64,000 nucleotides of DNA, from IMG/VR virus record IMGVR_UViG_3300037189_021371, positions 1 to 64,000 of that record; one strand, given 5' to 3'. Numbering within the stretch: the stretch's first letter is position 1; each line of letters begins with the position of its first letter. The notes beneath the pieces were generated by a model. The model saw only the letters and a list, made by a program, of their open reading frames with translations. It was not told where the DNA came from and searched no databases. This DNA comes from a virus. Below are positions 1 through 64,000 of the stretch, one piece after another. The position numbers and the translations under genes were made by a program.

Positions 1-3155
<3,155 letters not shown>

Positions 3156-3156
<1 letters not shown>

Positions 3157-3521
3157 TATTTTGTAACCTCTGGTCTAACTGTTAAGTTTCCCTGAATGAC
3201 TTTAGTGACCGTGCCCGTAGATGTCTCGGTCATCTCTAAGTCGTAGACATATTTTCCTGGAGATATAGCTGCAGTTTGCGCAGGTGATGCAATAATAAGA
3301 ACAGTTCCTGCTGTTGGGTTTACCTCAATGCCACCATTTTCTGTGGTTAAAGTTAAAATCACATCAGGGGATTCTGTTTTTAAATAACGAATCTCCATCA
3401 CTCCGGTATAGCCATTTAAAGGCACTGATTTTTTAGCAGCGTTCTTTAACCCTATTGAACGCAAGAGGGTAGCACCTTGATCGACAATAATGTCGTAAAC
3501 ATTCGTAGTTGTACAGTGCAC
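3156..3521 (-). CDS. Fibre-adaptor-like virion protein (paralogue of the 23595-23957 product)
   Basis: This 121-residue protein aligns end to end with the 120-residue product of 23595-23957. Shared pattern: 'YxIIxDQG' near residue 10, a central 'LTTENG', 'KYVYDLE' and an ending of the 'xVRxEVTx' type. The start is GTG at 3521, supported by that alignment and by AGGGAC upstream. It is probably a small beta-rich protein. Each paralogue stands directly before a fibre gene, and here the stop overlaps the collagen-like gene start (TAATG). The adaptor or attachment role is inferred from position only. Confidence 0.6.
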
Positions 3522-3610
3522 AAGAGTCCCTAAGATATATGAGGTCTCTTATATTTTACCCTAGTATGCGGTGTTTGATTGAATTGTTTTATTTTTAGAT
3601 ATAGGATATA

Positions 3611-4300
3611 TTATTTCATAGCTAGGTCTGGTCTAGCATCTTTTCCATAATCCGGATCTAGTGCTGCAATTTCTTCTGGAGTTCTATGACGCTTCCACCC
3701 GGTACCAATGTGGAATTTTTCACCTTGCTGAATTTTGGTAGATGAGTGAAAAAATGGCTTTACGCATGGGAAAATAACCATGCTTCCTGGAGTAGATTTA
3801 ATAGTTAAATTCTGCTCTGGAAACCAAAGATCTCCACCTATTTTGTTATCATTTAGGTAAATTAATCCTGTACAAATAGGGTCCACTTGAGGCTCATAGT
3901 TATCATCAACATGAGGCCCCATTTCCTCTCCAGTATTGTAGTGGAATGAGGCAAAATCAGTCATAATTCTGCCACCTTGATAATCCATGCCAAGAGCATC
4001 GAAGTAGTAACGACCAGCTTCATCAAAAATATTATTTATTTTTGTATAAAAAGCTTTTACTTCCTCGTTTTTAGTAGACTCTAAATACATTCTTGTGGAC
4101 ATACGCTTAGTGCCATAGATGTGCGGTATCTCATCCGATGTTTGCCACGGACCTAGCTTATGGAAAACATCATAGTGATCTGTTTCTAGCAAAGAATCCA
4201 TATTTTTATGCATATCTATTGCATATTCAGGATCATCTAAAATGCCTTCAAAATAAAAAATTCTGTCGGCATATACAGTTACTTTTGATGGATCAATCAT
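3611..4300 (-). CDS. Prolyl-4-hydroxylase-like Fe(II)/2OG oxygenase (array member 8)
   Basis: Double-stranded beta-helix dioxygenase of 229 residues. Predicted metal ligands are H130-x-D132 and H185; K195 would bind the 2OG carboxylate. The family signature is altered: where most neighbours read 'NDDYEGGE' this one reads 'NDNKIGGD'. This is the last oxygenase of the minus-strand array, 16 nt after the previous stop. Enzymes of this fold hydroxylate protein residues (mainly Pro), nucleobases or small molecules. The substrate here is unknown; nearby virion fibres are the first candidates. Confidence 0.85.
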   Translation of the reverse strand: MIDPSKVTVYADRIFYFEGILDDPEYAIDMHKNMDSLLETDHYDVFHKLGPWQTSDEIPHIYGTKRMSTRMYLESTKNEEVKAFYTKINNIFDEAGRYYFDALGMDYQGGRIMTDFASFHYNTGEEMGPHVDDNYEPQVDPICTGLIYLNDNKIGGDLWFPEQNLTIKSTPGSMVIFPCVKPFFHSSTKIQQGEKFHIGTGWKRHRTPEEIAALDPDYGKDARPDLAMK

Positions 4301-4316
4301 GGCTCTCCCAAGCTAT

Positions 4317-5006
4317 TTAAGCGTTTTTGTTCCCTGCAGCCCATTGCTTCTTTTGCTCATCCTGGCGGGTGCGCTCATACGCAATTTCATCTTCCATCTG
4401 CTTGAGCTCTTCTTCGGTGTAAACCGAGTCAGCATAATCCCAGAAACCTACTACTGTAAATCTAGTTCCTTCTAGAATTTCAGTAATACGATGAATATTC
4501 TGAACGCCACCAGGAAAAGCAATTAGGCTACCCTGAGGGAGTTTTACAGTTAGATCATGATCACGAAACTCTAGCTCCCCACCCTCGTAATCATCATTTA
4601 AATATAGAACGGTGGCAAACTTATTGTTACGCCATGCAGTTAGATTTCCCTCTAGGTCAGAACTATCCGAGTGCCAACGAGCAAAAGCCCCCTTTGGCCA
4701 TTTCTGAGCATGAGCACTATTTAAAGTAACTTCTCGATCGTAGGCTTGCTCTACGGCAGCGCGGATGTGCTCTGGCAACCAACGGAAATAGTTTTGGTGG
4801 ATATCTTCCAACCCCGAACGATGCAAGGCATCCTCATCAATCATGAGAGCCATGCCTAGAGAGTCATAGAAGCAGGTCTGCATCCAGTGACCTGATACTG
4901 TACCCTGTTCTTCAAAGAATGCAATAATCTTGTTGCACTCTTCCGGGCTTAAAAATTCAGGAAATGTGACAACATCATCCTTTAGCCATATCGGTTCCGG
5001 AATCAT
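4317..5006 (-). CDS. Prolyl-4-hydroxylase-like Fe(II)/2OG oxygenase (array member 7, type A)
   Basis: 229 residues with H112-x-D114, H172 and R182, and the core 'YLNDDYEGGELEF'. It is clearly paralogous to the product of 5855-6580: both share 'SHAQKW'/'AHAQKW', 'HSD.SD' at the metal site, 'FWD.ADS' after the catalytic core, a charged C-terminal helix and an ending 'GNKxA'. With the next upstream gene it forms one copy of a duplicated two-gene unit. The N-terminal half probably shapes substrate binding. Substrate unknown. Confidence 0.88.
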   Translation of the reverse strand: MIPEPIWLKDDVVTFPEFLSPEECNKIIAFFEEQGTVSGHWMQTCFYDSLGMALMIDEDALHRSGLEDIHQNYFRWLPEHIRAAVEQAYDREVTLNSAHAQKWPKGAFARWHSDSSDLEGNLTAWRNNKFATVLYLNDDYEGGELEFRDHDLTVKLPQGSLIAFPGGVQNIHRITEILEGTRFTVVGFWDYADSVYTEEELKQMEDEIAYERTRQDEQKKQWAAGNKNA

Positions 5007-5043
5007 TTTTCTCCTAATTTATTCTTAAAATATAAGTATACTA

Positions 5044-5841
5044 CTAGTCGTAGAACCTATCCCTATGTTTGTCTTGCTCTCTTCTAAAGGCGCTTTCTCT
5101 AGCTTTTTCCATTTCAGCCCATTTCTCCGGCCCGTGCTCTGCTAATCCAGCATTCCACTCCGGGGTTCCCTCGAACTGCTCTAGCCAAAAAGTTCTAATA
5201 AAATAACGATCTCCTGTTGCAATTTGACGTACCCCGTGAAAGTACGGCTCTACTGATGGAAAAACAACTACGTCACCTAAACCAGGCTTAAAATCTATAG
5301 TATCCACCACACCGTCTTCTCGAAGAATTTTAAATGAAAGCTCCCCGCCCTCATAGTCGTCATTCAAGTACATGGTGCAAGTTAGTGCAAACTTGAGACC
5401 AGGTGCATCTGCTTTTTCTCGCTGAAAGTCTGTGTGGTAATGCATTGAGTAGCGATCATCATCAACCCCACCTAGAGCTACATATTTAGCAATAGAAGGT
5501 TTTTGGTGGCACCAGTTTTTTAATTCAAGTGGGTATACATCCATATAGTGATTAGTTACTTCATAAAAAAGTTGATCAATGTATGGTGGTAAATCAGCAC
5601 CTGGCATACCTTTCTGATTTACCTCAGTATCTGCAATAAATTTTTCCCACTCGGCGGGGGTTGGTTTGGTTTCGAATCTTGTATATTCGGGTCCAGGTAG
5701 GCTTGCCAATTCTCCAAAAGTCCACCAAGCTTGCCACGTAGGAAGCTGCTTAACTTTTTCAATAAAAGCCATCGGGTCTTTAAATGCACCCTTAAATACC
5801 ATGATTCTTGGGTATATCTCTATAGGATTTAGTTCTGACAT
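5044..5841 (-). CDS. Prolyl-4-hydroxylase-like Fe(II)/2OG oxygenase (array member 6, type B)
   Basis: 265 residues with H136-x-D138, H202 and R212, and the core 'CTMYLNDDYEGGELSF'. It is a close paralogue of the 6580-7344 product: shared 'HYHTDFQ.EK', 'FPS..PY.HGV', 'GTPEW..GL' and a Lys/Glu/Arg-rich tail of about 40 residues. It is the B half of the duplicated A+B pair. The tail beyond the catalytic fold could be a coiled-coil contact surface. Confidence 0.88.
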   Translation of the reverse strand: MSELNPIEIYPRIMVFKGAFKDPMAFIEKVKQLPTWQAWWTFGELASLPGPEYTRFETKPTPAEWEKFIADTEVNQKGMPGADLPPYIDQLFYEVTNHYMDVYPLELKNWCHQKPSIAKYVALGGVDDDRYSMHYHTDFQREKADAPGLKFALTCTMYLNDDYEGGELSFKILREDGVVDTIDFKPGLGDVVVFPSVEPYFHGVRQIATGDRYFIRTFWLEQFEGTPEWNAGLAEHGPEKWAEMEKARESAFRREQDKHRDRFYD

Positions 5842-5854
5842 AGTGCTACCTTAT

Positions 5855-6580
5855 TCATGCGTATTTATTTCCGTTTTTCCACTCTTCGCGTTGCTCGGCT
5901 TGAGAGGCTCTAACTTCTTCTAATTCTTTTTCCCACTGAAGCTTTCTTTCTTCCGAGTAGGTTGAATCTGCAAAATCCCAGAACGAGAGCATAGTGTGGC
6001 GTTCTCCAGAGAGTATTTCCCTTACTTCATGGATATTCTCTATACCACCAGGCATTATGTATATAGAGTATTTGTTAGGCTTAATTGAAAGGTTATGGTC
6101 TGGGAAGTGCAAGATCCCGCCAGTATAGTCATCATTTAAGTATAAAATGGCTACATATTTGTTTATTTCGAATGCAGTTGGATTCCCGTCAAAATCGGAA
6201 TTATCCGAGTGAGGATAGGCAAATCCACCCTCCACCCATTTTTGGGCGTGAGATGTATTTGGTTTAACTTCTATATTAAAAATAATCTCTACAGCGGCTT
6301 TAGTTTTGCTGTTTATAATTTCAAACACTTTAGAGTCTAGGTCAAACTTTTTTAACTCTTCAGCATCTGGATTCAGTCCCATGCCATAGGAGCCGTAAAA
6401 AGCAATAGGCTCCCAGGATTCTGGGCCATTTTCAAAATACTCAATTAGTTTCTCTGCAATATCAGCATCTACAAAATTAGGTATTTCAACAATTTTATTT
6501 TCTAGCACACCGAGCTGAGATTTTGTATTTATTTCATTTTTATAGTATATAAAAGTATTTGAATCTAAAGAATACGACAT
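5855..6580 (-). CDS. Prolyl-4-hydroxylase-like Fe(II)/2OG oxygenase (array member 5, type A)
   Basis: 241 residues with H124-x-D126, H184 and R194; the core is 'YLNDDYTGGILHF'. Paralogue of the 4317-5006 product, including the metal-site context and the 'GNKYA' C-terminus. Its ATG overlaps the stop of the upstream oxygenase (TAATG), so the pair is probably translated together. Second copy of the A half of the duplicated pair. Confidence 0.88.
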   Translation of the reverse strand: MSYSLDSNTFIYYKNEINTKSQLGVLENKIVEIPNFVDADIAEKLIEYFENGPESWEPIAFYGSYGMGLNPDAEELKKFDLDSKVFEIINSKTKAAVEIIFNIEVKPNTSHAQKWVEGGFAYPHSDNSDFDGNPTAFEINKYVAILYLNDDYTGGILHFPDHNLSIKPNKYSIYIMPGGIENIHEVREILSGERHTMLSFWDFADSTYSEERKLQWEKELEEVRASQAEQREEWKNGNKYA

Positions 6581-7344
6581 TAGTAATCCCCATTCATGAG
6601 GTTATAGCGTCCATCAATTCTCTCTGCCTTCTCCCGCTGAGCTTCCATCTCTAGCCATTTTTCTTGACCATATGATTTAAGTCCTTGGTGCCATTCCGGG
6701 GTGCCTGGAAAGTAATAGTCCCAGAACGATCTAACAAAATATTTTTGACCTTTGGTTGTTAAATGCACTCCGTGGTAGTAAGGCTGATTAGATGGGAATA
6801 CTAAAATATCCCCTGCTTTGGGTTTGTATACAAAATTATCTGATGGAGATCCTTCTTTTAGAATCTTAAAATCTATCTCTCCACCTTCATAGTCGTCATT
6901 CAAATACATAGTGCATGTAATGTATGGTTTAAATCCGGGTTCATCACGTTTTTCTTGCTGAAAATCGGTGTGGTAGTGCATGGCAACTTCTTCTGATGCA
7001 CCAGCATTAGTGTTATACATGCATATTGCAGGAGAGTTAAAATTCCAAGCTACTGGAGTAATTTTGTTATTTTCTACATAATGTTTAGTTGCTTCATAGA
7101 AGGCAGACAAGATCATACTTGCCGCTGAGTTAGGCTTTTCTACAGAATCTTCAATCTGCTTCCACTCTTCTTTCGTTGGGAAGGTCTCGAAGGTTCTACG
7201 ATTCAACTGGATAACGGTCTGATCGCCAAAAGTATACCAACCATCCCAGTCATATACTTCCCTTAGGGTAGTCACAAGCTCAGAAGTATTTCCTAGCAAA
7301 CCGCTATAAACACTTATTTTTGGGTATAGGTTTTTAACTTCCAT
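6580..7344 (-). CDS. Prolyl-4-hydroxylase-like Fe(II)/2OG oxygenase (array member 4, type B)
   Basis: 254 residues from the ATG at 7344; a TTG four codons upstream is the alternative start. From the ATG, predicted ligands are H125-x-D127 and H191, with K201 as the 2OG-binding residue. Core 'CTMYLNDDYEGGEIDF'. Paralogue of the 5044-5841 product. The start lies inside the end of the upstream oxygenase gene, an 11-nt overlap, implying coupled translation. The C-terminal 45 residues are charged and helical-looking as in its paralogue. Confidence 0.87.
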   Translation of the reverse strand: MEVKNLYPKISVYSGLLGNTSELVTTLREVYDWDGWYTFGDQTVIQLNRRTFETFPTKEEWKQIEDSVEKPNSAASMILSAFYEATKHYVENNKITPVAWNFNSPAICMYNTNAGASEEVAMHYHTDFQQEKRDEPGFKPYITCTMYLNDDYEGGEIDFKILKEGSPSDNFVYKPKAGDILVFPSNQPYYHGVHLTTKGQKYFVRSFWDYYFPGTPEWHQGLKSYGQEKWLEMEAQREKAERIDGRYNLMNGDY

Positions 7345-8008
7345 GATGCTTAACAATTGTCCAGAAGAACGGGCATGTGTAGCGAATACCGGATTTAATC
7401 TCAGTTACCCCATGGATATAGTTCATATCTCCGGGGAAGAAGTAGGCAGCTCCACGCTTTGGCTTGAACTGGATTCCCTGGTTTGGGAAGTACAGCTCTC
7501 CACCCTCGTAGTCGTCATTGATATAAAAAAGGCCAGCTAGGTCATAATATGGAAAATCATTTGGCTTTCCTCTATCATCACCAACGTGAAGTTCCTTATC
7601 AGCATGTGGGTGCTGGAACATCCCTGGTAGCCATCGAACTAGAGCAGGGCTTGTTGGCATGGCATCAACATTAAAGAACTTATCTACTTCAACCTTAAAA
7701 CGAGCTACCATTCCCTCAATAATTCTAGGGATTTCCGGATTTACTCGATCGATAGTTCCATACGTGGCAACCCTGTTTGCCCAGTAGTCAGAGTCATAGA
7801 TCACTGTGCCCTCGTCGTTGTAGTGGGTCTCAGTTACATCCCACTCGGTATTGCTACGAATAAAAGTATCCAGTGCGACTATTTCTTCTTCAGTCATAAA
7901 GTTTTCTAGGGTGACAATATTGTCAGGGGAGTTACCAAAAAATCCAGAAGGAGTAATAGATACTCGTTCAGCACCTCTGTGGCTATTTGCTAGTTCTTGT
8001 TCACTCAT
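7334..8008 (-). CDS. Prolyl-4-hydroxylase-like Fe(II)/2OG oxygenase (array member 3)
   Basis: 224 residues with H135-x-D137, H199 and R209; core 'FYINDDYEGGELYF'. An AGGAT ribosome site precedes the ATG. It lacks the charged tail of the A/B paralogues and is not an obvious close copy of any neighbour. Function in the array unknown; same catalytic geometry as P4H-type enzymes. Confidence 0.87.
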   Translation of the reverse strand: MSEQELANSHRGAERVSITPSGFFGNSPDNIVTLENFMTEEEIVALDTFIRSNTEWDVTETHYNDEGTVIYDSDYWANRVATYGTIDRVNPEIPRIIEGMVARFKVEVDKFFNVDAMPTSPALVRWLPGMFQHPHADKELHVGDDRGKPNDFPYYDLAGLFYINDDYEGGELYFPNQGIQFKPKRGAAYFFPGDMNYIHGVTEIKSGIRYTCPFFWTIVKHHGS

Positions 8009-8022
8009 ACTTTTATCCTACA

Positions 8023-8760
8023 TTACTCGTAGACTCGGCGAGTCCAGACTTCCTTTTGATAAACTCCACCATTAGGTACTCGGTACTTCTGGCTATTTTC
8101 CATATTATTCTTCATCATCTGCTCATAGCCGATATTAGTTTGAACCTCTGAGGTCCAGTCTTCACGCTTGAATGGGATGATTTGAGCATATGGAGTCCCG
8201 GCTGGGATTACTCCAGTAAAACCTTTAGCAATAAAAAATGGCATGGTACCTGGGAGATGAACTTTATCATTATCAATAATTCCACTGGTCGTTAAGAACG
8301 GTAGCTCAAAGCGATTAAAAGGCTGAGAATAAAGTGCACTATAGCCCTCTGGAAGAACTACTGCCCAATCGGCCCACCAGGCAAAATGCTTCTCGTGATA
8401 CCCGCGTGGCGAAACAAACTGGGGCATTGGCATACGATCGCCAACAAAGTCCTTATTCTGAGGATCTAATACTCGAATCCGGATCTCGCCATTTTCTTCA
8501 TAGACCTCAACGTCGCATGGGGTCTTATAGACATAGCCAGTGCCCATGATGTCAAATACCGCTGGGCAAGCTTTCCATGTAGGGACTTTTCCACCGTCTT
8601 GAGGATTAATCCATGGCTCGTTGGTGTGGGGGTTGATTGCAAAACGATCAGCCTTACGATACCATTCTGGAATAGTTTTAATAGTAGGGCCTGGTACAGA
8701 AGCACTTTTGCTATTCAACCAAGGTCGATTACTTATAAACTTAATCAGCTGGGATTTCAT
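8023..8760 (-). CDS. DUF6065-like protein of unknown function
   Basis: 245 residues, not an oxygenase by motif: no HxD...H arrangement with the array signature. It shares architecture with the next upstream gene, including a late 'IPAGTP' segment followed by a hydrophobic strand ('AQIIPF'). From memory both recall the uncharacterised DUF6065 family; I could not check this. The start lies 20 nt inside the upstream gene. Placement within an oxygenase array suggests a role in the same process, for instance as substrate or partner, but nothing in the sequence shows the activity. Confidence 0.55.
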   Translation of the reverse strand: MKSQLIKFISNRPWLNSKSASVPGPTIKTIPEWYRKADRFAINPHTNEPWINPQDGGKVPTWKACPAVFDIMGTGYVYKTPCDVEVYEENGEIRIRVLDPQNKDFVGDRMPMPQFVSPRGYHEKHFAWWADWAVVLPEGYSALYSQPFNRFELPFLTTSGIIDNDKVHLPGTMPFFIAKGFTGVIPAGTPYAQIIPFKREDWTSEVQTNIGYEQMMKNNMENSQKYRVPNGGVYQKEVWTRRVYE

Positions 8761-9478
8761 AGGTATCTCCTGTTACTGGACACTTTACTGTCTTTAGTCG
8801 AATATTTTTTGACTCATGCGATCCCATTGAACTTCCGTCATAGTTGATTGCATCTCGATACATCTTTGACCAGTCGCCAACAGAGTTCTTAGCCTCTGCA
8901 GCATCGCCATATTTCTTAAGTTCTTCATAGTATTCACGAGACATATCACCTTCAGAGATTTCCATCTCGTATTCGTCTTGCAAGCTACCGATTGAAATAG
9001 GCAGAATGGTAAAAATAGGGGTACCAGCTGGGATAGTTATTTCTCGATTTGGCTCAGTTATCTTAAGAGCTAGTGGATATTCTCCCGTATAGAAAGATGT
9101 GCTCATTAGCGTCGTAAACGGCTGAATACCCCTAATAAATAGATTAGGTGTAGGCATCGTAAGCATTGACGTATTCTCATCGGTTCTAATCATTAGTCCA
9201 CCATAGAAACTAACTGTGCCGTGGGCTCTTCCTGTATATACATAGTCGGATCCCTTAAGGACTTTTACGTGGTGTTGTTCATAGTTCTCCACACCATCCC
9301 AGATAAAAGAGATGTCCTCGGGGAAAGATATTCCCCAGCCCAACCGATTAGTGAGAGAGACCGGGAAGCACATATACGCATGCTTATCGTGAGTGTTGTC
9401 CATCCACTCTCTGGTTCCAGGTAGCTGCTCTACCTGAGCCGAGGTGGGGCGTAGACGTCTTACTTCAATTTTCTTCAT
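8741..9478 (-). CDS. DUF6065-like protein of unknown function
   Basis: 245 residues, opening with 'RRLRP' and 'TREWMD' and a central 'LGWGISFP', a pattern I associate with DUF6065. It shares 'IPAGTPIFTILPI' near residue 180 with the equivalent region of its downstream neighbour, so the two are probably diverged paralogues. The ATG overlaps the stop of the upstream oxygenase (TAATG). No signal peptide or membrane segment is visible. Confidence 0.55.
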   Translation of the reverse strand: MKKIEVRRLRPTSAQVEQLPGTREWMDNTHDKHAYMCFPVSLTNRLGWGISFPEDISFIWDGVENYEQHHVKVLKGSDYVYTGRAHGTVSFYGGLMIRTDENTSMLTMPTPNLFIRGIQPFTTLMSTSFYTGEYPLALKITEPNREITIPAGTPIFTILPISIGSLQDEYEMEISEGDMSREYYEELKKYGDAAEAKNSVGDWSKMYRDAINYDGSSMGSHESKNIRLKTVKCPVTGDTYEIPAD

Positions 9479-10227
9479 TAGCTTCCAGTTTCTTCATAAA
9501 ATTTAGGATTGTGAAACTTATCGCTATAGTCAAGCATTGTAACCATAGAGTACTTGGTCCCTGATTTAACTGGCATCGCTCGATGTGGGTACATAAAGTT
9601 AGATGGGAAGATGTATAGATCTCCCGCCTTAGGTTTAATGGTTACATTGTGGAGACGGAAATATAGCTCCCCCCCTTCGTAATCATCGTTAGGGAATGCT
9701 ACTAGAGACACAACACAGTTATATGAAAATCCATGATCATGGTGCTCTTGGAAGTGCTGACCAGGGCCATATTTAATATAGTTAGTTGCTTCCCAGTATC
9801 GGAGTTCACCGATATTGTAGTGCTTAGTGTAGTGCTTTACAGCCTCTAGTTCTCTGGAATAGACATCATCCGCTAGCTGATGCAATGCTAGCCCAGATGG
9901 GGTTGTATCCTGAGCAATATCACTCTTTTTATATTTGAAATCAAAGCAGTCTCGGTATTCTGGCATCTTCACCCCGTAGCCAACCATAGCATCTGCAAAA
10001 TTGTAGTCATTAGATGGATCGCTGAGAACTGCTTCTAGACGATCAATAATGTTTAAGGTTGGTGGAAGTACGTCATGGTATACCCAAATTCCTGTTCCAG
10101 GAGCTACTTCTTCTGCCGAACTCCAAGTTTGATTCCCGATGTTATACCAAGACTTGAGACGAGTATTGTGCTCTTCCATGTCTTTTTTCATCTGCTCATC
10201 GGGGGCGCTAATGTGTCCAGTTTCCAT
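9478..10227 (-). CDS. Prolyl-4-hydroxylase-like Fe(II)/2OG oxygenase (array member 2)
   Basis: 249 residues with H162-x-D164, H215 and K225; core 'FPNDDYEGGELYF'. Strong AGAAGGAAG ribosome site before the ATG. It resembles the product of 10241-10993 around the metal site ('FxxHxDHG') and in 'IKPKAGD', so the two form another, more diverged paralogous pair at the head of the array. Confidence 0.87.
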   Translation of the reverse strand: METGHISAPDEQMKKDMEEHNTRLKSWYNIGNQTWSSAEEVAPGTGIWVYHDVLPPTLNIIDRLEAVLSDPSNDYNFADAMVGYGVKMPEYRDCFDFKYKKSDIAQDTTPSGLALHQLADDVYSRELEAVKHYTKHYNIGELRYWEATNYIKYGPGQHFQEHHDHGFSYNCVVSLVAFPNDDYEGGELYFRLHNVTIKPKAGDLYIFPSNFMYPHRAMPVKSGTKYSMVTMLDYSDKFHNPKFYEETGS

Positions 10228-10240
10228 TTGCTTCCTTCTA

Positions 10241-10993
10241 CTAGTACTTCAGTTCATAGTTTTGAATAGTTGGAGATACTCGGTGGTTTACCCCATCGCG
10301 ATCGTTGTAGTCAGTCATTACAACTACTGCATACTTAATTCCGCTAACCATATCTTGAGATGCGTGCTCATAGATAAAAGTAGATGGGAACACAACGATG
10401 TCTCCAGCTTTTGGCTTAATAGTTAGACCATCAAATCTTGGGAAATAAATCTCTCCACCCTCATAATCGTCATTCAAATAAACTACGACAGATATTGTGC
10501 ATACATAGGTTGGTCCATGATCGGCATGAATCTTAAAGTGAGTGCCAGGGCCATCATATTTTACAAAATTAAAGGACTCATAGGATGCGATCCCTACCCC
10601 CCATAGGCGACCGTAATCATCGACACATTGGCGAATAGCCTGAAAAACTCTTTCATGCATGTCATATAGCTCTGAGTTTTCTTGTGTTCTAGCTCCTAGA
10701 TTATTAGAGCTAATTTTAAAATCTAAAGCGTTTCTGGCATATAAGGCAACTTCGTCTGAGGAGGTCACGCGAGCCCCCTGCCACTCATATTTTGTTTGCC
10801 CATTCAAATGAGATTCTAGAGTCTCTATGTACTTAAGACCTTGTTCTCTAGAAATTGCACCACTATAAACATTAATCCCCAGTGCTGGATTAGATACGGT
10901 AATTGGACCTAACTGGCGATTTGCAGACCTATTACTAGTAGTTTCTGATCTGTCTTTAGTAAACCAGTTATTTTGACTTGGATCGTATGTCAT
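10241..10993 (-). CDS. Prolyl-4-hydroxylase-like Fe(II)/2OG oxygenase (array member 1)
   Basis: 250 residues with H156-x-D158, H210 and K220; core 'VYLNDDYEGGEIYF'. AGGAGA precedes the ATG. It is the first gene after the terminator at 11048-11080, so the oxygenase array may have its own promoter or depend on read-through from the Hint-domain gene. It groups with the 9478-10227 product by 'HADHG'/'HHDHG' at the metal site. Confidence 0.88.
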   Translation of the reverse strand: MTYDPSQNNWFTKDRSETTSNRSANRQLGPITVSNPALGINVYSGAISREQGLKYIETLESHLNGQTKYEWQGARVTSSDEVALYARNALDFKISSNNLGARTQENSELYDMHERVFQAIRQCVDDYGRLWGVGIASYESFNFVKYDGPGTHFKIHADHGPTYVCTISVVVYLNDDYEGGEIYFPRFDGLTIKPKAGDIVVFPSTFIYEHASQDMVSGIKYAVVVMTDYNDRDGVNHRVSPTIQNYELKY

Positions 10994-11047
10994 ATATTCT
11001 CCTGAACTATTGGCACCAGTCTAGCACTATTATCCTGATTTTGGCAA

Positions 11048-11080
11048 AAAAATAAGGCCCGTGGGGGCCTTATTTTTTCT
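11048..11080 (-). terminator. Rho-independent terminator after the FN3-Hint gene
   Basis: Stem AATAAGGCCC (11051-11060) pairs with GGGCCTTATT (11065-11074). On the minus strand it is followed by a T-run (A-run at 11046-11052 on the plus strand). It separates the fibre genes from the oxygenase array, and could also work in the other direction. Confidence 0.85.
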
Positions 11081-11084
11081 TAAT

Positions 11085-12431
11085 TTAGTTCTGGTGTACT
11101 AGATATCCACCTGCAATAAACCAGTTATATGGTTCACAGATGTACTGATATACGGTTGTAGGTTCGTAAATCTCGGTGATAGATGAGATCTCTTCTGTTA
11201 CATAAGTACCATCCGGCAGCACCTTGACCAAGTAGTCTCCAGGCTTCAGTAGTCCAGCATTTATAGTCTGGAACTGACCATCAACTAGGGCAAACATTGA
11301 CTGCTCATTTGAGTACTTAGCAGTTGTATCTTCATTGAAGTATACGATTTCTGCCTTAGTACTCTCGATAATGTCAACGATAGTAGTCTCTACTGGCTCT
11401 CCACCGCCGAGGGTTAGTGTAGGGCCAATAATAAAGTTTTCTTCAGATCGAGGCTCTGTTGAAAGCTCTTCTAGAGCTACTGATACCAAGGTATCTCCTA
11501 CCTTAAGATCCTTAGCCGCTACTGATCCCGAAGGAGTATCAACCAAAGTACTTTCCTCGATGCAGAAGCGAGGAGGGAAGAACGGGAAGAACGGGAAGAA
11601 CGGTGGGAAATAAGGGAAGAACGGTGGGAAGTAAGGGAAGAACGGTGGGAAATAAGGGAAATAAGGGAAGAACGGTGGGAAGTATGGGAAATAAGGAGGG
11701 AAATATGGGAAGTATGGGAAATAAGGAGGGAAGTACGGGAAGAATGGCGGGAAGTAAGGGAAGAACGGGAAGTAAGGGGGGAAGTAAGGAGGAGTTGTTA
11801 CAGACCCAGAATAACCAGACCAGTCTGAATTTCCATTGGCGTTTGTGGCATAAGCACGATACTGTTGGGCAGTATTAGCTTCCTGAGCTACAGCAAATTC
11901 TGCGGTACTAGTTCCTCGGTCACCAGACTTAGAGTCAGTACTTTCCCAGTGGAAGTTGGTAATTGCAGAACCACCAGTTGCAGAGATTGTAATTGTTAGG
12001 TAGTCATTTTGGTCATTACTGACCTGACGAACTGACGGAGTATTTGGGGCAGGAGGTACAGTACTTACAGAGACTGTTTGAGAAGTTGTTGGATTTGAGT
12101 TTCCAGCATTGTTCTTAGCTACTACCGTGAATGTATAGTCTGTACCAGAGGCAAGACCTTCAAATACGAATGGAGATCCAGAAGTTGGAAGTGTAGTTGT
12201 GTTTTTGGTTACAGTTGTAGGGGTAGTTGTAATATCGTAGCTTATAGCTGGAGCTGAGCCATTAGGTAGAGTCCATACTAGGTTTACTGCACCACCAGTG
12301 CCAGCATTTCCAGTAGCAGAAAACAGGTATGGTCGGTTAGTACCAACGTTAGTTGCAGTGGTGATAGTTACTGCAGCTGGCTGCAAAAAGTCATTCTGCT
12401 GTGCGGAGTGCTTACCGGTTCTTTTGCTCAT
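11085..12431 (-). CDS. FN3-like / Pro-aromatic repeat / C-terminal Hint domain protein
   Basis: 448 residues in four parts. Two fibronectin-III-like domains cover about residues 18-130 and 132-213. A low-complexity stretch of P-Y-F-P and P-F-F-P units covers about 214-288. A Hint (intein/hedgehog-type) domain covers 290-448. The Hint part starts at C290 ('CIEESTLVDTPSG'), has 'KDLKVGDTLV' and 'LKPGDYLVKV', and ends 'YLVHQN' at the stop codon, so nothing follows as a C-extein. The block-B His appears replaced by Gln ('NEQS'), so autocleavage may be altered. It stands between the fibre genes and the oxygenase array. Probably a virion or surface protein that self-processes or attaches through Cys290; the proline repeat is a candidate oxygenase substrate. 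Confidence 0.8.
   Translation of the reverse strand: MSKRTGKHSAQQNDFLQPAAVTITTATNVGTNRPYLFSATGNAGTGGAVNLVWTLPNGSAPAISYDITTTPTTVTKNTTTLPTSGSPFVFEGLASGTDYTFTVVAKNNAGNSNPTTSQTVSVSTVPPAPNTPSVRQVSNDQNDYLTITISATGGSAITNFHWESTDSKSGDRGTSTAEFAVAQEANTAQQYRAYATNANGNSDWSGYSGSVTTPPYFPPYFPFFPYFPPFFPYFPPYFPYFPYFPPYFPYFPPFFPYFPYFPPFFPYFPPFFPYFPPFFPFFPFFPPRFCIEESTLVDTPSGSVAAKDLKVGDTLVSVALEELSTEPRSEENFIIGPTLTLGGGEPVETTIVDIIESTKAEIVYFNEDTTAKYSNEQSMFALVDGQFQTINAGLLKPGDYLVKVLPDGTYVTEEISSITEIYEPTTVYQYICEPYNWFIAGGYLVHQN
11577..11792 (-). repeat. Short tandem DNA repeats coding for Pro-Tyr/Phe-Phe-Pro units
   Basis: Bases of the type GGGAARTANGG recur about every 9-15 nt and encode the aromatic-proline repeat of the FN3-Hint protein. 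Copy-number slippage here would change linker length in 3-codon or larger steps while keeping the frame. Confidence 0.8.
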
Positions 12432-12456
12432 AGTATGTCATTCTACCTTAAAATTT

Positions 12457-13317
12457 TTAGGCTGAGAGGTCGCCGTAAACCAGCCAAGTGTTAGTAGCTA
12501 CCTTAGTAATAGTAGCAGATGAGTATGTTGCCCTGAACTTTAGACCCGGCGTATACTGCAAAGTCACTCCCGATCCCTGGACAAACACGGCGCCTGTCCC
12601 TGAGCTCTGATAAAAGTCAATTGAAGTTCCGATAGGAAAAGTGATTGAGTTGGTTCCGTCTGCATCTATTGTAAGGTTTACAGCACCAGATAGAGGTACT
12701 AATGCATCTCTATAGGTTAGCGCTGAGCTTAGAGCAGATGTTGAGGTGTTAGACGAGAGTGTTGACTTAATTGTAGTCAAAGATGGAACACCAGCAGTCA
12801 CCTGGGTGGTCGAATCAGAGAATACTAATCCGGCTGAAGCAACACCAACACTGCCTGTAAATGATGCACCTGATAGAGATGCTTTGGTTGTGTCGGAGGC
12901 GTGAACGTGATCAGCACGGGCATACTTAAGAGATGTACCTACCGCGGCTGTTCCATTATTAGCAGGAGTTGATGAAGAAGCCTGACCAACAACAAAAGCT
13001 GTGGTAGCTAGCTGAGTGGTGTTTGTGTCAGCTGAAGCGGTTGGAGCCTTTGGAGTTCCAGTCAAGGTCTGCGAATCAATAGCAGCTTTTCCATCTAACT
13101 GAGTCTGAACTGCTGATGTGACTCCTGAAACATACCCTAGTTCTGTAGTAGTTACACTAGACGCAGCAATAGACCCGTTACTATCGGTTGCTAAGGCACG
13201 GCTAGCTGTAAATGTTGGAGCATTCGGGGTCCACGCTGTGCCGTTCCATGTATAAGATTTACCGCTATATGTATAAATCTGGCCATTAGTAGGGCTAGAA
13301 GGGAAAGTAAGTGCCAT
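12457..13317 (-). CDS. Phage tail fibre / virion protein
   Basis: 286 residues. It starts with 'FPSSPTNGQIYTYSGKSY', the common phage fibre motif for a short strand-turn repeat, and then has '[20 protein letters not shown]', the same module repeated in the 1240-residue fibre at 16707-20429. The C-terminal third is Thr/Ser-rich beta. The start is 2 nt after the upstream stop. It is probably a shorter fibre or fibre accessory. Confidence 0.75.
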   Translation of the reverse strand: MALTFPSSPTNGQIYTYSGKSYTWNGTAWTPNAPTFTASRALATDSNGSIAASSVTTTELGYVSGVTSAVQTQLDGKAAIDSQTLTGTPKAPTASADTNTTQLATTAFVVGQASSSTPANNGTAAVGTSLKYARADHVHASDTTKASLSGASFTGSVGVASAGLVFSDSTTQVTAGVPSLTTIKSTLSSNTSTSALSSALTYRDALVPLSGAVNLTIDADGTNSITFPIGTSIDFYQSSGTGAVFVQGSGVTLQYTPGLKFRATYSSATITKVATNTWLVYGDLSA

Positions 13318-13319
13318 TT

Positions 13320-16300
13320 TTATGCCTGCGCTTCAGTCCAAGAGATGCGTCCAAGTACATCTGCAGATGTTGTACCAACATTTGTAACTACAAATGTAAG
13401 TGTATCAGGTCCATCTGGGTAGATTCCGGTGTTTGCTACTGTGGAGCCACCACCTAGGATAGAGTTACCTAGGTCTCGTAGAGATCCTAGATCAATCGAA
13501 CCAGTTGTAGATACAAAGAATCCACCGGTAACTTCTCCACCATAAACTGTTGTCACACCGGTACCATGGTCAGCAATCTGAGCTAGAGACGAGTTAACAA
13601 CGCCTGGGATATTGCCCACAGCGTTTGTCCATGCGGTTGCCGATGAAGGTACACCATTTAGATATGCACGAATCAAAAGGTTTGCACCTGTCGTCTTAGT
13701 AGTGATATCCAAGGCGCTCATCTTTAGCTGCATGCGGTTAATCAAGTCGCGAGCTCCAAAAGCAGCTCCAATACCGTTATCCACAGACGGAGCTACTCGG
13801 ATTGACATAAGAGCCTTGCTAGCACCAGAAGCAATAGTTGCAAAGTTAGTCTGACCGTATGTGAAGATAAGAGACTTGTCGTCATCGAATCGACCATCCA
13901 TAATAACCGAGGTACCCCAGTGAGATACCGATGGTGAGAATGTAGGCGCTGCTAGCTCAACTGAAATTGGAGATGCTGCTGAGTATGTATAAGCAGTACC
14001 AGAAGTTGCACCTAGCGGAGCAAAAATCAAAGTCGGGTTATTAGCCGTTAGAGCAGAGTTGAGTGTAACAGTTGTTCCGCTAATTCCAGTAACAAAAGTA
14101 CCGTCTGGCACTGGGTTAGGGCTAGTGCTAGATACTACTCGTTGACCGATCTGGATACCTGTTGCACTGGATACGGTACCTGAGTTAGAGCCTGCTGTCC
14201 AGGTAGTAGTTACTCCAGCTGCGCCAGCCTGAGAACGAGTCAAACCAGTGAAAGTAGTTGCAGTTTTACCAGTGTAGTTTACATATTCATATGTCAACGA
14301 TGCTTGGTTAGTTGCTGTACTTGGACGGATAAGAAGAGTTCCAGTAGTAGGGAAAGATGAGGTATCTGAAACAGTAAGTGTTGTATCAGATGCACCAATA
14401 TTTGCAGTCACCTTAGTAGTCGGTGGTAGAGTCTGCGACTCGTAGCGACCTGGAAGGTTTCCTGAACGCATGTATGCTTCATTGTTGACGTTATTGTTTT
14501 GCATCTTGTGTGCATAAATAACGTCACCATTTGTGGCACGTACACCCCAGCGGATAAAACCAGCACCATACCAAGAGTAGTCCACATAGAACATCTGCAT
14601 CTTGGTTAGATCGATGGTGTACCCAGAAGGGCCGGTTCCATCTAGTTTATCTAGATTAAACTGCGACTGAGGGATACGAGTCTCGATTGTTTTAGACACA
14701 GTTACGTGTGAAGTAGAAGCTCCACGGTATGAAGGAGAGATAGTGAAGTTTGGTGTAGATGATATGTCATCAATTGCCAATACTCGGTAAGACTGCCCGC
14801 GAATAACTACATAGTCGCCAGGGTTTAGCTGGCTAGAGAATGCAGTAGGGAATGCGGATGTAGTTCTAGAGACAACATTTGATCCATTGGTAACGTCTAC
14901 TCGGCCAGAAAGCTGCTGAGTAGAAGAACGCTTAACTGCATATAGGTTCTGACCATCAAATTCCCAGAAAAGTCCATTCTGGCTGTCAAAAATTCCTAGA
15001 CGGTTAGCTGCTCCGTACCAAGTATTTACGTTTACGTTTACAATTCCAGTTGCTGGGCTAGCAGGGCTTCCGGTAATTGCATATGTGAAGGAGTTATAAC
15101 CGGTAATACTGCTAACAGTAAATGAACCGTTATATGCTGACTCATTTGCTCCAGAAATAACGATAGTTGTTCCAGGCTGAATATTGTGCTGCTCCTTAGT
15201 GGTTACAGTTGCAACTCCACCGCTAGAGGTAATGCTGTCAATATTTCCATATGGCTTAAAGATAGTTCCAGAAGACATCTGGATACCCTTACCAGACTGG
15301 TAACGGAAGTAACGACGAGTCTGGCGAATTGCAGTTTCATAGTTGGAAGAACCGTTAGCAGAGAAAAGAACTCCACCATCAAATGGACGGTGTAGGAACT
15401 GAGCTTGTGGACGAACATATATAGCTGCAGATGATGCAGTCAAGCTAGAAGGGGTTCCTTCTGTAGGATCTGCATAATATACAAAAGTAGTAGGAGAGGC
15501 AACTGTAGCTACCTGATACGAACCATTTGGTGGGTTAGTTCCGGTAATACCGGTAACACCTATTTCATTGCCTACTGATAATCCGTGAGGTACAGTTGTT
15601 GTTACTGTGACTTTTAGATCAGTACCTGAAACTGTTACTGTAGGTGCTCCACCAATCTGAGCATTTGTATAAATAGTTGCTACAGCAATAGATGTCTTGT
15701 TTGGGTCAAAAATTGAAGTAACACCCAGGGTATTCTGAGCACGACCTAAGTAGGTAAAAGTACCAGTTCCACCACCGGTCTCAATCAAGAAGTTACCATT
15801 TGCAATATTTAGGTATGTATCCTGTACCGTGATTGCCGAGCCAACTGCTGGAGCAACACCAGCAAGTGCAGATGCACCTGACCATGATGGAGTTCCCGTA
15901 GTTGAGTTGGCTACAACAAATGTGGTTGCAGTAGGGGTTGATGTAATTAAAAATGTTCCGTTATAGCCAGATACAGAGGAACCGGCAATTGTTACGTATT
16001 GACCAGGGAAGAATCCGTGGCTAGCAGCAGTAGTGTACGTGGCAAAACCAGTAACAGGAGTGGCAGAGGCTACAGAGTTTGGTGTAGACGAAGTGGTTGA
16101 GAGAGAAACAGTAACTACACGAGCATTTGAAGACATAGTCATCGAAGAAATATTACTCAATGTGGTGGCCGATGGTGCTGCAAATGGACGGTTATTTGTT
16201 GCAGCTAGGTTTTCCCACTTTGAAATCTGAGTACCATACTCGAAGTCAGTATCAATAAGAGCCTGTGGGCTTGAGGTACGTAGCTTATTTACAGGGTCGT

Positions 16301-16358
16301 TTAAAACCTCTGTAGGAGTAAAGACTGAATTAGGATTTGGATAGATATTAGATGACAT
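13320..16358 (-). CDS. Large Ser/Thr-rich virion fibre or baseplate protein
   Basis: 1012 residues, rich in Ser, Thr, Gly and Ala, with several 30-45 residue beta modules of the form 'HGF.PGQ.V.I.G....YNGT..I', seen near residues 112-150, 255-290 and 385-420. These look like repeated Ig-like or jelly-roll strands. No catalytic motif recognised. Its ATG overlaps the upstream stop (TAATG). Probably a long structural protein of the tail tip. Confidence 0.7.
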   Translation of the reverse strand: MSSNIYPNPNSVFTPTEVLNDPVNKLRTSSPQALIDTDFEYGTQISKWENLAATNNRPFAAPSATTLSNISSMTMSSNARVVTVSLSTTSSTPNSVASATPVTGFATYTTAASHGFFPGQYVTIAGSSVSGYNGTFLITSTPTATTFVVANSTTGTPSWSGASALAGVAPAVGSAITVQDTYLNIANGNFLIETGGGTGTFTYLGRAQNTLGVTSIFDPNKTSIAVATIYTNAQIGGAPTVTVSGTDLKVTVTTTVPHGLSVGNEIGVTGITGTNPPNGSYQVATVASPTTFVYYADPTEGTPSSLTASSAAIYVRPQAQFLHRPFDGGVLFSANGSSNYETAIRQTRRYFRYQSGKGIQMSSGTIFKPYGNIDSITSSGGVATVTTKEQHNIQPGTTIVISGANESAYNGSFTVSSITGYNSFTYAITGSPASPATGIVNVNVNTWYGAANRLGIFDSQNGLFWEFDGQNLYAVKRSSTQQLSGRVDVTNGSNVVSRTTSAFPTAFSSQLNPGDYVVIRGQSYRVLAIDDISSTPNFTISPSYRGASTSHVTVSKTIETRIPQSQFNLDKLDGTGPSGYTIDLTKMQMFYVDYSWYGAGFIRWGVRATNGDVIYAHKMQNNNVNNEAYMRSGNLPGRYESQTLPPTTKVTANIGASDTTLTVSDTSSFPTTGTLLIRPSTATNQASLTYEYVNYTGKTATTFTGLTRSQAGAAGVTTTWTAGSNSGTVSSATGIQIGQRVVSSTSPNPVPDGTFVTGISGTTVTLNSALTANNPTLIFAPLGATSGTAYTYSAASPISVELAAPTFSPSVSHWGTSVIMDGRFDDDKSLIFTYGQTNFATIASGASKALMSIRVAPSVDNGIGAAFGARDLINRMQLKMSALDITTKTTGANLLIRAYLNGVPSSATAWTNAVGNIPGVVNSSLAQIADHGTGVTTVYGGEVTGGFFVSTTGSIDLGSLRDLGNSILGGGSTVANTGIYPDGPDTLTFVVTNVGTTSADVLGRISWTEAQA

Positions 16359-16672
16359 TAGGATAGCTCCACTCCACTGATGTGTACTTTGATAGTAGTT
16401 GCAGAGGCAAATCCTCTAATCTTCTTTGGAGTAGCATTGGCATCCAAAACCTGCTTTAGGTCCATAGAAACGGTAGCATTTCCAGCAATTGGGCTAGTTG
16501 CAAAGAGCTCAACACCATCTAGCAGAATAGTAAAAGTACCTGCAGAACTAGTTGTATTAGTAATTACAATGTTAGTTACGATGGTCGTGGTTCCGGTAGT
16601 TGGGACTGTGTATAGGTCTCCAACTGATGTTGCAAATGAAGCTCTTGCTAGAGCCTTTGTTAACGTAGCCAT
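16358..16672 (-). CDS. Small beta-rich virion protein
   Basis: 104 residues with alternating hydrophobic/Thr strands and no charged clusters. The pattern 'VTNIVITNTTSSAGTFTILLDG' continues into 'VELFATSPIAGNATV' and resembles small phage proteins found beside fibre genes. GGAAGTAG precedes the ATG. Coupled to the large downstream gene by TAATG. Function not recognised beyond a structural role. Confidence 0.65.
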   Translation of the reverse strand: MATLTKALARASFATSVGDLYTVPTTGTTTIVTNIVITNTTSSAGTFTILLDGVELFATSPIAGNATVSMDLKQVLDANATPKKIRGFASATTIKVHISGVELS

Positions 16673-16706
16673 TAGTTACTACTTCCTTATTAATATGGTG
16701 GGTTTA

Positions 16707-19700
16707 TTAGTAGGCACCCATGATAACCATTATATCAACGCTCTGTGTGACCCATTGAGTATCGTTATCAGTGCCTGATTTTTTAACTAAGACTTGACCG
16801 GTAGTTCCGCCTGCTGGAACTCCAGAACCATTAGGGTTTGTAACTCCATTAGATAGAACCCATGTGGTGCCGTAGTAGACATATAGGTTTCCATCATTTG
16901 TATTAAACCAAACATCTCCTGCAGTAGGTGATGATGGTGCAGAAGAGGCTGAAGTTACAGCTGCTCCCTTAGATGCAGCAGTAATGCGACCCTTAGAGTC
17001 AACTGTGATGTTTGCACTTGTGTATGAACCAGCGGTGACTGTTGTAGTTGCTAAGGTCGGGTTTGGGTATGTTCCAGTAAGGTCTCCACCAGCAGAACCG
17101 GTAGGTGTACGAGAATCAGATAGACGAGAGTCTGTTGTAATAACTGCAGTTCCAGTAATATCTGATGGTGAAATGGCCGCAGATGAGCTCAGAACACCAC
17201 TTGAATTAGTCTTAACATATCCAGCTGTAGATAGCGGGGTAGTCACAGTTCCGGTAAAGGTAGGAGAAGAGCTTGGTGCTTTAGCATCTAGCTGAGTTTG
17301 GATCGAACTAGTAACGCCATCTACATACCCAATCTCCGTGGCACTTACGCTACCTATAGATGTTGTACTTGGCAGTACCACTGTTCCCGTGAAGGTTGGA
17401 GCATCAAGTGGAGCAAGTACAGTGTTATCTGCAGCAATTGTTCCACCAGTTTTAGTTAGACCATACCCGGTAACAATTGCTTGAGCAGCATTGAACTGCA
17501 CATATGTAACATTGTCAGTTCCAATTGCAACTGAGCCAGAGTTAGATAAGATAAATCCAGTGTTTGCATAGGTGCTACCACCTGTAACGAAGCAGAAATC
17601 TCCACCGGCAAGTTCACCAGATGGGTTATTGTCAGCATCTGCAGCACGAGTTATCTGCCAAGGAGCTGATCCACTACCTACAGCAGTAATGGTATAAATA
17701 CCATTTTGTTTTGCATCGGTCTGTGCACGGAGTAAGATACGTGAACCAACTACTACTGATGCACCATCAATAGTTCCAATTGATCCATTAGATGCTTTTG
17801 TTAGAGTTGCACCATACCCATTTGTACCGTTGTCATATGTTCCAGCAAGATTTCCGGCTGTAGCTGCAACTACTGGAGCGTGGAAGTTAATGCCCGAGGC
17901 AACTCCATCCACATATAGCTTTGTAGCTGCATGTAGATCAGAAGTTGGAGCACCTGAAAGCGTCAAGGCTCCTGTCATGGTGCCGCCGCTTAGGGAAAGT
18001 TTTGCATCTAGAGCAGTCTGCTGAGCAGTTGATACTGGCTTATTGGCATCAGAAGTATTGGTAACGTTGCCCAAACCAACCATAGACTTAGTAATGCCAG
18101 AAACCGTACCTGTAAACGTAGGGCTATCAATCGGAGCATAAGTAGAAGCTGCAGTAGATGAAGCTAGCTTTGAATCAAGCTGAGTCTGGATAGCCGAAGT
18201 TACACCATCCACATAACCAATCTCGATGGCTGAGACACTTCCAATAGAAGTAGTTGATGGCAGGACAACGGTTCCAGTAAAGGTAGGTGCTGCTAATGGT
18301 GCATAAGTAGAAGCTGCAGTAGATGAAGCTAGCTTTGAATCAAGCTGAGTCTGGATCGAACTAGTAACGCCATCTAGGTATCCGATTTCGGTATCAGATA
18401 CGCCAGTTACCTTATCTTGTTTAAGATCTAGAGCAGTCTGAGTAGCAGTGCTTACTGGTTTATTTACATCCGAGGTATTATTTACATTGCCTAGGCCAAC
18501 CATCGACTTTGTGATACCGGATACTGTTCCAGTAAATGTAGGATCTGCAGTAGGAGCCTTGGCATCCAACTGGGTCTGAATTGAAGAGGTAACTCCATCT
18601 ACGTATCCTATTTCAGTTGCAGATACGTTACCAATTGAAGTAGTACTTGGAAGAACTACAGTTCCAGTAAATGTTGGACCAGATAGCGGTGCTTTTGAAT
18701 CCAACTGGGTCTGAACTGCAGATGTAACACCATCTAGATAGTTGAGCTCGGTGGCGGATACGTTACCAATAGAGGTAGTTTGAGGAAGGCTGATGGTTCC
18801 TGTGAAGGTAGCTCCACCAGAAAGGTTAGCCTTAAGATCTAAAGCGGTTTGAGCTGCAATAGATACTGGCTTATTTGCATCTGAAGTATTATTGACGTTT
18901 CCTAGGCCAACCATTGCCTTGGTTATACCTGAGACAGTGCCAGTAAATGTAGGACTATCTATAGGAGCTTTGCTGCTAATTTGAGTTTGAATAGCCCCTG
19001 TAACACCAGAAAGATAGTTTAGCTCTACGGTAGTAGCAACTATTCCATCTAGTGTATTTAATTCAGATGTACTTGCAGTGATGCCATTTAAAGTATTTAG
19101 CTCTGCTGTGGTTGCTAGGATTCCATCTAGAATATTTAGCTCGGTAGTGCTAGCAGTAATGCCATCTAGAGTATTTAACTCGGCTGTGCTAGCTGTAAGG
19201 CCATGTAGAGTGTTTAACTCTGTAGTAGTTGCAGTGATGCCGTCTAGAGTATTTAATTCAGATGTGCTTGCAGTGATGCCGTCTAGAGTATTGAGCTCAG
19301 CCGTACTAGCTGTAATACCATCTAGGGTGTTAATTTCTGCTGCAGAAGCAGTAATTTCGCTAAGAGTAGTGAACTGATTCGGCCCTACAGTGTGAACTCC
19401 ACCATATGTGGCAATTGTTGTATCCACTGGAAGAGATACGCTACCGGTAAATGTTGGGTTATTTTTCAGAGCAATTGCATTGGTATCCGCAATGCCGTGC
19501 ACATTGGTAGTTTTGTTTGAGTGAGTGTTGATATTAGTGATCAACTGGGTTTCATAGACTAAGTTACGAGTATCTGAGATACCGTGAACATTTGTAGTAA
19601 GACCCTCGTGGGTGGCCATAATGCTATCAGCGTGGTCAATAGCATCAGTCTTAGCAGTACCGATGCTAGTAGCAACTGTAGTAGAGAAGTTGGCATCATC

Positions 19701-20429
19701 GTTGATGGCCGCAGCTAGCTCATTTAGGGTATTGAGTAGTCCAGGGGCAGCATCTACTAAGTTAGATACAGCTGTATCGGTATACCCATTTGCAGAGGTT
19801 ACTGCTCCGCTTGCAGCAGTAGAGATAGCACTAGCAGTCGCATCCAATGCACGCTGGTTGGTGAAGTATTTGTGGTTAGTACCTTCAGCTAAGTCATCTG
19901 TAGTTGAGTCAGCAACACCATTCTCGGCGGCAAAACTAATCTTGTTGTGTACATCATCGTAAGTAATAGTGATGTTTGCATGGGTTCCAGCGGCTATTGC
20001 TGCAGCGACAGCATCTTGAGCACGCTCGTCTGTAAAGTATTTGTTAGTACCTTCTTCAATGTCTGAAGTGGTAAGTGCATTGATAGAAGTATCGGTATAG
20101 GTGTTAGCTGTTGTAATAGCACCTGAAATGTTTGTTGCAATGCTACTAAAGAATGCTGGATCATCATTGATTGCTGCAGCTAGCTCATTTAGAGTATCTA
20201 GAGCACCTGGTGCCATATCAATGACATTGGAAACAGCTGTTGTAATAGCAGTTGCCACCTCAGTGGGAGTCATTCCTGCATAAGCTAGGTCTACCCATGC
20301 TGTTGTGCCGGTACCTACCTTTAGTTTACCGGTATCCGTCTCTAGAGCTAGTTCTCCGACTGAAAGAGTAGGATTGGTCGAGGTCCAGTTAGCGGCTGTA
20401 CCGCGTCTAATCTGAATCTTAATTGCCAT
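16707..20429 (-). CDS. Long repeat-rich tail fibre protein
   Basis: 1240 residues. The N-terminus '[15 protein letters not shown]' followed by '[21 protein letters not shown]' is a hallmark of phage fibre heads. Near residues 355-472 are nine 13-residue repeats of the form '[13 protein letters not shown]'. Further on, modules of about 45-50 residues repeat '[16 protein letters not shown]', '[19 protein letters not shown]' and '[12 protein letters not shown]'. The C-terminus has '[18 protein letters not shown]'. It should form a long trimeric beta-helical or coiled shaft. The start overlaps the preceding stop (TAATG). Confidence 0.85.
19014..19365 (-). repeat. Nine tandem 39-nt coding repeats in the long fibre
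   Basis: The 39-nt unit encodes 13 residues (consensus ITASTxELNTLDG). Copies differ mainly at synonymous sites and at the residue before Glu, which suggests old duplication followed by purifying selection. Confidence 0.85.
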
Positions 20430-20878
20430 TAGAAGCTACTTTCGTTTCCACCATCATAGGTAATTAGGTAAGAAGTGGTCGGGGTTCCACCATCAATTGT
20501 ACCAGTTGGCTGAGCGTTGTATAATCCGCTATCACCATTTAATAGTCCGGTCTCTATTAATACATTTGTCATTACTTGGCTCATCCAGGCTGTGCTTACA
20601 GGGCCATATAGAATATCGGCTAGAGAAGTATTTTGCCATGTAGAGTCTGCGCTGTTATATAGGAGAATGTCTCCCTCTATAGGCGCTGTTATAGAGACAT
20701 CATATAAAGATGATAGGTACCCACCGCTACCGCCACCTTGAGCCGCAATCCATCTCGTAGATGTATGTACATATACTGTTTGCTCGTCTGTTTTGTAAAA
20801 TAAATCACCAGATGAACCTACCGATGGAAGAGTGGTCCCATGCGGTAGGTTTATCGGTGTTAAAAACTTTCTAGACAA
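20429..20878 (-). CDS. Short fibre / fibre-head protein (TTG start)
   Basis: 149 residues. The start is TTG at 20878 with AAGGAT upstream. That start is supported because the N-terminus '[14 protein letters not shown]' aligns with 'MSRQFLTGLNLNKN' of the next upstream fibre gene. It contains '[20 protein letters not shown]', a fibre motif, a Gly/Ser hinge, and '[15 protein letters not shown]'. Stop and next start overlap (TAATG). Confidence 0.75.
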
Positions 20879-20903
20879 GTTTTATCCTTAGTATATTGTG
20901 AAA

Positions 20904-23267
20904 CTAGCCTACAACAACAACGCGGAATGAGTCATCAGCAACGTTACTAGAAACCCATGAAAGGGTAACTGTATTTGTGCTAGTGATGTCAACATCAACT
21001 TCTACTAATTCCTTAGTACTTATATCTTTTAGCTGAACAATTACGTCTTCAGTTCCTAGATTGTGGCTAACTACCCATGAAACGCTGCCAGACACGGCAG
21101 TAAGTGCAGGGTTATTTGCAGCGTACTTAGTAGTTGCACCAAGGTTTTCACGTGCACCAGCAGCAGTAGTTGCTCCAGTACCACCGTCAGCTACAGCAAT
21201 GGTTGTACCATTCCATTCACCAGTGGTGATTGTACCGAGAGTAGTGATTGATTCTTGACCTACATAGGTAGAAGCAATGTCAATACTGTCAGAATTTACG
21301 GTGATTCTATCAGCAGTACCAACTGCATCAAGTTGATTCCCAGACTTAGTTAGACCTGCACCAGCAATAATCTGAGAACCACCAGAGAACTGTACCCAGT
21401 CTTGTCCAGTAAAATCAGCAATGTAGTGGTTAGCCTGAGTCCAAGCTGACTGTCCGTAAGTTTCGCCTTCCTCGACGAATACGGTTGCACCCTTTAGCTC
21501 AGCGAAAGCATCAGCATCAGTTGCACGAGAAAGGGTCCAAACATCGCCATCATCAGCGTAGCTCCAGATACCTGCGTTTGTGCCACTGGTAATGAGAATG
21601 CGGTAACCGACGTGGCTGGTGTTTAGGGCAGTGTGTCCATCAATTACTAGAGTTCCGGTATCTCCGGTCAGACCTGCATTAGAGTCATCCCATAGAAGGT
21701 CTACAGCGTTCTTCCAGGTTAGACCTGCAGTTGCGTTGTCAACATATGCCTTGGTAGCTGCATCATTAGGATCAGTCGGAGTAGCAAGATTAATAATCTT
21801 GTAGCCATCAGCATCTAGGTTATCGCCTAGGACTGTACCTACACCAAGTGTCTTGTTATTTAGGTACTGGTTTGCACCCTGAGTAACTACGCGGTTATCG
21901 TTAGCTACGCTTCCTAGATACACGCCATGAGCACCATTATCTGAGGTAAGGATAAGGTTGTTGTTCCAACCGTTGATGATACCGTTACCGCTACCGTCTT
22001 CGCTGATTCCGATTACAGAGTAGCCAGCTCCAGGAGCTGCAATCTGTAGCGAGCCGTGAACGATGGCAGTATCTGCACTTGCATCTACAGAGAAGGTCTC
22101 TCCTCCGCCTACCTTGTAGACATATAGGCCACCATCATTGTCATTGTCTGGACCACCAAAAATACCTAGACGACCGTATAGGTTATTGGTGGCAATTACG
22201 CTTGAATTAACGTGTACGTTAGCATCTGGAGAAAGAGTAATATCTCCATTAGCTGTTAGAAGCTCGATGCCTGTAGTGTATCCGTGGATCTCGAGGACTT
22301 CGGTAGAGTCATTTACCTTGATTCCACCATCAACGGTAGGGTAGGTAGATGGGTTTGTGAAGTACAACTCATCGTTTACAGTCTTGTTAGTAATTACCTG
22401 AGATGCATCTCTGGTAAGGATTTCATTACCAAGGCCAGCACCAGTAGCATCATTACCCCAGTGGACGTATGCACGACCAGTTCCGCCATTGTCATTTCCT
22501 GGATAAAGGATGATGTCACCATCAGTAGAGCGGATAGCAAAGTCATCGCCAGAAACAATTCTGGTAGTACCTGTATATGAGTGCTCGATGTAGGCGGTCT
22601 CGGTGTTGCCAGAGTCAGTTAGAGAAATACGACCCTTGAGGGTAGCTGTATCTAGAGTCTTATTGGTTAGAGTCTGAGATGCAGTTCTAGTGACAATCTC
22701 GTCTTCGTTAACATAAGCACCGTCAGTTACATTAAGGCCTACATATCCATTATTTGCAGTAATATCTACGCTGGTGCTACCAGTTAGGGTGAAGGCATCT
22801 CCTGCCTCTGAAGAGACAGCATTGGTAGTAATGGTTCCAGCAGCAAATTCGCCAGATGTTCCGCGCTTTACAACAGTATTAGGAGTATTTGCTGAGGTAG
22901 CAGAACCGCCAACGGCATCGATTGCACGCTGGTTGGTGAAGTATAGGTTAGTAGTGCCTTCTTCTAGATCATCAGTAGTTGAGTCAGCAACGCCGTTTTC
23001 AGCCACAAAGTTGTAGACACCACTACCTGCATCATAGGTAACGCTGATGTTAGTCTGAGTGCCTGTGGTTAGGGCTGTCTGTAGCTCAGCTAGTGAGGCA
23101 TAAGTTAGCCATTGAGAGCCGTCCCATTGGCGAAGGTGGTGATGGGTAGTATCAAAATAAATTTGACCTGCTACAGGAGATGACGGGGCGGTAGCTAGGT
23201 TTTGAATTCTGGCATTTTGTAGCTCATTCTTATTAAGATTGAGCCCCGTTAGGAATTGACGTGACAT
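20904..23267 (-). CDS. Tail fibre protein
   Basis: 787 residues. N-terminal 'SSPVAGQIYFDTTHHHLRQW' is a fibre-head motif. The long middle contains 'NKTVNDELYF' and 'ASQTLTNKTLDTATLKGRIS', typical of phage shaft repeats. The C-terminal 60 residues ('WVVSHNLGTEDVIVQLKD...') form a small beta domain that is also common at fibre ends. It shares '[24 protein letters not shown]' type segments with the 1240-residue fibre, indicating fibre duplication. AAGGAAAA precedes the ATG. Confidence 0.85.
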   Translation of the reverse strand: MSRQFLTGLNLNKNELQNARIQNLATAPSSPVAGQIYFDTTHHHLRQWDGSQWLTYASLAELQTALTTGTQTNISVTYDAGSGVYNFVAENGVADSTTDDLEEGTTNLYFTNQRAIDAVGGSATSANTPNTVVKRGTSGEFAAGTITTNAVSSEAGDAFTLTGSTSVDITANNGYVGLNVTDGAYVNEDEIVTRTASQTLTNKTLDTATLKGRISLTDSGNTETAYIEHSYTGTTRIVSGDDFAIRSTDGDIILYPGNDNGGTGRAYVHWGNDATGAGLGNEILTRDASQVITNKTVNDELYFTNPSTYPTVDGGIKVNDSTEVLEIHGYTTGIELLTANGDITLSPDANVHVNSSVIATNNLYGRLGIFGGPDNDNDGGLYVYKVGGGETFSVDASADTAIVHGSLQIAAPGAGYSVIGISEDGSGNGIINGWNNNLILTSDNGAHGVYLGSVANDNRVVTQGANQYLNNKTLGVGTVLGDNLDADGYKIINLATPTDPNDAATKAYVDNATAGLTWKNAVDLLWDDSNAGLTGDTGTLVIDGHTALNTSHVGYRILITSGTNAGIWSYADDGDVWTLSRATDADAFAELKGATVFVEEGETYGQSAWTQANHYIADFTGQDWVQFSGGSQIIAGAGLTKSGNQLDAVGTADRITVNSDSIDIASTYVGQESITTLGTITTGEWNGTTIAVADGGTGATTAAGARENLGATTKYAANNPALTAVSGSVSWVVSHNLGTEDVIVQLKDISTKELVEVDVDITSTNTVTLSWVSSNVADDSFRVVVVG

Positions 23268-23277
23268 TTAATTTTCC

Positions 23278-23595
23278 TTATGAGAGATGAGCTTTTCCAG
23301 CAATTGCTGATGAAAAAGATATAGTTAAGCGGGTTTCGTCGATATGTGTCACTGATCCCTCTACCTGAGACTCTCCGCTATCAAAAACGGTGACGTTCGG
23401 GAAGAAGTTTAAGTTATGAACTACTGTCCAGACAGCTAGTGGGCTGTTTTGGGTGTGCTTGTATGAAACCAAATCTACAATTTGACTGGCTTGAATTCCG
23501 TCAACTCCGCCAGGGCCTTGAGGTCCGGGGGCGGTTACTACAATTTGACGGACATATTTACCAGTAGCAACACTACTTGGGACGTCTCCGGCCAT
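23278..23595 (-). CDS. Short fibre protein with mini-collagen and C-terminal fibre domain
   Basis: 105 residues: a short head, one Gly-X-Y stretch ('GPQGPGGVDG', about residues 24-33), then a C-terminal domain of 60 residues starting 'YKHTQNSPLAVWTVVHNL' and including 'FFPNVTVFDSGESQVEG', a widespread phage fibre-tip module. The ATG overlaps the stop of the adaptor-like gene (TAATG). Confidence 0.75.
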   Translation of the reverse strand: MAGDVPSSVATGKYVRQIVVTAPGPQGPGGVDGIQASQIVDLVSYKHTQNSPLAVWTVVHNLNFFPNVTVFDSGESQVEGSVTHIDETRLTISFSSAIAGKAHLS

Positions 23596-23957
23596 TATCT
23601 AGTCACCTCTGCTCGGACAACAAAGTTGCCTGTTAGTAGTTTGTATACGTACAGGTTTGCACTAGGGCCGATGAGCTCTAGGTCATATACGTACTTGTCT
23701 TCAGGAATATCAGCCATTATGCTGTCATCTACAGTTAAAGTAATCTGACCATTGGTTCGGTGCAGGCTAATTCTACCGTTTTCAGTAGTGAGTACGAGGA
23801 CTGTATCGGCGTCATCCACTGATTTTCTGACATGCATTCGGGCTTTGTAGCCTTCCATCAGGATTGGTTTTTTGGCTGGATCTCGCCATACGATTGTGCG
23901 TGAAAAAGTAGAGCCCTGATCGGCTATGATGTTATAAAGACCAGCAGGTGTACTCAT
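23595..23957 (-). CDS. Fibre-adaptor-like virion protein (paralogue of 3156-3521)
   Basis: 120 residues, beta-rich, with 'YNIIADQGSTFSRTI' at the N-terminus and 'DKYVYDLELIG' plus 'FVVRAEVTR' at the C-terminus. It is the first gene of the minus-strand virion block; the divergent gene begins 92 bp away. The same family member precedes the collagen-like fibre at the other end of the block, so each seems to serve one fibre set. Role inferred from position. Confidence 0.6.
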   Translation of the reverse strand: MSTPAGLYNIIADQGSTFSRTIVWRDPAKKPILMEGYKARMHVRKSVDDADTVLVLTTENGRISLHRTNGQITLTVDDSIMADIPEDKYVYDLELIGPSANLYVYKLLTGNFVVRAEVTR

Positions 23958-24049
23958 TACGCACTTTCGGGAGATACAGTCAATACTTATTTTACATCAT
24001 TTGCAGTATGGTAAGATGGGCCTCTTAGCGGCATATTTAGGGATTATAG

Positions 24050-24859
24050 ATGAATTCACCACAAGATGTTGGGGTAAGAGAGCATGTTTCTAGTGTTTTA
24101 AAAATACTTTTAAAACAAGATTCTAAATATGGTTCTGATGAAGAATATCACGCCTCTCATGAGGTACGCTATAGCAAGACTTTAGAGGTTTTGTTAAATC
24201 AGAATCTTGGAAGTAAAATGCTAGAAATGGGGACTAGCTCAATTATTCCGTTAGCCTTAAATAATCTAATCCCTGGCTTACAAGTGGATGTGACCCATTT
24301 TGATTTAGATATGCCAACTACTGGGACTATGCCACTATCTTTGGGTACCTTCAGTATCGAAACTAACTATATGGCTGTAGACCTTGAGACCATGCCCTTA
24401 CCTATTGAAGATTCTTTTTACGATTCCGTGTTGTGCTCTGAGGTATTAGAGCATTTAGATTCTGACCCTATGTATATGCTTTCAGAAATTAATAGAGTTC
24501 TAAAAGAGGGTGGAGTCTTAGTTTTAACTACGCCAAATGTTTGTAGTACTCAGGGGGTTTGGAAGATTCTCAGGGGGTATGAGCCCTATTTCTATATGCA
24601 ATACCATAAGGATGGTAGTCGATATCGTCACAACTATGAATACAGTAAAAGAACCCTTAAAACAGTTCTAGAAGCTGCTGGATTTCAAGTTGATATTTGG
24701 ACCGAGAATACCTTTGAAAAGCCCGTGCTGGAAGATCTAGAGCGTTTAAAGGCTGCTGGATATGATTTAAACTTGGCTGATATGGGAGATAATTTATTTG
24801 TAGTTGCAAAAAAAATTTCTAAAGTTATAGATCGTTATCCATCGGTGCTTTACGTATGA
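24050..24859 (+). CDS. SAM-dependent class I methyltransferase (Methyltransf_11-like)
   Basis: 269 residues. SAM-binding motif I is 'MLEMGTSS' near residue 59, with a late acidic residue in 'FDLDMP'. The 'SEVLEHLDSDP' (about 130-140) and 'EGGVLVLTTPN' (about 152-162) motifs are typical of small-molecule or glycan methyltransferases rather than DNA methylases. It overlaps the next gene by ATGA. With the neighbouring beta-propeller protein it may modify a surface glycan or another small substrate; that is inference. Confidence 0.8.
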   Translation: MNSPQDVGVREHVSSVLKILLKQDSKYGSDEEYHASHEVRYSKTLEVLLNQNLGSKMLEMGTSSIIPLALNNLIPGLQVDVTHFDLDMPTTGTMPLSLGTFSIETNYMAVDLETMPLPIEDSFYDSVLCSEVLEHLDSDPMYMLSEINRVLKEGGVLVLTTPNVCSTQGVWKILRGYEPYFYMQYHKDGSRYRHNYEYSKRTLKTVLEAAGFQVDIWTENTFEKPVLEDLERLKAAGYDLNLADMGDNLFVVAKKISKVIDRYPSVLYV

Positions 24860-25809
24860 AAAATAAAATCAAACAATCATACCCTAATATTAAAAAATTA
24901 GGTGGAACTACTAGACAAATACGTAGATTAGTAGATCCAGAGATAAAAACATGGTCTGCCTTTAACCCTTCGATTGCATACTCTCCAGTAGAAGGGTATG
25001 CCTTGACTATTCGTTCTAGTAATTATGTTATCTACCTAGATACTGGCTATCTAGAGGTAACTAATCAGGGAGAGATTAAAAATCAAGTTTGGTTTGCTGA
25101 ACTAGATAAAGATTTAAATATACAGAACCTGCGTCAAATTGAATTTGAAAAATCTGACTATAAGTTAGAACGTGGGATTGAAGATGCCAAGCTTTTTTGG
25201 AGAGATGGATCTTGGCACTTTACTGGAATTATGATGGAAAAGTCCCACACCCCGGTTGCTCGCGTGGCTTTATACAGGTATGACCATAAAAGTAATCTAG
25301 CTACTTTAGTAAAAAAATATGATGGTCCGGAGTATGCTAAACCAGAGAAAAATTGGATGGCACCTTACGAACCCAATCCAAATTTTGACTATATTTATGG
25401 TCCAACTGGGATTATTAAAGAAAACATTCTTATAAATAAATTTAATTCAAATAAAAAATTAAGTGGCCTTAGAGGCAACACTAACTTACATGATCTTGGT
25501 GATGGTACCTATCTAGCTGTAGTTCATATGCTATATATAAAAAATGTCACGTATCAAAGCATTAGAACTTTCGCTGTGCAAGCAGGTAAACAGAAATTTT
25601 ATACTCACCAATTTGTTAGATATAACTCCATGGGGGATATTATTTCTCTCACCCCCGAGTTTCAGTTTGAGATTAGTGGCATTGAGTTTGCAGCTGGATT
25701 AGTTGAAAAAGATAATGACTTTATTATTTCTTATGGGATTAATGATTTAAGCAGTCACCTAGCTATAATTCCTAAATCTACTGTAATGAATTTATTGGAG
25801 GAAGTATGA
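24856..25809 (+). CDS. Five-bladed beta-propeller glycosidase/phosphorylase-like protein (GH43/GH130-type fold)
   Basis: 317 residues. The repeated blade pattern and the motifs 'RGIEDAKLFWRDG' (about 98-110), 'LRGNTNLHDLGDGTYLAVVH' (about 202-221) and 'EFAAGLVEKDNDFIISYG' (about 277-294) resemble GH130-like propellers, in which the Asp/Glu in the first motif line the active site. Coupled on both sides by ATGA overlaps. It may trim or build host-surface or virion glycans. Family assignment is by pattern only. Confidence 0.55.
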   Translation: MKNKIKQSYPNIKKLGGTTRQIRRLVDPEIKTWSAFNPSIAYSPVEGYALTIRSSNYVIYLDTGYLEVTNQGEIKNQVWFAELDKDLNIQNLRQIEFEKSDYKLERGIEDAKLFWRDGSWHFTGIMMEKSHTPVARVALYRYDHKSNLATLVKKYDGPEYAKPEKNWMAPYEPNPNFDYIYGPTGIIKENILINKFNSNKKLSGLRGNTNLHDLGDGTYLAVVHMLYIKNVTYQSIRTFAVQAGKQKFYTHQFVRYNSMGDIISLTPEFQFEISGIEFAAGLVEKDNDFIISYGINDLSSHLAIIPKSTVMNLLEEV

Positions 25810-26036
25810 CTCAGGTTTTAGATCTAATAGATACTGATCTAAATCAGCAAACTGATTCGAATGATAATAATGAACTTGCTCACTATGCTGAAGCTGCCTC
25901 TGTTACAGAGGGCTATGTTATGGGGACTCCTGTTCAAGCACTATGTGGAAAAATTTTTATACCTTCAAAAAATCCTGAGCGATTAAAAATATGCCCGATT
26001 TGCAAAGAAATAGTAGAAGAAGTATCATTCTTTTAG
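25806..26036 (+). CDS. DUF3039-like small zinc-binding protein
   Basis: 76 residues. The segment 'VMGTPVQALCGKIFIPS' followed by 'KICPICKEIVEE' is the pattern of the actinobacterial DUF3039 family; one Cys plus a CxxC suggest a metal site. Molecular function is unknown in hosts as well. It ends the three-gene coupled run begun at 24050. Confidence 0.75.
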   Translation: MTQVLDLIDTDLNQQTDSNDNNELAHYAEAASVTEGYVMGTPVQALCGKIFIPSKNPERLKICPICKEIVEEVSFF

Positions 26037-26082
26037 TGAAAAAATCGCTAGTCAATTTTTGATTTATACTAGTAATCCACCT

Positions 26083-26132
26083 CCTGACGAACCAGATATT
26101 TTTGGATAAATCGTCAGGTTTTGGCTTATAAT
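26083..26132 (+). promoter_or_regulatory. Inverted repeat and -10 element before the nrd operon
   Basis: CCTGACGA (26083-26090) and TCGTCAGG (26111-26118) are perfect inverted repeats 20 nt apart. TATAAT lies at 26127-26132, 23 nt before nrdH, with a weak -35 (TTGGAT, 26102-26107) inside the loop. This layout could let a dimeric regulator or an RNA hairpin control nrdHIEF. No sequence matching a typical NrdR box was seen. Confidence 0.45.
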
Positions 26133-26155
26133 TCGATGCCTGAAAGGCCCATGCT

Positions 26156-26383
26156 ATGTCTGTAACCGTTTATACACTCCCATCTTGCGTCCAGTGCGAG
26201 AGTACTAAAAAGGTTCTAGATAAAAATAACATTGAATATTCTGTTGTCGACCTTAGTCAAGATGAGACTGCGTATGAGATGGTTAAGACTCTTGGGTATC
26301 AGGCTGCCCCTATTGTATTCGCTGGCGACGACCACTGGTCAGGCTTCCGTCCTGACAAACTAGGCGCTTTATCAACCAACTAG
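26156..26383 (+). CDS. nrdH: NrdH-type glutaredoxin-like electron donor
   Basis: 75 residues, thioredoxin fold with the redox pair C11-x-x-C14 ('LPSCVQC') and the NrdH tail 'WSGFRPDKL'. It reduces class Ib ribonucleotide reductase, whose genes follow. It opens the nrdHIEF operon. Confidence 0.93.
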   Translation: MSVTVYTLPSCVQCESTKKVLDKNNIEYSVVDLSQDETAYEMVKTLGYQAAPIVFAGDDHWSGFRPDKLGALSTN

Positions 26384-26398
26384 TAGTAGGCTGATGTT

Positions 26399-26824
26399 AT
26401 GTACGACATCGTCTATTTCTCTAGCGCCTCCGGGAATACAAAACGATTTGCAGAGAAATTTTCTTCTCTAACAACTCTTGTACAGATCCCCCTCAAATGG
26501 GACGCAGAAAAACCTCTGCTTACCGAACGTGAATATGTTTTAATTCTTCCTACATATGGTGGTGGAGAGTATGAAAAAGCAGTTCCACGTCAAGTAGTTA
26601 AATTTTTAAATTTGCAACAAAATAGAGACCTTATTCGCGGGGTAATCGGTACTGGTAACACCAATTTTGGTGAACACTATTGCTTAGCCGCGGATGTCGT
26701 TGTAGCTAAGACGGGCGTTCCGTTGCTATATCGTGCAGAAATATTAGGAACGCCAGAAGATATCGAACAAATTACCGAGAGGCTAGAGCAGCTATGGAAA
26801 ACAAATACAGCTACCACGAACTGA
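26399..26824 (+). CDS. nrdI: Flavodoxin-like NrdI
   Basis: 141 residues. '[15 protein letters not shown]' is the FMN phosphate loop, 'LPTYGGGE' the second loop, and '[16 protein letters not shown]' the isoalloxazine-contact region of NrdI. NrdI supplies the oxidant that builds the dimanganese-tyrosyl cofactor of NrdF. Its 3' end overlaps nrdE by 31 nt. Confidence 0.93.
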
Positions 26825-28911
26825 ATGCAATGCTGAATCTTTACGATTCAGAGGGTAAGATTCAGTTCGATAAGGATAAAGAAGCTGCTCGTGCCTATTT
26901 TTTAGATCATGTAAATCAAAATACCGTGTTTTTCCACACGCTTGAAGAAAAACTAGCCTATCTAGTAGAGCACGACTATTATGAATCAGAAGTACTAAAT
27001 CAGTATTCTCCTGAGTTTATTAAGTCTGCCTTCCAGGCTGCCTATGCTTATAAGTTCCGTTTTGATGCTTTTCTTGGTGCTTACAAGTTCTATACCTCGT
27101 ACGCACTGAAGACCTTCGACGGCACTCGCTACCTGGAGCGTTTTGAAGACCGTGTAGTTATGAATGCTTTGACTCTTGCATGCGGTGATGAGGCTCAAGT
27201 TCTAAATATTATTGATGAGATTATTTCTGGTCGTTTCCAGCCTGCTACTCCAACCTTCTTGAACTCTGGCAAGAAGCAGCGTGGCGAATTTGTTTCATGC
27301 TTCCTACTGCGCATCGAAGACAACATGGAGTCAATTTCTCGAGGCATCAACTCGGCGCTACAGCTTTCAAAGCGTGGTGGTGGTGTTGCACTTAATCTAA
27401 GTAACCTACGTGAGCTTGGTGCTCCTATTAAAAAAATAGAGAATCAGTCATCTGGAATTATTCCTGTCATGAAACTTCTAGAGGATGCTTTTAGTTATGC
27501 AAATCAGCTTGGCGCTCGTCAGGGTGCTGGTGCGGTTTACCTGAATGCTCACCACCCAGATATTCTTCGTTTCTTAGACACTAAGCGTGAGAATGCCGAT
27601 GAGAAAACTCGTATTAAGACTCTATCTATTGGTATCGTAATTCCGGATATTACGCTTGAATTAGCAAAAGAGAATGCTGATATGTACCTATTCTCGCCAT
27701 ACGACGTTGAGAGTGTGTACGGTGTTCCGTTTGGCGACATCTCTGTAACTGAGAAGTATCAGGAAATGGTTGACGATGCTCGCATCAAGAAGACCAAGAT
27801 CAAGGCACGTGTACTATTCGAGCGTATCGCTGAGCTTCAGTTTGAGTCGGGCTACCCATACATTATGTATGAGGACACCGTGAACAACGCAAATCCAATC
27901 GAGGGTCGCATCAACATGTCGAACCTCTGCTCGGAGATCCTCCAGGTCAATACTCCATCTACATTTAAGGCTGATTTGGGTTATGAGGAGATTGGTAGTG
28001 ATATTTCTTGCAACCTTGCATCTCTAAACATTGCTAAGGCTATGGAGTCTAAGGACTTTAGTAAGACCATCGAGACTGCTGTACGTGCTTTGACTGCTGT
28101 ATCTGACCTCAGCTACATCGAGTCTGTTCCATCTATTGCTGAAGGCAATAAGCGTGCCCACGCGATTGGTCTTGGTCAGATGAACCTGCATGGGTATCTA
28201 GGTAAGGAGCGTATCCACTATGGCTCAGAAGAAGGTATCGACTTCACCAACATTTACTTCTACACCGTTTTGTTCCACGCACTAAAGGCATCTAACAAGA
28301 TTGCTATTGAAAAGCGCGAATGGTTCCATAACTTTGAGAAGTCAAAGTATGCTTCAGGTGAGTTCTTTAAGAAGTATATTGATCAGGAATGGAAGCCTCA
28401 GACCGAGAAGGTAGCAAATATCTTTAAGAATGCTGGTATCAATATTCCTACTCAAAGGGATTGGGAAGAGCTTTCAGAGTCTGTACAGGCTTTTGGTATC
28501 TACAACCAGAACCTCCAGGCTGTGCCTCCTACCGGTTCAATCTCGTACATCAACAACTCGACCTCGTCGATCCACCCAATTGCTTCAAAGATTGAAATTC
28601 GTAAAGAAGGAAAGCTTGGTCGTGTTTACTACCCAGCTCCTTACTTAACTAATGAGAATCTTGAGTATTACGATGATGCCTATGAGATCGGCCCTGAGAA
28701 GATCATCGACACCTACGCGGCTGCCACCCAGCACGTCGACCAAGGCCTGTCGCTGACCTTGTTCTTCAAGGACACCGCAACCACTCGCGATGTCAACCGA
28801 GCCCAGATTTATGCATGGAAGAAGGGCATTAAAACTATTTATTACATTCGTATCCGCCAGATGGCTCTTGACGGCACTGACGTCGAGGGTTGCGTTTCTT
28901 GCATGCTATAA
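26794..28911 (+). CDS. nrdE: Class Ib ribonucleoside-diphosphate reductase, alpha subunit
   Basis: 705 residues, close to the usual NrdE length. Recognisable segments include '[19 protein letters not shown]', '[14 protein letters not shown]', '[19 protein letters not shown]' and '[18 protein letters not shown]'. The C-terminus carries a Cys pair ('GCVSCML') expected to relay electrons from NrdH. Reduces ribonucleoside diphosphates for phage DNA synthesis. No inteins or introns seen. Confidence 0.97.
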
Positions 28912-29883
<972 letters not shown>

Positions 29884-29897
29884 TTCTAAGTTGAAAG

Positions 29898-29922
29898 CCC
29901 CTCTTCGGAGGGGTTTTCTTTT
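29898..29922 (+). terminator. Rho-independent terminator after nrdF
   Basis: Stem CCCCTC (29898-29903), UUCG tetraloop, GAGGGG (29908-29913), then TTTTCTTTT. Confidence 0.93.
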
Positions 29923-29940
29923 ACCCTATAGGATTGATAT

Positions 29941-30126
29941 ATGCCTACTTATGAATTTAAATGTGATATCAATCCTGAGCACAGGTATGTGGAAATCAGG
30001 AGCATTACCGAATCTTCCACTAGAACAACTTGCATTGAAGAGGGTTGTGAAGGTAAACTATTGAGAGTATTCAGTGCTCCACCGATAACTTTTAAGGGAT
30101 CTGGATTTCAGCATACGAATAAGTAA
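29941..30126 (+). CDS. FmdB-family zinc ribbon protein
   Basis: 61 residues. 'MPTYEFKCD' and 'LLRVFSAPPITFKGSGFQHT' are the two ends of the FmdB family. The first zinc knuckle is degenerate: one Cys (C8) replaces the usual CxxC and an 'NPEH' follows; the second is 'CIEEGC'. Proposed as a small regulatory protein; often found beside WhiB-type genes in actinophages. Confidence 0.85.
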   Translation: MPTYEFKCDINPEHRYVEIRSITESSTRTTCIEEGCEGKLLRVFSAPPITFKGSGFQHTNK

Positions 30127-30148
30127 ATATGTATTAGGAAGGCCTAGG

Positions 30149-30454
30149 ATGGATTTTAACGGTATTGGATATCTAGAGGGTTTTCCAGATTTTATAGATG
30201 ATGGCATTCCTTTATGCGCTGAGATTGATCCAGATATCTTCTTTCCCGTTGACCACTTAGAGGGTACTATAACTAGGTTTGAGTTTTACTCTAATGAGCG
30301 GGAGGCTAAGGCTATATGCGCTAGTTGCCCCTTTACTCTACAATGCTTGGCATATGCCTTAAAGAATCCAGATACCCAGGGGATCTGGGGAGGTACTACC
30401 CAGGGGGACAGACGCCGTATGCTCCGCAATGGTAAAGTCAAAAATAGACAATAA
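30149..30454 (+). CDS. WhiB-family iron-sulfur transcription factor
   Basis: 101 residues. Four Cys in WhiB spacing (one in 'PLCAEIDPDIFFP', then 'AKAICASCPFTLQC') should bind a 4Fe-4S cluster. 'GIWGGTTQGDRRRM' is the WhiB turn plus basic DNA-contact segment. WhiB proteins occur only in actinobacteria and their phages and bind the primary sigma factor; phage copies can redirect host transcription. AGGAAGG ribosome site. Confidence 0.95.
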   Translation: MDFNGIGYLEGFPDFIDDGIPLCAEIDPDIFFPVDHLEGTITRFEFYSNEREAKAICASCPFTLQCLAYALKNPDTQGIWGGTTQGDRRRMLRNGKVKNRQ

Positions 30455-30521
30455 TGGTACAATAAATGCATAGCCCTTGGGAGAGAGGCTTATATAACTA
30501 ACCTCTACTCCTGGGAGAACT

Positions 30522-30806
30522 ATGAAAATTGTATTAGACATCCTATACCGCATCATTGCGGTATTTATTGCCACCGCTCTAGCTACCATCGGTACTGGAT
30601 CGATTGTTGGCGTTAGCATTGCTCAGTCTGCCCTTATGGCTGGTGCTGGTGCTGTTGCAGCTGTTGTTGAGCGTCTAGCTCGTGCCTTTATTGATGATGG
30701 TAAGTTGACCGAAGATGAGATCAATGCTGCCTTCAACATCAAAGATCCTAAGGGAACTGCTGATGGACTTGGTGAAACCGTTCCTGAAGAGGAAAAATAT
30801 CAGTAA
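30522..30806 (+). CDS. Small membrane protein, holin-like
   Basis: 94 residues. The first 50 form one or two hydrophobic helices with Gly/Ala motifs ('VFIATALATIGTGSIVG', 'SALMAGAGAVAAVVE'), followed by a soluble acidic tail. This pattern matches a family common in actinophages and sometimes called holin. The lysin (54301-55119) is 24 kb away, so a lysis role is uncertain. Confidence 0.55.
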   Translation: MKIVLDILYRIIAVFIATALATIGTGSIVGVSIAQSALMAGAGAVAAVVERLARAFIDDGKLTEDEINAAFNIKDPKGTADGLGETVPEEEKYQ

Positions 30807-30870
30807 TTAGATTTGAAAAATTAGACCCTCTGCCTTATTATAGGTGGAGGGTTTAATTTTAGGAGAGCAA

Positions 30871-31104
30871 ATGGATTTTGATATTTGGCTGCAAGAAGGA
30901 ATTACTCAAGGGTGGGTTGGTCCAGCTGTCTGCTATACCCATGATGGTCTTCCTACCTCGGCGGAGGAGGACTCGGAATTTGAAGAGTCAGATCCTTGTA
31001 TCCACATCTTGCGTCTATATGAAGACCCTACCATCAAGCTTGCGGTCGAAGAAAACCATGCTCCATCGGTTTGGCGAGCTACAAACAGCAATTTTTCTTT
31101 ATAG
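30871..31104 (+). CDS. Conserved actinophage-type protein of unknown function
   Basis: 77 residues from the ATG at 30871, which has AGGAGAG seven bases upstream (a GTG at 30844 is less likely). The sequence 'WLQEGITQGWVGPAVCYTHD' followed by 'GLPTSAEED' and 'PCIHILRLYEDP' looks like a small conserved protein I associate with actinobacteriophages. No motif gives a function. Confidence 0.65.
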   Translation: MDFDIWLQEGITQGWVGPAVCYTHDGLPTSAEEDSEFEESDPCIHILRLYEDPTIKLAVEENHAPSVWRATNSNFSL

Positions 31105-31118
31105 GAGATTTAATTAAT

Positions 31119-31220
31119 ATGTTTTTATATATTAAATATCGTATTTCCCGGGTTATCTCTGGTATCAAAAAGCGTAGATATCTTAAGAAAAATAAATCAA
31201 GCACTAACTACATATATTAA
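31119..31220 (+). CDS. Very small basic protein, hypothetical
   Basis: 33 residues, strongly basic ('GIKKRRYLKKNKSS'), with AGGAG upstream at 31103-31107. Short, so coding status rests on the ribosome site and position between two genes. Confidence 0.45.
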   Translation: MFLYIKYRISRVISGIKKRRYLKKNKSSTNYIY

Positions 31221-31229
31221 GCTTGCAAT

Positions 31230-32342
31230 ATGGATATGGATAAAAATAATAGCGATGCCGGGAGAAATTTCTCTAAGCCACTAATTATTTCTGGGAAAAA
31301 ACAAATCTCTTACTCGAAAAGCTCCAGGGATAGAATTTTTAGTACCATTTTGCAAAAAGATGAGTTTTATGTCAACAGCCTCTCCACTGCTGAAAAAAGA
31401 GGAATTGATATTAAAAATAAACTACTTCTAAGGTTTGATGAAAAAACTGGTGATCCTATATTTTTAGATAATACTAATGAGTACGTCTATAATTCAGATG
31501 GATATAGGTCTAAAGAATTTGATGGTTCGGCTAAATTGCTATATGCAGGATGTTCAAATACTTTTGGTACTGGTGTTCCTGAAGACAGAATTTGGGGATC
31601 AATGGTAGCTAATCATTTTGATCTTTCCTATGCCAACCTATCAAAACAAGGATCCTCTACTCATCTAATTGTTAAAAATATTTTTGCGTATTTTGACAAA
31701 TATGGACATCCTGAAGTTCTTTGTTGTTTATTTCCTGATTTTTATAGAATGATATTGGCATCAAATAGTAACCAGTTAATTTATAGAAACCCGCATGATA
31801 AATCTCCTGTAACTGGTTTTGGTACTGATAGTAAACTCTACGAAGTTCATTTGCATAATGCGCCTAATCCCGGGGACACGCCGGAATATTCTAGGCGTCC
31901 TCACAATGTTATTGATGTTATTCCTGCTGATACAGCTATTTACCAATCTATTCAAAGTATCTTAATGCTGGACCAATACTGTAGGGCTAATAATATTAAA
32001 TTTGCATGGTCTACATGGGAACCTGCGATGCTTTTCTTTTTAACAAATATAAAAAGTGAATATCCCCAAAATTACTCTAATTTAGTTAATTTAGATCTTT
32101 ATAACTGGGTCAAAAACCCAGATAAAAAAGTAGCAGGAGATTTATTTCAGAAAGATGCAGATCGATATATTAAAGATTCTGTATCTGAAATAGTCGATTG
32201 CCACAGTGAGCTTAGAGCTCAATATGGCGACAATTTTTTTAGAGGTTTAGATGATTTTCATGGCATAGATAAAACTCATTTTGGGATACATAAGCATACC
32301 CATATCGCTGAGTCTTATATTAAATTTTTAGAAAATAATTAA
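31230..32342 (+). CDS. SGNH/GDSL hydrolase-like protein
   Basis: 370 residues. 'LLYAGCSNTFGTGVPED' places a nucleophile Ser at about S109 in the SGNH block-I position. Near the C-terminus 'DKTHFGIHKH' supplies the D-x-x-H of block V (about D347, H350). Such enzymes remove acyl groups from glycans or lipids. No ribosome site is clear and there is no signal peptide. Convergent with the next gene; the stop codons overlap. Confidence 0.65.
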   Translation: MDMDKNNSDAGRNFSKPLIISGKKQISYSKSSRDRIFSTILQKDEFYVNSLSTAEKRGIDIKNKLLLRFDEKTGDPIFLDNTNEYVYNSDGYRSKEFDGSAKLLYAGCSNTFGTGVPEDRIWGSMVANHFDLSYANLSKQGSSTHLIVKNIFAYFDKYGHPEVLCCLFPDFYRMILASNSNQLIYRNPHDKSPVTGFGTDSKLYEVHLHNAPNPGDTPEYSRRPHNVIDVIPADTAIYQSIQSILMLDQYCRANNIKFAWSTWEPAMLFFLTNIKSEYPQNYSNLVNLDLYNWVKNPDKKVAGDLFQKDADRYIKDSVSEIVDCHSELRAQYGDNFFRGLDDFHGIDKTHFGIHKHTHIAESYIKFLENN

Positions 32343-33013
32343 GAGTTTCTACTGAAATTTACATCTATTCCAAGATCTTCGTAGTGTTTCTTAATAATCT
32401 TATTGCTTTCATCAAAACGACCTCGATCATCTTGTTTATGCTGGAATCCAATAGCTGCGCGAGGCCCCAGGGTCACTACAGAGTGGCCTACCATAAAACC
32501 AACAAATACTACATCACCTGGTTCTAGATGTAGTTCCATATCAGGCTTTATTCCGTAGGCACGCTCTTCGTTGATATTTTCTTGCTTATAAATCTTCCAG
32601 GTCACTTTTCCCTGACACTGCCAGTAAACAGTCTCGCGCATATCGCAGTGGGGGGCAATTGGCTTCTCTCCGCCAAGGAAATTAACAAATGCACTGACAG
32701 GCCAAAGCTCGTCTTCCAATAGTTCGTTGAAGACGTCTCTAACTATACGACTCTGAGGGAATACCTTATCATTTGGATTAGAGACCATTAAATAGAATAG
32801 ATTTCTTAAAAGTACTCCATTAATAAACCTCTCCTCGTATGGCTGAGCAGGGATATTACCTGGAGGGGTGGAAATCTCTAGCTGAGCATGGTTTATAAAG
32901 TCTTCCCAGGTGGGGACTATAGGAAATAGATTCTTAAAAACTACAGCTAATCCACCATTACGTACTTTCTCTATACCAGCACGTACTTCTTCTAATCTGT
33001 CAAATTCAATCAT
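32339..33013 (-). CDS. JmjC/cupin-like Fe(II)/2OG oxygenase (paralogue of 33988-34578)
   Basis: 224 residues. Metal triad H122-x-D124 ('PHCDMRETVYWQ') and H177, with R185 following. Spacing of all four residues is identical in the 196-residue product of 33988-34578, so both are one family. It differs from the P4H-like genes: no 'NDDYEGGE' and a cupin-like 'EPGDVVFVGFMVGHSV'. Likely a protein or small-molecule hydroxylase. It flanks the tmRNA/tRNA block on its left. Confidence 0.75.
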   Translation of the reverse strand: MIEFDRLEEVRAGIEKVRNGGLAVVFKNLFPIVPTWEDFINHAQLEISTPPGNIPAQPYEERFINGVLLRNLFYLMVSNPNDKVFPQSRIVRDVFNELLEDELWPVSAFVNFLGGEKPIAPHCDMRETVYWQCQGKVTWKIYKQENINEERAYGIKPDMELHLEPGDVVFVGFMVGHSVVTLGPRAAIGFQHKQDDRGRFDESNKIIKKHYEDLGIDVNFSRNS

Positions 33014-33086
33014 AAAAAGATTCTATCTTGTATTTATTGTTGTTATTGAGCCCTTGTGTGCTATTATATATTTACAATTAAATAGA

Positions 33087-33398
33087 GGGGATGACTGGTT
33101 TCGACTGGCATCTGACGTCTAGTGAAGCAAGCAGAGACGCCCGTACTCTTAGATCGGGCAAAAAAATAAATGCTGAATCACGTTCAACATTCGCACTAGC
33201 TGCTTAGTAGTAGCTCATGCCCCTGACAAAGCAGTAGTTCTAGCTGGGCAGTCAGGTCTTAAATAAATAGAACAACCGAAAGGTTGCAGCAGGAGACCTT
33301 AAGATCCCGCCTTTGTAGTACCGTGGCTGGTAGAGCCTAAGCTTGTAGAAGAATAGATAGAATATGTTAGGACGCGGGTTCAATTCCCGCCATCTCCA
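33087..33398 (+). ncRNA. ssrA: tmRNA (ssrA)
   Basis: The 5' GGGGATG (33087-33093) pairs with CATCTCC (33391-33397) as an acceptor stem. 'GGTTTCGAC' follows the 5' end and the T-arm 'GGGTTCAATTCCC' precedes the 3' end. The tag frame runs from a GGC resume codon at 33157 to TAG at 33205-33207, giving the tag (A)GKKINAESRSTFALAA, ending in the ALAA degron read by ClpXP. Phage-borne tmRNA could keep ribosome rescue active during infection, or replace the host tag. Confidence 0.95.
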
Positions 33399-33413
33399 CG
33401 AAAGAAGGACAAA

Positions 33414-33527
33414 ATGGCAGCAAAGACAAAAGGTGCCCGCAATAGCGATCGACCTAGCGGTAAGGCTTCAAAGAAGCGTCCAAAGGTTTGGGATGCTGAA
33501 AAGCGTCGTCTTGTGACTAAAAAGTAA
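33414..33527 (+). CDS. Small Lys/Arg-rich protein, hypothetical
   Basis: 37 residues, 'MAAKTKGARNSDRPSGKAS' then 'KKRPKVWDAEKRRLVTKK'. AAGAAGGAC precedes the ATG. It lies between tmRNA and tRNA-Asn and may be co-transcribed with them. A basic unstructured peptide; RNA binding would be a guess. Confidence 0.6.
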   Translation: MAAKTKGARNSDRPSGKASKKRPKVWDAEKRRLVTKK

Positions 33528-33537
33528 ATAAGGTTTT

Positions 33538-33610
33538 TGCCCTATAGCTCAGCTGGCAGAGCGTCCGACTGTTAATCGGCAGGTCCCTGGTTCGATCCCA
33601 GGTGGGGCAG
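33538..33610 (+). tRNA. tRNA-Asn (GTT)
   Basis: Seven-pair acceptor (TGCCCTA/TGGGGCA), D arm, anticodon loop CTGTTAA and T arm CCTGG-TTCGATC-CCAGG. No CCA encoded. Confidence 0.95.
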
Positions 33611-33786
33611 CAAAATTGACAAAAAAATTTTTATATATAAAAATAATCTACTGCCGTGATGATGTATTGCAGTCAGCATATCCCACGTCCCACAAAAGGA
33701 ACTAACGTTGGAGGACCAATTTCGCGAATTGGTGTAGCGGTGACTATAAGAATGATATAAAATAAAAGTAGCTGGACGCAGCTGCT
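33611..33786. other. Non-coding spacer between tRNA genes with a strong hairpin
   Basis: No convincing ORF in 176 nt. A perfect stem ACCAATT (33715-33721) with loop TCGCG and AATTGGT (33727-33733) lies downstream of a GGAGG at 33710-33714. TTGACA at 33616-33621 has no good -10 partner. It could be a decayed tRNA or a small RNA; I see no further structure. Confidence 0.4.
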
Positions 33787-33857
33787 GCGGATATTGCATA
33801 ATGGTAGTGCCTCATCCTTCCAAGTTGAAGGTGCGAGTTCGATTCTCGCTATCCGCT
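33787..33857 (+). tRNA. tRNA-Gly (TCC)
   Basis: Acceptor GCGGATA/TATCCGC, anticodon loop CTTCCAA, T arm GCGAG-TTCGATT-CTCGC. The anticodon stem has one T-T mismatch. Confidence 0.9.
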
Positions 33858-33914
33858 CAAAAGAATCATAAGATCATCAGACAAATATGTTTCCTGATAC
33901 TAAATTCTTTTACT

Positions 33915-33987
33915 GCCTCTATAGCTCATCTGGTAGAGCGACGCACTTGTAATGCGTAGGTGACGGGTTCAAGTCCTGTTGGAGGCT
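33915..33987 (+). tRNA. tRNA-Thr (TGT)
   Basis: Acceptor GCCTCTA/TGGAGGC, anticodon loop CTTGTAA, T loop TTCAAGT. Its 3' end abuts the stop codon of the minus-strand gene at 33988. Confidence 0.95.
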
Positions 33988-34578
33988 CTAGTTACGATTA
34001 TCAGGCATAAAAGCAATAGATGCTCTTGGTCCAAAATTCTGCACTGAGTGTATTCCTTGATTTCTTAGATATAAAACATCCCCCGGATCTAGCCTTATCT
34101 TTTTATATATTTTTAATTCTGATGTCTCATATTTTGGCGATTCTGGTGTCTCGTATAGCGTCCATTCTGACACGCCATGGCATTGCCAGAAAATAGTCTC
34201 CCTATTATCTTTATGAGCTTCTCCTGGCTTTTCCCCACCAATAATATTTATAAATGCCGAGACTGGAAGTATTTCTGTATTAAAAATATCGCTAAATACT
34301 TCTATAAGTGCACTTGATTCAGATAGCATCTCTAATTTAGATATTCTTACAGTTAGATAGAAAAGATTTCTGATTATCACGCCATTTATCATTCTCTCTT
34401 CTAAGGGAGAATTTGGGATAGTGGTATTCGGTGCCCCGTGAATCTCTGAATGTATTAAGTGGATAAATTTATCCCAGCCGGGCGTGATGGGGGCCATTCC
34501 CTTAAAAGATACAGCAATTTCCTTGGCATTTGCCTCGGCTATAGCTTTTTTGATATCTTCTTTAGAGTAACTAGTCAT
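33988..34578 (-). CDS. JmjC/cupin-like Fe(II)/2OG oxygenase (paralogue of 32339-33013)
   Basis: 196 residues. H122-x-D124 ('AHKDNRETIFWQ'), H177 and R185 occupy exactly the same positions as in the paralogue on the other side of the tmRNA/tRNA block. 'LDPGDVLYLRNQGIHSVQN' is the cupin strand with the second metal His. Shared blocks also include 'ERxINGVxxRNLFYL'. Transcribed divergently from dUTPase. Substrate unknown. Confidence 0.75.
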   Translation of the reverse strand: MTSYSKEDIKKAIAEANAKEIAVSFKGMAPITPGWDKFIHLIHSEIHGAPNTTIPNSPLEERMINGVIIRNLFYLTVRISKLEMLSESSALIEVFSDIFNTEILPVSAFINIIGGEKPGEAHKDNRETIFWQCHGVSEWTLYETPESPKYETSELKIYKKIRLDPGDVLYLRNQGIHSVQNFGPRASIAFMPDNRN

Positions 34579-34609
34579 TTTTCTAGTTTACTATGCTAGG
34601 GTATTGTCT

Positions 34610-35050
34610 ATGACTACTGTGCTAATTACTGCTGAATCACCGGATCTACTGCCAAGTTACGCTAAGTTTGGCGATGCGGGAGCTGATCTACGCTCAGCGG
34701 AAAATCTGGCAATTAAGTCTGGAGAAAGGGCTTTAGTCAAGACTGGCGTTAGAATTGCACTACCTAGCAACTATGTTGCATTCGTGCACCCTCGTAGTGG
34801 ACTCGCACTAAAGAATGGCATTACGGTATTGAATACTCCAGGGACTGTGGATTCTGGGTATCGCGGCGAGATTGGTGTAATTCTGTACAATACTGGAAAT
34901 GATGTATTTGTAGTAAATCGTGGAGATCGAATTGCTCAACTTGTTATTCAAGAATTTATTAGAGCAGATTTTGAAGTAGTGCAAGAACTTCCAGAGTCAG
35001 ATCGTGGAGATGGTGGCTTTGGCTCAACGGGAGTTAGCTCAGCTGGTTAG
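34610..35050 (+). CDS. dut: dUTP diphosphatase
   Basis: 146 residues from the ATG at 34610 (TTG at 34604 is possible). Trimeric dUTPase motifs are visible: 'AKFGDAGADLRSAE' (1), 'HPRSGLALKNGITVLNTPG' (2/3), 'YRGEIGVILYN' (3) and 'DRGDGGFGSTG' (5). Keeps uracil out of phage DNA and feeds dUMP to ThyX. Its last 23 nt overlap the tRNA-Met gene, so transcript processing must separate the two. Confidence 0.95.
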   Translation: MTTVLITAESPDLLPSYAKFGDAGADLRSAENLAIKSGERALVKTGVRIALPSNYVAFVHPRSGLALKNGITVLNTPGTVDSGYRGEIGVILYNTGNDVFVVNRGDRIAQLVIQEFIRADFEVVQELPESDRGDGGFGSTGVSSAG

Positions 35051-35101
35051 AGCCCCGAACTCATAATTCGGTCGTCGTGGGTTCAAGTCCCACACTCTCG
35101 A
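35028..35101 (+). tRNA. tRNA-Met/Ile (CAT anticodon)
   Basis: Acceptor CGGGAGT/ACTCTCG, anticodon stem CCGAA/TTCGG with loop CTCATAA, T arm GTGGG-TTCAAGT-CCCAC. Whether it is elongator Met or lysidine-type Ile cannot be told from the anticodon. The 5' end lies inside dut. Confidence 0.92.
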
Positions 35102-35120
35102 CAATAAGTAGGATGGCTTT

Positions 35121-35741
35121 ATGAATATTTCTATAGTTGATGGGTTTATTCCTACTGATTTGGCAGATAGCTTGTCTATCTTTCTTGATGAGCTAGCTAC
35201 CCCTACTCCTCAGGGGGGTATTAAAGGTGCCTTAGGTTATGACACATCAGAGGATGCTTCTAAAGTAGGCACCTCCGCTAGGGCTGTAAAAAACTATTCT
35301 TCCGATAAAGAGCAATATGTCTCTGATTTAGAGTCTGTGTACAAAAATGTGCACTCGTATGCCGAACAGTTTTTTAATTTAGAACTAGATTTAGTGAACT
35401 GCACCTATCAAAGTATGTCTAAAGGGGCCAAAAACGAGCTTCATGCAGACTCTGTAAAATTGGATGGCTCTACTTGGAGAGACGACGGGGTCCCTGAAGA
35501 ATTAGAATTTTCAGCTCTTCTGTATTTAAATAATCACTCTATTGATTTCTCTGGTGGATTGCTTAAATTTCATCTTCAGAATCTAGCTATTGAGCCTAAG
35601 AAGGGTCAGCTAGTAGTTTTTAAAGGCGATATAGATCATATACATGAGGTAACTGAAGTTCTCTCGGGAGAGAGAAAAAATTTAGTTTTTTTCTATTCCC
35701 GTAAAGGAAATATCTCTAGCACGAAGCATTTCAACTATTAG
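35121..35741 (+). CDS. Prolyl-4-hydroxylase-like Fe(II)/2OG oxygenase upstream of the carbamoyltransferase
   Basis: 206 residues with H108-x-D110, H175 and R185. The core reads 'LYLNNHSIDFSGGLLKF', more diverged than the array members. Only 8 nt separate it from the carbamoyltransferase gene, and both have good ribosome sites (TAGGATGG, TAGGAC). The pairing suggests that it makes a hydroxyl group that the next enzyme carbamoylates; this is inference. Confidence 0.83.
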   Translation: MNISIVDGFIPTDLADSLSIFLDELATPTPQGGIKGALGYDTSEDASKVGTSARAVKNYSSDKEQYVSDLESVYKNVHSYAEQFFNLELDLVNCTYQSMSKGAKNELHADSVKLDGSTWRDDGVPEELEFSALLYLNNHSIDFSGGLLKFHLQNLAIEPKKGQLVVFKGDIDHIHEVTEVLSGERKNLVFFYSRKGNISSTKHFNY

Positions 35742-35749
35742 GACTTGTT

Positions 35750-37192
35750 ATGAAAATTCTAGGTATAAATGAGACTTCTCATGATGCTTCAATTACTTTA
35801 ATTGAAGATGGCAAAATTTTATTTGCTGCTCATGCTGAGCGATATTCCAAAATTAAAAATGATTGGTATACCAATCGTGATCTTATCCTTGAAGCACTTT
35901 CATATGGCACCCCCGATAGAATTGCCTATTATGAAGATCGCTGGCTTAAGAAGTGGCGTATATTTTCTAGAGGAGGTTTAGGTGGTGGAAAACCTTTTTA
36001 TACTAGTATGCCTGAGCTTAAAGGCATTCCTACATATGTTGCGTACCACCACCACTCCCACGCTGCGGCGGGGTATTACACCTCTCCATTTGATGATGCT
36101 GTAGTTATTGTTCTTGATGCTATTGGCGAATTTACTACTAGCTCTATATGGCATGGCAAAGGAGATGAGCTTAAGCAAGTTAAGCGTTGGAAGTATCCAT
36201 TTAGTTTTGGTCTTTTCTATTCGGCCTTTACTGATCTAATTGGGCTAAAACCAAATGAAGAAGAATACATCATGATGGGCATGGCTGCTTATGGTGATCC
36301 TGATCTCTATTTTGAAAAGGTCTCTAAATACTTCCCTTCTGTGTACAAGCAAACCTATAACTTTCATAAGGGTATCGATGACTGGGGCCAAGATATAACT
36401 GATAATGATAAGTTCCATATAGCGGCAGCTGTGCAGAGAGTCTATGAAGATCGCCTATGGGATTTTGTCTACATTGCTAGACAAGAATCATGGAGCGATA
36501 ATTTAGTTTTTGCTGGTGGGTGTGCTCTCAATAGCAAGGCAAATACACTGCTTCACGATATATTTCCTAATATATGGATTATGCCTAACCCTGGTGATGC
36601 TGGTTCATCTTTAGGGGCAGCAGCAGCTTTTTATGAAAAGAAACTAAACTGGAGGGGTCCATACCTTGGTACTAACATTCCTGGCGACTATCCGGTGGAT
36701 GAAATAGTAGACGCTCTTATTAAAAACAAAATAGCTCCAGTAGCGAACGGAAGAGCTGAATATGGTCCAAGAGCTCTGGGTAACCGTAGTATTCTCGCTG
36801 ATCCTCGCGATCCCGACATCAAGGATAAAGTAAATAAAATAAAGAAACGTGAGCTATTTAGACCGTTTGCTCCTGTAGTTATGGAGGAGTATGCATCTGA
36901 ATGGTTTGATATGGATTATGCATCTCCGTATATGCAATATACCCCGAAATGCTTAAAGCCAGAAGCAATCCCGTCGGTTGTGCATCATGATGGTACTTCT
37001 AGGGTTCAAACTGTTAATGCTCAGCAGCACCCCGGGCTCTACGCTGTCTTAAAAAAATTCTATGAATTGACTGGAGTTCCTGTACTTCTTAATACAAGTC
37101 TGAATATAAAGGGACAGCCAATTCTTAATGATTTGAATGATGTAGCCCTGTGGGAAGAACACTATAAAACTAAGGTAATTACTGGCAGATAG
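35750..37192 (+). CDS. NodU/CmcH-family O-carbamoyltransferase
   Basis: 480 residues, somewhat shorter than the usual 540-600. The N-terminal Kae1-like domain opens 'MKILGINETSHDASITLIED' and has the metal-site run 'HHHSHAAAGYY' (100-110) and 'LDAIGE'. The C-terminal YrdC-like half has 'GRAEYGPRALGNRSILADPR' and 'RELFRPFAPVV'. Members move a carbamoyl group from carbamoyl phosphate (via carbamoyl-AMP) to a hydroxyl on sugars or antibiotics. In some phages related enzymes act on hydroxymethylated DNA bases. Substrate here unknown. Confidence 0.9.
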   Translation: MKILGINETSHDASITLIEDGKILFAAHAERYSKIKNDWYTNRDLILEALSYGTPDRIAYYEDRWLKKWRIFSRGGLGGGKPFYTSMPELKGIPTYVAYHHHSHAAAGYYTSPFDDAVVIVLDAIGEFTTSSIWHGKGDELKQVKRWKYPFSFGLFYSAFTDLIGLKPNEEEYIMMGMAAYGDPDLYFEKVSKYFPSVYKQTYNFHKGIDDWGQDITDNDKFHIAAAVQRVYEDRLWDFVYIARQESWSDNLVFAGGCALNSKANTLLHDIFPNIWIMPNPGDAGSSLGAAAAFYEKKLNWRGPYLGTNIPGDYPVDEIVDALIKNKIAPVANGRAEYGPRALGNRSILADPRDPDIKDKVNKIKKRELFRPFAPVVMEEYASEWFDMDYASPYMQYTPKCLKPEAIPSVVHHDGTSRVQTVNAQQHPGLYAVLKKFYELTGVPVLLNTSLNIKGQPILNDLNDVALWEEHYKTKVITGR

Positions 37193-37211
37193 TTATTAGT
37201 CATGCTAAAGT

Positions 37212-37913
37212 ATGAGCATGATCGAAATTACTTTTCGCAGCGACGTTACTGTAAGACTTATCAATTCTATGGCCTCCGATGAGGCTGTAACTATGGCAGC
37301 TCGTGTATCTACAGGAGCCTCGGAAAATCCTGAAAAAGATGCTGGCCTAATCAATTATTTGATGCGCGATCGCCACGGGTCGCCGTTTGAGCACAATGCC
37401 TTTACCTTTTATATTGAAGCACCAATATTTGTTTTCCGTGAGTTCATGCGTCACCGCATCGCCTCCTACAACGAGGAGTCGGGTCGCTACAAGGAGCTTG
37501 CTCCTGTGTTTTACATCCCAGACCGCAGTCGAAAGCTAATTCAGCAGGGAAAGCCAGGGGCATATACCTTTGAGCCAGGAACTGCCGAGCAGCATGACGA
37601 TATTGAAGTGGACTTTGAGCTTGTATCTGAGCACGCTTATCATCGTTACAGAGAGCTTATGGAATCTGGCATAGCCCGTGAAGTAGCTCGTATGGTTCTT
37701 CCGCTGAACATCTACAGCAGCATGTATGTAACTATTAATGCAAGATCTCTTATGAACTTTCTATCCTTACGTACTATTCGCGAAGGCACCCACTTCCCTA
37801 GTTTTCCTCAGCGGGAAATTGAAATGGTTGCTGAAAAGATGGAAGAGTTCTTTGCTGAAAAAATGCCTATAACCTATGAAACATTTAATAAAAATGGAAG
37901 AGTTGCGCCTTAA
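37212..37913 (+). CDS. thyX: Flavin-dependent thymidylate synthase
   Basis: 233 residues. The ThyX signature 'RHRIASYNEESGRY' spans residues 80-93. Converts dUMP to dTMP with methylene-tetrahydrofolate and FAD. No ribosome site is visible, and a CATGCT hexamer ends 5 nt before the ATG, so a leaderless message is possible. Ends immediately before the next small gene. Confidence 0.97.
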   Translation: MSMIEITFRSDVTVRLINSMASDEAVTMAARVSTGASENPEKDAGLINYLMRDRHGSPFEHNAFTFYIEAPIFVFREFMRHRIASYNEESGRYKELAPVFYIPDRSRKLIQQGKPGAYTFEPGTAEQHDDIEVDFELVSEHAYHRYRELMESGIAREVARMVLPLNIYSSMYVTINARSLMNFLSLRTIREGTHFPSFPQREIEMVAEKMEEFFAEKMPITYETFNKNGRVAP

Positions 37914-38015
37914 ATGAAAAAGGGGTATCCTTGTCGCAAGCACCGAATTCGCTTTAAGGGCAGTTACTGCCCCCAGTGCTATTTGGAACGACGTATGAAG
38001 GAAAGGTCTTTTTAA
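37914..38015 (+). CDS. Small zinc-knuckle protein, hypothetical
   Basis: 33 residues starting directly after the thyX stop. Contains 'CRKHR' and 'CPQC' (C7, H10, C20, C23), a possible zinc site, in a very basic peptide. The stop overlaps the next ATG (TAATG). Confidence 0.6.
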   Translation: MKKGYPCRKHRIRFKGSYCPQCYLERRMKERSF

Positions 38016-38311
38016 TGAAACTAATTGAAGGTTTATTTCATGCTAATGCAGTAATGCTTTTAGCTATAGCGTATATTGCCTACAATACTGAAGGGGCTAT
38101 GTTAATTGCAGCTCTATTATTTTCTATGGCAATTCTTACTGAAGGTTGTTTAATATTTTTCAAGGATGATGCCGATCCAGCAAGCGGTATTGATCTTAAA
38201 ATTCGTAAAATTAAGCGTAAAGTTGAACGTATTCAGGCTAAAAAAGAAAAAGAGAAAAGAGAGCAATACTTATGTCGCAAGTGCCAGGCATCGACGCCAG
38301 TGATGAGCTAA
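38015..38311 (+). CDS. Small membrane protein with basic coiled tail
   Basis: 98 residues from the ATG at 38015, chosen because it overlaps the preceding stop. Two hydrophobic helices (about residues 10-28 and 33-50) are followed by a Lys/Arg/Glu-rich helix and a C-terminal CxxC ('CRKCQ'). Topology resembles small phage inner-membrane proteins; function not recognised. Confidence 0.6.
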   Translation: MKLIEGLFHANAVMLLAIAYIAYNTEGAMLIAALLFSMAILTEGCLIFFKDDADPASGIDLKIRKIKRKVERIQAKKEKEKREQYLCRKCQASTPVMS

Positions 38312-38523
38312 TCATTACAAAAATTGGATCTGCCGTACGGGCTGCTATGGCAGCTAAGGAGGCACTTAAAGATGCTACGGCTGAGGCTATCGATGCATCT
38401 AGTACTTTTGGCTATGAGCTTGGCTCTGAAGATATGAAGTTAAAAATTATTGAAGCCTTTAAGTCTGAAGATAGCGCATGCGTAGAGTGGGCTATTGGTG
38501 TTATTGAATCTCTTGAAGGATAA
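38272..38523 (+). CDS. Hypothetical protein
   Basis: 83 residues, Ala/Glu-rich and probably helical ('AVRAAMAAKEALKDATAEA'). It begins inside the end of the previous gene (40-nt overlap). No family recognised. Confidence 0.6.
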   Translation: MSQVPGIDASDELIITKIGSAVRAAMAAKEALKDATAEAIDASSTFGYELGSEDMKLKIIEAFKSEDSACVEWAIGVIESLEG

Positions 38524-38525
38524 AA

Positions 38526-39134
38526 ATGAATTATCGTATCTATCCGGAAAGTAATAGTGGTGGCGGCGGCAACGAGTCTTTTGTTATTAACGTTTTAAAT
38601 GAAAAAAAGAATGGCTATTATGTAGAGCTTGGTGCTTTTCATTCTAAAAAGGGTAGCAATACCTGGCTCCTAGAAAATGGCTTTAACTGGTCTGGAGTAT
38701 CTCTAGAGGTTGTCCCCGACTATGCTAAAGAATTTAACTCTAATCGTAAAAACCCTTGCGTATTGCATGATGCAACTACTTTTGATTTTCGTAAATATTT
38801 TGAAGAAAATAATTTTCCCAAGCAAATTGACTACTTGCAGGTAGATATGGATGCTGGGTATGACAAGCTGGGAAATGAAGTTGGTGGATCAGCATTATGT
38901 CTACAAGGGTTAATCAATTTACCACTTAGTACTTATAGATTTACTGTAATTCAATTCGAGCATGACTGCATGAATAACTATAAAAATACTATTGAGCGAG
39001 ATGCCCAGCGTGCTGTCTTATCTAGTTATGGTTACAAGCTAGTCCAACGTCACCCTCATGAAGATTGGTGGATTGACTCTACTGTAATTCCATACACTGA
39101 GTATGGAAGGTATTTTGTAGCTAATGCATCATGA
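38526..39134 (+). CDS. FkbM-like methyltransferase
   Basis: 202 residues. 'GYYVELGAFHSKKGSNTWLL' (about 31-50) followed by 'WSGVSLEVVPDY' is the SAM-binding start of the FkbM family, and 'DYLQVDMDAGYDKL' corresponds to the later acidic strand. FkbM enzymes O-methylate sugars or polyketides. GAAGGAT ribosome site. It overlaps the downstream oxygenase by 11 nt, giving a methyltransferase plus hydroxylase pair. Confidence 0.7.
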   Translation: MNYRIYPESNSGGGGNESFVINVLNEKKNGYYVELGAFHSKKGSNTWLLENGFNWSGVSLEVVPDYAKEFNSNRKNPCVLHDATTFDFRKYFEENNFPKQIDYLQVDMDAGYDKLGNEVGGSALCLQGLINLPLSTYRFTVIQFEHDCMNNYKNTIERDAQRAVLSSYGYKLVQRHPHEDWWIDSTVIPYTEYGRYFVANAS

Positions 39135-39723
39135 TATTTCTAGTTTTTCTAGTTCTATTCAAGGAACTGAGATCACTTATGTTGAAGATTTTCTATCAGC
39201 AGATTTATGTAACTACCTAGTTCAAGCTGTAGAGTTGGCTCTATCAGACCGATCATATGCTGATAATTTATATGAATACATTAATGATGGTAAAAAAGCT
39301 TACGATGATTCTCCATACATATATCTGTTCCATCATCCAGACACTAAAGTTCAATTAATAGTTAAAGATATTGTCAAAAGATCTATCGAGATCTACGAAG
39401 ATAGATATGAAAAAGATCCTAATATCGAGTATATAAATCTAGGTACTGTAGTAACTATGCGATCTGGGGTAGGTTTGGAGGTTCATTCAGATGATGGACC
39501 AAGTCTAAATAAAAATATAGCTACTCCCCATGGGATGGTCTTGTATTTGAATGATGATTACGAGGGTGGGGAAATATACTATCCTGATCTAAAAATTGCA
39601 ATAAAGCCTAAAATTGGAAGCTTAGTAATTCACCCGGGTACACCTGATTACTCGCATGGGGTATTGCCAGTATCCTCTGGCATTAGGTATTCTAGTACCG
39701 CGTTTGTTAAAAAGAAGCTATAA
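39124..39723 (+). CDS. Prolyl-4-hydroxylase-like Fe(II)/2OG oxygenase
   Basis: 199 residues with H121-x-D123, H178 and R188; core 'LYLNDDYEGGEIYY'. Starts inside the 3' end of the FkbM-like gene, so the two are translationally coupled. A shared substrate pathway (hydroxylation then O-methylation) is possible but not shown. Confidence 0.87.
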   Translation: MHHDISSFSSSIQGTEITYVEDFLSADLCNYLVQAVELALSDRSYADNLYEYINDGKKAYDDSPYIYLFHHPDTKVQLIVKDIVKRSIEIYEDRYEKDPNIEYINLGTVVTMRSGVGLEVHSDDGPSLNKNIATPHGMVLYLNDDYEGGEIYYPDLKIAIKPKIGSLVIHPGTPDYSHGVLPVSSGIRYSSTAFVKKKL

Positions 39724-39732
39724 CTATTTTGA

Positions 39733-39747
39733 GATAGACTGTCTATC
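39733..39747. promoter_or_regulatory. Palindrome abutting the start of the metallopeptidase gene
   Basis: GATAGAC-T-GTCTATC is a perfect inverted repeat directly before the ATG at 39748. TAGACT within it lies 7 nt before the start and could be a -10 element, so this may be an operator over a leaderless promoter. No matching -35 was found. Confidence 0.4.
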
Positions 39748-40092
39748 ATGGATATCCCCCTAAAAATCAAAGTTGGAAGTCAATGGTTTGACGTCATTGA
39801 GCGGTCACGTCATGACGATGGAATGCTCAACGATGGCACTTTTGGCTATACTTTGGACACCGAAAATCTGATTGTACTTGATAAAGATATCTCTCATAGT
39901 CGTCAGCAACTAACTCTATGGCATGAGCTTATGCATGCTACTAGGAATGTTTACGATACATCCGTGGTTCCAAAGAAAAGCGATAATTTTGAAATTTGGG
40001 AGCATTTCTTTATTGGAATTTGGGAAGAATCCCTGTTAGTATTATTGCGAGATAACCCAAAACTTATGGAATATCTAATTTCTGAAGAATAG
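39748..40092 (+). CDS. HExxH zinc metallopeptidase-like protein (ImmA/IrrE-type or similar)
   Basis: 114 residues. 'LTLWHELMHATRNVY' contains the zincin motif H59-E60-x-x-H63. A following 'GIWEESLLVLL' may provide the third ligand. It is small for a full ImmA/IrrE and lacks a fused HTH. It could cleave a regulator, but no partner gene is adjacent. Confidence 0.65.
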   Translation: MDIPLKIKVGSQWFDVIERSRHDDGMLNDGTFGYTLDTENLIVLDKDISHSRQQLTLWHELMHATRNVYDTSVVPKKSDNFEIWEHFFIGIWEESLLVLLRDNPKLMEYLISEE

Positions 40093-40097
40093 GACAA

Positions 40098-40319
40098 ATG
40101 ATGACTAAAGTTGGTGGAATTGATTATTCTAGCCCAATGTCTGCGGAGAACATAGCTCCACTAGTTGCAGACATTGTTTCAACAAAACTTAATGGAAACT
40201 ATGCAAACATTGAACCGGAGGTAGTTGGTGGATGGAATATTTCTATCAAAGATCAGACTATCCAGCATGCGGAAACGATCGCCGACGCGGTCATAGAAAA
40301 GATCGGAGTAAGAGCATAA
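40098..40319 (+). CDS. Hypothetical protein
   Basis: 73 residues (a second ATG is at 40101), mixed alpha/beta by eye, ending 'ETIADAVIEKIGVRA'. AGGACAA ribosome site. Its stop overlaps the ahpC start (TAATG). No family recognised. Confidence 0.6.
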   Translation: MMTKVGGIDYSSPMSAENIAPLVADIVSTKLNGNYANIEPEVVGGWNISIKDQTIQHAETIADAVIEKIGVRA

Positions 40320-40867
40320 TGCTTACTGTTGGAGATAAACTAGGCGAATTTAAAGTTGTTGGGGTATATCCATACGTCCTTCACGATGGAACCTACTTCG
40401 AGGAAATTACTGAAAAGTCGTTTCCTGGCAAGTGGAAGGTTATCGTTTTCTACCCTAAGGACTTTACTTTTGTTTGCCCTACCGAGATTATCGAGTATGA
40501 CAAGCTAAACGCTGAGTTCGAAGCTCGTGGTGCAGTTCTCATGTCTGGTTCAACCGATAATGAGTTCTGCAAGCTTGCTTGGAAGGAAGCTCACCCAGAT
40601 CTAGCTAAGCTGACCAGTATTATGTTTGCTGATACTCGCATTGATAGCTGGAATGGGTCTTTAGTTGATCAGCTTGGTGTTCGTCATGAGTCTGGTGTTG
40701 CACTTCGTGCAACATTCTTAGTTGACCCAGAAAATATTATTCAGCATGTCACTGTTAATGGTCTAGATACTGGTCGTAATGCTCAGGAGGCTTTGCGAGT
40801 TCTTGATGCACTTCAGACTGGTGAACTAACTGCTTGTAACCGAGAAATCGGTGGAGCTACAATTTAA
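40319..40867 (+). CDS. ahpC: Peroxiredoxin, AhpC type
   Basis: 182 residues from the ATG at 40319, which overlaps the upstream stop. The peroxidatic Cys is C53 in 'FYPKDFTFVCPTE'; a C-terminal Cys in 'LTACNREIGG' is the likely resolving residue. Actinobacterial AhpC removes peroxides. In the phage it would pair with the encoded thioredoxin-like donors to limit oxidative damage. Confidence 0.93.
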   Translation: MLTVGDKLGEFKVVGVYPYVLHDGTYFEEITEKSFPGKWKVIVFYPKDFTFVCPTEIIEYDKLNAEFEARGAVLMSGSTDNEFCKLAWKEAHPDLAKLTSIMFADTRIDSWNGSLVDQLGVRHESGVALRATFLVDPENIIQHVTVNGLDTGRNAQEALRVLDALQTGELTACNREIGGATI

Positions 40868-40886
40868 TTAACAATTAGGAGATAAA

Positions 40887-41129
40887 ATGTCAAATAATAT
40901 TTTTCCAGATGGAATCTTGAATTCTGTTGTAGTTTTAAAGATCGCTGTTCCAGGAGAGGCTTCTACACAACACCGCGGTGTAGTTAGCCATATTAGCGAT
41001 AAGACTATTACAATTATTCAGGGTGGAGAAAATAACTCTACTATCTCTACATGCTACAGCTTGGATTATGTAGTTTTGGCTCAGTGGGCTACTGCAGCTC
41101 CAGTAGTAGAGTCTGAAGAATCAAAGTAG
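40887..41129 (+). CDS. Hypothetical protein
   Basis: 80 residues, beta-rich, preceded by a good AGGAG. 'HRGVVSHISDKTITIIQGG' suggests a small barrel (SH3- or Tudor-like by eye). No function assigned. Confidence 0.6.
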   Translation: MSNNIFPDGILNSVVVLKIAVPGEASTQHRGVVSHISDKTITIIQGGENNSTISTCYSLDYVVLAQWATAAPVVESEESK

Positions 41130-41138
41130 ACATATATT

Positions 41139-41774
41139 TTGTTTGAAGAGCGCTATCCCGGAATTTTTGTTTACGAAAATTTTCTAACTAATTTCGAGAT
41201 TAGCGCTCTTTTTTCATATCTAAATGATGATTTTTCAAAGATAGACTGGGATAGGTCTACTAAAGAATTTTTTAAAATACTTGCAGAAGATATGTGGCCA
41301 ACAGATAAAATTAGGCAGGATTATTTTATAGATACTTCTGTAAAAAATACTACTAAGGCAAAATCTTCAATAGTGGCTGTTCCGCTAAAAGAATCTGAAT
41401 TTTTTAAATCCATAAGCGAAAAATTAAATTTTTATGGATTCCCTAATATGACACCTAAAGGATACATGGGAGTCGTTAAAAGATATACGGCTGGTGGATA
41501 TCTGGGGGAGCATCGAGATGATGAAAATAATTCTGACATAAAAAGTGCTATTAACTTTTATATCAATGACGACTACGAGGGTGGGGAGCTATATTTTAAA
41601 AATAAAGATATTTTATTTAAACCTAACTCGAATTCACTTGTAGTCTTTTCTGGAAATGCCGACTATACTCATGAGGTAAAGCCTGTTAAGGGAGATGTTC
41701 CTAGATACAACATCACTTTAACTACAAAACACACTACAAACTATTTTATAGATCTAGTACCTAACTGGTCTTAA
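41139..41774 (+). CDS. Prolyl-4-hydroxylase-like Fe(II)/2OG oxygenase
   Basis: 211 residues with H125-x-D127, H178 and R189; core 'FYINDDYEGGELYF'. The start is uncertain: TTG at 41139 is the first usable codon in frame and no ribosome site is clear. A short insertion ('KGDVP') sits between the distal His and the Arg. Confidence 0.85.
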   Translation: MFEERYPGIFVYENFLTNFEISALFSYLNDDFSKIDWDRSTKEFFKILAEDMWPTDKIRQDYFIDTSVKNTTKAKSSIVAVPLKESEFFKSISEKLNFYGFPNMTPKGYMGVVKRYTAGGYLGEHRDDENNSDIKSAINFYINDDYEGGELYFKNKDILFKPNSNSLVVFSGNADYTHEVKPVKGDVPRYNITLTTKHTTNYFIDLVPNWS

Positions 41775-41800
41775 AATATCTATATAACTAAAGGAATCCA

Positions 41801-42688
41801 ATGACTAAGGTGTATATCGCTGGCCCTATGAGTGGCATGGAGGATTTCAATTTTCCAGCATTTTTTGAAGCAGAGCGTGAGCTTGAAAAGCTAGGATATG
41901 ACGTAATAAATCCAGCACACAATGATGGAGCAACTGTTCAAGAAGCACTACAGTCAGCTGGTACTCCAGAATCCCCTAATAACCTTTGGTCATATTATAT
42001 GAAGCGTGACTTGCCTCATGTTATGGACGTAGACATGCTTTGCTTGCTCCCTGGGTGGGAGAAATCTAAAGGAGCTACTCTTGAAGTAACAGTAGCTAAA
42101 GCACTTGGACTTCCTTTGATGGTATTAAAAAACGGAGAATTGATTCCCCGAATTAGAATGATTGGCTTGTCTGGCTGGGCACGTAGCGGTAAGGATACTG
42201 TTGCAAACTATTTGGTTGCTGCGCATGGTTACACTAAAGTGTCTTTTGCAGATCAAATGCGTGGTGCCTTATACAGACTGAATCCCACCGTAGATCTAAA
42301 TGGCTACAGCATGCATCTTGCTACGGCAGTTGATCTCATGGGGTGGGAGGAGTTAAAAACTCAAAGTCCTGATATTCGTAGCCTTATGCAGCGCATGGGG
42401 ACCGAAGTTGGACGAGAGATGTGGGGAGAAAATTTTTGGGTTGATGCAGCAATTGCAGCAATTCCAGACGGTGAAAAGGTAGTATTTGCTGACGTCAGAT
42501 TCCCTAATGAGGCTGACGCTATTTACTCAAATGGCGGGGAAGTCTGGCGTATTATTCGTGAAAGCGTTGGTCCAGCAAATGACCATATTTCTGAGACTGC
42601 TTTGAATAAGTACCCGTTTGATAGGTATCTTTTTAATGATGGAAATATAGAAGACCTACCATATTGCATAGAACAGCTACTTGACTAG
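41801..42688 (+). CDS. Fusion: DUF4406-like nucleotide domain plus dNMP kinase-like P-loop domain
   Basis: 295 residues. The N-terminal part (about 1-115) opens 'KVYIAGPMSGMEDFNFPAFF' and has 'GATLEVTVAKALGLPLM', the DUF4406/nucleoside deoxyribosyltransferase-like pattern. The C-terminal part (about 120-295) begins 'RMIGLSGWARSGKDTVANYL' with a Walker-A-like loop and includes 'FADVRFPNEADA', as in phage deoxynucleotide monophosphate kinases. The fusion would couple nucleotide salvage and phosphorylation. AAGGAA ribosome site. Confidence 0.8.
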   Translation: MTKVYIAGPMSGMEDFNFPAFFEAERELEKLGYDVINPAHNDGATVQEALQSAGTPESPNNLWSYYMKRDLPHVMDVDMLCLLPGWEKSKGATLEVTVAKALGLPLMVLKNGELIPRIRMIGLSGWARSGKDTVANYLVAAHGYTKVSFADQMRGALYRLNPTVDLNGYSMHLATAVDLMGWEELKTQSPDIRSLMQRMGTEVGREMWGENFWVDAAIAAIPDGEKVVFADVRFPNEADAIYSNGGEVWRIIRESVGPANDHISETALNKYPFDRYLFNDGNIEDLPYCIEQLLD

Positions 42689-42704
42689 TTTAATGCAGTA
42701 AAAC

Positions 42705-42733
42705 TTGACATTTAAGAAAAATATGCCTATAGT
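42705..42733 (+). promoter_or_regulatory. Consensus promoter giving a leaderless protease mRNA
   Basis: TTGACA (42705-42710), 17-nt spacer, TATAGT (42728-42733). The ATG at 42740 falls where transcription should begin, so the message would have no 5' leader. Confidence 0.85.
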
Positions 42734-42739
42734 TTAGGC

Positions 42740-43915
42740 ATGAAGAATAAATTACTTATTGGAGCCTTGGTTGCTTCATTAACGCTTACTGCTGTTCCTG
42801 CCTATGCTGCCGTATCCTCTTGGGGGCTAGACCGCTTAGATGGTGCCATTGATGGTTCCTACTCTGTTCCTTACACTGGTGCTGGCGTAACTGCATATGT
42901 TCTGGATACTGGAGTTGCTATTAGTGATCCGGGTTTTGGTGGACGTGCTTCTGGTGATATTGACTGCAATGGACACGGTACCCATGTTGCCGGAACTATT
43001 GGATCTTCTCAGTTTGGTGTGGCTCGAGGGGTTAAAATTGTCTCGATTAGGGTTGCGGATTGTAATGGTGTAGTTTATCCAAAAGATTTAATTGCTGGTA
43101 TAGATAAAGTACTTGCAATAAATAATGGTCCTGCAGTAGTGAATATCAGCATTACTGTTGGTAAAAGCCCGGCCGTAGATGCCGCTATTGATCGTCTTTA
43201 TAATGCTGGAATTCTTCCAGTAGTAGCTGCATCAAATACAAATACAGATGCATGTAAATGGAGTCCTTCAGGTGCTCCTAATGCTTTTACTGTTGCCGGT
43301 ATCAATAAAAATGACCAGCGTACAAATACTTCTGCATACGGAGACTGCGTAGATATTTTTGCTCCAGGTGGATTAATTGATTCGGAAGACTGGCAAAATT
43401 CATCAGGATATAAAACAATGACTGGTACATCTATGGCTACTCCTCATGTTGTTGGTGTAGCTGCTCTATATTTAGAGAAGAACCCGACTGCCAAGCCAGC
43501 CGAGGTTGCTAGCGCACTACGTGCCGGGGCTCTCAGGGATGTAGTAGTTGATGCTCAGTCTAAGAATGGAAACTATTTACTTAATACTTCATTCTTGGGT
43601 CCGATTGCTAATGCCCCTGCTATAGTAACCCCTAAGACAGTCGGGACTACTCTTCCAGGTAAGGTCTCGGTAGTATCTGCAACTAAGAGCGGAACGGGTT
43701 ACAAGCTATCTTGGTCTGCACCAGCAAATGCTCCTACCTCTGGAATCATTGGCTACATGATTGAAAGTAGCGCCACCGGAAGTACATGGGTTGTGGTAAG
43801 TACCACTAAAACTTTAGATGTATTTGCAGATGTTGCAGTAGCTGGTTATTATCGAGTTAGTGCTGTTGGCTCATTGGGCACTGGACAACCTAGCCTAACC
43901 GTGAGAGTTAAATAA
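42740..43915 (+). CDS. Secreted subtilisin-like serine protease with C-terminal FN3-like domain
   Basis: 391 residues. A signal peptide (1-23, ending 'VPAYA') leads straight into an S8 catalytic domain with D56 ('YVLDTGVA'), H79 ('GHGTHVAG') and S231 ('GTSMATPHVVG'). There is no room for an I9 inhibitor propeptide, unlike most secreted subtilisins. A beta domain resembling FN3 fills about residues 305-391. Expected to be exported from infected cells, or loaded on virions, to cut host or competitor surface proteins. Starts at the predicted first transcribed base. Confidence 0.9.
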   Translation: MKNKLLIGALVASLTLTAVPAYAAVSSWGLDRLDGAIDGSYSVPYTGAGVTAYVLDTGVAISDPGFGGRASGDIDCNGHGTHVAGTIGSSQFGVARGVKIVSIRVADCNGVVYPKDLIAGIDKVLAINNGPAVVNISITVGKSPAVDAAIDRLYNAGILPVVAASNTNTDACKWSPSGAPNAFTVAGINKNDQRTNTSAYGDCVDIFAPGGLIDSEDWQNSSGYKTMTGTSMATPHVVGVAALYLEKNPTAKPAEVASALRAGALRDVVVDAQSKNGNYLLNTSFLGPIANAPAIVTPKTVGTTLPGKVSVVSATKSGTGYKLSWSAPANAPTSGIIGYMIESSATGSTWVVVSTTKTLDVFADVAVAGYYRVSAVGSLGTGQPSLTVRVK

Positions 43916-44058
43916 TGCTTAAGAAAATTAAAACTAAAATTAGTTGGTACCTACTACGTCGTGAGAACGAAGCAGCCTATAAAGGATTTATTGCAGGAAT
44001 GCAATATGGTCAGTATCTAGCAAAGAAAGAAGCTAATGCAAACATTCCTACCGTATAA
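43915..44058 (+). CDS. Small basic protein, hypothetical
   Basis: 47 residues, basic amphipathic N-terminus ('MLKKIKTKISWYLLRRENEA') and 'GFIAGMQYGQYLAKK'. ATG overlaps the protease stop (TAATG), and its 3' end overlaps the next gene by 23 nt. Confidence 0.55.
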   Translation: MLKKIKTKISWYLLRRENEAAYKGFIAGMQYGQYLAKKEANANIPTV

Positions 44059-44512
44059 CGACTTTGATAAGACAGCTAGCGTGCTGGACTCGAAGCGCCT
44101 CAACAAGCAGATTCTTGAGTGCTACCAGATCCTCAAGGTTCTAAATAACCCAGATCCTAAGGCTGGATGGCGCAACCACCCAGCTGTCAAGATGTGGCGT
44201 GGGTATGAAAATGCTTTATTTGAATACACCATGGCTATGGTTGCTGAGGCAGATCGACGTGGCATCAAGACTGACAAGAACAAAGAGAATCTTATGGCTC
44301 TTCGTGTAGCAACTATTGCTAACTGGGGTAGTGGACTTCCTGAGTGGTTTGGTAATCATGAGATTATGAGCCGTGTCACTACGACTCACCGAGCCAACCT
44401 GTATCGAAAAGATGATGCTTACTACTATGATTTTAAGTCAGCAGTAGTTGATAGCAATAACCAGCCCTGCTGTGAGAAGTGCAACTACTATTGGGTTACA
44501 CACGTTAATTAA
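44036..44512 (+). CDS. Pyrimidine dimer DNA glycosylase-like protein
   Basis: 158 residues. 'MQTFLPYNDFDKTASVLDSK' followed by 'LNKQILECYQILKVL' and 'GWRNHPAVKMWRGYENAL' is the pattern of the Pyr_excise family annotated as endonuclease V-type UV-repair enzymes. A C-terminal 'CCEKC' may bind metal. A UV-repair role would suit a phage of sunlit water. Confidence 0.75.
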   Translation: MQTFLPYNDFDKTASVLDSKRLNKQILECYQILKVLNNPDPKAGWRNHPAVKMWRGYENALFEYTMAMVAEADRRGIKTDKNKENLMALRVATIANWGSGLPEWFGNHEIMSRVTTTHRANLYRKDDAYYYDFKSAVVDSNNQPCCEKCNYYWVTHVN

Positions 44513-44520
44513 GGATGAAA

Positions 44521-44751
44521 ATGGATAAGTACCTAACTCCTGAAGAGTTTGTCAAGATTATCTCTACAGTGATGAAAAATACTCTTGAGCGTGACTTTGG
44601 TTCTGAAAAGTGTCATGTCTTAGATCTTGTTTCGCATGCCACTACTGGTATGGAGTGGATGTATCAGTTTGTAGATGTGTACGGTGGAATTGAGTACGAT
44701 CGAGCTATTCAAGATATCGATCCTATTATCAAGAAAAAGAAAGATAAGTAG
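44521..44751 (+). CDS. Hypothetical protein
   Basis: 76 residues from the ATG at 44521, six bases after AAGG (44511-44514); an ATG two codons earlier is possible. Charged, ending in a Lys run ('IIKKKKDK'). Unknown. Confidence 0.6.
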   Translation: MDKYLTPEEFVKIISTVMKNTLERDFGSEKCHVLDLVSHATTGMEWMYQFVDVYGGIEYDRAIQDIDPIIKKKKDK

Positions 44752-45249
44752 ATGAAGCCAGATTGCCCTAACTGCCAAGTAGGTTCCTGTCATCATTTAG
44801 AGGAGAATGCTGCACTAGCTGAGCTAGATGTAGAAGAAGCCCCTGACTACTATGCAGATAACCCAACTGCTGATGAGCTACAAGAAGAATTCAATAGTTG
44901 GTTAAAAGAGTATGGTCCTCACGAGTACCTGGAAACCTCTGAAGAAAACCTAGAAAAGGTTAAAGCTATAGATACCCGTCTTGTTTGGACTGATCATGGA
45001 ACCTGCGAAGATCCTAGGGTAACTAATGGCTTTTATGAGTTTAGCGGTGGGGGCTGTGGTTGCTGGGAAGGCTATGGTTGGTATGTAATGACTAAGCCAT
45101 GGGAAGGTCCTGATGATCATTTTGAGTCAGTACAGGTTGGTGCCTACCTACCATGCACTGTATGTAATCGCAGTGGGGAGGAAGAAGAGTATGACGAAGA
45201 GTGTTCAGAGTGCGAAGGAGAGGGCTATGTCAACCACTTCTTTGACTGA
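44752..45249 (+). CDS. Cysteine-rich protein with DnaJ-like zinc fingers
   Basis: 165 residues. An N-terminal 'CPNCQVGSCHH' and a C-terminal 'CTVCNRSG...CSECEGEGYV' pair (about 138-160) resemble the zinc modules of DnaJ; between them is an acidic region and a 'GGGCGCWEGYGWY' stretch. No J-domain. May bind nucleic acid or a partner protein. Confidence 0.6.
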   Translation: MKPDCPNCQVGSCHHLEENAALAELDVEEAPDYYADNPTADELQEEFNSWLKEYGPHEYLETSEENLEKVKAIDTRLVWTDHGTCEDPRVTNGFYEFSGGGCGCWEGYGWYVMTKPWEGPDDHFESVQVGAYLPCTVCNRSGEEEEYDEECSECEGEGYVNHFFD

Positions 45250-45409
45250 GAGAGATCTAGAGTTTCTAAAGAATGGTCGTGAGTTTGAGCGACTAGACAT
45301 TATTGAAGCCCTAGAAAAGCAAGCCAAAGCTCTACTAAGAACCAATCCTGAGCATGCTCTGCATATTGGATTCATTATTCAGGCTATAAAGGATATGAAA
45401 CATGTCTGA
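45227..45409 (+). CDS. Small helical protein, hypothetical
   Basis: 60 residues from the ATG at 45227, inside the end of the previous gene. 'TERDLEFLKNGREFERLDII' and the rest look all-helical. Unknown function. Confidence 0.5.
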   Translation: MSTTSLTERDLEFLKNGREFERLDIIEALEKQAKALLRTNPEHALHIGFIIQAIKDMKHV

Positions 45410-45686
45410 GACCTATACAACTAGCTTCAATCAGAGGCTGACCAATATCCATGATGCTGGGACGTGCCTCAAGGAGTACTGTTCGATACACAACTGGTCT
45501 GATCATCCACTAAAAAATGCTCCTCAGAAGTGGCGTGAAGATAAAGGTCTTATGGAGCGTATCTGTAAGCACGGAGTTGGGCACCCAGATCCAGATGAAA
45601 TTGGGCTTGAGTATGGGGGCCGTGGTGTTCATGGCTGTGATGGCTGCTGCGTAGAAGCGGTAGAATTAGATAATGAGCTCGAGTAA
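45402..45686 (+). CDS. Cys/His-containing hypothetical protein
   Basis: 94 residues with 'RICKHGVGHPDPDEIGL' and 'HGCDGCC', a likely zinc site. GGATATG upstream acts as ribosome site. Overlaps both neighbours by a few bases, so co-translated. Confidence 0.6.
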   Translation: MSETYTTSFNQRLTNIHDAGTCLKEYCSIHNWSDHPLKNAPQKWREDKGLMERICKHGVGHPDPDEIGLEYGGRGVHGCDGCCVEAVELDNELE

Positions 45687-45972
45687 TCAATCAAACCTAG
45701 CTGGGGTTACCAGCGGAATGTTCAAGGTATCTACCGAGAATAGCTCCTACCTAATTGACTATGACACTAAACGTGCAAAACGTAATCCTGGCAAAGATGC
45801 TGCCGAAATGCGTAAAGACCGTGAGTGGTTCCCCTTTCTAACTGTTGTAGCTGAGGTAGGCGGTCCTATGTTCATCTGGACCTCTGACATCGCTACTGAG
45901 GATAATACTTTCACCAATAGACGTACTTCTGAGGTAACTCGTATCGAATGCCTTACAGAATGCGGGATCTAG
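45673..45972 (+). CDS. Hypothetical protein
   Basis: 99 residues, beta-rich by eye ('MFKVSTENSSYLIDYDTKRA', 'WFPFLTVVAEVGGPMFIWTS'). Last plus-strand gene before a convergent junction. No family recognised. Confidence 0.6.
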   Translation: MSSSNQSNLAGVTSGMFKVSTENSSYLIDYDTKRAKRNPGKDAAEMRKDREWFPFLTVVAEVGGPMFIWTSDIATEDNTFTNRRTSEVTRIECLTECGI

Positions 45973-45979
45973 CCCGTTA

Positions 45980-45995
45980 TCGAACAGCTGTTCGA
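45980..45995. promoter_or_regulatory. Perfect actinobacterial LexA (SOS) box
   Basis: TCGAACAGCTGTTCGA matches TCGAAC-N4-GTTCGA, the LexA operator known in mycobacteria and relatives. It sits between convergent genes, followed by TATGCTATATTTT (46006-46018), which could supply a -10. A hairpin AAACTTA-GGAT-TAAGTTT lies at 46032-46049. Confidence 0.7.
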
Positions 45996-46054
45996 ACATT
46001 CAGAATATGCTATATTTTGAACTAAGTGTATAAACTTAGGATTAAGTTTGTACG

Positions 46055-46708
46055 TTAATGCGAGGCTATCCAGCCTTCTCCAGTGCCATATTCCCAGGCG
46101 AAACCTGCCATAGCGTATCTTCCTGGTCCAGGACCAACTTTACGCACCCCGTGGAGAAATTCTTTGCCTGTATCAAAGATTAGGCAGGATCCAGCCTTTG
46201 GTTTGATTTCAATGCCTTTAAGTGGGAAATATAACTCTCCACCAGTAAAGTCATCATTTATATACATAACTACAGCGAACTTGATTCTTGAGTCATATTC
46301 AGCGTCAACGTGCTCGTCTAGACCAACACCCTCATACTGACGCTGTACCTCTTCTAGATACGCCAGATCATATAGCCCCTCGAAGAAGGGAGCTAGACGC
46401 TGATTGATTTTGTCATTAAAAGCAGTATCTGGAATCTTTATTATCTTGTCATCCCAGTAGGCGGAGTGGTTTCGTTCGATGTATGCAGCGATATCCTCTT
46501 CTGCCTCTTCACCGTAGAGCTCCACCGCCTGGGAATGCAAAACTTCATGATTTCGCTCTTTCCAACTATCTTGTGGCAATCCTTCAGCTAATGTCCTTAA
46601 ATAGAGAATATCTTCTGGCTGCAGAGCATTGTCAATTTGATAGATACCCTTGTATAGTTCAACTGCCTCTAGGGTTCCTGATTTATATGTAGCTAGCTGG
46701 TTAATCAT
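46055..46708 (-). CDS. Prolyl-4-hydroxylase-like Fe(II)/2OG oxygenase
   Basis: 217 residues with H133-x-D135, H186 and R197; core 'MYINDDFTGGELYF'. Its ATG overlaps the stop of the oxygenase-dehydrogenase fusion (ATGA), so both are made together. Ends near the SOS box. Confidence 0.87.
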   Translation of the reverse strand: MINQLATYKSGTLEAVELYKGIYQIDNALQPEDILYLRTLAEGLPQDSWKERNHEVLHSQAVELYGEEAEEDIAAYIERNHSAYWDDKIIKIPDTAFNDKINQRLAPFFEGLYDLAYLEEVQRQYEGVGLDEHVDAEYDSRIKFAVVMYINDDFTGGELYFPLKGIEIKPKAGSCLIFDTGKEFLHGVRKVGPGPGRYAMAGFAWEYGTGEGWIASH

Positions 46709-47910
46709 ATTGTTGCCTGGTTGAGTACATCATTAACTATGTAAGATGCAGTTTCCTTAGGTCCGGCTCCTCTAAAGATATACAGATCGGGACTATTGTG
46801 TTCAGAAAAGTTCTTGTCTGTTAGGTCTATGCCCTTATATTTCTCTAAAGTGGCGCTCGCCGGAATCGAATTAAAAGTGATAGTTGATCCTGATGCTTTG
46901 GCTAGCTCTACCAGCTCTTGCCAGTTTTCTTCAACCAACCCTTTGCTGCAGGTATGTAGATTTATCTTTCTTTTTAGCAAGTTAGTTATTAGATCTTTAG
47001 ATTGAGGTGTGTATTCAGAGCAGTCAATGACTGTATTGTAGATATCTGTCTCTTGGAGGGAGGCTAAATCATTAGTAATAATTACCCCGTTATGCTGGAC
47101 GCCCCTATCAATATCTGAATTAAGAACCTGAATGCGGGAGACTATAAATTTACTTTCATAGTCTGGGTGATTAGTTAGCTGTCTATAGACTTCCCTACCA
47201 ACTAGTCCAAAGCCGATTAAAGCAATGTTTGTTGTTGGTCTGAATCTGTCGATACTGGGTGCCTCTTTGCCTGAGGTTATCAATCCGATGCTGCTGTACC
47301 AAAAGTATGGGCTGTGCCACTTTTCCCCTTTTGTAACCTTCATAGATTCGTGGGGAGTGGTTGCTGGGAATGCAACTATAGAGCCTGCCTGTGGCTTTAT
47401 TTTGAGTCCTATATTCGGAAAATTTATTTCTCCGCCTTCATAATCATCATTTAGATATATAACTAGGCTGTGGGTTGTAGCTGGCTCCCCGTGATTGGTG
47501 TCTTCATGAACACCTAGATTCTCTCCAGTGGCATATACCCTAAGATCAACGTTCTTGCTGACAGTATTTGGTAGAGGTATCCCTACTTTTTCAGCATAAT
47601 CATTGGAGCATTTTATAATGGGGTTGACTATCGGGTCGATTACTTTTTCAGAAGCTAATTCTCTAGCTGACTTATCTGATACTTGTAGACTCTCGTTCCA
47701 CCTAAATACCTTGTTACGCCCTTTGACGTTTACAGCTCGCCATACCCCGTCTGGTTGGGTATAGCCCTCTTTCCACTCGGTAAATTTAGGTAAAACTTGA
47801 TAGACGCCCCTATCACTATCAAGCTCTTCAATATCGGCTATGAGAGCATAGGGGTTGGTTATGGCATTACGGTATTCGATAATGTCATGACCGTGGTCAA
47901 TAATCTCCAT
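46705..47910 (-). CDS. Fusion: P4H-like 2OG oxygenase plus homoserine-dehydrogenase-like NAD(P) domain
   Basis: 401 residues. Residues 1-210 form an oxygenase with H135-x-D137, H187 and K197, core 'IYLNDDYEGGEINF'. From about 224 a Rossmann domain begins 'NIALIGFGLVGREVYRQL' (GxGxxG at 233-238). 'HTCSKGLVEENWQELVELAK' and 'FRGAGPKETASYIVNDVL' parallel the substrate and C-terminal regions of homoserine dehydrogenase. The catalytic Lys/Asp of that enzyme cannot be assigned with certainty. The fusion suggests sequential oxidation of one substrate, perhaps an amino-acid-like molecule. I know of no such fusion. Confidence 0.8.
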   Translation of the reverse strand: MEIIDHGHDIIEYRNAITNPYALIADIEELDSDRGVYQVLPKFTEWKEGYTQPDGVWRAVNVKGRNKVFRWNESLQVSDKSARELASEKVIDPIVNPIIKCSNDYAEKVGIPLPNTVSKNVDLRVYATGENLGVHEDTNHGEPATTHSLVIYLNDDYEGGEINFPNIGLKIKPQAGSIVAFPATTPHESMKVTKGEKWHSPYFWYSSIGLITSGKEAPSIDRFRPTTNIALIGFGLVGREVYRQLTNHPDYESKFIVSRIQVLNSDIDRGVQHNGVIITNDLASLQETDIYNTVIDCSEYTPQSKDLITNLLKRKINLHTCSKGLVEENWQELVELAKASGSTITFNSIPASATLEKYKGIDLTDKNFSEHNSPDLYIFRGAGPKETASYIVNDVLNQATI

Positions 47911-47913
47911 TTA

Positions 47914-48210
47914 TTAGGCACTTTGAAGTAGTGCAGCTAGCTGAGCGTAGCTAGAGTTTCCATTTTCGATAGCAGTCTTAATATCTGCATACTGCTTTGC
48001 TGCTAGGTCGTGTAGGTCTAGGTCATCGCCATCATAGACTGGGTGCCAGTCGCGACCGTCATATACAGCTGGAGATCCTTCGTGAGGAATCAATAGATAA
48101 CCAAAAGTAGTGATGCCATCCATATCCAAGAATGGGTCCAGTAGGATCCCCTCTGGATCAGCCATTACGCGAACTCCACGTAGCTTGCCTGCTTCTGAGC
48201 GAATTTTCAT
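47914..48210 (-). CDS. Hypothetical protein
   Basis: 98 residues, acidic, with 'LLIPHEGSPAVYDGRDWHPV' in the middle. Strong AAGGAG ribosome site. First gene of the three-gene minus operon with the fusion oxygenase. Unknown. Confidence 0.6.
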   Translation of the reverse strand: MKIRSEAGKLRGVRVMADPEGILLDPFLDMDGITTFGYLLIPHEGSPAVYDGRDWHPVYDGDDLDLHDLAAKQYADIKTAIENGNSSYAQLAALLQSA

Positions 48211-48311
48211 GATACTCCTTATATGGGGGTTATTTGTCTATATCTTACATCAAAATAATAGACGCCGCAACCGATAGAATAGTTAGTAGTAAACGCCCCT
48301 AAGGAGGGATG

Positions 48312-48530
48312 ATGCCACACAATTCAAGCTCAGAGAGCTGGCTTTATGATGACGGATACAATACTGGGAAGAAGGATGGGGAACTTGCCGGTGCAGCCGA
48401 GGAGCGTAAGGCTATTCGCGATTGGGTAAAGGATAATACCTCTTATATGGAACTGGAGGCGGGAATTGGTGTTACTCGTGACCACTTCACCTCTAATGAC
48501 CTTCTTGCTTTCTTAGATAGTAGAAAGTAA
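48312..48530 (+). CDS. Hypothetical protein
   Basis: 72 residues; start at 48312 or 48309, both just behind AAGGAGGG. 'YDDGYNTGKKDGELAGAAEE' is Gly/Lys/Glu-rich. Its stop overlaps the next gene (TAATG). Confidence 0.6.
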   Translation: MPHNSSSESWLYDDGYNTGKKDGELAGAAEERKAIRDWVKDNTSYMELEAGIGVTRDHFTSNDLLAFLDSRK

Positions 48531-49273
48531 TGGACGCCCCTATAAATCTAAGTATCAGTGGTCTATCTGCAAAGATGGCTAAGTCTGAGTTTTATGGGGG
48601 ATTTGATTTGATTGTGGACGGGGTAACGCAATCTAACGTTGTGCCTGAAGATCCGAGCATTCTTAATCTGGACTACGTTAGACGTCTAGGGGATATGATT
48701 GACCACTATTTCCCTAGCAGCGAGGATCTTTCCGTACTACACCTAGGTGCTGGTGCTATGAGTATAGTTAGGTATATAGGTGCTAAGTATCCTGATGCTC
48801 TGCAAGTTATTGTTGAGCTTGAGAAAGAAATAGTAGATCTTGTAGAAGAAGTTGCTCCTCTAAAGACTCCTGCTGAAATCATATATGGCGATGCTAAAAG
48901 TATTGTTAGAGCTCTTCCACCGAATAGTTTTGATTTAATCATTGCTGACATCTATATGGGGATTAGTACTCCAGAATCTCTAACAACAGTGGGGTTCTAT
49001 TCTGAGCTATCAAAGCTGCTAAATCCTTATGGCATTTTACTTGCGAATATAACTGGTGGAGATGGTCTAGAAGATATAGCTAGGCAGTACAGAAATATTG
49101 AAGAGGTATTCACCCATTGTGTGCTGGCGATTGATAGCAATAGTCTGAACTATAAAACAGAAACTAATGCCTTGGTAGCAGCATCGGATGGATACACGTG
49201 GTTGGAAGATCTTAAGTTCCCTACTAAAAGTAAACTAAGTACAACTATCATCACAGAATCTTGGCTCCTATGA
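48530..49273 (+). CDS. Spermidine-synthase-like SAM-fold protein
   Basis: 247 residues. 'LSVLHLGAGAMSIVRYIG' (about 65-82) is motif I, 'QVIVELEKEIVDLVEE' the acidic strand, 'IIYGDAKSIVRALPPNSFDL' and 'IIADIY' the catalytic-side motif as in polyamine synthases. It could be an aminopropyl- or methyltransferase. Overlaps the recombinase gene by ATGA. Confidence 0.7.
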   Translation: MDAPINLSISGLSAKMAKSEFYGGFDLIVDGVTQSNVVPEDPSILNLDYVRRLGDMIDHYFPSSEDLSVLHLGAGAMSIVRYIGAKYPDALQVIVELEKEIVDLVEEVAPLKTPAEIIYGDAKSIVRALPPNSFDLIIADIYMGISTPESLTTVGFYSELSKLLNPYGILLANITGGDGLEDIARQYRNIEEVFTHCVLAIDSNSLNYKTETNALVAASDGYTWLEDLKFPTKSKLSTTIITESWLL

Positions 49274-49950
49274 ATGAAGAAATAAATCCTGGCAAAGCTC
49301 TTCTCTATGCTCGAGTAAGTACATCAATGCAGGTTAATGAAGGTGTTTCGTTGGATGTTCAGGAACGCCAGCTAGTTAATGCTGCCGAGTTCCACGGGTT
49401 CACTGAATGGGAGATGGTGCGCGAGGAGGGTCGTTCTGGAAAGAGTATTACTGGACGCCCTGCTTTGACAGCTGCTTTGAAGACGCTTGAGCAAAAAGAA
49501 GCAGACGCCCTTATTGTTACTAGAATCGATCGACTTGCCAGAAGTACAACTGACTTCTTGGATATTGTTGACCGCGCTAACAAGGGTGGTTGGCGATTGA
49601 TTATGTTGGACTTGAATCTTGACACTAGCACGTACCAAGGACGATTCGTAGTTACTGTGATGAGTGCTTTGGCAGAGATGGAGCGAGGAATCATCGCTGC
49701 TCGTCAGAAGGATGTGCACAAGGACCGCAGAGATAGAGGGGTAGTCTGGGGTGTGGATATGGGGCCAAAGAACAAGACTCCAGAAGAAGTCAAAGATAGA
49801 ATCATAAGCTCTAGACTTAAAGGACTGTCCTACCGCGAAATAGCAGACGCCCTTAATTCTGATGGAATCCCTACTCAAAATGGACGTAAGTGGCATCCGT
49901 CAACTGTGAAAAATATAGTGGACGCCGCTACTGGACTTAATGAAGAATAA
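49270..49950 (+). CDS. Small serine recombinase (resolvase/invertase family)
   Basis: 226 residues from the ATG at 49270. 'LLYARVSTSMQVNEG' carries the nucleophile S17; 'ALIVTRIDRLARSTTDFLDI' and 'GRFVVTVMSALAEMERGIIA' complete the catalytic domain. The C-terminal 'GLSYREIADALNSDGIPTQN' is a helix-turn-helix. It lacks the large C-terminal part of serine integrases, so inversion or resolution is more likely than integration. Confidence 0.93.
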   Translation: MNEEINPGKALLYARVSTSMQVNEGVSLDVQERQLVNAAEFHGFTEWEMVREEGRSGKSITGRPALTAALKTLEQKEADALIVTRIDRLARSTTDFLDIVDRANKGGWRLIMLDLNLDTSTYQGRFVVTVMSALAEMERGIIAARQKDVHKDRRDRGVVWGVDMGPKNKTPEEVKDRIISSRLKGLSYREIADALNSDGIPTQNGRKWHPSTVKNIVDAATGLNEE

Positions 49951-49965
49951 CCCCTATACTAAATG

Positions 49966-50033
49966 TAGAGATGCCAATCGGGTCTCTATAACAAGTGCTG
50001 TGCTTCGGGCAGGATTTATAACTGGGGCACAGC
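49966..50033 (+). ncRNA. Tandem-hairpin leader before the Hsp20 gene
   Basis: Hairpin 1: TAGAGA (49966-49971)/TCTCTA (49983-49988). Hairpin 2: GCTGTGC (49997-50003)/GCACAGC (50027-50033) with a 23-nt loop. The pair fills the gap before AAGGAG and the ATG at 50065. It may be an RNA thermometer, riboregulator or processed small RNA. Confidence 0.4.
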
Positions 50034-50064
50034 CGTAACTTCACGTCGTAAGGAGTGAATTAGT

Positions 50065-50919
50065 ATGGCAGTAAATAGAACAAAAGAAGATGGCGTCAAA
50101 GCACTAGATGCAGATGTACCATCTCGTCCATTTGGGCTTGTAGATACAGAGCGAGTAGCTGACTATCTAGAGAAACTAAATGCTGAAATGGAAAAAAACT
50201 ATCCTGGAATACATAAGTATTCAATTGGGTATCAATCTCTTCTACAGGAGATGACAGACTTCTTTGAGTACCCTCAAAAGGATAATTATCCATTTCATAC
50301 GATTAATGTTAAACACATTTATGATAGTAAATCATCACTAAAATCTACTGAGTATCAGATTACTATGGCGGTATCTGGGTTTACAGCAGGTGATTTATCA
50401 GTATCTTTGATCCGTGGGACCCTATATATTGATGGTGAAGCTCCTAAAGGTACAGCTCAATTTAAGGTTAATAAGAACTCGGATGATAGTGAGACGGTAG
50501 TACTTTCTGAAACTACTCAGTACAGCGGGATTGCTGCTCGTAACTTTCATCGTAGTTTCCTACTAACCCCGTGGGCTAAGGTTCGTAAAGCCTTTTTAGA
50601 TAATGGAATGCTAGTCATTACCGTCGTTGAAGAATACCCTGTGGAGTATGACGATGTAGTTGATATCTCTGTAAAAGAAGGTACGTCTGATATACCTATT
50701 CTCTACATTGATAAATCAGAACCAAATCCTAGCTACCCTGGTGCAGAGATTGTATATGTCTATTGTGATGAGTGCTTGAAATATCACACCCATGGTATGC
50801 CTGAAGGTAATGATGGTAAATATGAGCCAGAGCATCGTAGCCCTCATTGTGTGAATAAAGATGGTAAGTACTCGAGTACTGGCTACATGATTGCCTACAA
50901 GAAGATCGTGGAGGCATAA
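50065..50919 (+). CDS. Hsp20 / IbpA-like small heat shock protein with C-terminal Cys/His extension
   Basis: 284 residues. The alpha-crystallin domain spans roughly 78-205: 'YQITMAVSGFTAGDLSVSL', 'SGIAARNFHRSFLLTPWAKV' and 'FLDNGMLVITVVEEYPVEYD' are IbpA-like signatures. The final 70 residues add 'YCDECLKYHTHG' and 'SPHCVN', a probable zinc site absent from usual Hsp20. Likely a holdase for virion assembly or stress. Overlaps the next gene by 1 nt (TAATG). Confidence 0.85.
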   Translation: MAVNRTKEDGVKALDADVPSRPFGLVDTERVADYLEKLNAEMEKNYPGIHKYSIGYQSLLQEMTDFFEYPQKDNYPFHTINVKHIYDSKSSLKSTEYQITMAVSGFTAGDLSVSLIRGTLYIDGEAPKGTAQFKVNKNSDDSETVVLSETTQYSGIAARNFHRSFLLTPWAKVRKAFLDNGMLVITVVEEYPVEYDDVVDISVKEGTSDIPILYIDKSEPNPSYPGAEIVYVYCDECLKYHTHGMPEGNDGKYEPEHRSPHCVNKDGKYSSTGYMIAYKKIVEA

Positions 50920-51359
50920 TGTCATCTAATCAGATCTCGTGGGCAGAACTTGCTGCTCTTGGTGAAGAGTCTCGTCAGAAGTATGAGCAGAAAGCTAAAG
51001 AAATTGCCGCTAAAGCTCCAGTATCTACATGGAGCAACTGTAAATGTTCTAAGTCACATAAGACTGCTGAGACCTTCTTTAAATGTGCTATTGGTAAGCG
51101 TTATCGGCACAATGGTGAGAATGCGCACCTAGACCGCCCATATATTGACGGTAGCGGTAATTGGGCAGTCATTCGTGAGAGATACTCTGGCGATTACTAT
51201 GGGTCAGAGCAAAATGGTAGACGCAATAACCTTGGTCATATGGAGGTTTTTATTCAGCTATTTGAGACCTATGAAGAGGCATCAAAGGAGTTCAATGCTA
51301 ATAAAAGCTACAATTATGATAAGTATCGCCTACCGCAGGTAATTAAAGTAGCTCTTTAA
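50919..51359 (+). CDS. Hypothetical protein
   Basis: 146 residues. N-terminal charged helix, then 'NCKCSKSHKTAETFFKC' (possible metal or redox Cys) and a Tyr/Asn-rich C-terminal half. Coupled to the Hsp20 gene by TAATG. No family recognised. Confidence 0.65.
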   Translation: MSSNQISWAELAALGEESRQKYEQKAKEIAAKAPVSTWSNCKCSKSHKTAETFFKCAIGKRYRHNGENAHLDRPYIDGSGNWAVIRERYSGDYYGSEQNGRRNNLGHMEVFIQLFETYEEASKEFNANKSYNYDKYRLPQVIKVAL

Positions 51360-51370
51360 GAGCTTAGGAG

Positions 51371-51402
51371 CCGGGCAGCCCTTAGGGCTGTCCGGTTTCT
51401 TA
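51371..51402 (+). terminator. Rho-independent terminator
   Basis: Eleven-pair stem 51371-51381 / 51385-51395 (CCGGGCAGCCC, loop TTA, GGGCTGTCCGG, one G-T pair) followed by TTTCTTATT. Confidence 0.92.
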
Positions 51403-51456
51403 TTGCCCGCCCTGTGGTAAAATTGGGGTATAACTCTCCCAATATTAGGACCTAAA

Positions 51457-51990
51457 ATGGATGCTCCAATCGAAGTACACCCAGGTATTTTCATTGCCGA
51501 AAACTTTCTATCTCAAGAAGAGGTAGCTCTAATTTTGAACTACTGCTCCACCCTTACAACTGAAGACTGGAATAAGCGAGGAGACGAGAGCCCTAATATC
51601 AGTAGCATTGGGCTGTCATCTGCTGTATTAGATAGACTACGTACGCTATTTGACCCGTCAGAATATATAGTTAGAAACGCTAATCGTATTCAGCGTCGTG
51701 AGCCTGGAGAGCACGATGTAGTGCACTATGCGCACCTTCGTGAAGATGATCGCTGTCTTATGTCATGCTTGATTATTGTGAATGATGACTATGAAGGTGG
51801 GGAGCTCGACTTCGTAAATCAGGAGTTTGTAGTAAAGCCTAAGTCTGGAAGCATTATTTACTTCTCTCCAACTGAAGATCATGCATTCAATATTCGTGCA
51901 ATAAATGAAGGATCTTTCCGTTACGCTATCCCAGAAGATATCTTTGTTATCGAGCCAGATCAGCCTACTCTCGAGCCTATTAATAGCTAA
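51457..51990 (+). CDS. P4H-like 2OG oxygenase homologue lacking the canonical metal-ligand Asp
   Basis: 177 residues. The core 'IIVNDDYEGGELDF' and the distal H142 and R155 are family-typical. Where others have HxD, the segment 'GEHDVVHYAHLREDD' offers H86-D-V, H90-Y-A or H93-L-R. By distance to the NDD motif, H90-Y91-A92 fits best, so the Asp ligand is missing. HxA/G is found in 2OG halogenases, but loss of activity is the simpler explanation. AGGACC ribosome site. Confidence 0.78.
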   Translation: MDAPIEVHPGIFIAENFLSQEEVALILNYCSTLTTEDWNKRGDESPNISSIGLSSAVLDRLRTLFDPSEYIVRNANRIQRREPGEHDVVHYAHLREDDRCLMSCLIIVNDDYEGGELDFVNQEFVVKPKSGSIIYFSPTEDHAFNIRAINEGSFRYAIPEDIFVIEPDQPTLEPINS

Positions 51991-51993
51991 AAT

Positions 51994-52022
51994 TTGACAT
52001 AGGGTTTATAGGTTTCTATACT
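51994..52022 (+). promoter_or_regulatory. Consensus promoter for the tRNA-Arg/tRNA-Asp pair
   Basis: TTGACA (51994-51999), 17-nt spacer, TATACT (52017-52022); the start point would fall a few bases before tRNA-Arg at 52035. Confidence 0.88.
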
Positions 52023-52034
52023 TACCTTATATAC

Positions 52035-52107
52035 CCCCTATTGGCGCAGTGGATAGCGCAGACGGTTTCTACCCGTAAGGCCGGGAGTTCGAATCTCTCA
52101 TAGGGGG
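52035..52107 (+). tRNA. tRNA-Arg (TCT)
   Basis: Acceptor CCCCTAT/ATAGGGG, D stem GCGC/GCGC, anticodon loop TTTCTAC, T arm GGGAG-TTCGAAT-CTCTC. Reads AGA, a codon frequent in these genes. Confidence 0.92.
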
Positions 52108-52126
52108 CTGTATACTTTAAGTAGAT

Positions 52127-52200
52127 GGACTCATAGCTCAGTTGGTTAGAGCGCCGCCCTGTCACGGCGGAGGTCGCCGGTTCAAGTCCGGTTGGGTTCG
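52127..52200 (+). tRNA. tRNA-Asp (GTC)
   Basis: Acceptor GGACTCA/TGGGTTC (with G-T pairs), anticodon loop CTGTCAC, T arm GCCGG-TTCAAGT-CCGGT. Confidence 0.92.
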
Positions 52201-52246
52201 CTATATAGTAGACGCAACTATGAATAGAGATAAGAGAGGCAGTTCA

Positions 52247-52420
52247 ATGGAACATAATGAAAGTAGCGAATGGATTCACGAGGAGTGGGATCGAATCGAT
52301 GCAAAGGTTGACAGAACTGCTAAGAATCTTGAAGAAGTTGGACGTAAATTAGATGCTCTTGTTACTGATATTCAATTTTGGGAAATGGTCTTGGAGCTAG
52401 ACGACGAAACTGTTAACTAA
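52247..52420 (+). CDS. Small coiled-coil protein, hypothetical
   Basis: 57 residues from the ATG at 52247, which has GAGAGG upstream (ATG 52220 has none). Heptad-like 'WDRIDAKVDRTAKNLEEVGR' suggests a coiled coil. Its stop overlaps the next gene by TAATG. Confidence 0.55.
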   Translation: MEHNESSEWIHEEWDRIDAKVDRTAKNLEEVGRKLDALVTDIQFWEMVLELDDETVN

Positions 52421-52605
52421 TGGATCACGGACCCGCTAAGCCTCCAAAAAGGAAGCCACGGGAAATCAAAGATGAAGTTAAATACGCTGGACGTAAAGAA
52501 ACTTTTGAGTATCTACATAAGCTAGGGATTATCAACTATAGTAGTTGGGATGATGTCTATTTCTTAGATAAAGACGGAATCCTACATATCTTTAAATACG
52601 AATAG
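52420..52605 (+). CDS. Hypothetical protein
   Basis: 61 residues: basic Pro/Lys-rich N-terminus ('PAKPPKRKPREIKDE') and a hydrophobic C-terminal half. Precedes thioredoxin by 7 nt. Unknown. Confidence 0.55.
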   Translation: MDHGPAKPPKRKPREIKDEVKYAGRKETFEYLHKLGIINYSSWDDVYFLDKDGILHIFKYE

Positions 52606-52612
52606 GAATGAA

Positions 52613-52933
52613 ATGGCACTGGAAGTTTTGACTACTGCTGACTTTGATGACAAGGTTGTCAATGCAGAAGGAACTGTAATTGTCGATATTTGGGCTACTT
52701 GGTGTGGTCCTTGTAAGCAGTTGGCTCCTATTTTGAACATGCTTTCTGAAGAAAATGCAGATAAAGCATCATGGTTTAAGGTTGACGCTGATGCAAACCC
52801 TGATACAGTTTCAAAATATGGAGTATCAAGCATCCCTACCCTACTTGTATTTAAGGGTGGAGAAGTGCTACATTCCATAACTGGAGCTAAGCCTAAGTCT
52901 GTATTGCAGGAAGAACTAAATAAGTTCTTTTAA
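52613..52933 (+). CDS. trxA: Thioredoxin
   Basis: 106 residues with the redox site 'ATWCGPCKQ' (C31, C34) and 'SIPTLLVFKGGE' including the conserved cis-Pro. Donates electrons to ribonucleotide reductase, AhpC and others. Ribosome site AGGAATG. Confidence 0.96.
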   Translation: MALEVLTTADFDDKVVNAEGTVIVDIWATWCGPCKQLAPILNMLSEENADKASWFKVDADANPDTVSKYGVSSIPTLLVFKGGEVLHSITGAKPKSVLQEELNKFF

Positions 52934-52981
52934 AATACTTGTAAACTAAATAAAAGAAATAAATTGAAAGGCACTGCTTCA

Positions 52982-53275
52982 ATGAATGAACGTCAGTTAC
53001 TAAAGATCCAGAAGCAACGCCACATGTCAGACATTTTTATTATGCTTCTGAGCAATCCTCTGTTTAAAAATCTATCTGAGCGTGATCAGAAGAAGATGGC
53101 AGTCTTGATTTATAAGGCTGAGATGATTGAGCTACATGCTCGTAATCAGAATCTAGCTCGTGTAAATACTTCCTTCAAGGACATTATTGATTCTATTAAC
53201 CGTAGTCTTAATATGGAGCTTCTAGATGAACTCGATGAGGATGATGACTTTGGGGATGACGATCCATTTAAGTAA
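52982..53275 (+). CDS. Hypothetical helical protein with acidic tail
   Basis: 97 residues from the ATG at 52982 (TTG 52964 is the alternative). Helical N-terminal part ('QRHMSDIFIMLLSNPLF') and a C-terminal run of Asp/Glu ('LDELDEDDDFGDDD'). Followed by a terminator. Not recognised. Confidence 0.6.
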   Translation: MNERQLLKIQKQRHMSDIFIMLLSNPLFKNLSERDQKKMAVLIYKAEMIELHARNQNLARVNTSFKDIIDSINRSLNMELLDELDEDDDFGDDDPFK

Positions 53276-53288
53276 AGCCTAAAAAAGA

Positions 53289-53320
53289 ACCCCCTGTAGA
53301 GATATCTACGGGGGTTTTTT
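53289..53320. terminator. Bidirectional terminator between convergent genes
   Basis: ACCCCC-T-GTAGA pairs with TCTAC-GGGGGT around a GATA loop, with TTTTTT after it on the plus strand and A-rich sequence before it that serves the minus strand. Confidence 0.88.
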
Positions 53321-53515
53321 CTACTTCTTAGGCACTTTAGACCATGCTCGCTCATGAGTATAGAACAGTACTGACTCCCATAAGAGCTCAGCAGAGGCAA
53401 TCATAGCTGCAAAATCAAATCGGTGAGTGATGATAAGTGCGACGGTTCCAGCAACTAGCAGGTGAACAATGTGCCAGCTGATGGTTTTAAGAAGGCTTCT
53501 CTTCTTGGTATCCAT
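53321..53515 (-). CDS. DUF2061-like membrane protein (paralogue of 53524-53709)
   Basis: 64 residues. 'MDTKKRSLLKTISWHIVHLL' and 'LLWESVLFYTHERAWSKV' are the two ends of DUF2061 proteins; two short hydrophobic helices lie between. Tandem with a close paralogue sharing 'MDTKKxSxxKxxSW' and 'HERAWSK'. Role unknown. Confidence 0.8.
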   Translation of the reverse strand: MDTKKRSLLKTISWHIVHLLVAGTVALIITHRFDFAAMIASAELLWESVLFYTHERAWSKVPKK

Positions 53516-53523
53516 GTTTATCC

Positions 53524-53709
53524 TTAAAATTTAGACCATGCTCGTTCGTGTAGGTAGTAGGCTACTGGTTCCCAGAGAAGCTCTACGCCTGCGATAGCAG
53601 CAGCGACATATAGCTTTCCAGAGATTAAATATGCAAACAACATAGCAATCATACCGTGAGATATCTGCCAGCTAAAACTCTTAAATATACTCTTCTTTTT
53701 AGTATCCAT
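53524..53709 (-). CDS. DUF2061-like membrane protein (paralogue of 53321-53515)
   Basis: 61 residues, two hydrophobic segments ('GMIAMLFAYLISG', 'AAAIAGVELLWEPVAYYL') and the 'YLHERAWS' ending. Eight bases separate it from its paralogue, so a tandem duplication. Could form a small membrane complex near the lysis genes. Confidence 0.8.
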   Translation of the reverse strand: MDTKKKSIFKSFSWQISHGMIAMLFAYLISGKLYVAAAIAGVELLWEPVAYYLHERAWSKF

Positions 53710-53726
53710 AAGCCTATTGTACTCCT

Positions 53727-53757
53727 AAAAAAGAAAAACCCCTAAATTAATAGGGGT
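53727..53757 (-). terminator. Rho-independent terminator after the lysis-region genes
   Basis: ACCCCTA (53738-53744), loop AATTAA, TAGGGGT (53751-53757); on the minus strand the stem is followed by a T-rich run. Confidence 0.85.
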
Positions 53758-53773
53758 CTTCTTAAGAAGCTAT

Positions 53774-54301
53774 TTAGTTATCTTCGTTATTAACTACAGT
53801 GGTATCTGCCTTAGTAACGTACTTCTTATAGGCTGTAGGCCAGTCAAGAATTGCAGACTGGGCAGTAGCAAGAGTAATAGTTCCTGCGCAAACTAGACGC
53901 TTTAGAGCTGTCTCTACAACATCCTTTTTACGAGCATTTTGACCGACATATGGTTGAGGCCATAGGTTCTTAGGATTAGATGGGTCTCCACCCAGCTGCA
54001 AAGAGATTAGGTGATCTTCTTCGTAAGCTGAGGCATCGGTACCATATACCTTGGTCTCAAAAGCATATTCGCCCTTAAGCTGAACCATCTTCAACTTATT
54101 TGTATATGTGACAGTTGGACGAATTGTTGCTGTCCAACCAGACTTACAAACAGTTGTTTTAATGTCAGACTGAACCACTGAAGGATTGAGCAATCCTGGG
54201 GTAATCTTCTTATCCTGTAGCTGCCAGTCAATTGCTAGAGCTGGGGCAGTTGTGCCTAGTGCAAGCAATAGAGTAGCTAGGGTAGCAAGAATCTTCTTCA
54301 T
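53774..54301 (-). CDS. Secreted HNH-like nuclease family protein
   Basis: 175 residues. Signal peptide about 1-23 ('LLLALGTTAPALA'). 'YEEDHLISLQLGGDPSNPKN' continuing 'LWPQPY' (about 94-119) fits a beta-beta-alpha metal nuclease with D-H and a later Asn; two Cys may form a disulfide. Related secreted proteins occur in actinobacteria. It may degrade host or environmental DNA outside the cell. ATG overlaps the endolysin stop (TAATG). Confidence 0.65.
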   Translation of the reverse strand: MKKILATLATLLLALGTTAPALAIDWQLQDKKITPGLLNPSVVQSDIKTTVCKSGWTATIRPTVTYTNKLKMVQLKGEYAFETKVYGTDASAYEEDHLISLQLGGDPSNPKNLWPQPYVGQNARKKDVVETALKRLVCAGTITLATAQSAILDWPTAYKKYVTKADTTVVNNEDN

Positions 54302-55119
54302 TAGAGTTCAATAACCTTTGCCCAGGTTAGGTTTCCGAAGACACCGTCAGCTACATACTTGTTCTTCTTCTGAAGATCAATAACTGCCTTCTTTAGCTTG
54401 TTGTCATAGACGCCAGTAGGGGTCTGACCAAACTTAGCCTGAACGTAAGCAACGTAGTTGCTCTTGTCTCCTGGCTTAATCTTTGGACGCTTTGAGAGGT
54501 CAATCTTTAGAACTTCTGAGTGGAAGTCTGCGGGTGCTGCAGGTGCATTTGCTACAGGTGCTGCTGGTGCAGCCGGAGCTGCATCAGGTGTTGTAGCTGC
54601 TGCTACTGGTTCTGCAGAGGCTGCAGGGGTTGCAGGGGCTGCGTCAGCCGCTGGGGTTACTGGATTTAGGTTAGCAACAATCCACTTGGTTGGGTCCATC
54701 AGCTTGTCATAAGGTGCAAGGTGCCCGTTCTTGACGCGTGAAGCTCCAAGATGTAGGTGGGCACCAGTTGAGGCAGAGCCCGACGGAGTCTTCTTACCGC
54801 CACCAACTTTACCAATAATCTGACCAAGCTTTACAGTCTCGCCTGGGTCAACGCATACAGTCTTTGGTGCGATGTGGCAGTACTGGAAGTAAACGCCATC
54901 TGCGTGAAGAATTTCTACAACCCAGCCTAGAACGTTAGACCAGAATACCTGAGTAACCTTACCCTCGGCTGCAGATGGGATTGGGCTAAGTTCCTTTGGA
55001 GACCAGTCGGTCCCGCGGTGTGGGTGTGAACGGTAAGGAGCCATATTGCCAAACTGGTCATTACGAAGCTTCTTATCAAACGGTTCTTTATATTGAACGC
55101 GTGGTTTTGCTGCTGCCAC
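54301..55119 (-). CDS. Endolysin: M23 peptidase plus peptidoglycan-binding domain
   Basis: 272 residues from a GTG at 55119 with AGGAGAG upstream. M23 zinc site: 'HRGTDW' (H34, D38) and 'TGAHLHLG' (about 118-125). A long Ala/Pro linker (about 155-200) joins a C-terminal PG_binding_1-like domain ('VYDNKLKKAVIDLQKKNKYV' and 'DGVFGNLTW'). No signal peptide, so release needs a holin or similar. Cleaves peptide bridges of the host wall. Confidence 0.9.
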   Translation of the reverse strand: MAAAKPRVQYKEPFDKKLRNDQFGNMAPYRSHPHRGTDWSPKELSPIPSAAEGKVTQVFWSNVLGWVVEILHADGVYFQYCHIAPKTVCVDPGETVKLGQIIGKVGGGKKTPSGSASTGAHLHLGASRVKNGHLAPYDKLMDPTKWIVANLNPVTPAADAAPATPAASAEPVAAATTPDAAPAAPAAPVANAPAAPADFHSEVLKIDLSKRPKIKPGDKSNYVAYVQAKFGQTPTGVYDNKLKKAVIDLQKKNKYVADGVFGNLTWAKVIEL

Positions 55120-55128
55120 TTTTCTCTC

Positions 55129-55350
55129 CTAGTTAGAAGTTAATGTTTCAAGTTTCTTTTCGGCATAAGACTCTCTATAGGCCCTTATATAAGCCTGTTG
55201 ATATGCCTGAAACTCTATTGTTCTTAGTGTGTAATTGTTGTGCTTGGGCTTATCTCTAAAATAGAACTTAGCCGAAATAAAAGCCTCTCGACGGAGGTCT
55301 TTACTGTTCGGCTCAAAGTAGAACTTTAGGTAGTTGAGTAAGCGTTTCAC
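55129..55350 (-). CDS. Hypothetical protein (GTG start)
   Basis: 73 residues, basic and aromatic-rich ('YLKFYFEP', 'SAKFYFRDK', 'QAYQQAYIRAYRESYAEKK'). GTG start overlaps the upstream stop (TAGTG). Unknown; position suggests a lysis-region accessory. Confidence 0.6.
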   Translation of the reverse strand: MKRLLNYLKFYFEPNSKDLRREAFISAKFYFRDKPKHNNYTLRTIEFQAYQQAYIRAYRESYAEKKLETLTSN

Positions 55351-55544
55351 TAGCTAATTTTACCAGGGTTATTTGCGGAGTATTCGTGGACTACTTTGTG
55401 GAAAAGTTCCCGCTCTTCGCGCCATGGGAGTTTGTCCCCGTAGTCCATCTGGGCCCTGTAAATAGCGGTATAGGCAGCCTGACGAATGTCCATGGAGATA
55501 TCATGCGATTCTCCACAAATTAGACAGGCTGATCCGTTATTCAC
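55350..55544 (-). CDS. Small zinc-binding protein (GTG start)
   Basis: 64 residues with 'CLICGESHD' at the N-terminus, a possible half zinc finger, and a helical remainder. GTG start lies 8 nt inside the preceding gene. Unknown. Confidence 0.6.
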   Translation of the reverse strand: MNNGSACLICGESHDISMDIRQAAYTAIYRAQMDYGDKLPWREERELFHKVVHEYSANNPGKIS

Positions 55545-55734
55545 CAGATTTGTCTTCTTTTTCGTAGCGGAAAATTGGGAATGTAATTATCCAGATTGCA
55601 AGGGTAATTAGAATCATGTTCCCAACTAGAGCTCTTGCTGAGCCCTCTAGTAGCACCCAAGCAGTTCCTAGACCTAGCAAGGTCCATGCTTGGTCAACTA
55701 GATCCTGTAGTAGTGCTTTAAGAAAGTGTTTCAT
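55537..55734 (-). CDS. Small membrane protein, candidate holin
   Basis: 65 residues with two hydrophobic segments ('AWTLLGLGTAWVLLEG', 'MILITLAIWIITFPIF') and charged ends. Its position 400 nt upstream of the endolysin in one coupled run makes it a holin candidate. Confidence 0.55.
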   Translation of the reverse strand: MKHFLKALLQDLVDQAWTLLGLGTAWVLLEGSARALVGNMILITLAIWIITFPIFRYEKEDKSGE

Positions 55735-55736
55735 TT

Positions 55737-58700
55737 CTATTTTCCATTCTTTCTATTGGTGTTGTTTCTTGAAGATCCACCGGATGCACCCGCTGAACCC
55801 GAAGTTGCTGCTGATACTGCTGCTCCTGCAACCTGACCGACGATAACTGCCGCAACGGTTGCTTCCTGAGCTTTCTTACGAACCTGTGGAGAGATGTCAG
55901 CACCAACGTTTCCAAGGAGGTTAATTACTGCTGCTGCAGCTTCAGCTGCCTGTCCAACACCTGGTATTGCTGCAAGTGATGGGTCAACAACAATGTCATC
56001 TGCTTTAGCTGCCACTGCTAGCGCATCAAGAGCTTGCTGATACTGTGGTGAGCCTTGGTCAGCAGTTTGGAAAGTTTCTAGAGCTGCAGATTTAATTGCC
56101 TCTGCCTGAACTGGAGTTAGATCAGTAGCAACAATTTGTTTAAGGTCTACCTTCATAAGTTGTTCGCTAGAGATAGTTACTGGAATATCAGCTGCCTTCT
56201 TAGGAACTTCTTTAGCTGCTTGTTCGGCTGCTGCTTGAGCATCTGCTGCAGCTTTTTCTGCCGCTGCTTTTTCTGCGGCAGCTTTAGCTGCTGCGGCAGC
56301 CTCTGCATCTGCTTTGGCTTTAGCGGCGGCATCAGCTGCTTGTTGTGCAGCAAGAGCATCAGCGGCTGCTTTTTCTGCAGCAGCCTTGTCGGCTGCAGCT
56401 TTTTCTGCCGCTGCTTTTTCTGCCGCCTGTTGAGCTGCTAGTGCGTCTGCTGCAGCTTTAGCGTCTGCTTCTGCTTTTGCCTTTGCTGCTGCATCTGCAG
56501 CTTCCTGAGCTGCTTGAGCATCCGCTGCTTGTTGAGCTGCTATAGCTGCTTCCATTGCGGCAATAGCATCTTGCGTAGAGGAAACAATAGCGGTTGCTGA
56601 TTCTACTGAAGATTGTGCAGAAGCAACTTGTGTAGTTGCAGAGTCATCCATTTGGGTTGCGGAACTTAGTTCTGATGAGACGGTGGACTCTACGCTCTCT
56701 GCAGATTGCGCATCTGCAAGTGATTGAGCTTCTGCTACTAGTGCATCTTCTATGTCTTGCTGTGCTAGAAGTAAGTCTTGCTGAGCACTGGTTAGAAGTT
56801 GCGCTGCAACAGCCTCAGCTGCGGTTGCTTGCTCTAGAGATGACTGAGCGGCTGCAAGAGCTAGCTCTAGTGAGTGCAAGATGTTTAGTTCGTTGTCATA
56901 ATCTTGCTGAGCAATTTGCTGCTGTAAATCAGTTGCAGTTTGATTTGCTGCTAGCTGGTCTCGATAGTCCTGTACTTGCTGAAGAATAGAAACTTGCTGG
57001 TCGTAGTCTTGTTGAGCTGCTGCGAGTTCTTGGTCTGCTTGGTATAGAGATTGGCGTGCAGACTCTAAATTAGAAGTTGCTATACCAAATACCATTTGCT
57101 TATCTGCCAAAACTTGATTAGCTGCATCTAGAACAAGAGCTTGCTCATTGAGAGCTTGAAGAGCATCTTCCTCTGAAGCCTGTGCAGACTGAAGAACTCC
57201 TAGGGCATCCTGCTCGTCTTGAATTGCTTGGTTGTTTGCTGCATCAGCTGCTTGATACTCGTACATGCGCTGGTTTCGGTAATCAATTGCATTCGAGTAA
57301 TTAGCTAGGGTTGTTTGCTTATTACCCTGTGCAATGTTATTTTGAGCTACGGCATCGTTATAGATTGCTAGTTTGTTTGTGTAAAGTGCCTGTGCAGCTG
57401 CAAGGGCATCAATAATAGTTTGAGGCACTGGAACTGGGATTGGCTGAGGGACTTCACCTTGGGTGAAGAAAGAAGCAGGAACTACGAACCAACCGTAAGG
57501 ATAGTAAGCGGTGTCGTAGCCATAAAGGGTAGAACAAGCACCGCCACCATTCTCATAGAACCAAGCATCGATGGCATAAGAAACCCCTGCTTGGAATTGG
57601 AAGTAATTAAAGCTTGAAGCTCCGCAACCCTTGTCTCGCCAGTCGGTAACAATAGGTGTTCCATTGATGGTCATATAGAAACCATCATCTGCCTGCGCCA
57701 TGAACTGGACGCTAGCGGTGGTTGGGTAGGTAATAAACCCGTAGTAGTGAACCATCACGCGATCACTACCGCAACCTTCTATAGAACCAGACCCCCAGTT
57801 GTTTGCAATCTGGCTCATGGTTTCTGTCCTACATAGGTGGTAGGCAGTGGTTGAGCGTTGAGGTGGAATCTGATTCAGGCTGTTGTACACATCTACCTTC
57901 AGTCCAGCAGTAACGGCACCTGTGCTTGGTGGAGTTATTGTTAGTGAAGCAGCAGCATCATATGCAGCTTGTGCTTGTTGCAAAGTTTGCTGAGCAAATA
58001 CTTTATCTTGTGTAGCAACAACAAGCTGAGAATATGTTAAGTCTGCTTGAGCGGCAGCTGCTGTGTATATAGCACTTAGTTCATAAGCACGAGCATCTGC
58101 TTGCTGCATGGCAGTTAGTTTGGCTGCTTTATCTGCTTCGGTTGAAGCGTGGTTGGAAACTGCTTGATTGTAGGAAACTTCTGCTGCTTGTCTATCTGCA
58201 ACTGCTTGATTGTAGACACCTAACAGATAATCGTAGTTCTGCTGTTCTTCTTGTTGTGTAGCTGTAGCTTGATTTAAATCTTGCTGCGCTGAGTTGTAAT
58301 CAGAAGTTGCTTGTTGGAAGTTTGCTGATGCTGTGCCGTACTGAGTTTGCTTGGCACTTAATGTTTCTTGTGCTTGGTTTGTGGTGTTTGTTTGACCGGT
58401 CAGCGATTCGTTAGCAGAGTTTAGAAGATCAAGTGCATCTTGGTTCTGGTGAATAGCTTCGTTTAAAGTTGCAAGTGCGTTTTGTACGCGCTGTTGCTGT
58501 AGTTCTAGAGCTGATTGCGCTAGGTTGTAGTTGGTGACTTGAGTAGAAGTATTTAGATTGCTATCTTGAAGCTGCGAAAGAGCTTGGGAGTAGTTATTGT
58601 TAGCCTGCTGTAGAGCCTGTTGAGCAGACTGGGTGACAAGTAGGGCTTGATTGTATTGTGACTGTAGGGTGTCAACCTGACCCTGTGCTTGGTCTAAAGC

Positions 58701-59132
58701 ATCCTGGGCTGACTGTCTCTGGGCTGAAGTAGAGGTTTTTGAGGATAGGGCAGTTTGTAGGTCAGACTGGGCTGAAGAAAGAGTTGACTGAGCCGCTTGC
58801 AATTGCTGCTGTAGCTGTGCTAGAGTAGCCTGTAAATCACTAACTGATGAAGAAGAGGTGTGAAATGGTAGTTGCTGTAACAGGTCTTGATTGGGCATCC
58901 CTATGGCTGGGAGTAGGCCTAACTGTTCTTGTAGAGCTTGTGGCGCTAGTAATAGCTGCAGCTGTTGCTGGGGGTAGAGCTCGTAATAATTCTTCTCGAG
59001 GTAGGAGAAAGTTCTAACCTGCTGAGCTATCGCTACTTCTGCTGTTGTAATAGGTAGAGCAGCTAAAAGGGCCGTTACTGTAATAAGTAGCGGCTTTTTT
59101 AATACTTTAAGAGATTTACCTCTAAAAATCAT
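55737..59132 (-). CDS. Giant secreted coiled-coil protein with PA14-like domain
   Basis: 1131 residues. Signal peptide about 12-36. Long Gln/Ala-rich coiled coils cover roughly 60-400 and 570-850. A PA14-like carbohydrate-binding module lies near 405-565 ('AQADDGFYMTINGTPIVTDW', Cys-rich). Lys/Ala/Glu repeats of 'AAEKAAADK' type span about 860-980. Then comes a helical domain with 'IPGVGQAAEAAAAVINLLGN', and a hydrophobic segment with basic tail at the end. Likely a surface or virion adhesin, or a spanin-like envelope protein. TAAGG precedes the ATG. Confidence 0.7.
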   Translation of the reverse strand: MIFRGKSLKVLKKPLLITVTALLAALPITTAEVAIAQQVRTFSYLEKNYYELYPQQQLQLLLAPQALQEQLGLLPAIGMPNQDLLQQLPFHTSSSSVSDLQATLAQLQQQLQAAQSTLSSAQSDLQTALSSKTSTSAQRQSAQDALDQAQGQVDTLQSQYNQALLVTQSAQQALQQANNNYSQALSQLQDSNLNTSTQVTNYNLAQSALELQQQRVQNALATLNEAIHQNQDALDLLNSANESLTGQTNTTNQAQETLSAKQTQYGTASANFQQATSDYNSAQQDLNQATATQQEEQQNYDYLLGVYNQAVADRQAAEVSYNQAVSNHASTEADKAAKLTAMQQADARAYELSAIYTAAAAQADLTYSQLVVATQDKVFAQQTLQQAQAAYDAAASLTITPPSTGAVTAGLKVDVYNSLNQIPPQRSTTAYHLCRTETMSQIANNWGSGSIEGCGSDRVMVHYYGFITYPTTASVQFMAQADDGFYMTINGTPIVTDWRDKGCGASSFNYFQFQAGVSYAIDAWFYENGGGACSTLYGYDTAYYPYGWFVVPASFFTQGEVPQPIPVPVPQTIIDALAAAQALYTNKLAIYNDAVAQNNIAQGNKQTTLANYSNAIDYRNQRMYEYQAADAANNQAIQDEQDALGVLQSAQASEEDALQALNEQALVLDAANQVLADKQMVFGIATSNLESARQSLYQADQELAAAQQDYDQQVSILQQVQDYRDQLAANQTATDLQQQIAQQDYDNELNILHSLELALAAAQSSLEQATAAEAVAAQLLTSAQQDLLLAQQDIEDALVAEAQSLADAQSAESVESTVSSELSSATQMDDSATTQVASAQSSVESATAIVSSTQDAIAAMEAAIAAQQAADAQAAQEAADAAAKAKAEADAKAAADALAAQQAAEKAAAEKAAADKAAAEKAAADALAAQQAADAAAKAKADAEAAAAAKAAAEKAAAEKAAADAQAAAEQAAKEVPKKAADIPVTISSEQLMKVDLKQIVATDLTPVQAEAIKSAALETFQTADQGSPQYQQALDALAVAAKADDIVVDPSLAAIPGVGQAAEAAAAVINLLGNVGADISPQVRKKAQEATVAAVIVGQVAGAAVSAATSGSAGASGGSSRNNTNRKNGK

Positions 59133-59180
59133 GAGACGGCCTTAGCGGTATTGTATTTGGCGGTCTCTCCCTGTACTATT

Positions 59181-59210
59181 TTATCAGCAATGTAGGGCGG
59201 GCACTATAAT
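59181..59210 (+). promoter_or_regulatory. Promoter for a leaderless small membrane protein mRNA
   Basis: TTATCA (59181-59186), 18-nt spacer, TATAAT (59205-59210); the ATG at 59218 is 7 nt beyond, at the expected start point. Confidence 0.65.
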
Positions 59211-59217
59211 GATTTCT

Positions 59218-59421
59218 ATGGTAGAAAACGCGGAAACCTGGGATATAGCACTTATAGTAATATTTGCTATCTGGCTGACTTTTATTGTTGGCTTCGCTAT
59301 CTATTTTTGGCTACGCGTTATGCCATCTATCCGCGAACTGCGTAAGACTGTTGAAGGACAGATCGTCCTAACAAAGCTAATCTACCCTCCTAGATTCCCT
59401 AGGAACAAGGGTAAGAACTAA
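59218..59421 (+). CDS. Small single-pass membrane protein
   Basis: 67 residues from the ATG at 59218 (ATG 59209 overlaps the -10 hexamer and is unlikely). One strong membrane helix ('DIALIVIFAIWLTFIVGFAI') and a basic C-terminal part. Convergent with the next gene, with which it shares 4 nt. Unknown. Confidence 0.6.
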   Translation: MVENAETWDIALIVIFAIWLTFIVGFAIYFWLRVMPSIRELRKTVEGQIVLTKLIYPPRFPRNKGKN

Positions 59422-59669
59422 TCTTTTTCGTCTTCTTCTGATTCCGATTCTGGACCCCACACAAATAACTTTGTCGTGTGCAAAAGGTCTATAGCTTCGA
59501 GTGCCAAAGCTTCAACTGCAAGTAGAAGGTCAGCCTTGTGTTCTGGGTCCTGGGGTGGTTCTACTTCGTAATGCGCTTCTTGTATAGCAAAAGTACAGAG
59601 CTCTATACGGTCTAATGCGCGTCTAAGCGGGTCCCTATAATCTGGGGTGAGAATATCGTACGGCTCCAT
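59418..59669 (-). CDS. Acidic hypothetical protein
   Basis: 83 residues, helical, ending 'ESESEEDEKD'. On the minus strand TACAAT lies 6 nt before the ATG, so this may also be a leaderless message. No family recognised. Confidence 0.6.
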   Translation of the reverse strand: MEPYDILTPDYRDPLRRALDRIELCTFAIQEAHYEVEPPQDPEHKADLLLAVEALALEAIDLLHTTKLFVWGPESESEEDEKD

Positions 59670-60255
59670 GGAACTATTGTAAATCTTAAATTTGGTGGTT
59701 ATTTTTAGAATTAATTAATATATTATCTTCTGACGAGTGATAAAAAGATTCGTTGGAAGTTGATATGTAACGATTTGATATCTAATCTTGGCTCTAACCT
59801 ATTCAATCTATCTGACCTATTTTGCTAGTTAAATGGGAAAAATCTTAGATATTTTTTCTCTCTATAAATTAAATTAAATAGGTTAAATAGGTACTTGAAG
59901 TGTAGCATAGTGGTAGTGTATTCTACTATAAATATGAAGTAAAAGCAAGTAAAGTTATTATCAAGAAAAAATAATATTAGATGCTAAAAAGGTGATAATA
60001 CAGGGTAAGGTATTATCAAGAAAAACAAGTTTTAAAAAGATAAAAAATTTGATAATAACCTACCTATTTATATCTATTTAACCTATTTGATTAATCTAGT
60101 ACTACGCGTGTGTACGTATGGGTCATTCCTTTAGTAAAGTTCAGTCAAATAGGTTAAATAGCTATGATAAATATAAATAGATATAAATAGGTGTTAGAAT
60201 GGACTTGACAGAAAATGGACTTGACAAATGAAATGTCAAGCGAAAGGATATGGTT
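59670..60255. other. AT-rich non-coding region with iteron-like repeats (candidate origin or control region)
   Basis: No gene seen in about 585 bp. AAATAGGTTAAATAG occurs at 59877-59891 and 60147-60161 and inverted at 60074-60088. TATTATCAAGAAAAA occurs at 59956-59970 and 60011-60025. GATAATA (59994-60000) faces TATTATC (60011-60017). A longer imperfect inverted repeat links 60063-60090 with 60145-60191. The layout resembles a replication origin or a repressor-binding control region. Confidence 0.6.
60198..60240 (+). promoter_or_regulatory. Tandem TTGACA elements and hairpin before the 60256 gene
   Basis: AATGGACTTGACA is directly repeated at 60198-60210 and 60214-60226 (TTGACA at 60205 and 60221). 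CTTGACA (60220-60226)/TGTCAAG (60234-60240) form a perfect 7-bp stem. It could be two -35 elements or an operator. Confidence 0.5.
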
Positions 60256-60723
60256 ATGGAAGAAAATAACAACAAGAGCTTGCTTTCAGTTTTTGACTTC
60301 ACCGCTGAGGATATTGACCAAGTGCTTGAGGAAGCTAAGAAGGTTAAAGCCAAGAGTAAATCAATCTGCATGTGCGGCCATGCGGATGGTTTTCATGATG
60401 TGACTAGCGCAGGAGCTCAGTTCTGCACTGCGAATAAGCAAAACTGTAAATGCCAAAAGAAGCAATTGATTTTGACTGTAGAAGATACTCGAATCTTTTT
60501 ACGCAAGACTACTGGTCCTGGACCTATGCATGCTTTGGCTCAAGGTATCAGAGATGCTGAGAAGGCAGGACAGAAACTCGAGTGGATTGGGACTCCTACT
60601 TGTGGACCATGTGGATCAACTTTGGATTTGAGTCCAGTTCCAGTTAGTGAGCGTGGAGTTATTCTTTATGAAGACAAAGGCTACAATGTTATGCTCTGTG
60701 CTGAATGCCGTAGGAATCGGTAG
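60256..60723 (+). CDS. Cysteine-rich zinc-binding protein, hypothetical
   Basis: 155 residues from the ATG at 60256, spaced 8 nt from GAAAGG. Clusters 'CMCGHADGFHD', 'CTANKQNCKC', 'TCGPCGS' and 'LCAEC' look like several zinc sites. First gene after the AT-rich region, so possibly an early DNA-binding protein. Confidence 0.65.
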   Translation: MEENNNKSLLSVFDFTAEDIDQVLEEAKKVKAKSKSICMCGHADGFHDVTSAGAQFCTANKQNCKCQKKQLILTVEDTRIFLRKTTGPGPMHALAQGIRDAEKAGQKLEWIGTPTCGPCGSTLDLSPVPVSERGVILYEDKGYNVMLCAECRRNR

Positions 60724-60890
60724 TGAGCAGAATGAAATGTGGCTGGTGTATGACTGGCTTTCATAAAGACTGCAAAAAGGTAATTGAATATTACGAGAAA
60801 AAGTGGTACTGTCAATGCAAGGAGTGTGGTAACGATGATGAAGGAAGAAGCGGGTCGTCAGATCGAAGCGCATCTACAAATTCTGACTGA
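60723..60890 (+). CDS. Small zinc-knuckle protein
   Basis: 55 residues from GTG 60723, overlapping the upstream stop (or ATG 60732). 'CGWCMTGFHKDC' and 'YCQCKEC' form two Cys clusters. Overlaps the following gene. Confidence 0.55.
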   Translation: MSRMKCGWCMTGFHKDCKKVIEYYEKKWYCQCKECGNDDEGRSGSSDRSASTNSD

Positions 60891-61026
60891 CTATGATGTA
60901 CTCGATGTGCAAGTAGCCGATACTCTAACTGAATACATTTGGAGTATTATCAACAAAATCGACCCAGTTGTGGATGTCGATCAACTAGAAGATATCTGGA
61001 AAGGTATGGAAGATGGGAATCTTTAA
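60835..61026 (+). CDS. Hypothetical acidic helical protein
   Basis: 63 residues from the ATG at 60835. 'RQIEAHLQILTDYDVLDVQV' and an acidic end. Overlaps its neighbours on both sides; transcribed as one unit with them. Confidence 0.55.
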   Translation: MMKEEAGRQIEAHLQILTDYDVLDVQVADTLTEYIWSIINKIDPVVDVDQLEDIWKGMEDGNL

Positions 61027-61561
61027 CAAAATTCGTAGGATTCTACGAGGCGGTAAGGCTCTGCCAAATGAGCACGGTCCGATGTTTATCAAGCGTGATG
61101 ATATGGGTCGCTGGGTTATGGAAGACAAGCAGGAAGCAAAGTGTCCAGTAGACCACACAAAGATTACCACTGTGAAAGCAACTGCTAACGACAACCCAGC
61201 ATGTGTTTGTGGTCAGGGAGATAAGTGCTACTGCAAGGCTGGAGATGAAAAGAAGACTTACGCAAAGAGCGTGACTTCTAAGATTGAAGCAGCTTCCGCT
61301 ACTAAGCCAGCACGTAAGCCAAAGCTACAGCAGGTCATCGAAGATGCAGAAGCCATGAAGGCTAAGGGCATTGTTCAGAAGCCAGCCGTGATTGATGGAA
61401 TCAACAAGAAGGTTGCTGAGAACAAGAAGGCTAAGGCTAAGGCTAAGGCTACTGAAAAGAAGCCAGTTGCTAAGACCACTGCAAAGAAGGATGCTATCAA
61501 GAAGGACATTGCTGATACTCCTGTTGCTAAGAAGAAAAAGCCAGCCCCGAAAAAGAAGTAA
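61013..61561 (+). CDS. Histone H1-like Lys/Ala-rich protein with N-terminal Cys motif
   Basis: 182 residues. N-terminal basic stretch, a Cys/His region ('CPVDHTK', 'CVCGQGDKCYCK', about 45-75), then a long Lys/Ala/Pro tail ('KKAKAKAKATEKKPVAKTTA'). The tail resembles H1-like bacterial nucleoid proteins, so DNA or RNA binding is likely. Followed by terminator hairpins. Confidence 0.65.
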   Translation: MGIFNKIRRILRGGKALPNEHGPMFIKRDDMGRWVMEDKQEAKCPVDHTKITTVKATANDNPACVCGQGDKCYCKAGDEKKTYAKSVTSKIEAASATKPARKPKLQQVIEDAEAMKAKGIVQKPAVIDGINKKVAENKKAKAKAKATEKKPVAKTTAKKDAIKKDIADTPVAKKKKPAPKKK

Positions 61562-61567
61562 GGGTTA

Positions 61568-61641
61568 AAACTCCAGTCAGTATATGGTTGCCTTCTGGAG
61601 TTTGGAAAACGGATCTCAAACTTGCGTTTGGGGTCCGTTTT
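61568..61641 (+). terminator. Two tandem terminator hairpins
   Basis: Hairpin 1: AACTCCAG/CTGGAGTT type stem within 61568-61603. Hairpin 2: AAAACGGATC... (61606-61621) pairs with ...GGTCCGTTTT (61626-61641), followed by CTTTAT. Confidence 0.75.
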
Positions 61642-61650
61642 CTTTATACT
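61622..61650 (+). promoter_or_regulatory. Leaderless promoter nested in the terminator
   Basis: TTGCGT (61622-61627), 17-nt spacer, TATACT (61645-61650); ATG 61657 lies 6 nt beyond. The -35 sits in the loop region of hairpin 2. Confidence 0.65.
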
Positions 61651-61656
61651 CATGAC

Positions 61657-62124
61657 ATGCCATTAATCACTCCACATGAAGCAGCAAAACTTGCATTCGT
61701 AACTGACACAATGATTACTCATTGGACCAAGAGCGGACTCTTGAAGAAATACCCAACAGCTAACTTTCACAAGAGGAATTATTTAGTTGACTCTGAAGAA
61801 GTCAAAAACATCATGGGACTTTCCAAGTTTGAGATTATCCTCAAGAGATATTCCGGAAGACTAATCTCAACCAAAGAAGCAGCAGACATCCTAAAGGTCG
61901 GGACCAGGATGATTAGCTATTATGCTCAAATGGGGTATATTAAAAGACACTATGTCTATGGAAACAAAATTCACTTTGCCGTAGACCGATATGAAATTCT
62001 AGCTTTGCCAAGTCAAATCGAAGATAGGATTCACCACCGAGATAGAATCGAAGAGCTTCGAGAGCAAGTTAAGAAATTAAAGAAAGACCACCGCGGTTGG
62101 TGGGTCAAGAGTGATAGTGTTTAG
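61657..62124 (+). CDS. Tandem helix-turn-helix DNA-binding protein (excisionase/MerR-like)
   Basis: 155 residues from the ATG at 61657. Two winged-HTH units: 'ITPHEAAKLAFVTDTMITHW' (about 4-23) and 'ISTKEAADILKVGTRMISYY' (about 70-89), each followed by a wing segment; a charged helix ends the protein. Probably a repressor or architectural regulator. Confidence 0.75.
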   Translation: MPLITPHEAAKLAFVTDTMITHWTKSGLLKKYPTANFHKRNYLVDSEEVKNIMGLSKFEIILKRYSGRLISTKEAADILKVGTRMISYYAQMGYIKRHYVYGNKIHFAVDRYEILALPSQIEDRIHHRDRIEELREQVKKLKKDHRGWWVKSDSV

Positions 62125-62126
62125 CC

Positions 62127-62396
62127 ATGAGAAAAATGACAAAGATTAGGGTAGCCGCTATCGTTATCGGCGTCAGCTATAAAACAATCTACAACTGGAT
62201 TGAAGACGGTTCACTTAAGTTAGCCCACCCTGGCTATGTTCATTTAGACGATGTTGAGTCAGTTCATTTAGAGAAGCAAAAACAAAAATCAGCGAGAGCG
62301 AAGGATAACTCTAGACAGTTCCTTCGCGATGAGCAAGGTCGATTTAGACTACTGAGCGGCAAGCTAAACAACAAGACCGCTAAACGAATCAACTAG
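62127..62396 (+). CDS. Small helix-turn-helix protein
   Basis: 89 residues. 'IRVAAIVIGVSYKTIYNWIE' is an HTH_17-like motif resembling those of the preceding gene; the remainder is basic. Two bases separate the genes. Likely a DNA-binding partner or regulator. Confidence 0.65.
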   Translation: MRKMTKIRVAAIVIGVSYKTIYNWIEDGSLKLAHPGYVHLDDVESVHLEKQKQKSARAKDNSRQFLRDEQGRFRLLSGKLNNKTAKRIN

Positions 62397-62665
62397 TAAG
62401 AACTGTACTAGAGTACATTCGTTGTTAATGTAAAGAGATTACCCTGGCGTCTCCCTGTCCACGGGCAAAAAAACTTTTTGACTATACCCTACGACAAATC
62501 ACAGGATTTGCCATAGCGTAAAATTAATAGGACGGTGGTTCTCCCGCAAGTCCTCTCCCCAGTCGGCAGAGCCATCGTCACCTAACACTTATGACGGCTT
62601 GTAACTTCTAAACAATAGGGTAACTTTTGTAGATATCCACAAGCCAACTTCCAACGGAGAGAACG
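62397..62665. other. Non-coding region before the packaging genes
   Basis: No ORF in about 270 bp. Contains TTGACT at 62477-62482 and an imperfect inverted pair GACGGTGG/CCATCGTC (about 62532 and 62571). Position upstream of a small-terminase candidate makes it a possible pac or cos region; no direct proof. Confidence 0.35.
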
Positions 62666-63574
62666 ATGTTCGAAAAAGACGAAGACCCGGCTGACTTAGC
62701 TCCTCGGGTTGATGAACCTATCGACCTCCGCCCCGACCTTTCCCTTCTCGGTATTGAAGAAGTTGATAGGGGCGTTTGCGAAGATAACTTTCAAAACCGT
62801 GCTATCCTACGGCGAGCGCGTATGTCTTGGGATCCTGTTTATTCAACAACGGGCCAAGCTACCGGACTCATCTTCGCACGAAGCGTTGAAAGTCGGATGG
62901 AGCGTCGCCTCCAATCTCTTGCCGAAAAGCGCCCACTTCTCATGGTTCCGACGGACAACAACTCGGACTTTATCACCGGCCTGGATCTTCTAGCGGAAGA
63001 GGCGAGCGACTACTTAGTACCGCCTTGGGTTGTACATAGTACCCGCCTCTATTTGAAAGAACAGGAAACGGGTGTACTTAACCCGAAGCGTCAACCTCTA
63101 GCCCAACCCCACCGCTGCCGCCAGATCAAAGATGACGGTATTCGTTGTATGTTGTGGAGCAGCGGCCGTCCAAAAGATGACGGCCTGTGCCGTATCCACT
63201 TAAGATCCGTCAAACATAAAACGAGTGACGACATCGAACGGGCTCGTGCGAAGTTGGTACAGGCGGCCCCGTACGCAGTAGATCTACTCGAAGATCTGAT
63301 GGAGAACGCGGAGTCAGAACCGGTGAAGTTGAAAGCTGCAACGGAGATCCTAGATCGTGCCGGAGTTCGAGGCGGCGTGGAGATAGACACAACGGTGAAC
63401 CTTGATGTGCGGCCTGCTGCTAGTGTGATTGCCGAGCGTCTTGACCGTCTCGCCCAAGGTGCAATTTCAGCTGCTGCTAGACTAGCTGAAGCGGGACTTC
63501 ACGTTGAACCCGAAAAAGACATCATTGATGCAGAAGTCGTTGAAACGGACAAGGAAGAAACCGCTAGTGAATAA
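62666..63574 (+). CDS. Probable small terminase subunit-like protein
   Basis: 302 residues. The middle has a Cys/His cluster ('QPHRCRQIKDDGIRCMLW' to 'LCRIHLRS', about 146-185). The C-terminal part 'AVDLLEDLMENAESEPVKLK' and 'AATEILDRAGVRGG' resembles phage small terminases, where this helical region precedes the large subunit gene. GC content is visibly higher than upstream. The assignment is by pattern and position. Confidence 0.55.
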   Translation: MFEKDEDPADLAPRVDEPIDLRPDLSLLGIEEVDRGVCEDNFQNRAILRRARMSWDPVYSTTGQATGLIFARSVESRMERRLQSLAEKRPLLMVPTDNNSDFITGLDLLAEEASDYLVPPWVVHSTRLYLKEQETGVLNPKRQPLAQPHRCRQIKDDGIRCMLWSSGRPKDDGLCRIHLRSVKHKTSDDIERARAKLVQAAPYAVDLLEDLMENAESEPVKLKAATEILDRAGVRGGVEIDTTVNLDVRPAASVIAERLDRLAQGAISAAARLAEAGLHVEPEKDIIDAEVVETDKEETASE

Positions 63575-63755
63575 AGAACAAAAAGAAGATCTGGTAATAG
63601 CGGCCAGCAACTTGTACGAAAACCTCAAAGCGGATATAAACAATGCAGGTACCCGTATCGAGCACATCCGATTAACCGCTCTTGCCCAGGAAGCCGAGAA
63701 CTTGTACAATCAAGTACTCGAGCTATCTTCCGAACAACTTCCTGAAACGGACTAG
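63567..63755 (+). CDS. Small helical protein, hypothetical (GTG start)
   Basis: 62 residues from GTG 63567, overlapping the end of the previous gene by 8 nt with AAGGAAG upstream. Helical ('DLVIAASNLYENLKADINNA'). Unknown; position fits a packaging accessory. Confidence 0.6.
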   Translation: MNKEQKEDLVIAASNLYENLKADINNAGTRIEHIRLTALAQEAENLYNQVLELSSEQLPETD

Positions 63756-63800
63756 TAACTGCAGCTAGCTCAGATCCTTAACTTTTAACGAAGGAACATA

Positions 63801-64000
63801 ATGACGGTAGATGCGTTTATTGCAGCGGCCCGCCGCTACACCGGATATAAGTCCGAGCTTCTTGGACGGAACATATTCGGCGAGCGCGTAGGGTATGATT
63901 CCACGGTGTGGTCCGGCTCGTTCATTGATGTGATCGCCCGGGAGAGCGGCCTGGATATACCGAGCTTCGTTTATAGTCCAGCCGCGCTCGCGGAATTCGC
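63801..64000 (+). CDS. Possible CHAP-like protein, N-terminal fragment
   Basis: Starts ATG 63801 behind GAAGGAAC and is open to the window end (66 codons). 'AAARRYTGYKSELLGRNIFG' and 'WSGSFIDVIARESGL' resemble the start of CHAP/NlpC-type domains of actinophages, although the expected Cys in 'WSGSF' is Ser. Too short to be sure. Confidence 0.45.
   Translation, partial: MTVDAFIAAARRYTGYKSELLGRNIFGERVGYDSTVWSGSFIDVIARESGLDIPSFVYSPAALAEF

Follow-up and report, generated by a model that had tools for sequence, protein, structure and literature searches.

A pair of phage oxygenase genes forms part of a larger, conserved cassette of late genes

The B-A gene pair examined here is one sub-module within a larger and conserved cassette of late genes, which comprises a Fn3/(PP[YFH]F)n-repeat/Hint-like protein, the oxygenases G and F, the proteins E and D, oxygenase C, B-A units and oxygenase X. 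The preliminary description of this DNA had recognized an alternating A-B-A-B arrangement of paralogues; that arrangement is real but incomplete, as the pair is only part of an array that runs from G to X. We consider it an evenly balanced proposition that the cassette carries out phage-encoded peptidyl hydroxylation with the Pro/aromatic repeat as its likeliest substrate, a substrate that is proposed from synteny and fold. The cassette together with its candidate substrate is a stronger finding than the duplication of the pair. 2-oxoglutarate (2OG)-Fe(II) oxygenases are common in phages, but their substrates are largely unknown, and proposals for their roles range from DNA repair to nitrogen sensing. 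Tying a cassette to one repeat protein provides a named, testable candidate, and possibly an instance in which a phage encodes the hydroxylation of a structural protein on a repeat other than collagen.

Layout of the array

The window, meaning the whole 64,000-nt stretch that was analysed (positions 1 to 64,000 of IMG/VR record IMGVR_UViG_3300037189_021371), covers almost all of a 64,024-bp record in which a genome profile search finds 14 matches to PF13640. The array occupies 3611-10993 on the minus strand, in the transcription order G, F, E, D, C, B2, A2, B1, A1, X, and its genes overlap or are closely spaced in an operon-like manner. The A-B units are the end of a row of eight oxygenases, the only break in which is made by two DUF6065-type genes, E and D. 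All features described in the rest of this section lie on the minus strand. Cassette gene 1 (11085..12431), which adjoins the array upstream of G, encodes a 448-aa protein with Fn3 (fn3 E 1e-8), a Pro/Tyr/Phe repeat (PPYFPYFPPFF...) and a C-terminal Hint/intein-like part whose matches to Hint families fall below cut-off. It is followed by oxygenase G (10241..10993; PF13640 E 2e-11), the cassette-core oxygenase F (9478..10227; PF13640 E 1e-13), the cassette-core DUF6065 protein E (8741..9478; PF19541 E 3e-26), the DUF6065-related protein D (8023..8760; phrog_7084), which has a predicted dUTPase/dCTP-deaminase-like fold, and the cassette-core oxygenase C (7334..8008; PF13640 E 4e-7). Then come oxygenases B2 (6580..7344; PF13640 E 6e-10), A2 (5855..6580; phrog_61 E 6e-17), whose ORF overlaps that of B2 by one base, B1 (5044..5841; PF13640 E 4e-10), A1 (4317..5006; PF13640 E 1e-9) and X (3611..4300; PF13640 E 3e-8). 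Downstream of the array are a 121-aa tail-fibre-assembly-like gene (3156..3521; phrog_1084 / phrog_3304) and a collagen-like (GXY) protein of at least 1052 aa (1..3156) that runs off the end of the window and record. In the latter, the Y position carries Thr, and Pro is almost confined to X.

Two oxygenase families

The four ORFs of the alternating arrangement are placed as originally described, with A1/A2 and B1/B2 as the closest pairs. In blastp, A1 and A2 share 43.2% identity over 222 aa (E 1e-60) and B1 and B2 share 42.9% over 245 aa (E 2e-68), while alignments of A with B are confined to the catalytic core (E 1e-7 to 1e-10). Global identities are 43.0% for A1/A2, 44.0% for B1/B2 and 23-28% for A/B, and every tree pairs A1 to A2 and B1 to B2. 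The HxD...H...R/K motif, which holds the Fe(II) site and the 2OG residue, is intact in all eight array oxygenases, in all 226 A members and in 161 of the 162 B members. X, A1, B1, B2, C, F and G exceed the curated PF13640 cut-off of 27 bits; A2 scores 25.7 bits in the Pfam search and 27.6 in the genome search. The PHROG labels 'DNA endonuclease' and 'ferrochelatase' (phrog_2297, phrog_274, phrog_3531) are likely annotation carry-over, because the matched parts are the 2OG oxygenase core. Two separate families are evident from these comparisons; the best explanation is that both are old and that their members are peptidyl-hydroxylase-like 2OG-Fe(II) oxygenases.

An AF2 model of A1 (39 sequences, pLDDT 94.9) matches the collagen prolyl 3-hydroxylase P3H1, the viral collagen prolyl hydroxylase vCPH, the lysyl hydroxylase LH3, PHD2, a bacterial P4H and mimivirus lysyl hydroxylase in the PDB by Foldseek, with P3H1 at the top. 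The double-stranded beta-helix of this one model is closest to P3H/P4H/LH/PHD, a weak test given that the fold is common to the 2OG superfamily; as predicted, it would favour a peptidyl substrate. P3H1 (8k0e) is also the first PDB match of both the A profile (E 2e-12) and the B profile (E 1e-5), although identity is 15-18%, which is superfamily level, and the cassette has no CRTAP/PPIB partners. The viral collagen hydroxylases, chlorovirus vCPH (5c5t) and mimivirus lysyl hydroxylase (6ax7), share the fold and are likewise virus-encoded, but they are single enzymes, whereas the cassette has its enzymes in tandem, and what is most conserved next to them is a Pro/aromatic repeat protein and not collagen. 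PKHD-type hydroxylase PiuC gives weak profile matches to A and C, but A1 (34.1 bits) and B1 (25.1 bits) fall well short of the NF003974 equivalog cut-off of 143. Matches to TET/JBP (PF12851) reach 18 bits at most, for C, against a curated cut-off of 34.9.

Cyanophage genomes carry several 2OG-Fe(II) genes each (PMC3037559), and EGLN3-like or prolyl-hydroxylase-like folds are known in phages (PMC12774648). The cyanophage oxygenases (phrog_61, PF13640) belong to the same superfamily and also occur in several copies per genome. They differ from the cassette enzymes in that identity is low and limited to the core, and in that the two cultured cyanophages checked have no array beside a PxF-repeat protein.

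Conservation of the cassette

Scans of viral contigs with A1, B1, B2, A2 and C yielded several hundred loci, from which all oxygenase ORFs were extracted (1,991 genes, 1,211 distinct) and typed on a tree. The order F-E-D-C is nearly invariant, with E present in 253/253 and D in 252/253 of the loci that hold both F and C. After C comes A, often together with B, usually as C-B-A and sometimes as C-A-B, C-A without B, or larger sets. The cassette sits among virion genes and is carried by unlike phage backgrounds. The window has a structural protein of cyanomyovirus type. In another carrier, L155, the portal (16127-17707) is 58.5% identical to that of Streptomyces phages of the Yaboi group, which suggests from sequence that part of the cassette group may have actinobacterial hosts.

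A DNA search of cultured phages gave no match to the array; tblastn of cultured phages with A, B, C and F returned just partial core matches, mostly in cyanophages, and with E and the repeat protein it returned nothing. A scan of bacterial genomes with E found one small MAG contig only. Within the part of the literature that was covered, no published report describes the cassette or its repeat protein.

The neighbouring repeat protein

The repeat protein combines a Fn3-like part, a repeat of about 80 residues built from PPYF, PYF and PFF units, and the Hint-like C-terminus. In 67 of 70 loci its gene precedes the array, at a median gap of 119 bp, and a Pro-rich repeat is present in 145 of 149 homologues, many of which have PPHF or pure PPFF versions. 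The DNA that encodes the repeat (11584..11789, minus strand) consists of tandem repeats with varied codons for Pro and Tyr, and this variation suggests that selection may act on the protein. Hint and intein profiles match the C-terminus of relatives below their curated cut-offs (PT-HINT 8e-5, Intein_splicing 2e-4). A Hint or intein domain would have Cys at its start and a His-Asn-type motif at its end; the window reads FCIEES...LVHQN in this region, many relatives have LVHNK, and in others the motif is absent.

The association also holds in reverse. Sufficient sequence follows the repeat in 58 PP[YF]F-repeat loci, and in 47 of these a same-strand oxygenase lies downstream within 3 kb; collagen-like controls from an equivalent scan give 6 of 50 (Fisher p 2e-13). 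All but one of these 47 repeat-array loci also carry D/E, so the association represents one conserved cassette and not many independent ones. No oxygenase is near in 9 of 38 repeats; when eight such records were searched, five had an oxygenase at another position, and the remaining three measure 37, 8 and 7 kb. Two cyanophages and two haloviruses were checked for the repeat pattern, and none of them has it.

Repeats in the B1A1 loci are rich in Tyr (at least 0.43 in all 10, against a median of 0.06 in the others), a difference that reflects about two origins and is not significant once kinship is corrected for. A correlation between A copy number and repeat Tyr (rho 0.40, p 4e-4) was likewise lost on a kinship check.

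Candidate substrates and alternatives

How might such a cassette work? With O2, Fe(II) and 2-oxoglutarate, the oxygenases would act after translation on the Fn3/(PP[YFH]F)n/Hint-like protein encoded next to them. The residues hydroxylated would most likely be prolines, and possibly Tyr or Phe, and the product could be a virion appendage that is hardened or adhesive. Paralogues might differ in the positions at which they act, such that copies of B-A would make site specificity more diverse and would not assemble into an obligate A-B dimer. We tentatively speculate on a fuller protein-maturation system, in which 4-11 tandem hydroxylases and two dUTPase-fold proteins would hydroxylate the low-complexity Pro/Tyr/Phe repeat of a Hint-processed virion protein to give a hydroxyproline- or DOPA-like phage adhesive, with module copy number tuning the pattern; this is possible, though we would not yet expect it to hold in full.

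It is also conceivable, if unlikely, that the oxygenases hydroxylate the collagen-like tail fibre just downstream (1-3156), in the manner of the collagen hydroxylases of mimivirus and chloroviruses. Their fold is indeed closest to collagen hydroxylases, a collagen-like ORF on the same strand comes after the array in 27 of 116 loci with at least 3 kb downstream, compared with 3 of 74 upstream, and all seven B1A1 loci with enough downstream sequence have one. But in 89 of the 113 loci for which downstream sequence is available, no collagen-like ORF follows the array, and an oxygenase lies downstream in just the 6 of 50 collagen-like viral loci given above. A canonical collagen P4H is ruled out by composition: Pro is at Y in 32 of 4666 GXY triplets, leaving such an enzyme almost without a target, and the 1463 Pro at X would need P3H-like action. 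Collagen is at most a secondary substrate. We think it rather improbable that the cassette instead serves to produce or process a modified nucleotide or DNA base, with D/E as dUTPase/dCTP-deaminase-like proteins and the oxygenases as TET/JBP-like enzymes. The top Foldseek matches of the D model (AF2 pLDDT 93.9) are all dUTPase/DCD, the best PDB match of the E profile is a viral dUTPase, and D homologues in haloarchaeal tailed viruses, which have no such arrays nearby, adjoin thymidylate synthase, RNR or tail-fibre genes. However, these dUTPase matches are weak (best E 2e-3 for D and 0.44 for E), the Tet_JBP matches of A1 and C are weak and below cut-off, A has a peptidyl-hydroxylase-like fold, and the cassette is part of a virion module, in company with the repeat protein. 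The peptidyl-hydroxylation reading does not account for D/E, and this keeps the nucleotide-related one alive. A very improbable alternative is that these are general auxiliary metabolic genes with a part in modulating host 2-oxoglutarate or in DNA repair, a role proposed for the 2OG-Fe(II) genes of cyanophages (PMC3037559); multiple copies per genome are known in cyanomyoviruses, but such a role would leave the conserved gene order, the tie to the repeat protein and the place among virion genes unexplained.

The preliminary description had proposed that A and B work together, perhaps as a heterodimer or on successive sites of one substrate, and had named relatives with isolated A or B as evidence against this. 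An obligate arrangement of either kind now seems doubtful. Partnership would be consistent with the adjacency of B1 and A1 in all 11 loci that carry them, with the probable translational coupling of B2 and A2 through their one-base overlap, and with the fact that B never occurs without A in the 37 loci that were fetched through gene C, which are non-redundant and chosen independently of A and B. Those same loci, however, comprise 24 with A and B, 13 with A only and none with B only; other oxygenases stand between A and B in several arrays, and A is not adjacent to 11 of the 31 B genes. Near relatives are favoured among the 80 best C matches, such that A/B counts from them are not population frequencies. 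The frequent occurrence of A without B means that an obligate pair or heterodimer is not supported, and site diversification by separate paralogues would still be our preferred reading of the B-A copies.

History of the B-A block

That a two-gene block was duplicated, as first described, agrees with the nearly equal identities of the two paralogue pairs (43% and 44%) and with the constant B1-A1 adjacency. The block occurs in two array contexts, B2-A2-B1-A1, which is confined to the window and its closest kin, and A-A2-(A2)-B1-A1, which accounts for the remaining B1-A1 loci. A recent tandem duplication can be rejected: the longest DNA word common to both units is 17 nt and the best DNA repeat is 67 nt at 78%, and the lack of any longer shared word indicates that the event is old. 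In comparisons of orthologues in which the identity of A is 38-48%, the mean is 36.7% (sd 3.1) for B and 58.6% for C. Among phages with the BABA order, C is 89-90% identical, while the within-genome pairs stand at 43% for A and 44% for B. Both paralogue pairs have therefore diverged in step, to the level seen between phage lineages. In the A tree, A2 groups with the single-copy A2 of other phages and A1 is placed elsewhere, yet A1 and A2 as sisters are not rejected (AU test, p 0.145). The second B-A unit could thus stem from an old duplication of the block or from its transfer from one phage to another; both fit, and the data do not decide between them. The duplication is real but is an ordinary, old block event.

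Other features of the window

Six more 2OG-Fe(II) oxygenases lie beyond the array (35121-35741, 39124-39723, 41139-41774, 46055-47910, 51457-51990), among nucleotide-metabolism and other genes. Two JmjC_2 (PF08007) proteins, at 32339-33013 and 33988-34578 on the minus strand, are further putative 2OG oxygenases and bring the total to about 16 in 64 kb. Directly 3' of one oxygenase gene, at 35750-37192 on the plus strand, is a Nol-like carbamoyltransferase (phrog_1601), which may point to sugar or nucleotide modification. A 39-bp tandem repeat spans 19045-19331 within a tail-fibre-like ORF (16707-20429).

What the first reader, a model, noticed from the sequence alone, without database searches (positions are those of the whole stretch)
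35121..37192. Oxygenase and O-carbamoyltransferase as a two-step hydroxylation-carbamoylation pair
Seen: 8-nt spacing and matched ribosome sites. Known: NodU/CmcH-type enzymes carbamoylate hydroxyls, and some phages combine a 2OG dioxygenase (TET/JBP) with a carbamoyltransferase to hypermodify cytosine. Here the dioxygenase is P4H-like rather than TET-like, so a protein, sugar or unusual base may be the target. ThyX and dUTPase nearby keep DNA modification in play.
Basis: partly seen in the sequence, partly recalled or inferred. Interest (0 to 1): 0.8.

Follow-up and report, generated by a model that had tools for sequence, protein, structure and literature searches.

The report
Phage hydroxylase beside a sugar-type carbamoyltransferase
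A freshwater-type actinobacterial virus carries a prolyl-hydroxylase-like enzyme next to an O-carbamoyltransferase, but relatives keep either gene without the other, so they are not a fixed DNA-modifying pair; the more striking thing nearby is a row of eight such hydroxylases feeding into a collagen-like fibre gene, an arrangement kept in about twenty other phages.

Summary
Gene 1 (OGA) is a P4H-fold Fe(II)/2OG oxygenase with a complete HxD...H...R site; its best structural matches are collagen prolyl hydroxylases. Gene 2 (CT) is a complete NodU/CmcH/TobZ-type O-carbamoyltransferase. A dedicated two-step pair is not supported: OGA occurs without CT in 6 records (once as dUTPase-OGA-ThyX, the same slot minus CT), 39 of 48 CT records lack OGA, and only this contig has them adjacent. 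DNA modification is disfavoured: CT falls outside the 5hmC-carbamoyltransferase clade, no thymidylate-synthase-type hydroxymethylase or clear TET/JBP is present, and the nearest cellular CTs lie in polysaccharide clusters. CT does recurrently flank some P4H-fold oxygenase (27% of adjacent slots versus 5% background) or an SGNH protein (36% versus 2%). Best reading: interchangeable hydroxyl-making and hydroxyl-capping enzymes for a glycan or fibre decoration. Larger find: 15 intact 2OG-type oxygenases, eight in an array directly before a collagen-like fibre gene; that synteny holds in 21 of 22 informative phage clusters, and 333 of 334 array oxygenases keep the catalytic triad.

The parts
35121..35741 (+). 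OGA: P4H-fold Fe(II)/2OG oxygenase (PF13640), HxD (H108, D110), distal H175, R185 intact
35750..37192 (+). CT: NodU/CmcH/TobZ-type O-carbamoyltransferase, both domains
35740..35743 (+). AGGA ribosome site of CT, overlapping the OGA stop codon
   Evidence: by inspection
34604..35050 (+). dUTPase (flank of the variable slot)
35028..35102 (+). tRNA-Met(CAT), overlapping the dUTPase 3' end
37212..37913 (+). ThyX, flavin-dependent thymidylate synthase (flank of the variable slot)
31230..32342 (+). SGNH/GDSL-fold protein of the kind that most often neighbours CT in relatives
38526..39134 (+). FkbM-like methyltransferase (name from phage homologues; no Pfam hit)
39124..39723 (+). P4H-like 2OG oxygenase
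41139..41774 (+). P4H-like 2OG oxygenase
32339..33013 (-). JmjC_2/cupin-type oxygenase
33988..34578 (-). JmjC_2/cupin-type oxygenase
46055..46708 (-). P4H-like 2OG oxygenase
46705..47910 (-). 2OG oxygenase fused to a homoserine-dehydrogenase-type NAD-binding domain
3611..10993 (-). array of eight intact P4H-like 2OG oxygenases with a DUF6065 gene (8741-9478) and an unknown gene (8023-8760) inside it
1..3156 (-). collagen-like protein, at least 1052 aa, about 235 G-X-Y triplets, cut by the contig end; next gene but one after the array
11085..23957 (-). virion/tail fibre genes upstream of the array (fn3, Mtd_N fibre, structural proteins)

Best explanation
OGA and CT are neighbours in a reshuffling accessory region of an actinobacterial phage, not a dedicated enzyme pair. 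OGA most likely hydroxylates an amino-acid side chain (prolyl first) of a phage protein, with Fe(II), O2 and 2-oxoglutarate; its relatives in the same contig form the array that precedes the collagen-like fibre, so a fibre protein is the first candidate target. CT most likely makes carbamoyl adenylate from carbamoyl phosphate and ATP and moves the carbamoyl group onto a hydroxyl of a sugar, as part of glycan decoration of virion fibres or the host surface. They may serve the same decoration (make a hydroxyl, cap a hydroxyl), together with SGNH and FkbM-type proteins, but the partner oxygenase is interchangeable. Shown: gene structure, catalytic residues, fold model, clade placement, presence/absence in relatives, adjacency enrichment, array-collagen synteny. 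Inferred: substrates, co-action, and any hydroxylation or carbamoylation in vivo.
For: OGA: PF13640, intact H108/D110/H175/R185, AF2 model pLDDT 93.3; best PDB matches P3H1 (Z 18.7), chlorovirus collagen prolyl hydroxylase vCPH (Z 18.0), algal P4H (Z 17.9), tied within 1 Z. CT: both Pfam domains; near NovN/GdmN/TobZ by profile; separated with 100% support from the 5hmC-CT clade. The nearest cellular CTs (32-35% id) sit among glycosyltransferase family 2 (15 of 43 neighbours) and sugar epimerases; named phages with this type carry it by heptose genes plus a tail-fibre-like gene (S-CAM1), epimerases and GT10 (S-SCSM2R), or a UDP-glucose/GDP-mannose dehydrogenase family protein (HTVC008M). Not an obligate pair. 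Adjacency of CT to any P4H-fold oxygenase 29/106 versus 22/422 slots, to SGNH 38/106 versus 9/422, in 53 dereplicated loci. CT-adjacent oxygenases come from at least about 11 separate switches on the oxygenase tree.
Against: No Pfam glycosyltransferase was found among the window genes scanned, so the sugar acceptor is not visible here; the contig is a fragment (relatives reach 150 kb). OGA could act on a small molecule: PolD of the polyoxin pathway also matches at Z 16.7. Co-transcription of OGA and CT is compatible with a real two-step pathway in this one phage. A fold shows no substrate.
Confidence: 0.55

Rival explanations
1. True two-step protein modification: OGA hydroxylates a residue (Pro, Lys or Thr side chain) of a fibre and CT carbamoylates that new hydroxyl (+59 Da in all).
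For: Coupled translation signals; OGA has a protein prolyl hydroxylase fold; CT flanks some P4H-fold oxygenase far above background; a collagen-like fibre rich in G-A-T/G-P-T is present. Polyoxin building-block synthesis joins transcarbamoylation by the NodU-like PolO with hydroxylation, though on a free amino acid and in the reverse order (PMC4029187).
Against: OGA kept without CT in the same slot (L091); 39 of 48 CT records lack OGA; the array-collagen system also exists in a record without CT (G054/L146); known relatives of CT act on sugars or small molecules.
Confidence: 0.12
2. DNA hypermodification: the oxygenase makes a hydroxymethylated or hydroxylated base and CT carbamoylates it, as in 5-carbamoyloxymethylcytosine phages.
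For: A phage CT of this superfamily does make 5cmdC (PMC8670742).
Against: That enzyme is 25% identical to CT and its clade (Xp15, Effie, BF503P1) is split off at 100% support; in Xp15 and BF503P1 the gene lies by a thymidylate synthase or deoxycytidylate hydroxymethyltransferase, a family absent from all 19 records searched, the window included. No record passes the TET/JBP cut-off. OGA resembles prolyl hydroxylases.
Confidence: 0.05
3. Small-molecule pathway: OGA and CT tailor a free amino acid, nucleotide sugar or antibiotic-like metabolite.
For: PolD is among OGA's fold matches; NovN and GdmN, the closest solved CTs, act on natural products.
Against: No other biosynthetic genes for such a compound were recognised nearby; the partners in relatives are SGNH, oxygenases, DUF6065 and glycosyltransferases.
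Confidence: 0.12
4. Chance neighbours: two mobile accessory genes that happen to lie together, unrelated in function.
For: Only this contig has the OGA-CT junction; both move independently.
Against: The enrichment of P4H-fold oxygenases beside CT is strong (odds ratio 6.8, Fisher p 8e-10, loci not fully independent).
Confidence: 0.16

Closest known systems
Collagen prolyl hydroxylases (human P3H1, chlorovirus vCPH, algal P4H-1)
   Same: DSBH fold over almost the whole of OGA, HxD...H...R site
   Different: 14-22% identity; substrate unknown; bacterial virus
Nol-like carbamoyltransferases of cyanophages and pelagiphages (phrog_1601)
   Same: Same family by profile (5e-107); sugar-gene context in several
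   Different: 29-35% identity over at least 90% of the query; the window CT belongs to its own well-supported viral clade
GdmN, NovN, TobZ, NodU/CmcH O-carbamoyltransferases
   Same: Two-domain architecture and conserved motifs
   Different: Shorter (480 versus 576-702 aa chains); acceptor unknown
Phage 5-hydroxymethylcytosine carbamoyltransferase (MetaGPA, eLife 2021)
   Same: Superfamily and two-domain architecture
   Different: 25% identity, separate clade, no thymidylate-synthase-type partner here
Bacillus anthracis BclA with its P4H; mimivirus collagen with its own hydroxylation
   Same: Collagen-like G-X-Y protein with matching hydroxylase genes in one genome (PMC8968730)
   Different: Here a tandem array of 3-12 oxygenases plus DUF6065 directly before the collagen gene in tailed phages

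Membership tests
P4H-type Fe(II)/2OG oxygenase (PF13640) | Pfam match above cut-off | tested here: met
   43.7 bits against a cut-off of 27
P4H-type Fe(II)/2OG oxygenase (PF13640) | HxD...H iron triad and R/K for 2-oxoglutarate | tested here: met
   H108, D110, H175, R185
P4H-type Fe(II)/2OG oxygenase (PF13640) | prolyl-hydroxylase-like fold | tested here: met
   AF2 pLDDT 93.3; Z 18.7-17.9 to P3H1, vCPH, algal P4H
P4H-type Fe(II)/2OG oxygenase (PF13640) | hydroxylates prolyl residues | not testable with these tools
   needs an assay
NodU/CmcH/TobZ O-carbamoyltransferase | Carbam_trans_N and Carbam_trans_C domains | tested here: met
NodU/CmcH/TobZ O-carbamoyltransferase | conserved HHxxH and GRxExGPRALGxRS motifs shared with solved enzymes | tested here: met
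   motifs invariant or nearly so in 18 relatives and aligned with NovN and GdmN
NodU/CmcH/TobZ O-carbamoyltransferase | carbamoyl phosphate + ATP dependent transfer | not testable with these tools
   needs an assay
phage 5hmC carbamoyltransferase | falls in the 5hmC-CT clade | tested here: not met
   the 5hmC-CT clade is separated at 100% SH-aLRT
phage 5hmC carbamoyltransferase | thymidylate-synthase-type dCMP hydroxymethylase in the same phage | tested here: not met
   PF00303 in 0 of 19 records, window included; records are fragments
phage 5hmC carbamoyltransferase | W408/G421/R423 (TobZ numbering) signature | not tested
   no reliable TobZ numbering obtained from the printed alignments
TET/JBP dioxygenase | PF12851 match above cut-off | tested here: not met
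   0 of 48 records over cut-off; sub-threshold hits only
dedicated OGA-CT two-step pair | relatives keep both genes together | tested here: not met
   OGA without CT in 6 records; CT without OGA in 39 of 48

The most novel reading that the evidence does not exclude
These phages run a fibre-decoration line: a battery of P4H-fold oxygenases hydroxylates the collagen-like tail fibre, and carbamoyl, methyl and acyl groups are then placed on the new hydroxyls, giving O-carbamoylated hydroxy-amino acids in a virion protein.
Probability: 0.08. Interest if true: 0.88.

Novelty: new variant of a known kind. Interest (0 to 1): 0.58.

Why it matters
It removes an attractive but unsupported DNA-modification story and replaces it with testable ones. 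The conserved block of 3-12 active-looking prolyl-hydroxylase-like oxygenases directly before collagen-like fibre genes in tailed phages suggests dedicated post-translational hydroxylation of phage fibres, for which I found no description in the papers searched, and offers a reason why these phages carry so many 2OG oxygenases. For the carbamoyltransferase, the recurrent partners (P4H-fold oxygenase or SGNH) give a concrete list of acceptors to assay.

Tried and rejected
Searching IMG/VR with OGA alone found nothing; an alignment of five relatives found 16 loci, so the first result was lack of sensitivity. TET/JBP by PF12851: only sub-threshold hits, as expected between 2OG families. DNA-level match of the region to phage records: only a tRNA-Asn. 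ox07 and ox08 of the array, first taken for oxygenases by length, are not (8741-9478 is DUF6065; 8023-8760 has no family). An apparent fourteenth PF13640 gene (51457-51990) lacks the triad. The 'carbamoyltransferase makes pyrimidines' annotation in a cyanophage paper (PMC9146016) concerns a different reaction class and was not used. A single conserved CT-partner oxygenase was looked for and not found: adjacent ones are scattered over the tree. The 5hmC signature residues could not be placed.

Full report
What was checked. The two ORFs are at the stated coordinates with an 8-nt gap. AGGA sites lie 7 and 6 nt before the starts; the second overlaps the stop of the first gene. Pfam names them 2OG-FeII_Oxy_3 and Carbamoyltransferase N+C. 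The window is part of a 64,024-base IMG/VR virus record. A WhiB-like gene (30149-30454; recognised from its sequence, not by a family search) fits an actinobacterial host (WhiB as actinophage indicator: PMC10202952); there is also a tmRNA gene.

The oxygenase. OGA keeps H108, D110, H175 and R185. Its AF2 model (30-sequence alignment, pLDDT 93.3) matches P3H1, chlorovirus vCPH and algal P4H best, tied within 1 Z. So it is P4H-like by fold. Its clade has nine members, four of them taken from records without CT.

The carbamoyltransferase. CT is complete; across 17 phage relatives with 63-85% identity to it the motifs are invariant. In a tree with cyanophage, cellular and 5hmC-type enzymes it lies in a viral clade (99%), and the 5hmC clade is split off (100%, long branch). 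Nearest cellular relatives sit among glycosyltransferases and sugar epimerases. In named phages this type lies among heptose, epimerase or UDP-sugar genes, whereas the 5hmC type lies with thymidylate synthase or hydroxymethyltransferase genes. One cyanophage copy (P-SSM2) lies among purine genes instead, so the sugar context is frequent, not universal.

Are they a pair? No, in the strict sense. L091 has dUTPase-OGA-ThyX with 2- and 9-nt gaps and no CT in its 54-kb record; L008 has dUTPase directly followed by ThyX, with CT elsewhere beside an SGNH gene; L002 has CT-ThyX with a non-orthologous oxygenase and an unknown gene upstream; L004/L005 have OGA three genes before CT. Six of 13 OGA records searched lack CT and 39 of 48 CT records lack OGA at E 1e-25. 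Records are fragments, so single absences are weak; the same-slot comparison is not affected by that. In a looser sense there is a link: in 53 dereplicated loci 29 of 106 CT-flanking slots hold a P4H-fold oxygenase against 22 of 422 slots 6-10 genes away, and 38 against 9 for SGNH; one or the other is adjacent in 45 of 53. Partner oxygenases come from many lineages. The SGNH assignment of the 31230-32342 product rests on a moderate model (pLDDT 76.5) matching TesA-like GDSL enzymes.

DNA modification. No thymidylate-synthase-family gene in 19 records, no TET/JBP over cut-off in 48, CT not in the 5hmC clade. The case for a base target is weak.

What is around it. The window has 13 intact PF13640-type oxygenases plus two JmjC_2-type ones. 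Eight form an array (3611-10993, minus strand) after tail/virion genes and before a 121-aa gene and a collagen-like gene of at least 1052 aa. Its triplets are mostly G-A-T (82) and G-P-T (31); position Y is 60% Thr (141 of 235), in line with Gram-positive collagen-like proteins (48.3% Thr, PMC8968730). An independent search from the array's DUF6065 gene gave 40 loci: in 21 of 26 dereplicated clusters the array runs straight into a ~120-aa gene and collagen-like genes. Of the other five, two contigs end inside the array, two are distant relatives (31-32%) without the array, and one (L144) is a real exception. 333 of 334 array oxygenases with all four positions aligned keep HxD...H...R/K. Among CT-carrying records three have an array without a collagen-like gene beside it (L130-L132). 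Inference: these oxygenases act on the collagen-like or neighbouring fibres. OGA is homologous to array members (best window hits 27-32%).

Verdict. The sugar target of CT is inferred from context; co-action with OGA is open. Gene calls in relatives came from a simple ORF picker, and the loci were partly selected by CT.

Noticed in passing
window 1-10993 (-); L134-L171: Conserved block: tail genes - 2OG oxygenases - DUF6065 - unknown ~245 aa gene - more 2OG oxygenases - ~120 aa gene - collagen-like gene(s); 3 to 12 oxygenases per locus, nearly all with an intact triad.
   Followed up: yes
window 46705-47910 (-): 2OG oxygenase fused to a homoserine-dehydrogenase-type NAD-binding domain (PF03447).
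   Followed up: no
window 35028-35102: tRNA-Met gene overlaps the 3' end of the dUTPase ORF, which runs a few residues further than in L091; looks like an insertion scar.
   Followed up: partly
window 51457-51990 (+): Degenerate relative of the PF13640 oxygenases without the iron triad.
   Followed up: partly
window 33087-33399 (+): Phage-encoded tmRNA with tag AESRSTFALAA, followed by tRNA-Asn, tRNA-Gly and tRNA-Thr.
   Followed up: no
window 42740-43915 (+); L010:4327-6237: Subtilase (S8 peptidase) genes in these phages; in L010 it lies near CT and is joined to an fn3 domain.
   Followed up: no
L002:2159-2734 and L004 (185-aa gene just before CT): Unknown gene of 185-191 aa between an oxygenase and CT, overlapping the CT start (gaps -4 and -1); no Pfam hit for the L002 copy.
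   Followed up: no

Follow-up and report, generated by a model that had tools for sequence, protein, structure and literature searches.

The partner domains of procollagen lysyl hydroxylase LH3, in which a P4H-type 2OG domain is covalently joined to another enzyme domain, are glycosyltransferases (as also stated in the PDB title). A fusion of a 2OG oxygenase with half of a homoserine dehydrogenase (HSD) was not described in the literature that we searched. In the HSD of P. horikoshii, the nicotinamide amide is held by Gly296 and Thr300, whereas the substrate is bound by Asp206 and, at its hydroxyl, contacted by Lys116 and Lys215 (PMC4495429). Phages of the kind considered here carry more than ten 2OG oxygenases, and a fused copy gives a chemical hint, namely a redox step linked to hydroxylation.

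In this study, we describe such a fused copy in a window of 64,000 nucleotides (the whole stretch of DNA that was analysed) from a 64,024-bp virus contig. The original prediction had proposed a P4H-like oxygenase and an HSD-like Rossmann domain in one 401-residue protein, coupled to a second oxygenase. Both proposals were borne out: the profiles PF13640 and PF03447 each match within the single 401-aa ORF, and the stop of the fusion gene and the ATG of the second gene overlap as ATGA. The fusion is real and lineage-specific. It is a new combination of known families, one of them unusually trimmed, and the only known example. The features of the locus are given below; L234 and L235 are syntenic relatives.

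47914..48210, minus strand: upstream neighbour, 98 aa, conserved; its ortholog adjoins the stand-alone oxygenase in L235
46705..47910, minus strand: fusion gene, 2OG-Fe(II) oxygenase plus HSD-derived putative NAD(P)-binding half; 401 aa, intact ORF, ATG start
47242..47910, minus strand: P4H/PKHD-like 2OG-Fe(II) oxygenase domain, aa 1-223, with HED135-137, H187 and K197; its extent equals the stand-alone orthologs of L234 and L235
46858..47229, minus strand: HSD-type Rossmann domain, aa 228-351, with GFGLVG and the TCSK lysine K323
46780..46857, minus strand: 26-aa stretch, aa 352-377, replacing about 170 residues of the HSD substrate/dimerisation domain; low model confidence
46714..46779, minus strand: HSD return segment RGAGPKETASYIVNDVLNQA, aa 378-399; G383 and T387 are the counterparts of the nicotinamide-amide contacts of P. 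horikoshii HSD
46055..46708, minus strand: second 2OG-Fe(II) oxygenase (P0002), 217 aa, overlapping the fusion gene by 4 nt (ATGA), in the window-specific cassette
46055..47243, no strand: window-specific cassette (dehydrogenase domain plus second oxygenase); homology to relatives ends and resumes at its edges
45673..45972, plus strand: downstream neighbour, 99 aa, conserved; 90% identical in L235 and 73% in L234

The source is proposed to be a tailed phage with actinobacterial features. Because the best cellular matches of its NrdF are actinobacterial, including freshwater Microbacteriaceae-type genomes (Aquiluna, Rhodoluna; 80-82%), an actinobacterial and probably freshwater host is suggested. 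Elsewhere the window holds a tmRNA gene (33087-33399, plus strand; tag AESRSTFALAA), six tRNAs, a NodU-type carbamoyltransferase (35750-37192, plus strand) and a phage-encoded subtilase (PF00082; 42740-43915, plus strand) whose N-terminus reads like a signal peptide. The translation of a further gene (11085-12431, minus strand), read by eye, shows a long repeat of the PYFPPFFPYFPP type and, after it, a Hint/intein-like segment. A long collagen-like open frame (GXY, with many GAT and GPT; 1-3150, minus strand) reaches the contig start and adjoins a cluster of P4H-like 2OG oxygenases between 3.6 and 11 kb, a possible substrate-enzyme neighbourhood.

Concerning the N-terminal half, a Pfam profile search placed PF13640 (2OG-FeII_Oxy_3) at aa 123-199 with an E-value of 6e-12, the score of 46.7 bits passing the curated cutoff of 27. 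The iron triad H135-x-D137 and H187 and the 2OG-binding basic residue K197 are present, as read directly and in alignment with orthologs, and the H187-to-K197 spacing of 10 residues is like that of P4Hs. Searching the PDB with six related phage oxygenases combined into a profile gave, as the first matches, the P4H of B. anthracis (E 2e-9) and hydroxylases of the PKHD type. The contig contains 14 places resembling the fusion protein, itself counted, and all of them resemble its oxygenase half. The stand-alone oxygenases of L234 (63% identity, 226 aa) and L235 (59%, 231 aa) retain the active-site residues without the dehydrogenase module and terminate exactly where the dehydrogenase domain starts in the window.

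In the C-terminal half, NAD_binding_3 (PF03447, the HSD NAD-binding family) matches aa 233-346 with an E-value of 1e-8 in the whole protein and of 2e-9 in a domain search of this half alone, the check that the original prediction had named; the scores (36.4 and 38.7 bits) pass the cutoff of 24. The NCBIfam HSD model NF004976 is matched with an E-value of 5e-12, covering profile positions 5-130 of 430 only, and its best score of 45.8 bits compares with a family-level cutoff for HSD of 205, which is not reached. Our own HSD model, for which we took 24 HSDs, mainly cellular but including two from viral contigs, aligns in two collinear pieces, positions 5-131 with aa 228-351 and positions 300-321 with aa 378-399, at a joint E-value of 5.9e-11 among 5389 ORFs. 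The C-terminal block RGAGPKETASYIVNDVLN (aa 381-389) scores 9.6 bits against the GAGxxxTAS block of HSDs, compared with at most 6.1 bits in 5000 shuffles; taken alone this score is suggestive, and it appears stronger as the second of two collinear pieces. Near-invariant HSD columns are retained at G233, G235, V237, G238, T320, K323, G381-A382-G383 and T387, among others, and the final G of GAG and the T are as far apart (383 to 387) as their counterparts in P. horikoshii HSD (296 to 300). Other cofactor-loop residues are altered: the GG pair is replaced by EY at 299-300, the Asn preceding the lysine by S322 and the Arg after strand 2 by L263. Identity to HSDs is 20-33%. Since cofactor-contacting residues are retained, NAD(P) binding by the C-half is plausible from its sequence.

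The earlier reading of HSD-like C-terminal blocks holds for the cofactor half; the substrate/dimerisation domain is absent. In the alignment to the 24-HSD model, positions 132-299, which comprise this domain with the homoserine site, have no counterpart in the C-half, and the homoserine-site residues E199, D205, D210 and K214 (L120 numbering) are deleted. The C-half was considered as a homoserine dehydrogenase and rejected, the defining substrate domain having been tested for and found absent. Being without the HSD substrate half (Asp, Glu, second Lys), it is therefore not an ordinary dehydrogenase, and a substrate site would have to come from the oxygenase domain or from a partner.

The fold of the C-half was predicted with an alignment of three viral-contig HSDs. 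The model (mean pLDDT 73, pTM 0.76) has a Rossmann core mostly at pLDDT 75-90, a linker below 50 and a terminal helix, segment 352-377 being of low confidence. Foldseek placed HSDs on top (E 2.5e-9), and in VIA-align HSD chains were best with Z 20.7 over 160 residues including the terminal helix; the first non-HSD dehydrogenase families followed at Z about 15. The possibility that the C-terminal fold is unrelated to dehydrogenases, raised at the outset, is thus set aside. As the prediction alignment contained HSDs, the fold is support and not independent proof. A single-sequence prediction of the whole protein reached pLDDT 38, too low for a usable model.

A search of metagenomes for the fusion had also been proposed. 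In IMG/VR, searches with the full-length protein, with its C-half, with an HSD-guided alignment and with the DNA pattern F..GAG...TA found neither the fusion nor the C-half a second time; three matches to this DNA pattern were unrelated. Neither in the 50,697 phage records nor in the genome contigs searched was a relative of the C-half found. The 50 RNR-related viral contigs yielded no match to the C-half sequence or to PF03447, a profile that all 14 control genomes did match; nor did PF03447 occur in four further records, one of which (G008) is already among the 50. Pattern-based scans detect close relatives only and near-identical records may be missing from the collections, so that the absence of a second copy is weak evidence. 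Matches to the C-half in actinobacterial genomes lie nearly all in frames of at least 430 aa, typical of complete HSDs; one short frame of 167 aa (G739) stands at a contig start. Because the actinobacterial matches are such long frames and only 24-33% identical, a recent host source is not indicated.

Orthologous neighbours occur on both sides of the locus in one or both relatives, among them the 98-aa gene, a SpdSyn-like gene, a resolvase and the 99-aa gene. DNA homology to the relatives ends at about 47243 and resumes at about 46050, which delimits a cassette of about 1.2 kb; between these points the relatives carry other genes, including one for an NlpC/P60 protein. The two cassette edges share no exact repeats of 9 or more bases. 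Most simply, this comparison suggests that the fusion is the derived state and arrived as one cassette. PADLOC gave no defence match beyond its generic 2OG model and a weak QatA match (E 0.016) of the second oxygenase. Near the same locus, L235 encodes an ADP-ribosyltransferase-domain protein of 481 aa (1927-3372, minus strand; PF03496, E 3e-24).

The reading that we prefer, at about even odds, is that of a lineage-specific 2OG oxygenase that captured, by cassette exchange, an NAD(P)-binding module; this module would act in cis and is not an HSD. The exchange would have given the 3' end of a P4H-like oxygenase gene an HSD-family NAD(P)-binding half together with a downstream second oxygenase gene, and the two genes are probably co-translated. 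The N-half would hydroxylate a substrate, possibly a protein side chain, because many sister oxygenases adjoin a collagen-like ORF. The C-half would bind NAD(P)(H) and act in cis on or for the fused oxygenase, as a cofactor-dependent module that may be regulatory or may oxidise the hydroxylated product held by the oxygenase side.

A possible but less probable reading is a non-catalytic module: the Rossmann half would take up NAD(P) or a similar nucleotide and serve the oxygenase solely through regulation, dimerisation or targeting. Cofactor-binding elements are kept and the catalytic half is gone, and the stand-alone oxygenases of the relatives keep their active-site residues without any such module; yet the elements for the reactive nicotinamide end, Lys323 and GAGxxxT, are kept too. 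These same nicotinamide-side elements, which matter for hydride transfer, favour a tandem of hydroxylase and dehydrogenase; the HSD residue equivalent to Lys323 touches the hydroxyl of the substrate. A CH2 would be hydroxylated and the alcohol oxidised to a carbonyl with NAD(P)+, the substrate being presented by the oxygenase domain or by the second oxygenase. The joint acquisition of the dehydrogenase domain and another oxygenase is in line with this tandem. It is nonetheless rather unlikely: the loss of the HSD substrate domain, which carries Asp206, Lys215 and the dimer interface, leaves the C-half without its own pocket for a substrate, and we found no other cases of such a half working alone. 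We also regard as unlikely a one-chain bifunctional enzyme whose HSD half borrows the oxygenase domain as its substrate site and converts CH2 to C=O with NAD(P)+, possibly on a phage protein.

An inert passenger, that is, a leftover piece of an HSD gene, joined on by recombination and without function, would agree with the single occurrence, the low identity to HSDs (20-33%), the deleted substrate half and the low-confidence linker. We consider it doubtful: the 183-aa reading frame is intact, and both discontiguous cofactor segments and the GAGxxxT spacing survive divergence to about 25-30% identity, which is unlikely in a decaying fragment. An assembly artefact, which the original prediction had named as a possible undoing and to which the single metagenomic contig and the missing second copy point, is very improbable, because the cassette sits in conserved flanks: on both sides the gene order shared by this phage group continues, which a chimera would not be expected to reproduce. 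Moreover, the reading frame is kept across the junction, which coincides with a domain boundary, the G+C of the segment (0.40) is close to that of the contig (0.43), and the second oxygenase of the cassette is of phage type.

The fusion to a trimmed NAD(P)-binding half also offers a test case. If the C-half works without a substrate domain, the cofactor half of a dehydrogenase would be reusable as a plug-in module.

Compared with known systems, an 'Oxoglutarate/iron-dependent dioxygenase' from an uncultured Caudovirales phage (A0A6J5NCI1, BFVD; 398 aa) is of similar length and gives a partial structural match to the C-half model (E 5e-3 over 132 columns), but with only 7% identity and a TM of 0.41; as a putative parallel fusion it is a lead only. 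In a related phage, a 480-aa protein (L101:2099-3541, minus strand) likewise joins a 2OG oxygenase of the same group to a second domain (PF13640 1.9e-9; weak Sulfotransfer_2 match, E 0.005), although both the partner domain and the oxygenase are others. LH3 (8ZGC, 6FXK) shares the covalent joining of its P4H-type domain and a weak profile match, but its partner is not an NAD(P) domain and it has no close relation to the fusion. With P4H/PKHD-like phage oxygenases (PF13640, phrog_61; B. anthracis P4H 3ITQ, PiuC 9GHL) the N-half shares HxD...H...K and the 10-residue H-K spacing; the phage orthologs end at 226 and 231 aa, whereas here a dehydrogenase-derived domain continues. HSDs such as S. aureus 4PG4 and mycobacterial 6DZS are the best fold matches of the C-half and share with it GxGxVG, the TxxK lysine and the GAGxxxTAS return segment. 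In contrast to them, the fusion is without the substrate/dimerisation domain (about 170 model positions) and the C-terminal extension, is about 25% identical, and has its HSD part placed behind an oxygenase.
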